From the IMG/VR virus record IMGVR_UViG_3300008267_000341, positions 1 to 24,884 of that record: a stretch of 24,884 nucleotides of DNA; one strand, written 5' to 3'. Below the pieces are notes generated by a model, which was given only the letters and a program-made list of their open reading frames with translations, was not told where the DNA came from and searched no databases. Position numbers and translations under genes: made by a program. The stretch is from a virus. The number at the start of each line of letters is the position of its first letter. Within the stretch, counting starts at the first letter, position 1. Of this stretch, positions 1 to 24,884 are shown piece after piece.

Positions 1-1
1 A

Positions 2-610
2 CGTTCATTTTGTACTAATAATAATGCTGCATATGTGGCTGTTGAAGAAACTTATGGAGATGTTAGTTACAATGGTCACGCTAAAAAAGGTAAGGAATTT
101 GAAAATCAAATGACTAACTTTGGTATCTTAATGGAAATTAAGGGTATTGAAGATCCATTTAAATGGAGTAGAGATGTAGTTGATAAATGCAATGTTAATT
201 CTGCTTTATTTAATACTCACGCAGGTCTTTATTATTCTCCAAATCTAACAAGACGACCTTCACATACATCAGAAGGAAATGTAGTATCATGTTTTCCTAT
301 AGATAGTTTAGATATATTTAAAGAAGCAATGGGTGAATATGCTGATTATGTTTTAAACTTTATTGATGATATGAATAAAGTATTTGAGTTTGGTGATGAT
401 TGGGGTATATATATTCCTGAAGTAAAATATTTAAGTCCTGAACCATTAGTTAATTACCATAACTTGTCATTAACAACTTATCCAAATGTATACTTTGTAG
501 GAGATGCTTTAAGTGCTCGTGGCATTACAGTATCAGGTGCACACGGTATTTATGTAGCTGAAAAATTAATTCAACATAATCATCTTGTAGACTTAACCTC
601 AACTAATTAA
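2..610 (+). CDS. FAD-dependent oxidoreductase, C-terminal part (5' truncated by window edge)
   Basis: The reading frame is open to the first bases of the window, so the gene begins upstream. A GTG at position 35 is internal and is not a credible start. The visible C-terminal ~200 residues end with a motif typical of two-dinucleotide-binding FAD oxidoreductases: VYFVGDALSARGITVSGAHG, followed by IYVAEKL. In that family the GD-x-x-(S/G)-x-R-GI segment contacts the FAD and ends the protein. The early segment RSFCTNNNAAYVAVEE resembles the conserved RsFCmCpgG stretch of the uncharacterised FAD-dependent dehydrogenases of COG2509. The substrate cannot be told, and the dinucleotide-binding N-terminus is not visible. 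It lies at the upstream edge of a phage gene block and is probably an auxiliary metabolic or nucleic-acid-modification gene. Family level is fairly sure; function is unknown. Confidence 0.72.
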   Translation, partial: RSFCTNNNAAYVAVEETYGDVSYNGHAKKGKEFENQMTNFGILMEIKGIEDPFKWSRDVVDKCNVNSALFNTHAGLYYSPNLTRRPSHTSEGNVVSCFPIDSLDIFKEAMGEYADYVLNFIDDMNKVFEFGDDWGIYIPEVKYLSPEPLVNYHNLSLTTYPNVYFVGDALSARGITVSGAHGIYVAEKLIQHNHLVDLTSTN

Positions 611-612
611 TT

Positions 613-621
613 ATATTTAAA
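613..621 (+). promoter_or_regulatory. Degenerate ATATTTATA-type element (ATATTTAAA)
   Basis: An ATATTTAAA sequence lies 14 bases before the start of the 76-aa gene. It sits where the ATATTTATA element sits before other genes of this window, but matches only 7 of 9 positions. It could be a weak version of the element or simply AT-rich leader. Confidence 0.25.
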
Positions 622-635
622 TAAATAAAAACAAT

Positions 636-866
636 ATGGCAAAAGATACAGGAGTAAAGAAAATGAAAACAATTGATGGTAAAATTGTATATCATCTAGA
701 CGGTAAACTTCATAATTGGGAAGAACCAGCAATAGTATATCCAGATGGAAAAAAAGAATATTGGTTATTCGGTATTCAATACACTAAAGATGAATTTATG
801 GATCGCAAACGTGATTCAAATGGTGTACCACCAGCAAAGGACCCGAAATATGATACACGTCTTTAA
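636..866 (+). CDS. Small HREDGPA-like hypothetical protein (76 aa)
   Basis: This 76-residue protein has the pattern DGKLHNWEEPAIVYPDGKKE followed by YWLFGIQYTKDEF. It matches the small phage and bacterial proteins with G-x-x-H-R-x-D-G-P-A type repeats, in which a G-x-x-H-x-x-x-x-P-A core is followed by a D/G turn and W/Y-x-x-x-G. No enzyme motif is visible. The start sits in an A-rich leader (aaataaataaaaacaat) with no Shine-Dalgarno, as for most genes here. It is separated by 25 bases from the oxidoreductase and by a 25-base gap with an ATATTTATA element from the next gene. The role of such proteins in phages is not known to me. That it is a real gene is likely; the function is not assigned. 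Confidence 0.7.
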   Translation: MAKDTGVKKMKTIDGKIVYHLDGKLHNWEEPAIVYPDGKKEYWLFGIQYTKDEFMDRKRDSNGVPPAKDPKYDTRL

Positions 867-869
867 TTA

Positions 870-878
870 ATATTTATA
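870..878 (+). promoter_or_regulatory. ATATTTATA element, putative phage late promoter core
   Basis: Exact ATATTTATA ending 13 bases before the ATG at 892. The same 9-mer and spacing recur before the terminase and PhoH genes. It is the exact reverse complement of TATAAATAT, the T4 late promoter core, yet is always in this orientation relative to the + strand genes. Confidence 0.5.
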
Positions 879-891
879 TCAAATAACTAGT

Positions 892-1413
892 ATGAAAATA
901 GGATTATGTGGCACAATGTCAGTTGGTAAAACAACGTTAGTTAAAGCGTTGGCTAAAACTGCTGAATTTAAAAACTATAAAACTGCTACTGAACGTAGCA
1001 AATACTTACGTGATTTAGGTATTCCATTAAACACTGATTCAACTGTTAATGGTCAATTTGTATTTTTAGCTGAACGAGCTAGTGAATTATTACATGAAAA
1101 TATATTAACAGATAGAACAATATGGGATGTATGTTCATTTACAATGTTAGCTAAATCTATTGGTACACATGACAAATCTCAGTTTGTTAATGCGGCAATG
1201 ACATTAAGAGAACAATATGATGTTGTATTCTATATTGAACCAGTTGGTGTAGAAATGGAAGATAATGGTGTAAGAGAAACAAATCTTGAATATAGAGCTG
1301 ATATTAATCAAGAAATATTGCGTTTATTATCATTATTTCCACCTAAAAAATTAGTAATATTACATGGTTCAACTAAAGATCGTGTAAAAACTGTATTAGA
1401 CGCTTTAAAATAA
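892..1413 (+). CDS. P-loop NTPase, NadR/deoxynucleotide-kinase-like (AAA_28 type)
   Basis: The protein opens with a Walker A motif GTMSVGKTT at residues 7-15 directly after a short beta strand (KIGLC). This layout is typical of small P-loop kinases. A second motif, ILTDRTIWDVCSF, near residues 71-83 has the D-R of nucleoside-kinase-like proteins, and VVFYIEPVGVE near residue 110 looks like the next core strand. The overall length (173 aa) suits a NadR-type or thymidylate/deoxynucleoside-kinase-like ATPase. The phosphate acceptor cannot be read from the sequence. In a phage it could serve nucleotide metabolism or NAD salvage. The start is the first ATG, 13 bases after an ATATTTATA element. Confidence 0.68.
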   Translation: MKIGLCGTMSVGKTTLVKALAKTAEFKNYKTATERSKYLRDLGIPLNTDSTVNGQFVFLAERASELLHENILTDRTIWDVCSFTMLAKSIGTHDKSQFVNAAMTLREQYDVVFYIEPVGVEMEDNGVRETNLEYRADINQEILRLLSLFPPKKLVILHGSTKDRVKTVLDALK

Positions 1414-1414
1414 A

Positions 1415-1423
1415 ATATTTATT
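1415..1423 (+). promoter_or_regulatory. ATATTTATT element, variant of the putative promoter motif
   Basis: ATATTTATT lies two bases after the stop of the kinase-like gene and ends 18 bases before the next ATG. It differs from the common 9-mer only at the last base. Confidence 0.4.
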
Positions 1424-1441
1424 AACATAACAACAACAATC

Positions 1442-2401
1442 ATGGCAGATTTCGATTACAAAAAGTTTATAACTGAGGCGAAGCTTAAAATTAAAGTTCC
1501 TGTAAAGGAAATGGCTCGTGTCGCTAAAGAAAAATATAAATTAAACCCAAACTTTCCAGAACTTAAAGATAGAATTAAAACTCCATCTAATTATAAGACA
1601 GATAGAAAACAACAAGTTATTAACTACTTTTTAGCTCAAGCTAAAGAACAAGGTATTAAACCTATGGATGTTGAGCTATTAAAAAGTGACATTGAGAAAA
1701 ATTCAGCTCCAGGTGTTAACTGGTCTTTCACTCCTGATATTCGTAATCAATTGTTACAAGCAACAACTGTAAAACCAGAAACTGCTCCTGATGAAGAAGA
1801 AGGTGGTTATTTTGGTGATTATGGTGATGCTGAAGATATGTTTATTGGTAAATCAAAACTTAAGGGTAGAAAAGCAATGGGTAAAGATGATGAAGAAGGC
1901 CCAACAGAAAAAGATTTAGCTAAACTTAAATTACCAAAAGCAACTCCATTAAACTCTAAAGTAGGAGATTTCTTTAATAGCTACTCAGGATTAATAGATA
2001 AAATTATTAAGAAGTACGCTACATCAACTATGAAAACAGGTCGTGTAGTTAAAGAAGCTGAAGACGGAGGAATGTCAAGTGCTGATTTTAAATCTGCTAA
2101 TCTTAAATCTAAAGAAGCAGCTAAAGAAGCATTACCTGAATTAATTGGTCAACTTGTAGATGCTCTTAAAGCATTAAAATCAGAAGATCAAGTAGCATAT
2201 GTTAAAGTATTAAATGATCTTGACAAATATAAGTTCACACCTACAAATACTAAGAATGTTCTTAAACAACTTCTTAAAGCATTAGATGAACCAACAATGC
2301 CTACAATAGCAGGTAAAAAGAAGAAAAGTGATGATGATGAATTAAAAGCTTTAGGAATTGATGATGAACCAATCAAATTAGACGGCGAAGAAGAAATTTA
2401 A
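1442..2401 (+). CDS. Hypothetical head-region protein with N-terminal capsid-targeting-like peptide
   Basis: I do not recognise this 319-aa protein as a family. The N-terminus MADFDYKKFITE|AKLKIK strongly resembles the T4 internal-protein capsid-targeting sequence (IPIII starts MKTYQEFIAE|A, from memory), which the gp21 protease cuts after I-x-E. Downstream are acidic and lysine-rich stretches: DEEEGG and DAED near residues 119-132, and KKKKSDDDE near residue 292. A helical Lys/Ala/Glu-rich middle follows, and the C-terminus is acidic (LDGEEEI). No transmembrane segment or enzyme motif is seen. The composition suits a prohead core or packaged internal protein. The gene ends 5 bases before the next ATG, so the two are co-transcribed. 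That it is a gene is sure; the head role is inference. Confidence 0.8.
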   Translation: MADFDYKKFITEAKLKIKVPVKEMARVAKEKYKLNPNFPELKDRIKTPSNYKTDRKQQVINYFLAQAKEQGIKPMDVELLKSDIEKNSAPGVNWSFTPDIRNQLLQATTVKPETAPDEEEGGYFGDYGDAEDMFIGKSKLKGRKAMGKDDEEGPTEKDLAKLKLPKATPLNSKVGDFFNSYSGLIDKIIKKYATSTMKTGRVVKEAEDGGMSSADFKSANLKSKEAAKEALPELIGQLVDALKALKSEDQVAYVKVLNDLDKYKFTPTNTKNVLKQLLKALDEPTMPTIAGKKKKSDDDELKALGIDDEPIKLDGEEEI

Positions 2402-2406
2402 ATATT

Positions 2407-3081
2407 ATGAAAAAATACATTTTACCAGTTATTTTACTTTTAATTGTGTTATGGTTTGCTTTTGATAAAGTAACTAACATTGGATTAACAAGTGAATTCA
2501 AAGCAAAACAAGATAGTTTAGTACATGCTGTTGATAGCATGCAATTAGTAATTGCTAAAGAAGATGCTGAAATAGATTCTTTAGATTTAGTAGCTGTTGA
2601 GTTACAATACAAAGTAGATCATCAAAAAGCAAAAGTAATTAAAATTGTTGAAACTATTGAAGTTGAAAAAAACAACATTGATTCTTATTCAGAACAAGAA
2701 CTAATTAGTTCACTTAATAAACATTATCCTAAAGATACAGTAACTAACCCATTACCTGTAGCACAACCAGTATTAGTGAGCGTTGCTAAGGATTTAGTAG
2801 AATTAGATGGTGCTAAACAAATTATAGTACTTAAGGATTCATCTATCAACACATTAGAAGAAAAAGTTACTGTTAAAGATAGTGTTATTGCTAAGTATGT
2901 TTCTAAGGAAAATACCTATAAAAACATGGTTGCTAATCAACAAACACAAATTAAAGATTGGAAATTCCAATATAATACATTACAATTAGAAAATACAAAA
3001 CTAAAAGCTAAAAATAAATTTACTAAAATTGGCGCTGGATTAATTACAGGCGGTTTAATTTATTTAATGCTAGCAAAATAA
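2407..3081 (+). CDS. Membrane-anchored coiled-coil protein, possible spanin-like lysis protein
   Basis: The 224-aa product begins KKYILPVILLLIVLWFAF, a strong uncleaved membrane segment at residues 3-19. It is followed by a long charged, heptad-rich region (about 30-95 and 140-205). A short hydrophobic Gly-rich tail (IGAGLITGGLIYLMLA, about 208-223) may be a second membrane contact. The middle contains LNKHYPKDT, followed by Val/Leu-rich periplasm-like sequence. N-anchored coiled coils of this size in Bacteroidota phages are often suspected inner-membrane spanins, but a C-terminal membrane segment is not typical of Rz. No holin or endolysin is adjacent. It is the last gene before a strong terminator. 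It could also be a structural or superinfection-exclusion membrane protein. Confidence 0.75.
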   Translation: MKKYILPVILLLIVLWFAFDKVTNIGLTSEFKAKQDSLVHAVDSMQLVIAKEDAEIDSLDLVAVELQYKVDHQKAKVIKIVETIEVEKNNIDSYSEQELISSLNKHYPKDTVTNPLPVAQPVLVSVAKDLVELDGAKQIIVLKDSSINTLEEKVTVKDSVIAKYVSKENTYKNMVANQQTQIKDWKFQYNTLQLENTKLKAKNKFTKIGAGLITGGLIYLMLAK

Positions 3082-3128
3082 TAGTACTTAACTGCATACC
3101 GTAAGATCTGCTCTAAGTCATTTGCCCC

Positions 3129-3150
3129 GCTATAGTCTCAGTATTATAGC
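3129..3150 (+). other. Small hairpin upstream of terminator
   Basis: GCTATA (3129-3134) pairs perfectly with TATAGC (3145-3150) around a 10-base loop. It is preceded by TGCCCC and followed five bases later by the terminator stem. A very similar arrangement occurs at 11833-11883, which suggests a composite 3'-end element. Confidence 0.5.
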
Positions 3151-3155
3151 TCTCT

Positions 3156-3185
3156 AACCTGCCCCCGTAAGGGCAGGTTTTTTTT
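3156..3185 (+). terminator. Rho-independent terminator
   Basis: A perfect 9-bp stem AACCTGCCC / GGGCAGGTT with loop CCGTAA is followed by eight T residues (3178-3185). It lies between the membrane protein gene and the large terminase gene, directly before an ATATTTATA element, so it separates two transcription units. Confidence 0.92.
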
Positions 3186-3187
3186 AT

Positions 3188-3196
3188 ATATTTATA
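3188..3196 (+). promoter_or_regulatory. ATATTTATA element before the terminase gene
   Basis: Exact ATATTTATA three bases after the T tract of the terminator and 13 bases before the terminase ATG. The terminator-then-motif order is the best positional argument that the motif is a promoter reading rightwards. Confidence 0.6.
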
Positions 3197-3209
3197 TACA
3201 ACAAAGTAT

Positions 3210-4799
3210 ATGAGTGAACAACAGAATATAAAGGATATAATTAAACAGGAATATGTTAAGTGCGCTACTGATCCTGTTTATTTCATGAAAAAATATTATT
3301 GGATACAACACCCACAACGTGGCCGTATCCAATTTAATTTATACCCATTCCAAGAGGGTGTATTACATCAATTAAAAAAGAATAAATACAGCATTGTAAA
3401 TAAGTCAAGACAATTAGGTATATCTACCTTATCTTCCGCTTATTCACTTTGGTTAATGCTATTCCAGAAAGATAAAAATATACTTTGTATCGCTACCAAG
3501 CAGGAAACCGCGAAAAACATGGTTACCAAAGTAAAATTTGCTTATGATAACTTACCTACTTGGTTACAATTAAAAGCAATAGAAAATAACAAATTAAGTC
3601 TAAAATTAAGTAACGGATCTCAAATTAAAGCAATTGGTGCGACAGGCGACGCAGGTAGATCTGAAGCTGTATCATTACTGTTACTAGATGAGGCCGCGTT
3701 TATTGAAGGTATAGATGAGATATTTGCTTCTGCTCAACAAACCTTAGCTACAGGAGGACAATGTATAGCCATTTCAACTCCATTTGGTACAGGTAACTGG
3801 TTCCATAGAACATTTATTGGAGGTGAAGAAGGTAAAAACGGATTTACATCAATAAAATTACCATGGACAGTACATCCAGAACGAACTCAAAAATGGAGAG
3901 ATGAACAAGATGCTATTTTAGGAGTTAGAAATGCTGCTCAAGAGTGTGACTGTGACTTTACAACTTCAGGTGATACAGTTGTTGAACCTGATATCTTAAA
4001 TTTCTATATTCAAACATATCAAGCAGATCCAATAGCTAAAGGAGGATTTGATGGTAATTTATGGCGTTGGGAATATCCTGACTACTCAAAAAACTATATT
4101 GTAGTGGCTGACGTTGCTCGTGGTGATGGTAAAGACTATTCTGCATGCCATGTTATTGATATTGAAAATGCTAAACAAGTAGAAGAATATAAAGGACAAC
4201 TTGGTACTAGAGACTACGGTCATTTATTAGTATCTATAGCTACCGAATGGAATAACGCCTTATTAGTGGTAGAAAACGCTAATATAGGTTGGGATACAAT
4301 ACAAACAATATTAGATAGAGGATACCAAAATGTTTATTACTCATCTAAATCAGATACTGCTAATATTACAATGGATAATTTTTTAAGCAGAAATGATAAT
4401 AACTTAGTGCCTGGATTTACAAACTCAACTAAAACAAGACCGCTTGTTATTTCAAAATTAGAAGCATACATGCGTGAACGAGCTTGTATTATACAATCAC
4501 GCCGCACATTAGAAGAATTAAGAACATTTGTTTGGAAACATGGTAAAGCTCAAGCCAATGATGGGTATAATGATGACCTTATAATGGCATTTGGTATTGG
4601 TATGTTCTTACGTGACACTGCTTTAAAGTTCTCTCAAACCGGTATGGACTTAACTCGAGCCTCACTTGGAGGTATAGGAAGAGTTTCGTATAATACCGGG
4701 CCAAGTAGCATGTACTCACCACATAGTCCTCAAAATTCCAACCCATGGCAAATGGATAATGGTGCAGGACAGATGGAAGACATTAGCTGGTTGGTATAA
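3210..4799 (+). CDS. terL: Terminase large subunit, T4 gp17-like (ATPase and nuclease)
   Basis: This is the motor that pumps DNA into the prohead through the portal and cuts concatemers. The ATPase domain has a Walker A SRQLGIST at residues 66-73, a form shared with T4 gp17 (SRQLGKTT). Walker B is LLLLDEAAF with D160 and E161, and the coupling motif is STPFGTGNWFH at 189-199. The nuclease domain shows the RNase H-like acidic set in order: D301 in VVADVARGDG, E355 in LLVVENAN, and D455/D456 in YNDDLIMAFG. These correspond to T4 D401, E458 and D542. At 529 aa it is shorter than T4 gp17 (610 aa), mainly at the N-terminus. The portal gene follows 30 bases later with its own motif. No small terminase (gp16) is visible nearby. 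Confidence 0.96.
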   Translation: MSEQQNIKDIIKQEYVKCATDPVYFMKKYYWIQHPQRGRIQFNLYPFQEGVLHQLKKNKYSIVNKSRQLGISTLSSAYSLWLMLFQKDKNILCIATKQETAKNMVTKVKFAYDNLPTWLQLKAIENNKLSLKLSNGSQIKAIGATGDAGRSEAVSLLLLDEAAFIEGIDEIFASAQQTLATGGQCIAISTPFGTGNWFHRTFIGGEEGKNGFTSIKLPWTVHPERTQKWRDEQDAILGVRNAAQECDCDFTTSGDTVVEPDILNFYIQTYQADPIAKGGFDGNLWRWEYPDYSKNYIVVADVARGDGKDYSACHVIDIENAKQVEEYKGQLGTRDYGHLLVSIATEWNNALLVVENANIGWDTIQTILDRGYQNVYYSSKSDTANITMDNFLSRNDNNLVPGFTNSTKTRPLVISKLEAYMRERACIIQSRRTLEELRTFVWKHGKAQANDGYNDDLIMAFGIGMFLRDTALKFSQTGMDLTRASLGGIGRVSYNTGPSSMYSPHSPQNSNPWQMDNGAGQMEDISWLV

Positions 4800-4804
4800 A
4801 ACAA

Positions 4805-4813
4805 ATATTTATA
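4805..4813 (+). promoter_or_regulatory. ATATTTATA element before the portal gene
   Basis: Exact ATATTTATA in the 30-base gap between terminase and portal genes, ending 16 bases before the portal ATG. Confidence 0.5.
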
Positions 4814-4829
4814 ACATATACAGAAAATT

Positions 4830-6719
4830 ATGGGATTATTTGACAATCTTAAACGATTATTCTCCTCAGATGTCGTTATTCGCAATGTAGGAGGTGATGA
4901 ATTAAGAGTAATAGATACAGATCGTATACAATCGTTAGGTACTTTACAAACTAATGCATTGGTTGATAGATTTACTAAAATCTACACTACATCTGGTGCT
5001 GGTATTTACAACGTTAACAACGTTTATAACTATCAAACATTAAGAGTACAACTTTATACAGACTATGAATCAATGGATACAGACGCTATTGTAGCATCTG
5101 CGTTAGATATCATTGCTGATGAGTGTACTTTAAAAAATGAGCATGGTGAAATGCTCCATATTCGTTCAGCAGACGAAAATATTCAAAAGATATTATACAA
5201 CTTATTTTACGATGTATTAAATATCGAATTCAACTTATGGAGTTGGGCTCGTAACATGTGTAAGTATGGTGATTTTTATCTTAAATTAGAAATTGCTGAA
5301 AAATTTGGTGTGTATAATGTAATACCATTCTCAGCTTATTCAATTATTAGAGAAGAAGGTACAGATATTAATAATCCTACTTATGTAAGATTTAAATATG
5401 ACCCAACAAGTGTATCTGGTATCACAACACCACAAACACAATACGCGTTAGGTACCGCTACAGCGGATATTTACTTTGAAAATTACGAAATGGCTCACTT
5501 CAGATTAATAAGTGACGTTAACTATTTACCTTATGGTAGAAGTTACCTAGAACCAGGCCGTAAGATATTTAAACAAATGGTTTTAATGGAAGATGCGATG
5601 TTGATTCATAGAATTGTTCGCGCTCCTGAAAAACGTATTTTCTATATGAACGTAGGTGCTATTCCTCCGAATGAGGTAGAAGCATTTATGCAAAAAACAG
5701 TACAAAAACTTAAAAAAGTACCTTATGTTGACCCACAAACCGGCCAATATAACTTGAAGTTCAATATGATGAACATGATGGAAGACTTTTACATTCCTGT
5801 AAGAGGTAATGACCAATCAACTCGTATTGAATCAGCAAAAGGTATGGAATATAACGGTATTGAAGACGTTGCTTACTTAAGAGATAAATTATTTGCTGCT
5901 CTTAAGATACCTAAAGCATTTATGGGTTATGAAAAAGATTTAACTGGTAAAGCCACATTAGCTGCCGAGGATATCAGATTCGCTCGTACAGTAGAACGTA
6001 TTCAACGTATATTATTGTCTGAATTAACTAAGATTGCATTAGTGCACTTATATAGTCAGGGATATGATGGTGAATCTTTAACTAACTTCGACTTATCATT
6101 AACTACACCATCTATCATTTATGATCAAGAACGTGTTAACTTAATGAAGGAAAAAGTTGAGTTAGCTAGCACTATTATGGAAAATAGTTTATTACCAACT
6201 GATTGGATCTATGATAATTTATTCCATTTCAGCGAAGATCAATATGATGAATATCGTGATTTAATAATAGAAGATAAGAAACGCCAATTTAGAGTAAATC
6301 AAATTGCAGAAGAAGGTAATGATCCAAACGAAAGTGGTCAAGTGTATGGTACACCATCACAATTAGCTACAGCTTATGGTAAAGGTAGAGGAGATGGTGA
6401 TGTTCCAACTGGATATGATGAGAAAAATCCAAATGAACCTGTACATCTTGTTGGTCGTCCTGAAAAATCTGCATCAAATATCAATCGCCAAGATAATGCA
6501 TTTGGTAAAGATCGTATAGGTGTTAAGACATACAGTACAGCAGGTGCTGACCAAGAAGATAGTTTAGCAAAAACACAATGGAAAGGTGGCTCACCATTAG
6601 CTTTAGAAACATATCTTAAAAATAAGAAAATGTTCGCTAACATTCCTGTAAATCGTAAAACAACATTATTTGAAAACGGTATGTTAGATGAAAACAACAT
6701 CCGTGAAGAAATTAAATAA
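4830..6719 (+). CDS. gp20: Portal protein, T4 gp20-like
   Basis: The portal forms the dodecameric ring at one capsid vertex, on which head assembly starts and through which gp17 packages DNA. The sequence matches the T4 portal family along most of its length. Examples are DAIVASALDIIADECT near residues 87-102, SWARNMCKYGDFYLKLE near 147-163, the E-G-R-K-I-F-K-Q-type stretch near 242-250, and VPYVDPQTGQYNLKFN with MMEDFYIPVRG before the clip and stem region. LRDKLFAALKIPKAFMGYE near 350-370 is also typical. Length is 629 aa against 524 in T4. The extra C-terminus, from about residue 500, is Gly/Asn-rich and low complexity. The end carries TTLFE|NGML, a possible prohead-protease-type site. Confidence 0.95.
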   Translation: MGLFDNLKRLFSSDVVIRNVGGDELRVIDTDRIQSLGTLQTNALVDRFTKIYTTSGAGIYNVNNVYNYQTLRVQLYTDYESMDTDAIVASALDIIADECTLKNEHGEMLHIRSADENIQKILYNLFYDVLNIEFNLWSWARNMCKYGDFYLKLEIAEKFGVYNVIPFSAYSIIREEGTDINNPTYVRFKYDPTSVSGITTPQTQYALGTATADIYFENYEMAHFRLISDVNYLPYGRSYLEPGRKIFKQMVLMEDAMLIHRIVRAPEKRIFYMNVGAIPPNEVEAFMQKTVQKLKKVPYVDPQTGQYNLKFNMMNMMEDFYIPVRGNDQSTRIESAKGMEYNGIEDVAYLRDKLFAALKIPKAFMGYEKDLTGKATLAAEDIRFARTVERIQRILLSELTKIALVHLYSQGYDGESLTNFDLSLTTPSIIYDQERVNLMKEKVELASTIMENSLLPTDWIYDNLFHFSEDQYDEYRDLIIEDKKRQFRVNQIAEEGNDPNESGQVYGTPSQLATAYGKGRGDGDVPTGYDEKNPNEPVHLVGRPEKSASNINRQDNAFGKDRIGVKTYSTAGADQEDSLAKTQWKGGSPLALETYLKNKKMFANIPVNRKTTLFENGMLDENNIREEIK

Positions 6720-6724
6720 ACTAC

Positions 6725-6733
6725 ATATTTATA
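6725..6733 (+). promoter_or_regulatory. ATATTTATA element
   Basis: Exact ATATTTATA six bases after the portal stop and 22 bases before the ATG of the 283-aa gene. Confidence 0.5.
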
Positions 6734-6755
6734 AGTAGTATCATCATACTAGACT

Positions 6756-7607
6756 ATGCGTATCAAACATAACAAATTTCGTAACACTGGTGTATTATTT
6801 GAGCTATTAGTGCGTCAAATAGCATCAGATACGTTGGCTAATGCCGATTCTAAAGCGGTAAAGATTGTAAAGAAATTTTTTCACAATAGTGAAATTGCAA
6901 AGGAACATAAACTTTACCATACAATCTTAACAGCCCCACGTTTAAGTGAGGGCAAAGCTGAGGCTTTAATTAATACTACTATTGATTTAGCTAAAAAATT
7001 AAACAAAGAAACATTACTTAAAGAAAAATACAATTTAATTAAGGAAGTTAAAAAACATTACAACCTTGAAAGTTTCTTTAAGTCAACTGTAAATAACTAT
7101 AAAGCATTAGCAGCCGCTTACACATTGTTTGAGGTAGCTATGGAAAGCAAGTTTGTTGAACCAAAACAAGTGGTGTTAAACAAGCTTACTTTAATGGAAC
7201 ATATCACTAAGAAAACATTAATTGAAGCAGCTGACACAGATGTTGCTCAAGCTTTATCTAAAGAAGATAAGAATGTACGTATCTTAGCATATAGAATGTT
7301 AATTGAGAAATTTAACAGTAAATATTCAACATTAAGTGACCGTCAAAAGTCAGTACTTAAGGAATTCATTAACAATATTTCTAATCCTGAACATCTTAAA
7401 ACATACATCAACGAGAACCTTAATAAAGTTAAAACTGAATTAAGCGATTTAATTAAACAAGTTGACGATAAGACAACTGAAATTAAATTAAACGAAGTTA
7501 TAACGTTGATTAAGCCGATTTCTAACAAGTCGTCTGTAAAAGATGATCATTTAGTAGCATTACTTCAATATCAGCAACTAGCTGAAGAAATCAAAAGAGT
7601 TAGTTAA
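6756..7607 (+). CDS. Conserved helical phage protein of unknown function (portal-adjacent)
   Basis: A 283-aa protein opening MRIKHNKFRNTGVLFELLVR. It is almost entirely predicted helix and rich in Lys, Leu, Glu and Asn, with no catalytic motif, membrane segment or signal peptide that I can see. I recall similar portal-adjacent proteins from uncultured T4-like phages, but not a function. Its place between gp20 and gp21 is where T4 encodes gp67 and gp68, small prohead core proteins, so a core or assembly-chaperone role is possible. The fit is positional only, as those T4 proteins are much shorter. The stop (TAA) is directly followed by the ATG of the next gene, so the two are translationally adjacent. 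Confidence 0.85.
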   Translation: MRIKHNKFRNTGVLFELLVRQIASDTLANADSKAVKIVKKFFHNSEIAKEHKLYHTILTAPRLSEGKAEALINTTIDLAKKLNKETLLKEKYNLIKEVKKHYNLESFFKSTVNNYKALAAAYTLFEVAMESKFVEPKQVVLNKLTLMEHITKKTLIEAADTDVAQALSKEDKNVRILAYRMLIEKFNSKYSTLSDRQKSVLKEFINNISNPEHLKTYINENLNKVKTELSDLIKQVDDKTTEIKLNEVITLIKPISNKSSVKDDHLVALLQYQQLAEEIKRVS

Positions 7608-9050
7608 ATGATACATGTCATTGAAAATAGAATCTTACAGGAGCAATTGCTACAAGAAGCTTTCTTAGATAGTGTTAAAGACTACGCTAAAGAAAAATAT
7701 AGTAAGGCAATTACTACAATCAATGACTGGAAAGATTTAGCTGTTGTTATGGGTAAAGTAATATCAGACCCAACAGTATTAAACCGTTTTGCTGATGATG
7801 TTTGGAAAAATTTCAAAGATAATACATTTAAAAAATTAACAGCTCTTTTACAAAAAATAGGTCTAAATGATTTAATCATTAAGATCAAATCTGTTGTTGA
7901 TAAAATCACTAATTTAGATGGCTGGAAAAAATTCTTAGCAGCTGCTGGAATTGGAGCTATGGTTAATTATGTAGTTGAAAAAATGACAGGACTTGCTCCA
8001 GATGCTATTAAAGTTTTTTTACAAAAATATGTGTCTGAAAAAGGTTTAGGAGAAATTTTATCTAAACTAACTGATTTTAAATCTTATGTAGGATGGTTAC
8101 AACCTATTATTAAAGGTGTTGACATGTTATATGATGTTTTGAAATCAAGTATTAATAGATTCAAATCACAAGCTAATCTTTTTACACAATCGATAAACTT
8201 GATAAAAAAAGAAGGTATGTCATCTAAAATAAAACTCAAAGAAAAATTAACTGCTAAGCTAAAACAAGAAATGTCTACAACAGGTACTGGTGCTTCTGTT
8301 ACTCCAGGAGTAGGTGCAGGTGTAGCTACAAAGTATGCTTTCGCTCCAAAAAAAGATGGTGATAAAATAGCTAAAGATTATATCAAGACATTTGGTGGTA
8401 AATTAGCTCCATCAGTTCCTAATCGTCCATCTAAAGCTATGGACTATAAAGAATTATGGGAAATAGAACGTGATCAAGAAGTAAAAATAACAAGTGGTCA
8501 ATATGCTGGTAATACAGCTATTGTTCATGATTTTGATTCTAAAAAAGATAATGCATCTGGTGATGATTGGGTTGATGTTTTAGTAGGTAGTAAAAAAGAA
8601 AAGAAAACAGTTAAAGCATCTGAGTTAAAACCATTAAAAGAAGAAATGACTGAAGATATGGATATATATGGTTCTTTAAAAGATATATTAGCAAAATTAG
8701 GTGCTGAAGAAGATGCAGTTGCTGTACTTATAAAAGCAGTTGAAATGGGCGCTCTTAAACCAAGTGACGCTGTAGCAATTGTTAAAAAAACAGTTAACTT
8801 ACAAGAAGGATACGCTCAATTTAGAAATGAAACTAAAATGAGATCTAAGCCTGATCAATTCCATCAGGCAGTTAAACAAGTAAAAAAGAAAGTAAACGAA
8901 ATTAATCGTTTATTTGAATATATGGATCGCTTAAAAACTGAGTTAAGTGAAGGTGAAGCAATAAAAAATAAAAAATACACCGATAACGCTATACATCAGA
9001 TTAAAGAAGAGACCAAAAAATTATTTTTTAAATCAATAAAATTAAAATAA
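7608..9050 (+). CDS. Head-region protein with KOW/SH3-like segment (function unknown)
   Basis: 480 aa. The N-terminus reads MIHVIENRILQE|QLLQE|AFLD, with two overlapping (I/L)xE sites of the type cut by T4-like prohead protease. Residues 20-220 are helical, with an Ala/Gly hydrophobic patch (KFLAAAGIGAMVNYVVEKM, about 108-126). A low-complexity linker (TGTGASVTPGVGAGVATKY, about 225-243) follows. Residues 288-342 look like a KOW/SH3 barrel: DQEVKITSGQYAGNTAIVHD, then WVDVLVGSKK and VKASELKPL. The C-terminus is a Lys-rich coiled coil. KOW folds bind nucleic acid or protein, which would suit a core or DNA-contacting head protein, but that is inference. The gene starts directly after the upstream stop and is followed two bases later by the next ATG. 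Confidence 0.85.
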   Translation: MIHVIENRILQEQLLQEAFLDSVKDYAKEKYSKAITTINDWKDLAVVMGKVISDPTVLNRFADDVWKNFKDNTFKKLTALLQKIGLNDLIIKIKSVVDKITNLDGWKKFLAAAGIGAMVNYVVEKMTGLAPDAIKVFLQKYVSEKGLGEILSKLTDFKSYVGWLQPIIKGVDMLYDVLKSSINRFKSQANLFTQSINLIKKEGMSSKIKLKEKLTAKLKQEMSTTGTGASVTPGVGAGVATKYAFAPKKDGDKIAKDYIKTFGGKLAPSVPNRPSKAMDYKELWEIERDQEVKITSGQYAGNTAIVHDFDSKKDNASGDDWVDVLVGSKKEKKTVKASELKPLKEEMTEDMDIYGSLKDILAKLGAEEDAVAVLIKAVEMGALKPSDAVAIVKKTVNLQEGYAQFRNETKMRSKPDQFHQAVKQVKKKVNEINRLFEYMDRLKTELSEGEAIKNKKYTDNAIHQIKEETKKLFFKSIKLK

Positions 9051-9052
9051 AA

Positions 9053-9532
9053 ATGGCAGATAATTTTGATATGAAGCAATTCCTAATGGAAAATAAATTA
9101 GGTGCTTATTCTAGATTAAAAGAAAATGAAGAACAATTAAATGAGTATGAAGTTACATACGAATATGGTTCAGACGGAGGATGTTATAGAGTAGACGATG
9201 AAGGTAACTACGATGAAGTAGATGACAGCATGTGTAAAAAATATGCTGGTCAAGGTGTACGTGAAGAAAAAGAAGAAACAAAGGAAGACATGGGTAAAGA
9301 TCTTGAAGATACTGAAGCAGCAAAACAAATGGATTTCTTAGCTGAAAAAGATAAAGTTAAAGAAGCTTTAACACCAGAAATGTTTGAACGCATGGATGCT
9401 TTAACAAGTCATAATGCTCAAATCGCAATGATTAAAGCAGCAGAAATCATGATGAATGAATTAACTGAAGAAGGATTTGAAGTACTAGACATTAGAGAAT
9501 ACTTTACACAATTAATCGCAAACGATATCTAA
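9053..9532 (+). CDS. Acidic head-region protein with N-terminal cleavage-type peptide
   Basis: A 159-aa acidic protein. Its N-terminus MADNFDMKQFLME|NKLG parallels that of the 319-aa protein starting at 1442 (MADFDYKKFITE|AKL) and fits an L-x-E prohead-protease site after residue 13. The middle is very acidic (YDEVDDSMCKKY, then REEKEETKEDMGKDLED). The C-terminal half is helical (PEMFERMDALTSHNAQIAMI). Size, acidity and place between portal and gp21 are reminiscent of T4 core proteins such as gp67, but no clear homology is seen. Two Cys residues flank the acidic segment (in GGCYRVDD and SMCKKY). Translationally close to both neighbours. Confidence 0.82.
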   Translation: MADNFDMKQFLMENKLGAYSRLKENEEQLNEYEVTYEYGSDGGCYRVDDEGNYDEVDDSMCKKYAGQGVREEKEETKEDMGKDLEDTEAAKQMDFLAEKDKVKEALTPEMFERMDALTSHNAQIAMIKAAEIMMNELTEEGFEVLDIREYFTQLIANDI

Positions 9533-9533
9533 T

Positions 9534-9671
9534 ATGGCAAAGGCAAAGTCAGCGGGTAACAGTCAAAAAACAACTTTTGGCAAACGCAAAACAGGACCAG
9601 GTTCTGGACAAAAATCATTTAATAAACATACTCCTAAGCCAAAAACATACCGTGGACAAGGTAGAAGTTAA
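9534..9671 (+). CDS. Very small basic protein (45 aa)
   Basis: ATG at 9534, one base after the stop of the acidic protein, runs for 45 codons to TAA at 9669-9671. The product begins MAKAKSAGNSQKTTFGKRKT and continues with GPGSGQKSF, NKHTPKPK and TYRGQGRS. It is strongly basic (many Lys and Arg, no Asp or Glu), Gly/Ser-rich and probably disordered. The tight one-base spacing, the fully open frame and the distinctive composition support a real gene. I have the impression that similar short basic proteins accompany capsid operons of related phages, without known function. It could bind DNA or neutralise the acidic core inside the prohead. The stop overlaps the next ATATTTATA element by one base. 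Confidence 0.72.
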   Translation: MAKAKSAGNSQKTTFGKRKTGPGSGQKSFNKHTPKPKTYRGQGRS

Positions 9672-9679
9672 TATTTATA
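9671..9679 (+). promoter_or_regulatory. ATATTTATA element only 3 bases before an ATG
   Basis: Exact ATATTTATA overlapping the final base of the 45-codon gene's stop and ending three bases before the ATG at 9683. This spacing leaves no room for a normal promoter-to-start leader, so here the element may serve another purpose or the mRNA may be leaderless. Confidence 0.35.
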
Positions 9680-9682
9680 CAT

Positions 9683-11209
9683 ATGAAACAACCAATTAAC
9701 GAAATAGAAAGACTTAAACTTATAGCAGGTTTAATTAATGAAGTTGATTATAATGACGCTGTTTACGGTGTTAATAGAAAAACAACATTAACTGAAGCTA
9801 AACAAGAAAAAACATTACATATTGATGTAGCTAATCCATTTGAATTCCGTCATGGTTTACAATATGAATTAGATCAAATGAATGATTATAGTGATGAAGC
9901 TTTAGAAAAAGCTAAAGTTAAGGTATTAAAAAATCTAACTAAAGATGCTAATTTTTATTTCAACTTATTAAACCAACAACCAACTGGATTTGAATTCAAA
10001 GCACCTGAAACCGATGCTCCAGGTATGCAAGCTAACGCTGACGGTACTTTGAAAAAAGGTGCTGGTAAGTTAGAAAAATCAAATGTTAAAGATAATCTAG
10101 GTAAGTCAGAAGCAGCTAAAGGAAAACCTAAAGATGTTAAAGAATTAACAGATAAAGGTGTTGAAGGTAAAGAAAAAGTAGTTAAAGAAGGTGTTGAAGA
10201 AGCTAAAAAATTAGTATCTAAAGAAGATAAAATAGCTGTAATTAAAGAATGGATTTGGTATACTTGTGATGAAGGAACAAAAACCGAAGATATGGACAAG
10301 TATAACAAAATGGTTGATATATACTTCGCTGATAAAGAAGATGTAACTAAAGAAGATTTTAAAAAAATCTGGAATAAAGTTACTGAAAAATATGGTGTGG
10401 GTGATGTAAGTGCTGATTGGGATGCGTTTCCTGAAACATGGAAAGATGTTCAAACAGGTACTTTAGTTAATGAAACTGAAAAAACTATCAAAGAAAGTGA
10501 AGACAAATTAAATGAAGAATTCAAATACTTTGATAACTACGAAGAATTTGAAAATACATTATTTCAATTATATCCTCAAGTTAAAGCTAATCCTGAAAAA
10601 TATAAAAAAGAAAGACCTAATGGTGAAGTTGGATATAGTGATGGATATGTAAATTGGGCATCATGGAATCCAAATCGTCCACAATCTCCATCAGGATTAC
10701 CTCCAGGAGCTGTTAACATGAATAATAAATTAAGTTACAGTGATCTTATCTATCCTCCAGGTTCAAGAATGGATGAAGATAATATGGAATCAAATCCAGC
10801 AAATGGTGATTCAAGCGTTGAAGGTCAATTTAACCAATTAATGTCTAAATATGATTGGTACCATGAAATGAGTGATGATCCTAGAAAATGGGATATGGGC
10901 TCTACAATTGACCAAAAATTAAAATCATTAGCTAAAACAATTGGCATTGATAGAGCAGTTGAATTATTTAATGATAAAGCCCCATCAGATAGAAAAGTAA
11001 CAACTACTTTCTTTGCTGAAGGTGCTGAAGGTAAAGATAAACACGCTAAGATAAAAGAAACATTAAAGAAAGGTTTAAAAGAATTAATATCAACAGCTGA
11101 TATTCAAGCTGCTAAATTAACAGGTAAACCAGTTAATGTATCTAAATCAAACAAACAAGATATTACAGCTTTACAAACTGCTAAGGCTAATTTTACAACA
11201 TATGAGTAA
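9683..11209 (+). CDS. Large hypothetical head-region protein upstream of prohead protease
   Basis: 508 aa, not assigned to a known family. The N-terminus MKQPINEIERLKLIAGLINE continues to a TTLTE|AK sequence at residues 34-40. Both LINE and LTE fit the (I/L)xE cleavage rule. A stretch near residues 48-65 (DVANPFEFRHGLQYELDQM) is the most conserved-looking segment. After it comes a Lys/Glu-rich low-complexity region (about 120-180). Two D/Y/W-rich stretches follow (about 190-255 and 285-345), with SASWNP-like aromatic and Pro/Gly content. No membrane or enzyme motif is seen. The last 8 bases overlap the start of gp21, pointing to coupled translation. A structural or core role is plausible from position only. 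Confidence 0.85.
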   Translation: MKQPINEIERLKLIAGLINEVDYNDAVYGVNRKTTLTEAKQEKTLHIDVANPFEFRHGLQYELDQMNDYSDEALEKAKVKVLKNLTKDANFYFNLLNQQPTGFEFKAPETDAPGMQANADGTLKKGAGKLEKSNVKDNLGKSEAAKGKPKDVKELTDKGVEGKEKVVKEGVEEAKKLVSKEDKIAVIKEWIWYTCDEGTKTEDMDKYNKMVDIYFADKEDVTKEDFKKIWNKVTEKYGVGDVSADWDAFPETWKDVQTGTLVNETEKTIKESEDKLNEEFKYFDNYEEFENTLFQLYPQVKANPEKYKKERPNGEVGYSDGYVNWASWNPNRPQSPSGLPPGAVNMNNKLSYSDLIYPPGSRMDEDNMESNPANGDSSVEGQFNQLMSKYDWYHEMSDDPRKWDMGSTIDQKLKSLAKTIGIDRAVELFNDKAPSDRKVTTTFFAEGAEGKDKHAKIKETLKKGLKELISTADIQAAKLTGKPVNVSKSNKQDITALQTAKANFTTYE

Positions 11210-11831
11210 GCAAGTATTAATAGAATATTTTTCATTCAAACCTTCGCCTCGTTCTATAAACGAGGCAAAGTTGTCTACATCTAAAAACTTAATAGTTTCT
11301 GGAGTTGTACAACGTGCTGATGCTAAAAATCAAAACGGTAGAGTTTATCCTAAAGAAACATTAGAACGTGAAGTTGAAAAATACATGGCTGGACCTATAG
11401 CTGAAAATAGAGCATTAGGTGAATTAGACCATCCAGATTCTTCTATTATTAACTTAAAGAATGTATGTCATAACATCACACGTTTATGGTGGGATGGTGA
11501 TGATTTAATGGGTGATATTGAAGTATTACCTACACCAAGTGGTAATATATTAAAAGAATTATTTATTAATAATATAACTGTAGGTATTTCATCTCGTGGT
11601 ATGGGCTCAGTTCGTCCATTAGGTGAAGGTACAGTAGAAGTACAAGATGACTTCGAATTATTATGTTGGGATTTCGTATCTACACCATCAACACAAGGTG
11701 CATTTATGAAACCAGTTGGATTAAATGAAAACTTTACACCAACCTTATTTAAAGGTAACAAATACGTTAAAGTAAATAATTTAATCTCAGAAATTATCTG
11801 TTCTCAAACAGGAATTTGTTGTATAAAATAG
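11202..11831 (+). CDS. gp21: Prohead core protease, T4 gp21-like
   Basis: A serine protease that matures the prohead by degrading the scaffold and trimming the capsid protein. The signature is a His motif GELDHP (H77) and, 53-54 residues later, GISSRGMGS (S130/S131), close to the T4 spacing (H85, S140). LCWDFVSTPSTQGAFMKPVG near residues 154-173 is the typical distal part. I place the start at ATG 11202, giving 209 aa. An in-frame upstream ATG at 11136 would add 22 residues entirely inside the preceding gene. SINE|A at residues 18-22 and GLNE|N at 173-177 are candidate self-cleavage sites at both ends, as known for T4 gp21. A terminator follows. Confidence 0.95.
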   Translation: MSKQVLIEYFSFKPSPRSINEAKLSTSKNLIVSGVVQRADAKNQNGRVYPKETLEREVEKYMAGPIAENRALGELDHPDSSIINLKNVCHNITRLWWDGDDLMGDIEVLPTPSGNILKELFINNITVGISSRGMGSVRPLGEGTVEVQDDFELLCWDFVSTPSTQGAFMKPVGLNENFTPTLFKGNKYVKVNNLISEIICSQTGICCIK

Positions 11832-11837
11832 TGCCCC

Positions 11838-11858
11838 TCTATTGATAGTATTAATAGA
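11838..11858 (+). other. Small hairpin upstream of terminator
   Basis: TCTATT (11838-11843) pairs with AATAGA (11853-11858) around a 9-base loop. It is preceded by TGCCCC as in the copy near 3123, and is followed three bases later by the terminator stem. Confidence 0.45.
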
Positions 11859-11861
11859 CTG

Positions 11862-11892
11862 ACCCATCCCTGTAAGGATGGGTTTCACTTTT
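11862..11892 (+). terminator. Terminator after prohead protease gene
   Basis: An 8-bp perfect stem ACCCATCC / GGATGGGT with loop CTGTAA is followed by an imperfect T-rich tail (ttcactttta). The loop resembles that of the terminator at 3156. The weaker T tract suggests partial read-through into the gp22 block. Confidence 0.8.
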
Positions 11893-11913
11893 ATCGCTTT
11901 TACAACTTGTCAT

Positions 11914-11922
11914 ATATTTATA
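11914..11922 (+). promoter_or_regulatory. ATATTTATA element, putative promoter of the gp22-gp23 unit
   Basis: Exact ATATTTATA about 20 bases after the terminator and 100 bases before the gp22 ATG. This would give the scaffold/capsid mRNA an unusually long leader for this genome. Confidence 0.55.
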
Positions 11923-11934
11923 CACATCCCACAT

Positions 11935-12003
11935 ATGAGATCTCCAATATCTCATTAATTTAACATTTATAATCTAATATTGCTTCCCATTTTAATAAGC
12001 AAT
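11935..12003 (+). promoter_or_regulatory. Structured leader of the scaffold/capsid mRNA (two hairpins)
   Basis: Hairpin 1: ATGAGAT (11935-11941) pairs perfectly with ATCTCAT (11949-11955), loop CTCCAAT. Hairpin 2: ATTGCTT (11979-11985) pairs perfectly with AAGCAAT (11997-12003), ending just before the Shine-Dalgarno sequence. TCTCC (11941-11945), at the loop of hairpin 1, is complementary to GGAGA (12009-12013). A 7-codon frame, ATG at 11935 to TAA at 11956-11958, spans hairpin 1 and may be chance. The leader may set the high output of gp22/gp23 or protect the mRNA; that is inference. Confidence 0.45.
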
Positions 12004-12005
12004 CG

Positions 12006-12012
12006 AAAGGAG
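12006..12012 (+). promoter_or_regulatory. Strong Shine-Dalgarno (AAAGGAG) of gp22, unique in this window
   Basis: AAAGGAG ends 10 bases before the gp22 ATG at 12023. Every other start here has an A-rich leader without such a sequence, so this site both fixes the gp22 start and marks it as specially regulated or strongly translated. Confidence 0.8.
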
Positions 12013-12022
12013 AAATTTCAAG

Positions 12023-13174
12023 ATGACAAATCAAGAATTGTTCAAACAAGCGATTGCTGACGCTAAATCTGTCCGCGACGCTGCAGTAGCAAATGCTAAA
12101 GCCGCTCTTGAAGAAACTTTTACTCCAAAAATCATGTCTATGCTTTCAGCTAAATTAAACGAGCTAGAAGAAGATATGGAAGAAGGAAAAGAAGTTGAAA
12201 AAGAAGGTCACAGCAAAGAAGAAGGTATGGAAACCTCTCAAAATTATGAGGCTGGTCAACAAAAACCTGAAGAAAGTTATGGTCTAGAAGAAACTGATCT
12301 TGACGAAATCTTAGCACAACTTGAAGCTGAAGAAAAAGGCAAACAAGAAGAAGGCAAAGAAGAAGTTGAGGAAGGTAAAAAAGAAGTGGAAGAAGCTAAA
12401 AAAGAAGAAGAAAGCAAAAAAGTTGAAGAATCTTTAACTGTAGAAGCTGACGATGAATCTGAAGAAGCTGATGAAACTGAAGATGATGACGCTGAAGAAG
12501 CTGAATCAGAAGGTGACGATGAAGTTACCGAATTAACTGTTGACGAATTAAAAGACATCATCCGTGACGTATTAAAAGACGTTTTAGCTAGTGACGAAAC
12601 TGGCGGTGAAGAATCTGGTGAAGAATTAGATTTAACTGCTGTTGGTGACGAAGCTGGTGCTGATGAAGAAGAAATTGAAGATGATTCTATTAGCTTAGAA
12701 GAACTTTTAGCTGAACTTGATAAAGAAGATGACGCTAAAAAAGTAGAAGAAGCTAAAGAAGAAGTTGAAGAAGGCAAAAAAGAAGTTGAAGAAGCTAAGA
12801 AAGAAGAAGTAGAAGAAGCTAAGAAAGACTTAGAAGAAGCTATTAAAACTATCAAAGCTTTACAAGTTGAATTAAACGAAGTAAACTTATTGAACGCTAA
12901 ATTACTTTACACTAACAAAATCTTCAAATCTAAGTCTTTAAATGAAGCTCAAAAAGTTAAAGTATTAAAAACTCTTGATAAAGCGGTTAACGTTAAAGAA
13001 GCTAAAGCTATTTTTGAAACTTTAAGCGAAACTTTAAACAGTAAAACTAAATCAAGTATTAAAGAATCAGTTGGATTTGCTTCTAAAGCAGTAGGTGTTG
13101 CACCTTCACAACCGATTGTAGAAGGCGATTCTGCTATTCGTCGTATGCAACAATTAGCGGGAATTATTAAATAA
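12023..13174 (+). CDS. gp22: Prohead core scaffolding protein, T4 gp22-like
   Basis: Main internal scaffold around which gp23 assembles, later degraded by gp21. The 383-aa product begins MTNQELFKQAIADAKSVRDA and has a helical N-terminus with ETFTPKIMSMLSAKLNELEE (about 36-55). A very acidic Glu/Lys coiled-coil middle follows (residues about 55-285). The C-terminal helical part ends with IRRMQQLAGIIK. The position (immediately before gp23, after gp21), the composition and the start region agree with the scaffold of T4-like phages. T4 gp22 is 269 aa. The extra length is largely the Glu/Lys region, which contains a duplicated stretch (12356-12414 and 12755-12813). It shares a transcript with gp23, which starts 17 bases later. 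Confidence 0.88.
   Translation: MTNQELFKQAIADAKSVRDAAVANAKAALEETFTPKIMSMLSAKLNELEEDMEEGKEVEKEGHSKEEGMETSQNYEAGQQKPEESYGLEETDLDEILAQLEAEEKGKQEEGKEEVEEGKKEVEEAKKEEESKKVEESLTVEADDESEEADETEDDDAEEAESEGDDEVTELTVDELKDIIRDVLKDVLASDETGGEESGEELDLTAVGDEAGADEEEIEDDSISLEELLAELDKEDDAKKVEEAKEEVEEGKKEVEEAKKEEVEEAKKDLEEAIKTIKALQVELNEVNLLNAKLLYTNKIFKSKSLNEAQKVKVLKTLDKAVNVKEAKAIFETLSETLNSKTKSSIKESVGFASKAVGVAPSQPIVEGDSAIRRMQQLAGIIK
12356..12414 (+). repeat. Scaffold Glu/Lys repeat, copy 1
   Basis: Encodes KEEVEEGKKEVEEAKKEE. A near-identical copy lies 399 bases downstream, in frame (133 residues). The differences are mostly silent third-position changes, suggesting selection on the coiled-coil charge pattern. 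Confidence 0.75.
12755..12813 (+). repeat. Scaffold Glu/Lys repeat, copy 2
   Basis: Second copy of the KEEVEEGKKEVEEAKKEE-coding stretch. It continues into a further VEEAKKDLEEA partial repeat, extending the charged helix. Confidence 0.75.
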
Positions 13175-13191
13175 AAACAATTATTATTAAA

Positions 13192-14850
13192 ATGAGTGCA
13201 GTACAATCATTAATCGAATCTGCTAACCCATGGCAGTCACAGCAATCAGACGCAGCACGTCTTGCTAAAAAATGGGAAAAATCAGGTTTGTTAGAAGGTC
13301 TTAATGACTACAACAAATCAAACATGGCTATGATGTTAGAAAATCAAGCTAAACAATTAGTAGTTGAACAATCACAAACTGGTACTGGCGGTACATTCGC
13401 TCCAGGTACAGGTGAGCAATGGGCAGGCGTAGCTTTACCATTAGTTCGTAAGGTGTTTGGTCAAATCGCTGCTAAAGAATTCGTTTCAGTACAACCAATG
13501 AGCTTACCAGCTGGTTTAGTATTCTTCTTAGATTTCCAATATGGAACAGGTAAGAATCCTTTCTCTGCAGGTGATTCATTATATGGTACAAAAACACAAG
13601 TTGGTGATTCAGGATTTGGTAACGCAGCTTCTGGTGGTCTTTATGGCGCTGGTCGTTTCGGTTATTCAATCAACCAATTCTCTAGCTCAGTTACTGTAAC
13701 TACAGCTTCTGATGTTACTTCAGCTTCTTTTGCTCAAGTTAACTTCGATTCTAACTACTCTTCTTCAGTTGTAGGTGGTACAGATGCTGCTTTATTAACA
13801 GTTAAAGCTATCACAATCGCTACTTCTTCTATCAGTTCTTCTTTAGATCCAAACGCAGTTAGAGCTATCTCTATCATTTCTGGTTCTATCGCTGAAGCTG
13901 ATAACTTACACCAATTCAACTACATCAGTGGTGGTAACGTAGTATTATTCGTTTCTGCTTCTTCAGCTGAAGTTGCAGGTCCTACATGTGTTGCTACAGT
14001 ATTCTACAACAAGAAGACTGCTGATAACGCTCGTGGTGATTACGAAGATGGTGCAGCATATTCTAGCAACGTTGGTAACACAACTTCTCCTAGCATTGCT
14101 ATCCCAGAAATCAACGTACAATTACGTTCTGAAACTATTGCTGCTAAAACTCGTAAGTTAAAAGCACAATGGACTCCAGAATTTGCACAAGATTTAAACG
14201 CTTATCAAAATTTAGATGCTGAAGCTGAATTAACTTCTATGTTATCTGAGTACATTTCTTTAGAAATCGACTTAGAAATCTTAGATATGTTAATTGAAAA
14301 TGCTCCAATCACTGAGTTTTGGTCAGCAAAAGTTGGTAACCAAATCTCTAATAACACAGTTACAAACAACGTATCTGGTGTTTATTACACTCAAATGACT
14401 TGGTTCCAAACTATTGGTATTAAGTTACAAAAAGTATCTAATACAATCCACCAAAGAACTTTACGTGGTGGCGCTAACTTTATGGTAGTATCTCCAACTA
14501 TCGCTACAGTCTTAGAATCAATTCCAGGATTTGCTGCTGATACAGACGGAGCTGCTGACAACATGAAGTATGCTTTTGGTGTACAAAAGATCGGTGCTTT
14601 AAATAGCCGTTATAAGGTTTACAAAAACCCTTACATGTTAGAAAACACTATCTTAATGGGCTTCCGTGGTAACCAATTCTTAGAAACTGGTGCCGTTTAT
14701 GCTCCTTATGTTCCATTGATCATGACTCCATTAGTTTACGATCCAGCTACCTTCACTCCAAGAAAAGGTATCATGACTCGTTACGCTAAGAAAATGGTAC
14801 GTCCTGAATTCTATGGTAAAGTAGTTGTTGCTGACTTAAACGTTATCTAA
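13192..14850 (+). CDS. gp23: Major capsid protein, T4 gp23-like
   Basis: HK97-fold shell protein, 552 aa (T4 gp23: 521). Family stretches include LPLVRKVFGQIAAKEFVSVQ, then PMSLPAGLVFFLDFQYG (about 80-115), IPEINVQLRSETIAAKTRKL with KAQWTPEFAQDLNAYQNLDA (about 303-342), and the C-terminus MTPLVYDPATFTPRKGIMTR with YAKKMVRPEFYGKVVVADL. T4 gp23 loses its first 65 residues to gp21. Here LVVE|Q at residues 56-60 is a candidate site by position, though V before the variable residue is not the ideal (I/L)xE. A Ser/Ala/Val-rich insertion at about 163-285 corresponds to the variable insertion region of gp23. Codons ending in C (ATC, AAC, TTC) are noticeably more frequent than in neighbours, as expected for a highly expressed gene. 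Confidence 0.97.
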   Translation: MSAVQSLIESANPWQSQQSDAARLAKKWEKSGLLEGLNDYNKSNMAMMLENQAKQLVVEQSQTGTGGTFAPGTGEQWAGVALPLVRKVFGQIAAKEFVSVQPMSLPAGLVFFLDFQYGTGKNPFSAGDSLYGTKTQVGDSGFGNAASGGLYGAGRFGYSINQFSSSVTVTTASDVTSASFAQVNFDSNYSSSVVGGTDAALLTVKAITIATSSISSSLDPNAVRAISIISGSIAEADNLHQFNYISGGNVVLFVSASSAEVAGPTCVATVFYNKKTADNARGDYEDGAAYSSNVGNTTSPSIAIPEINVQLRSETIAAKTRKLKAQWTPEFAQDLNAYQNLDAEAELTSMLSEYISLEIDLEILDMLIENAPITEFWSAKVGNQISNNTVTNNVSGVYYTQMTWFQTIGIKLQKVSNTIHQRTLRGGANFMVVSPTIATVLESIPGFAADTDGAADNMKYAFGVQKIGALNSRYKVYKNPYMLENTILMGFRGNQFLETGAVYAPYVPLIMTPLVYDPATFTPRKGIMTRYAKKMVRPEFYGKVVVADLNVI

Positions 14851-14854
14851 TAAC

Positions 14855-14867
14855 TGACTTGAAGTCA
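14855..14867 (+). other. Small hairpin upstream of terminator
   Basis: TGACT (14855-14859) pairs with AGTCA (14863-14867) around a 3-base loop, five bases after the gp23 stop and before the terminator stem. It parallels the extra hairpin seen before the other two terminators. Confidence 0.35.
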
Positions 14868-14874
14868 TAAATAA

Positions 14875-14905
14875 AAGGCCCGAGCGATAAGCTCGGGCTT
14901 TTTTT
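14875..14905 (+). terminator. Rho-independent terminator after gp23
   Basis: A perfect stem GCCCGAGC (14878-14885) / GCTCGGGC (14891-14898) with loop GATAA is extended by A-T pairs and followed by seven T residues (14899-14905). It closes the gp22-gp23 unit. Confidence 0.95.
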
Positions 14906-14908
14906 ATC

Positions 14909-14917
14909 ATATTTATA
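14909..14917 (+). promoter_or_regulatory. ATATTTATA element before phoH-like gene
   Basis: Exact ATATTTATA three bases after the terminator T tract and 13 bases before the ATG. The extended 17-mer catatttatattaaaca is identical to that at 22239-22255. Confidence 0.58.
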
Positions 14918-14930
14918 TTAAACATTGTTT

Positions 14931-15599
14931 ATGAAAGAACCTAATCGTGAAAGGAAAACAGAAATTAAGTCTATAAGTGCTGTTCAATTAAATGAAGAAC
15001 AGAAAGAAGCAAAAAGGTTAATAGTAGAAAATCAAATAGTAGTAGTAACAGGTAGAGCAGGTAGTGGTAAATCATTAGTATGTGCTCAAGCCGCGTTAGA
15101 TTTTCTTAAGAAAAAACAAATTAGTTGTATATATAATACACGTGCGGCGATTGAAGTAGGTAAATCATTAGGTTATCTACCAGGTGCGTTAAATGAAAAA
15201 TTCGATCCATATATGGAGGCGCTACTTGAAAATTTATCCAAGTGTTGTTCAGATAAAACTGAAGTACCTAAATTAGTACAGGATGAAAAAATCAAAGCAT
15301 TACCCGTACAGTTCATTAGAGGTAAGACTATAGACGACATACTAATTGTAGAAGAGGCTCAAAATTTAACTAAAGGTGAGATGTTAGCTATATTAACTCG
15401 TTTGGGTAAAACCGGGAAAATCGTTATTAATGGCGATAATGAACAAACCGATATAAAAAATCCAACAGGAGAAATGAACGGTTTAACATATGTTATTGAA
15501 CTATCTAAAAAAATTCATGAAATTAAATGGATTAAATTAGCAACTAACCATCGCTCAGATTTAGTTGGTAAAATATTAGATTTTGAATATGGGAAATAA
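14931..15599 (+). CDS. phoH: PhoH-like P-loop ATPase
   Basis: 222 aa from ATG 14931. An upstream TTG at 14925 is possible, but the ATG keeps the 13-base spacing from the motif seen elsewhere. Walker A is GRAGSGKS (41-48). Walker B is DILIVEEAQN (136-145), with the E-A-Q-N form of PhoH proteins. KIVINGDNEQTD (163-174) follows, and then NHRSD (206-210) as a likely arginine-finger region. PhoH proteins are ATPases related to superfamily I helicases, in some cases RNA helicases. They are very frequent in phages, but their phage role is unsettled. Its place between capsid and neck genes, with its own terminator-promoter boundary, suggests expression with morphogenesis genes rather than in an early block. 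Confidence 0.92.
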   Translation: MKEPNRERKTEIKSISAVQLNEEQKEAKRLIVENQIVVVTGRAGSGKSLVCAQAALDFLKKKQISCIYNTRAAIEVGKSLGYLPGALNEKFDPYMEALLENLSKCCSDKTEVPKLVQDEKIKALPVQFIRGKTIDDILIVEEAQNLTKGEMLAILTRLGKTGKIVINGDNEQTDIKNPTGEMNGLTYVIELSKKIHEIKWIKLATNHRSDLVGKILDFEYGK

Positions 15600-15608
15600 C
15601 CATTAGTA

Positions 15609-15617
15609 ATATTTATA
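15609..15617 (+). promoter_or_regulatory. ATATTTATA element
   Basis: Exact ATATTTATA ten bases after the phoH-like stop and 23 bases before the ATG at 15641. Confidence 0.5.
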
Positions 15618-15640
15618 CTGGAATAATACTAGTATAAATT

Positions 15641-18115
15641 ATGGCTAATCAATTATCAGCAAATACATTATTTGGATCAGGATACGGGGGTCGCGCTAAC
15701 TTAGAAAGAGTTAAAAATAATACACCATTTGGTTATTATGATAATGACTCTGAATTTATTAAAGATGCTCAAAGAGCAGCATCATTTGTCGCTCAAAGAC
15801 TAGGTGTTGGTGGTACAAGTAACGCAACAACATATATAACTGAATTAACCGTTTACGCGGCAATGGAAGAAGCTGTTACCACTTATGGTAACATGGTTTA
15901 TCAATATAAAATTAGAGATAATTATATTGGTTTAGAAGGTTCTCCAACACTTCCTTTTAGTCAAACTGACACAACAGATAAAATTGTATTAAGTGATGAA
16001 GTAGGTTCTCCTACTTATTGGTCTGACGCTAGAACAGCAACATGGGATGAAATAGGAAACGATTTACCATCTTCAGCATCTGTTGCAGGTGGTGAAATAT
16101 TTGTAACTTCATGTTCAATAAATGACTTTTTAAATCCTGATTTTTCTAAAATAAATAACTATAACTATTATTATTACCAAAACCCATCACTCCCTGGATA
16201 TGATAATGTTGATTTTAGTCAAATAACATATCCTCAATTTAACAAAGTAGCAGGTGCAACTGTAACAACACGTCATTTTGGTGAAGTATCAACTACATTT
16301 GATACAACTGATCAAGCTATATCTACAATCACTCCAGGTAGTGCTTCATTTTCTGTAACAAGTAGTGATAATACTTACTATAACTTTGTAGTTACAGCTT
16401 CAACAATACCTGATCATTATTCAGCATCATATGGTACATTTAATACTGCTGACTTAGCAATAACAGCATCTCTTCCAGGTAGCGCTTCATTCTCTGTAAC
16501 AAGTAGTGATGGACTTAACTTCTTTAATTTTAAAATTACTGGTTCTGCTCCTTCAGATACTTTAACTAATTTTTATATTGTTACTGGTAGTACAGCAGCT
16601 CAAACTGCTTATAATATAGCTACAAAACTTAATAGTGTTACTTCTAATTTTGGAATAACAATTACAGCTAAGACAGGTTCAAATACTCCAACAGCATTAG
16701 AATTAACATCTTCATATACTGATACATTAATAGATCCTATTGGTTCATTTGAAATAAATTATATTGATGGGAATAATACTCCTCAATCTACAACTTTAAC
16801 TTCAATACCTTTTCATTATACTGTACCTGATGATGATTTAAATACTAATACTTTTTATATAGCAGCGACAGGAAGTAGTGCTAACGATACAGCTAATAAT
16901 ATAGCTAAAAAAATAAGTGATGTTACCTCTTATTTTGGTTTTACAGTAGTAGCAACTACAGGATCCTCCACTCCAACTACATTAGATCTAGTTGCTCCCG
17001 CTCATAATGATGTAACTACATTTTTTGATCCATCAATCAATTTCCAAGTAAACTATGATCGTAATGATGGTATTCCTATTCAAGTAACATTTCCGTCTCC
17101 AACACAATATGATACTTATGATATAACTAATGGCCAATCATGGATTTACTTTTTTGTTTCTTTTCCAATACAAAATTTATTTTTTAATGGAGCTACTTTA
17201 AATACTTCTTATTACCAAGATATTATGAAAGGAAGAACACTAAATGGTAAAATAGTAGGTAATAATTTACAAACACAAATTAGAATAGCTGAAGCATATG
17301 CTCAAGAAGCAGGTGTTGGAGGATATGTAAGTGAATATACAGGATCTCTTCATTTAGAACCAGGCAAACAAGTATATGACTTAAATGCTTGGGCTGCTGC
17401 TTCCGCTTCATTAGAAACAGGAGATAGAATAGAAATTAGACAAATCTTCTATCAAGAACCTCCTGCAATTGTAAGATATTTTGATCCATATGCTGGTACA
17501 GGTACAGGTGTTCAAGGTTTACTTGAAACATTTGGATTTGGTTCTTATTCACCTGGTGTTAACTTTATGTTGATGCCTGTATATTGGGATGTAATGAAAA
17601 TTCAAGCAATTGAATTTAATGACCAAGTAAGAAAATCAGCATTTAGCTTTGATTTAGTAAATAATCAATTAAGAATATTCCCTGTACCTGGTGACTCATA
17701 CGGAGGTCATATGTTATTATTTAAATACATGAAGCAAAGTGAGAAAAACTTACCTGTAATTGATAATAGACCAAATGTTGTAGCTGATGTAATGGCGGTA
17801 CCATACAAAAATCCAATTTATACTAATATAAATCAAGTTGGTAGAAGTTGGGTATTTAGATTTACTTTAGCATTATGTAAAGAAATTGAAGGTCAAATTA
17901 GAGCTACTTTCCAAGGTTCAAATTTTGGAGGTTTAGTGGTTAATGGATCTGAATTATTAACTGATGCTAGAACAGAAAAAGAAAGTTTAATGGCTGAATT
18001 AAAAGAATATTTGGATCAAACAACACGTAGATCTCAATTAGAAAGAAAACAAGCTGAATCTGAGTTTAGTCGTCAGACAATGAATCAAATACCTTTACTA
18101 ATATACGCTTTATAA
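15641..18115 (+). CDS. Large virion structural protein in gp13 (neck) position, with repeat insertion
   Basis: 824 aa. The N-terminal part (about 37-100, FIKDAQRAASFVAQRLGVGG, then ITELTVYAAMEEAVTTYGNM) and the C-terminal part (about 545-824, including NQLRIFPVPGDSYGGHMLLF) look like one phage structural protein. I believe it is a head-tail connector type, because gp14-like and gp15-like genes follow in T4 order, which would make this the gp13 equivalent. T4 gp13 is only 309 aa and I see no direct motif match. Between residues about 215 and 490 there is a Ser/Thr/Gly-rich beta-repeat insertion. GSASFSVTSSD occurs twice (233-243 and 280-290), and two ~50-residue units (311-361 and 405-456) follow. 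The insertion may form surface-exposed decoration. Structural protein: likely; gp13 identity: tentative. Confidence 0.75.
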   Translation: MANQLSANTLFGSGYGGRANLERVKNNTPFGYYDNDSEFIKDAQRAASFVAQRLGVGGTSNATTYITELTVYAAMEEAVTTYGNMVYQYKIRDNYIGLEGSPTLPFSQTDTTDKIVLSDEVGSPTYWSDARTATWDEIGNDLPSSASVAGGEIFVTSCSINDFLNPDFSKINNYNYYYYQNPSLPGYDNVDFSQITYPQFNKVAGATVTTRHFGEVSTTFDTTDQAISTITPGSASFSVTSSDNTYYNFVVTASTIPDHYSASYGTFNTADLAITASLPGSASFSVTSSDGLNFFNFKITGSAPSDTLTNFYIVTGSTAAQTAYNIATKLNSVTSNFGITITAKTGSNTPTALELTSSYTDTLIDPIGSFEINYIDGNNTPQSTTLTSIPFHYTVPDDDLNTNTFYIAATGSSANDTANNIAKKISDVTSYFGFTVVATTGSSTPTTLDLVAPAHNDVTTFFDPSINFQVNYDRNDGIPIQVTFPSPTQYDTYDITNGQSWIYFFVSFPIQNLFFNGATLNTSYYQDIMKGRTLNGKIVGNNLQTQIRIAEAYAQEAGVGGYVSEYTGSLHLEPGKQVYDLNAWAAASASLETGDRIEIRQIFYQEPPAIVRYFDPYAGTGTGVQGLLETFGFGSYSPGVNFMLMPVYWDVMKIQAIEFNDQVRKSAFSFDLVNNQLRIFPVPGDSYGGHMLLFKYMKQSEKNLPVIDNRPNVVADVMAVPYKNPIYTNINQVGRSWVFRFTLALCKEIEGQIRATFQGSNFGGLVVNGSELLTDARTEKESLMAELKEYLDQTTRRSQLERKQAESEFSRQTMNQIPLLIYAL
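16335..16371 (+). repeat. Internal coding repeat (GSASFSVTSSD), copy 1
   Basis: 37 bases nearly identical to 16474-16510, differing at only a few positions. They encode the same PGSASFSVTSSD strand within the inserted domain, so this is a recent local duplication. Confidence 0.7.
16474..16510 (+). repeat. Internal coding repeat (GSASFSVTSSD), copy 2
   Basis: Second copy, 139 bases downstream of the first. The spacing is not a multiple of three, but both copies are read in the same protein phase because codon alignment at the copy ends differs by one base. Confidence 0.5.
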
Positions 18116-18123
18116 AATAATTT

Positions 18124-19065
18124 ATGACATTTGTATTACCAACCCTACCAACCCCTAGTAGGACACCGATTCCTAGTAAGACACCAATTCCTAGTAGAAC
18201 ACCTAGTATAACACCTTCAAAAAGTGCAACACCATCTATATCTGTTTCAAGAACACCTTCAGTATCAATTACTGCGACACCTTCTGTAACACCAACAATA
18301 AGCATAACACCAACACCAAGTAAATCATTAGGAGCATCTCCTCCAGCTACTCCATCTATAACACCTTCTGTAACACCATCTGTTTCTATATCTGTTACTC
18401 CAACAGTGACACCTACAATAACAACAACACCAACAATTACAGTAAGTATAACACCAACAGTAACTAAAACTCCTACAGCTACAATAAGTGTGACACCTAC
18501 TATAACAGTATCAATAACACCAACTAAATCACCTTCCATTACACCATCACCATCTCCTTCTCCAGATTGTAGTCAATTAGGCCTATTTGCTCAAATGCAA
18601 CAAGCTGCTTTGCAGTTTATGAAAACAGATATTGCTTATTACAAGTATAACTTATATCAAACTAAGAGAAATATATATGGTGAATCATTAGAAAAATGGT
18701 ATTATCAACCATTCTTAGTTAAAACTACTATTGAAAGAAGTGAAGATGTAATTGTAAGTGAAATGTTTGGTCCTGATGTAGAAAAATCAATTACATGTAC
18801 TATACCAAAAGTAGCTTGGGAACAAGGAAACGCAGGATTAATTGAAGGTAAAAATGTGTTACCTGAAATTGGTGATATAATTTTTGATCGCTCAACAGAA
18901 AGATATTATGAAGTAAATAATATAATAAGTGATTACACCCCTATTAATGCTAATATTGGTATAGGACAGTCAAATTGCCCTCAAGCTGAATTAGTGACAT
19001 ATAATTTAAAATGTCATCAAACAAGAGCTTCAAAACTTAATTTATTACCTTATAAATTATTATAA
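18124..19065 (+). CDS. gp14: gp14-like neck protein with N-terminal Thr/Ser/Pro-rich arm
   Basis: 313 aa in two parts. Residues 7-147 are almost only Thr, Ser, Pro, Val, Ile and a few Lys/Arg (units such as TPS, TPT, SVTP, SITP), mucin-like and probably extended. Residues 150-313 resemble T4 gp14: an early helix FAQMQQAALQFMKTDIAYYK, a middle EKSITCTIPKVAWEQ, and LPEIGDIIFDRSTERYYEVN, which parallels T4's KEGDLIYFPMDNSLFEI. gp14 joins gp13 on the head to complete the neck. T4 gp14 (256 aa) has no such arm, so the arm is an extra, perhaps exposed at the neck or a glycosylation or adhesion target (inference). The stop shares one base with the next start (TAATG), implying coupled translation. 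Confidence 0.65.
   Translation: MTFVLPTLPTPSRTPIPSKTPIPSRTPSITPSKSATPSISVSRTPSVSITATPSVTPTISITPTPSKSLGASPPATPSITPSVTPSVSISVTPTVTPTITTTPTITVSITPTVTKTPTATISVTPTITVSITPTKSPSITPSPSPSPDCSQLGLFAQMQQAALQFMKTDIAYYKYNLYQTKRNIYGESLEKWYYQPFLVKTTIERSEDVIVSEMFGPDVEKSITCTIPKVAWEQGNAGLIEGKNVLPEIGDIIFDRSTERYYEVNNIISDYTPINANIGIGQSNCPQAELVTYNLKCHQTRASKLNLLPYKLL
18136..18566 (+). repeat. Low-complexity ACA/CCT-rich coding repeat (Thr/Ser/Pro arm)
   Basis: Irregular tandem short units coding TPS/TPT/SVTP/SITP over about 430 bases. The base sequence varies more than the protein does (aca/act, cct/cca), so the amino-acid pattern appears to be under selection. The units could shorten or lengthen by slippage or recombination. 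Confidence 0.75.
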
Positions 19066-20300
19066 TGCCTAGAACAACAAAACCAAGACCAAAAAATACA
19101 AATGAGGTACTAGATGAACAACTAGGTACAAATGCTATAGATCCACAAAGTGCAAGACCTACATATGTTGGTCCTAATAGAGGTAATGATGTTTCTACTA
19201 AAGGAGATAGAGCAAAAGATGTATCTGTTAGTATAATGGATGTTGATACAGCTATTATCAAATATATTGAAGATAAAATCAAACCATCAGCAATACAAGA
19301 TGGAAATAGAATCCCAGTCCCAGTATTATATGGTTTTCCTGAACGTTGGGCTACAATTCAAGAAAAAGGATACTTAAGAGAATACTCAGGTAGATTTATT
19401 GCTCCTGCTATTATCATTAAACGTGATAGTATGGAGGCTAATAGAACATTAGGTACTAAAATAGATGCTAATAATCCTAAAAATTTATTTGCATTTGAAA
19501 CATCTTATACAAAGAAAAATCAGTACGATAACTTTGCTGCTTTAACTAATAGAGATCCTATTAAAGAATTTAAATTAGTAGTAATGCCTGAATATGTTAC
19601 TTTAGTATATAGTGGTGTTATATTTACTAATCACTTAGAACAAAATAATAAAATAATTGAAGCATTTAAATATGCTGAAAACACATATTGGGGCGAATCA
19701 GGTAGATTCCAATTTAGAGCTAGAATTGATAGTTTTACAACATCAACTGAATATGCAGCATCTGAAGATAGAACTACAAGAACTAACTTTACACTTGTAT
19801 TAAACGGATATATTCTTCCGGATACTATAAATAGAGAAGCGTCTTACCCTAAAAAGTATTTATCAAAAGCTCAAATTATATTTAATCTTGAAACAGACGT
19901 TGAAGAAGTTTACACAATTGCAACTTCTGTTTCAAATAAAGCTAAGAAAAAAGGCGTTAACTTCCCTACAGATAAACAATCAATTTATGTTACAAATACA
20001 TCTAACCAAGTTGTTAATTATTTGGCTAGTATAGTAACTAAAACTGATGGTGATTTAACAGTAGTAGGAGGAAATACAATACGTGTTTTAAATAGTTCAA
20101 TAGCTATAGCTCCTCCACCATTACCAACTACAGATAAAACTCAATTTGATGTTGTAATTAATACAACTTATTTACCTAATAATTTATTATTATCTGTATT
20201 ACCAAATGGAAATGATGTTGACATAGTTATTGACACAGCTGCTTTAGGATACAACCTAACAGGAATAAATGGAATATCAGTAATAGGTAAATTCGCTTAA
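19065..20300 (+). CDS. gp15: gp15-like tail sheath stabilisation/completion protein
   Basis: 411 aa. Residues about 58-255 follow the plan of T4 gp15: an N-terminal helix (DVDTAIIKYIEDKIKPSA), a strand pair GNRIPVPVLYGFPERW (80-95) matching T4's DKFIRVPITYASKEHF, then RFIAPAIIIKR (110-120). Further on are EFKLVVMPEYVTLVYSGVIF with a following helix NNKIIEAFKYAENTYW (about 168-209), and NFTLVLNGYILPD (241-253) near the end of the core. gp15 caps the tail sheath/tube and docks to the neck. The first ~55 residues are basic and disordered-looking. The last ~130 residues (Val/Asn/Thr-rich, ending NGISVIGKFA) are an extension absent in T4 gp15 (272 aa). It starts on the upstream stop codon (TAATG). 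Confidence 0.65.
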   Translation: MPRTTKPRPKNTNEVLDEQLGTNAIDPQSARPTYVGPNRGNDVSTKGDRAKDVSVSIMDVDTAIIKYIEDKIKPSAIQDGNRIPVPVLYGFPERWATIQEKGYLREYSGRFIAPAIIIKRDSMEANRTLGTKIDANNPKNLFAFETSYTKKNQYDNFAALTNRDPIKEFKLVVMPEYVTLVYSGVIFTNHLEQNNKIIEAFKYAENTYWGESGRFQFRARIDSFTTSTEYAASEDRTTRTNFTLVLNGYILPDTINREASYPKKYLSKAQIIFNLETDVEEVYTIATSVSNKAKKKGVNFPTDKQSIYVTNTSNQVVNYLASIVTKTDGDLTVVGGNTIRVLNSSIAIAPPPLPTTDKTQFDVVINTTYLPNNLLLSVLPNGNDVDIVIDTAALGYNLTGINGISVIGKFA

Positions 20301-20305
20301 GAAAA

Positions 20306-20578
20306 ATGTCAAATTTAATACAAGGATATCAGGTAGCAATACCATTTGAATTAAGTGGAAGCAATGGAACGTTTCTATTTAGTGGTAGTTACGTTGAATT
20401 AAATTCAGCTACCTCAAGTACTGATTTTTTTATTATTAAAAATAATGGAAATCAAGTATTTAAAGTGAATAAAGAAGGAGTTGTCGAACATAAAATGTTA
20501 AATAGTACACCAACAGTTGTAACAGGCGGTATATTCTACAGCGGTTCAGATGATTGGTATTTATATTATAATAGATAA
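20306..20578 (+). CDS. Small fibre-like structural protein (90 aa)
   Basis: 90 aa, Ser/Gly/Asn-rich beta-type sequence starting MSNLIQGYQVAIPFELSGSN. Its second half, NGNQVFKVNKEGVVEHKMLN then PTVVTGGIFYSGSDDWY, is paralogous to the C-terminal part of the next gene (AFAVNGQGVTVV, then PTPVQGGIYFTSADMY). Such F-x-V-N-x-x-G strands are typical of tail-fibre and appendage proteins. It lies five bases after the gp15-like gene, and its stop overlaps the next start by one base (TAATG). Possibly a small virion-associated or fibre-tip protein. The gene is well supported; the exact role is unknown. Confidence 0.72.
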   Translation: MSNLIQGYQVAIPFELSGSNGTFLFSGSYVELNSATSSTDFFIIKNNGNQVFKVNKEGVVEHKMLNSTPTVVTGGIFYSGSDDWYLYYNR

Positions 20579-21009
20579 TGGGTACATATTTAAAAATAGC
20601 CCCGCAGAACAGTGATGTAGCATTCTCAGAAGTTAGCTCGTCTACTATTTTTGTGACTGATCTTACCGCTACTACACTTACAGCATCTGATGCTTTATTT
20701 ACATCAGCTACAGGTTCATTTAGTGGTAGTTTTAGTGGTAATTTTAGTGGTAGTCTTAGTACTGCTGCCCCATTTTTTATATCGGCTTCTAAAGGTTATT
20801 TATCATATGTTGATAGTTCTGTATTAACAGTAGTGTCAACAGGTTCTGTAGCAAACATATTTTTAATACAAGACGCGACAGGAAGCGCATTTGCTGTTAA
20901 TGGACAAGGTGTTACTGTTGTAAAAACATTTACAGGTGCTGCACCTACTCCAGTTCAAGGTGGTATTTATTTCACCTCTGCTGATATGTATATCGGTACC
21001 ACAACATAA
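20578..21009 (+). CDS. Fibre-like structural protein with SGSF repeats (143 aa)
   Basis: 143 aa. The N-terminal half is Ser/Thr-rich with a tandem GSFSGSFSGNFSGSLS stretch. The C-terminal half resembles the whole end of the preceding 90-aa protein (VNGQGVTVVKTF, then PTPVQGGIYFTSADMYIGTT). The pair looks like a duplicated module in which this copy gained a repeat spacer. GSFSGSFSG also occurs twice in the following gene, so a shared fibre module is being shuffled. The start overlaps the upstream stop (TAATG). Likely a tail-fibre or virion decoration protein; the role is inferred from composition and context. Confidence 0.72.
   Translation: MGTYLKIAPQNSDVAFSEVSSSTIFVTDLTATTLTASDALFTSATGSFSGSFSGNFSGSLSTAAPFFISASKGYLSYVDSSVLTVVSTGSVANIFLIQDATGSAFAVNGQGVTVVKTFTGAAPTPVQGGIYFTSADMYIGTTT
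20719..20754 (+). repeat. Three tandem 12-bp units (TTTAGTGGTAGT)
   Basis: TTTAGTGGTAGT, TTTAGTGGTAAT, TTTAGTGGTAGT in direct succession, encoding F-S-G-(S/N) units. Each unit is four codons, so changes in copy number would keep the frame. Confidence 0.85.
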
Positions 21010-21025
21010 AAAACAATAAAATAAC

Positions 21026-22018
21026 ATGGCAACTTGGAAAAAAGTAATCGTCTCTGGTAGTAACGCAGAGCTCAATCAGTTAAATGTACAACCGAATCAA
21101 CAGATTTCCGGTTCAGCAGCACACACATTCTTAAGTGGTTCATTCAGTGGATCATTTAGCGGTAATGGTAGTGGTTTAACAGGCGTAGTAGCAACAGCTG
21201 GTTCAGCTTTATCACAAAGTACAGGTATCACAACATTCAGTTATGATGGTAGTTCTACAGCTGTTGTATCTGTAAGTGGTGCAAGTACGTTAAACACTAA
21301 TGCTGTTACCAAATGGACAGGAAATGCTTTTGCTAATTCTAGTTTAACAGATGATGGTAATATAGTTAGTGGCTCAGTATCAATTCAATCTACTGGAGCT
21401 AGTTCAAAATTAACAGGTTCATTTAGTGGTTCATTCACAGGTGATGGTAGTGGTTTAACAGGTTTAGCTACAAGCTTAGGAATTACAGGTTCAAACGGAA
21501 CAAGTGGTTCAGTTAGTTTAGTAAGCCAAGGTTTAACTATTACTGGTACATCTAATGAAATTGAAACTTCAGTTTCAGGACAAACTGTGACAATTGGTTT
21601 ACCAAATGATGTTACTATTAGTCAAAACTTATCTGTACAAGGTAACTTAACAGTAGCAGGTACAGCTAGTTTCCAAAACCAATCAACATTAGAAATTGCT
21701 GACAGATTTGTAGTTGTAGCTTCTGGCTCTACTAGTTTAACAGACGGTGGTATCATTGTAGCTGCTGGAGGTGTAGGACATGACATTTCAGGTTCAGCAT
21801 TTTATTTAGAATCAACATCAACAGGTACAAATGGTCGTTTTGCAATCGCGGGTAATGTACCAGCATCAGCATCAACTGTAGTAGCAGATGAATATATGGT
21901 ATCAGCTAAACAAGCATCAGGTGCTCCAGCCGCTGCTCCAACATGGGGTAGTACAACAGCTGGTTTTGGTAACCTTTATGTTGATAGTGGTACAGGAGAT
22001 ATTTATATTTACTCTTAA
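21026..22018 (+). CDS. Tail-fibre-like protein with WKKVIVSGS leader and GDGSGLTGL repeats
   Basis: 330 aa. The N-terminus MATWKKVIVSGSNAELNQLN is shared with the 656-aa protein starting at 22334 (MPNWKKVIVSGSDAALNSLN), suggesting a common attachment domain. Two copies of a fibre repeat follow: GSFSGSFSGNGSGLTGV (38-54) and GSFSGSFTGDGSGLTGL (131-147). The remainder is Ser/Thr/Gly/Val beta-type sequence, including LSVQGNLTVAGTASFQNQST, and a C-terminus FGNLYVDSGTGDIYIYS. G-(D/N)-G-S-G-L-(T/S)-(G/N)-L repeats are typical of trimeric beta-helical phage fibres. It sits between small fibre-like genes and a 66-aa gene. The last codons contain an ATATTTATA sequence at 21999. A fibre or appendage role is likely; position on the virion is unknown. 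Confidence 0.78.
   Translation: MATWKKVIVSGSNAELNQLNVQPNQQISGSAAHTFLSGSFSGSFSGNGSGLTGVVATAGSALSQSTGITTFSYDGSSTAVVSVSGASTLNTNAVTKWTGNAFANSSLTDDGNIVSGSVSIQSTGASSKLTGSFSGSFTGDGSGLTGLATSLGITGSNGTSGSVSLVSQGLTITGTSNEIETSVSGQTVTIGLPNDVTISQNLSVQGNLTVAGTASFQNQSTLEIADRFVVVASGSTSLTDGGIIVAAGGVGHDISGSAFYLESTSTGTNGRFAIAGNVPASASTVVADEYMVSAKQASGAPAAAPTWGSTTAGFGNLYVDSGTGDIYIYS
21999..22007 (+). promoter_or_regulatory. ATATTTATA element inside the 3' end of a fibre gene
   Basis: Exact ATATTTATA coding D-I-Y-I near the end of the 330-aa protein, 28 bases before the ATG at 22036. It is the only exact copy that I found inside a reading frame, and it still lies at the usual distance from a start. Confidence 0.35.
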
Positions 22019-22035
22019 TAAAAACAAAATAGGTT

Positions 22036-22236
22036 ATGGCTTTTACAGCAGGAAATATCACAAATAAAGATATAACGAAGGGGCCTAGCGATAGCGCCCC
22101 TTCTATTAATTTATCTAAATCAGAAGTAGAGACTCTACTTGTTATGATAAAAGAATCTCATTTTAAGGGAGAACATGTACAAAAAGTGTATGAGCTTGTT
22201 TTAAAGCTTCAAGAATATTACACTAAACTACCCTAA
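22036..22236 (+). CDS. Small hypothetical protein (66 aa)
   Basis: 66 aa: MAFTAGNITNKDITKGPSDS, then APSINLSKSEVETLLVMIKE and a helical, Lys/Glu-rich C-terminus (VQKVYELVLKLQEYYTKLP). The second half looks like a single amphipathic helical hairpin. No family is recognised. It is sandwiched between two WKKVIVSGS fibre genes, so it may be a fibre assembly helper or small structural protein. Codons 15-23 are covered by a very stable RNA hairpin (22077-22103), which is unusual so near a start. The start has an A-rich leader and no Shine-Dalgarno. Confidence 0.7.
   Translation: MAFTAGNITNKDITKGPSDSAPSINLSKSEVETLLVMIKESHFKGEHVQKVYELVLKLQEYYTKLP
22077..22103 (+). other. Stable intragenic hairpin with GCGA tetraloop
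   Basis: GAAGGGGC (22077-22084) pairs perfectly with GCCCCTTC (22096-22103). Inside, CTA (22085-22087) pairs with TAG (22092-22094) around a GCGA (GNRA) loop, with one bulged C at 22095. This gives 11 pairs in a GC-rich stem within an AT-rich gene. No T tract follows (ttctattaattta). It may be an attenuator, processing site or translation brake. Confidence 0.65.
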
Positions 22237-22239
22237 TTC

Positions 22240-22248
22240 ATATTTATA
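22240..22248 (+). promoter_or_regulatory. ATATTTATA element upstream of the structured leader
   Basis: Exact ATATTTATA four bases after the stop of the 66-aa gene and 85 bases before the next ATG. Together with 14908-14924 it shares the extended 17-mer catatttatattaaaca. Confidence 0.55.
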
Positions 22249-22257
22249 TTAAACAAG

Positions 22258-22317
22258 ACTGTTGGCCTTCGGGAAGTAGGCATATACACGGCATAAGTGT
22301 ATGTATCTAACCACAGT
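22258..22317 (+). promoter_or_regulatory. Candidate three-way-junction RNA in the leader of a fibre gene
   Basis: P1: ACTGT-(T)-GG (22258-22265) pairs with CCACAGT (22311-22317), 7 pairs with one bulged T. P2: CCT (22266-22268) pairs with AGG (22278-22280) and can be extended by G22265-C22281. P3: ATATACAC (22282-22289) pairs with GTGTATGT (22297-22304), 8 pairs including one G-U, loop GGCATAA. The stems abut except for an ATCTAA joiner before the P1 3' strand. The element starts about 10 bases after an ATATTTATA element and ends 16 bases before the ATG. It resembles no riboswitch or ribozyme consensus that I can recall. Confidence 0.45.
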
Positions 22318-22333
22318 GTAAAAAGTAACAGAT

Positions 22334-24304
22334 ATGCCAAATTGGAAAAAAGTCATTGTCAGCGGCTCGGACGCTGCTCTAAATTCATTAAATGTAACTA
22401 ATCTATTATCAGTTACAGGTTCATCCAACCTTACTGGATCTTTAAATATAAGTGGTTCAGCTAGTGTTTTAGGTAACACCGGTACAACTACATTTTATAC
22501 CAACGCAGACACTTTAATATTTACTGGTTCAGTTTACATATCTGGTTCAATAGTTCAAACAGGTAGTTTAAATGTAACTAGTATAACTAGTTCATTATTT
22601 GGAACTGCTAGTTGGGCTCAAAACTCAATCACATCATCATACGCTGTTAGTGCTTTAAGTGCATCATACGCACCTGGAGCTAATACAGCAATCAGTGCTT
22701 CCTACGCAGCAACGGCATCTTCAGCAGACGCTTTTAACGTTCGAACTTCTTTAACAGCTAGTGGATTAAGATATCCTACTACTGATGGTTTAGAGGGCCA
22801 AGTATTAAAAACAGATGGTAGTAATGATTTGACGTTTGGTGATGTAAACACAATGTATGAAATAGTTTATACAGGTGAAAACATCACTAAGAGCGATCCA
22901 TTATACATTTCAGGTTCACAAGGTGCAAACCCAATTGTATATAAAGCAGATGCTGCAAACGCAGCTAAAATGCCAGTAACATACATTGCATCAGAAACAA
23001 TTGCTGCTGGTAACACTACAAGAGGTATCGTACTTGGTTTAATTGAAGGAATAAATTTAACAGGCTATACAGCAGGAACAGAAGTATATATAGCAGCAGG
23101 TGGAGGTTGGACTTCAACCAGACCAACAGGTTCAGCAATTGTACAAGTATTAGGTATAGTAACTAAAGGAGGTTCTGGTGGTAAAGGTTTAGTATTAAAC
23201 CCTGGACCCGTAGAATTACCTAACCTACAAGCAGGTTATGCTTGGGTTGGTGATGCAACAGGTGTTCCTCAAGCAGTATCAACTTCATCATTACTCGTAA
23301 GTACAGCATCCTTTGCTTCCACTGCATCTTATGCTCTAAGGGCAGGATCCGTAGATAATCCCTTCCCTTACATTAACCCAACAACTATAACAGGAAGTAT
23401 TTCAGTTCCTGATAATCACAATGGATTATTGGTAGGACCTGTTTCAGTATCTGGAAGTATTACTATTGGATCTGGATCTAGTTTACTAACTGTAGGTCCT
23501 ATTACTGGTAGTAGTAGTGTGAGTGCTTCATTTGCATCAACATCTTCTTATTCAACTAATATAATAGGAGCTGCAAATTACATTCCTAAATTTACTGGCG
23601 ATAATACATTAAGTAGTAGCATAATGTATCAAAGTGCTAATGGTATTGGCATTAATGATACTTCTGCAACACATAAATTACAAGTAAATGGAGATTCATT
23701 TATATACAATAGTAGCAATACTTTAAATTTAACAAAATATTCTTTAATAGGAGCTCTTAATACTACAGTAACAGGTAGTGAAACAAATCAATATGCCAAT
23801 ACTGGTATATATGGCTCATTAGGTTATTCATCAACTACTGGAACCTTTACACCACAAGATAATTCATTTGTAAGTGCAATATTTGGTCAGTTTTCTAAAA
23901 GTGGAGGTGGAAATGTTTCTGGTAATGCATCTTCATATGCTGCTGGAATTAACCTTTCAGGTACAGGTAACGTAACAACAATTGCTGGATTTAGAGCTTA
24001 TGCTCCTCTTCAATCATATGCTTTACCATCATTTACTGGTACTTTAACAAATTATATTGGTTTATTAATAGACGATATTACTGGAACTACAGATGTAGGT
24101 TCTCGAATCACTAACAAATATGGTATTTACCAAGCAGGTGCTTCTGATAAAAACTACATTGCTGGTTCTACTACAATTAATAACGTACTACAGCTAGGAC
24201 AACAACATCCATTACCAGCAGGAGCTGATGGACAATTAGCAGTTTCAGCTTCTAATTTGTATTTCTTCTCTGGTAGTGCATGGAATAAAATATCATTTGC
24301 TTAA
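22334..24304 (+). CDS. Large tail-fibre-like protein with WKKVIVSGS leader
   Basis: 656 aa, Ser/Thr/Gly/Ala-rich. The N-terminus MPNWKKVIVSGSDAALNSLN is shared with the 330-aa protein at 21026. Residues 85-132 hold recurrent SASYAxTAS-type strands (FGTASWAQ, SSYAVSALSASYAP, SASYAATASSAD). Residues about 171-300 form a compact-looking domain (MYEIVYTGENITKSDPLYIS ... KGLVLNPGPV). A second SxASFASTASYA run near 325 is followed by IPKFTGDNTLSSSIMY, HKLQVNGDSF and a long beta-rich region. The C-terminus GADGQLAVSASNLYFFSGSA, then WNKISFA, resembles the end of phage fibre and appendage proteins. This suits a long beta-helical fibre with an N-terminal virion-attachment region and a C-terminal recognition domain (inference). 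Confidence 0.8.
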   Translation: MPNWKKVIVSGSDAALNSLNVTNLLSVTGSSNLTGSLNISGSASVLGNTGTTTFYTNADTLIFTGSVYISGSIVQTGSLNVTSITSSLFGTASWAQNSITSSYAVSALSASYAPGANTAISASYAATASSADAFNVRTSLTASGLRYPTTDGLEGQVLKTDGSNDLTFGDVNTMYEIVYTGENITKSDPLYISGSQGANPIVYKADAANAAKMPVTYIASETIAAGNTTRGIVLGLIEGINLTGYTAGTEVYIAAGGGWTSTRPTGSAIVQVLGIVTKGGSGGKGLVLNPGPVELPNLQAGYAWVGDATGVPQAVSTSSLLVSTASFASTASYALRAGSVDNPFPYINPTTITGSISVPDNHNGLLVGPVSVSGSITIGSGSSLLTVGPITGSSSVSASFASTSSYSTNIIGAANYIPKFTGDNTLSSSIMYQSANGIGINDTSATHKLQVNGDSFIYNSSNTLNLTKYSLIGALNTTVTGSETNQYANTGIYGSLGYSSTTGTFTPQDNSFVSAIFGQFSKSGGGNVSGNASSYAAGINLSGTGNVTTIAGFRAYAPLQSYALPSFTGTLTNYIGLLIDDITGTTDVGSRITNKYGIYQAGASDKNYIAGSTTINNVLQLGQQHPLPAGADGQLAVSASNLYFFSGSAWNKISFA

Positions 24305-24382
24305 ATTTAAACAAAATAACAAAACAAATCACAAATATATACATAATAAAAAATATTAATTATAAGTAAACCAATATTTTAA

Positions 24383-24391
24383 ATATTTATT
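24383..24391 (+). promoter_or_regulatory. ATATTTATT element before the last fibre gene
   Basis: ATATTTATT lies in the 115-base, extremely AT-rich gap between two fibre genes, 28 bases before the ATG. The rest of the gap (24305-24419) holds no hairpin or reading frame that I can support. Confidence 0.35.
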
Positions 24392-24419
24392 ACAGTAATA
24401 CACAAATAATTTAGCAAAT

Positions 24420-24884
24420 ATGAGCACTATCTACGTAGATAATATACTTCCGTACTCTGGTAATTCGGTATTCATTAGTGGTAGCGTTAGTTCTTTAACA
24501 GCATCTTTTGCAGCAACAGCATCACTTGCTCCTAACTATACGTTAACATCTTCTTTTAATAGTTATACAAGTTCTACTAATACTCGTATAGATAATTTAG
24601 AATCATTTAGTTCATCATTAGACGCAACATTCGCAACAGATGCTCAACTAAATACTTTAAGTTCTAGCTTTACTGCTTACACTAGTTCAATTAATAGTTG
24701 GACTGGATCAACATCTTCACAATTTGGAGGTACGGCTTCATTTGCATCAACAGCATCCTCAGCAGATAATTTCTTAGTAAGAGGTACATTAACCGCTCAA
24801 ACAATAGTAGCACAAACTATTACGTCATCAACTGATTTTGTAACTGGATCTACTAAATTTGGAACATTAACTTCTAACACCCAC
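24420..24884 (+). CDS. Tail-fibre-like protein, N-terminal part (3' truncated by window edge)
   Basis: ATG at 24420 opens a frame that stays open to the last base (155 codons visible). The sequence begins MSTIYVDNILPYSGNSVFIS. It has TASFAATASLAP and TASFASTASSADNFLVRGTL strands closely related to SASYAATASSADAFNVRTSL of the preceding fibre protein. A short coiled-coil-like stretch of regularly spaced SSF/NTRIDNLE and DAQLNTLSSSF units (about 45-95) may drive trimerisation. The visible end, DFVTGSTKFGTLTSNTH, resembles a recurrent motif of fibre proteins in related phages. The start has an A-rich leader and follows an ATATTTATT element by 28 bases. Fibre identity is inferred from composition and neighbours. 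Confidence 0.78.
   Translation, partial: MSTIYVDNILPYSGNSVFISGSVSSLTASFAATASLAPNYTLTSSFNSYTSSTNTRIDNLESFSSSLDATFATDAQLNTLSSSFTAYTSSINSWTGSTSSQFGGTASFASTASSADNFLVRGTLTAQTIVAQTITSSTDFVTGSTKFGTLTSNTH

Follow-up and report, generated by a model that had tools for sequence, protein, structure and literature searches.

The capsid-targeting sequence (CTS) of phage T4 has been known since 1996. To our knowledge, it is unknown how this sequence docks on the core, and we know of only few T4 cargo proteins with a known function. An E-to-D change at the processing site leaves T4 IPIII targeted but unprocessed. In the T4 internal protein IPIII, targeting is set by residues 4 and 7 and processing by residues 8 and 10 (PMC9026906); T4 internal proteins have only the leader in common (PMC12373910), and the T4 cargo protein Alt is an ADP-ribosyltransferase (PMC9026906). 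As far as Repoila et al. 1994 is reported in PMC12373910, the T-even internal-protein polymorphism likewise combines variable cargo with a constant leader, via which the genes were found, and comprises at least 10 internal proteins, compared with more than 100 body clusters in the other phage group described here. DarB of phage P1 also has a capsid-targeting N-terminus, of which 30 residues are enough to package a reporter, but for the P1 Dar proteins, unlike here, no consensus and no short common leader was found (PMC9024508). In SPN3US, head proteins are cut by the prohead protease and the diverged gp53 and gp54 have identical N-termini, whereas several propeptides exceed 100 residues (PMC5694885), compared with leaders of 12–20 residues here.

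The window, i.e., the whole stretch of DNA that was analysed (24,884 nucleotides), is a fragment of a T4-like virus whose hosts are probably Bacteroidota. Its head genes are arranged in the T4-like order terminase, gp20 portal, gp21, scaffold, and gp23-like MCP, of which the following features were used:

4830..6719, plus strand: portal (gp20), PF07230 (E=5e-66), with a conserved C-terminal LFE
11202..11831, plus strand: gp21 prohead protease (Peptidase S77), Pfam PF03420 (E=5e-29), PHROG 207
12023..13174, plus strand: scaffold/core protein, judged gp22-like from its position and composition, directly upstream of the MCP
13139..13171, plus strand: C-terminal peptide of the scaffold, RRMQQLAGIIK, matching leader D
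13192..13368, plus strand: MCP propeptide ending in KQLVVE (E59), which aligns with FLTE, where T4 gp23 is cleaved

Leader peptides, covering the first 12–20 residues, were found on three genes of the window (starting at 1442, 9053, and 9683), and end in the L/I-x-E sites FITE, FLME, and LINE:

892..1413, plus strand: P-loop kinase-like gene, an almost constant neighbour by which the slot for leader genes ahead of the terminase is recognised
1442..1477, plus strand: leader A of a 319-aa product, MADFDYKKFITE followed by A, predicted gp21 cut after E12
1478..2401, plus strand: body of the 1442 product, without known family, terminase two genes downstream
9053..9091, plus strand: leader A of a 159-aa product, MADNFDMKQFLME followed by N, predicted cut after E13
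9092..9532, plus strand: body of the 9053 product, without known family, with the portal on one side and gp21 on the other
9683..9742, plus strand: leader D of a 508-aa product, MKQPINEIERLKLIAGLINE followed by V, predicted cut after E20, similar to the scaffold C-terminus
9743..9796, plus strand: second conserved site of the 9683 product, TTLTE (E38, next residue A)
9797..11209, plus strand: body of the 9683 product

We interpret these leaders, with a probability of roughly 0.86, as T4-type capsid-targeting sequences on core and cargo proteins that are removed by gp21; targeting, cleavage, packaging, and ejection are inferred from sequence. In the proposed mechanism, the first 12–20 residues of the 1442, 9053, and 9683 products would direct each protein into the scaffold core during prohead assembly, where the virus's own gp21 would cut after the glutamate of hydrophobic-[I/L]-x-E and free the mature protein inside the head, to stay as a core remnant or be ejected with the DNA. 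The system is modular in this phage group, with interchangeable leader families on unrelated bodies. The earlier note had proposed T4-like capsid-targeting leaders on several of the unassigned proteins, with trimming by the phage's own gp21; every peptide it quoted was found in the sequence (including those of the 1442, 9053, 9683, and 7608 products, gp21, and the portal), and the proposal gained strong support from the N-terminal position of the leaders, their unrelated bodies, leader swaps, a fixed register agreeing with that of T4, co-occurrence with S77 in the larger records, and an MCP site following the L/I-x-E rule. Packaging and cleavage remain inferred because no virion proteomics was available; searches of the open-access literature found neither virion proteomics or N-terminal data for immuto-like phages nor a prior report of these leaders.

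The leader families were described as A (MxNFDLKK[FY]LxE), B (M-x-K-L-x-x-[LI]-L-x-E), C (MKKSELKQLIKE), and D (MKKPINEIKRMQxLAGIITE). The bodies behind these few types number well over a hundred and are unrelated; kinases, ADP-ribosyltransferase-like proteins, and other enzymes are among them, and the 230 class A proteins alone fall into 106 body clusters. A DNA pattern for leader A matched viral contigs about 137 times, almost always no more than 6 residues from a start codon; in cellular genomes (257 Gb) it matched 15 times, of which only 4 were N-terminal, on phage-like contigs. Flavobacterium phage immuto, whose laboratory host is Flavobacterium sp. LMO8, carries leader A on at least four products (gp003, gp076, gp077, gp092), and in five relatives gp077 forms a single ORF with a second leader-bearing product, the second leader being retained internally. 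Against 50,697 phage records, queries with leaders A and D matched immuto genomes only, and neither the leader variant KYLAEGKL nor the 1442 protein (tblastn) had a match. Known-family searches with the 1442, 7608, 9053, and 9683 products returned no family, a PDB sequence search with a PARP-like protein (L240) gave nothing useful, and PADLOC matches to the bodies were only scattered and weak. The range of bodies suggests that many different proteins are injected into hosts by these viruses, and the leaders provide a search handle for candidate injected proteins (counter-defence, host takeover) that are missed by homology search in unannotated phage genomes; new leader types would, in addition, be of use where proteins are to be loaded into the heads of other phage lineages.

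Homologous bodies carry different leaders. Among relatives of the 9053 body, leader A is found on L014 and leader D on L026 (E=2e-25), with homology beginning where the leader ends; a further pair (L071 with A, L220 with D) aligns at E=4e-34. The leader on homologues of all or part of the 9683 body is D, A, or a further one (MTTLELYRKHKSGEISREKFLYEVRRD), a zeta-toxin-like kinase body occurs with leader A, B, or C, and the WHHFKVKAPYYKK body with A or B. In part of these comparisons, the alternative leaders were not selected by pattern, and most of those likewise end in hydrophobic-x-E. In the alignments A1 and A3, glutamate conservation is partly built in, because their members were picked by patterns that require the glutamate. 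The register was counted over 530 body families from nine relatives not selected by leader: hydrophobic-[ILVM]-x-E occurred 26.7 times at E10, 19.1 at E12, 9.5 at E13, and 10.5 at E19, over a baseline of 3.8 +/- 2.0 per residue position, and the peaks were reproduced on repeat. No register peak was seen in two Cellulophaga phages outside the group (only 99 families), and no strong leader peak in Mel-JY01 (gp21 53% identical). The E10 peak is the register of T4 IPII and IPIII, and class B agrees exactly with the T4 CTS (hydrophobic residues 4, 7, and 8, then E10); class A leaders exceed the T4 CTS in length by two to three residues and are offset from these positions by as much, and the offset of class D is about ten.

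Of 20 large tagged records, 12 hold the S77 gp21, among them all three above 150 kb and the 104-kb contig from a cell bin carrying two copies of the leader; the remaining 8 records, all fragments below 100 kb, had no gp21, gp23, gp19, or terminase match. The start of gp21 is most likely 11202 and not the first ATG of the ORF at 11136, because relatives begin with MSKQ. Its conserved N-terminal sites VLIE (E8) and SINE (E21, followed by A) are possible autocleavage sites; the sequence also contains GLNE followed by N, and T4 gp21 has LIE-9 (PMC9026906). In the MCP, the site LVVE/IVSE/LISE aligns with T4 FLTE followed by A.

Leader D, with RMQxLAGIITE followed by S, matches the scaffold C-terminal RRMQQLAGIIK; a peptide of this type ends 64 of 65 scaffold relatives, and [ILVM]xE lies at most 12 residues before it in 62 of 64, compared with 64% of windows drawn at random from these proteins. 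This match offers a direct, testable docking hypothesis: more speculatively, leader D may dock by copying the scaffold peptide. It could also mean that the leaders are unremoved docking peptides for head or tail assembly, the glutamate binding without being cleaved, since the extreme C-terminal peptide of the scaffold is itself a plausible docking element and there are no cleavage data. We consider this unlikely, as L/I-x-E agrees both with the MCP cleavage site and with the rule for T4 gp21, and the internal leaders of the fused ORFs are most easily understood if they are cut. Carriers are numerous outside the head operon too, as would be expected if the leaders addressed a membrane, a replication compartment, or a chaperone, or tuned translation starts, without any link to the head; yet genes of the head operon carry the leaders, the scaffold C-terminus has the sequence of leader D, and some 1442 relatives combine leader A at one end with a scaffold-like peptide at the other (M-K-Y-Y-A-G-I-I-K at the C-terminus of L058, L059, and L161). 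Shared leader residues are, moreover, often encoded by different codons, so that the peptide and not the DNA is kept, and a role away from the head is still harder to credit than permanent docking.

Capsid targeting with removal by gp21 would place these proteins beside T4 IPI, IPII, IPIII, and Alt, with which they share a short N-terminal leader ending in aromatic/aliphatic-I/L-x-E, unrelated bodies, and T4-like head genes. Unlike in T4, several leader families are swapped on homologous bodies, far more carriers occur in the group, second leaders are found inside fused ORFs, and packaging has not been demonstrated. What appears new relative to the T4-type CTS, as judged from sequence comparison, is the set of interchangeable leader families, one of them matching the scaffold C-terminus. 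Whether this extends to a modular cargo-loading code of Bacteroidota T4-like phages, in which interchangeable leaders, one copying the scaffold C-terminal peptide, let cargo dock at the site of the scaffold tail, gp21 cuts the peptide at either end, and more than 100 families including zeta-type kinases and ADP-ribosyltransferases are injected, is a question on which we are evenly divided.

AT-rich, glutamate-rich proteins yield (I/L)xE often, and loose [ILV]xE within the first 22 residues is at the expected level in immuto (23 observed, 23.9 expected; T4: 35 and 21). The motif is thus not enriched everywhere and is by itself little proof, and its counts were discarded as not discriminating. 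For the specific leaders, chance was refuted by N-terminal position, register peaks, and leader swaps, and is the explanation we credit least; it still holds for two of the places listed in the earlier note, the portal C-terminus and the following product:

7608..9050, plus strand: 480-aa product with N-terminal ILQE followed by Q (E12) and LLQE followed by A (E17), a weak candidate

The N-terminus of this product recurs in only few relatives. In the portal, the conserved LFE belongs to TTLFE followed by N (E615 of 629 residues), but cleavage does not occur in T4 gp20 (PMC9026906).

The 1442 gene, which the earlier note had placed outside the head operon as an ejected internal protein candidate, is in fact near the head genes; it fills the slot two genes upstream of the terminase, where most relatives have a leader-bearing gene. 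The expectation of a conserved leader on a diverged body was met between families and failed within the 1442 family, where the mean frequency of the commonest residue was 0.86 for residues 1–16, 0.88 for 17–40, and 0.73 for the rest. This highly conserved, syntenic product is possibly a core protein and not an ejected effector; conservation and constant slot fit both, and its presence in virions or delivery is inferred. Its AlphaFold model, too weak for a fold search because of a mean pLDDT of 62 and a pTM of 0.35, has an isolated helix at residues 6–12 and disorder at residues 14–28 (low confidence).

The 24,884-base viral record derives from a T4-like phage whose MCP gene matches that of Flavobacterium phage immuto with 80% identity across 438 bases, and the host of the phage is inferred from this match. 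The gene order, by start coordinate, was as follows.

892: P-loop kinase
1442: leader gene (leader A)
2407: membrane-anchored coiled-coil-like protein
3210: terminase
4830: portal, secure by Pfam
6756 and 7608: two products between portal and the next leader gene
9053: leader gene (leader A)
9534: small basic protein
9683: leader gene (leader D), directly before gp21
11202: gp21, secure by Pfam, whose start should be placed here
12023: scaffold
13192: MCP

The 2407-3081 product, with one N-terminal membrane helix and a coiled-coil-like body, is conserved, and many relatives have it between a leader gene and the terminase.

The earlier note had proposed that several unassigned proteins of this phage carry T4-like capsid-targeting leaders trimmed by its own gp21 (S77 protease), and all peptides it quoted were found in place. 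The loose motif [ILV]xE within the first 22 residues is a poor witness for leaders, since its frequency in immuto is at expectation. The case rests on specific leaders. The main idea of the proposal is supported at sequence level (probability about 0.86); packaging, cleavage and ejection of the leader-bearing proteins remain to be shown.

For leader A, viral contigs were scanned at DNA level with the pattern F[DN]-hydrophobic-KK[FY]-aliphatic-x-E-x-K-aliphatic. Among the matches listed, 86 of the first 90 come within 2-6 residues downstream of a Met, three of the four exceptions have GTG- or TTG-like starts before them, and those beyond the first 90 are likewise N-terminal, bar a few chance matches in very short ORFs. 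With this pattern, cellular genomes (257 Gb) gave 15 matches, only four of them N-terminal, on phage-like contigs, one of which also encodes S77. A somewhat looser form was carried by 230 proteins falling into 106 body clusters, and in many genomes two or three leader A genes stand in tandem. Copies compared within genomes have mean identities of 78% (amino-acid) and 80% (DNA), with different codons at a quarter of identical residues; the window leaders of 1442 and 9053 are 58% (protein) and 50% (DNA) identical, with six of seven shared residues coded differently. Because shared residues are often coded differently, conservation acts on the peptide and does not reflect recent DNA copying.

The register of sites was determined in 530 body families from immuto, eight relatives picked without regard to leader, for their similarity in gp21 or 1442, and the window. 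Against a baseline of 3.8, peaks stood at E10 (26.7), E12 (19.1), E13 (9.5) and E19 (10.5). The E10 peak is class B (MIKLIDLLNE/, slash marking the predicted cut), and E10 is also the position in T4 IPII and IPIII (MKTYQEFIAE/A) and gp24 (MAKINELLRE/S). Glutamate conservation in alignments A1 and A3 is partly by construction, because these were assembled from pattern matches. One relative, L162, has a run of consecutive class B genes with differing bodies (1031-6025, - strand), nearly all starting MIKL(I/A/T)xILxE followed by YK(I/V)N, which is a candidate cargo hotspot. The T4 DNA end protector gp2 (gene 2, L325:26061-26885, - strand) starts MAIFQIINE/S, also fitting the leader pattern.

The leader D motif [RK][MLI][QK]x[LI]AG was located close to the N-terminus in 57 cases, close to the C-terminus in 41 and elsewhere in seven. 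At the C-terminus it is found chiefly in scaffolds (66 in one cluster), and also in relatives of the 1442 product (L058, L059, L161) and in further leader-bearing proteins (L239, L292, L174). In scaffolds, [ILVM]xE precedes the C-terminal peptide in 62/64, compared with 64% for random windows of the same glutamate-rich proteins. The peptide is inferred to be a docking element able to sit at either end, with the putative cut site on its body side.

Leaders are exchanged between bodies. L014 (leader A) and L026 (leader D) have a common body, homology beginning at the leader's end, and the body common to L071 (A) and L220 (D) begins at about residue 41-45; A and B are swapped on further bodies, and homologues of the 9683 product carry D, A or a further type. 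A zeta-toxin-like kinase bears leader A, B or C in this phage group, and its relatives in Pelagibacter phage HTVC008M (gp129, MIPFILKE/G) and Methylophilales phage Melnitz (118, MKTFAELQE/G) have T4-like N-termini.

L334:8562-9224 and L331:1483-2151: zeta-toxin-like kinase in T4-like phages of Pelagibacter/Methylophilales, T4-like N-termini

Leader A or B also occurs on a body similar to a protein with the annotation "high potential iron-sulfur protein" (L195:3166-3723, - strand; L328:5656-6390); the relative of this body in Actinomycetia phage DSL-LC01 directly precedes the capsid maturation protease. In five relatives (L222, L235, L257, L262, L320) a single ORF combines a gp077-like protein, a further body and, at residues 329-423, a second leader that begins with an internal Met, the immuto counterpart being two adjacent genes, gp077 and gp076; these fused ORFs are possibly polyproteins cut by gp21.

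S77 is encoded in 12 of 20 large tagged records, including every one larger than 150 kb. The other eight are all fragments and contained no tested head gene. L/I-x-E is retained at the cleavage site of the MCP.

Shared packing leaders are of a known kind, since T4 internal proteins have nothing in common but the leader that directs them into the head (PMC3012670, PMC9026906, PMC12373910). Unlike in T4, the leaders here are several and interchangeable, leader D matches the scaffold tail, and fused forms occur; these features and their extent are new within the open-access literature, where no earlier report of these leaders was found (most subscription papers lay outside the search). The majority of bodies have no family match; the others include zeta toxin (E=1e-16), HD domain, GNAT, ParB_N, Tox-ART-HYD1 (E=6e-4) and, weakly, PARP. 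For ADP-ribosyltransferase-like cargo the obvious parallel is T4 Alt, an injected ADP-ribosyltransferase (PMC9026906).

The 1442 product has a typical leader and a strongly conserved body. In most relatives the corresponding position ahead of the terminase is likewise occupied by leader genes, and these frequently have different bodies. The 1442 product could belong to the core or be a conserved protein that is ejected. In its weak AlphaFold model (pLDDT 62), the leader forms a helix of its own, and a disordered link comes after it.

Downstream of the MCP, in the structural region, the N-terminal half of the 18124-19065 product contains a long stretch of repeats rich in Ser, Thr and Pro (SITPTPSKS-like). 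Two products within 21026-24304 both start M(A/P)xWKKVIVSGSxAxLN and contain repeated SGSFSGSFSG or SGSLNISGS stretches, resembling fibre proteins.
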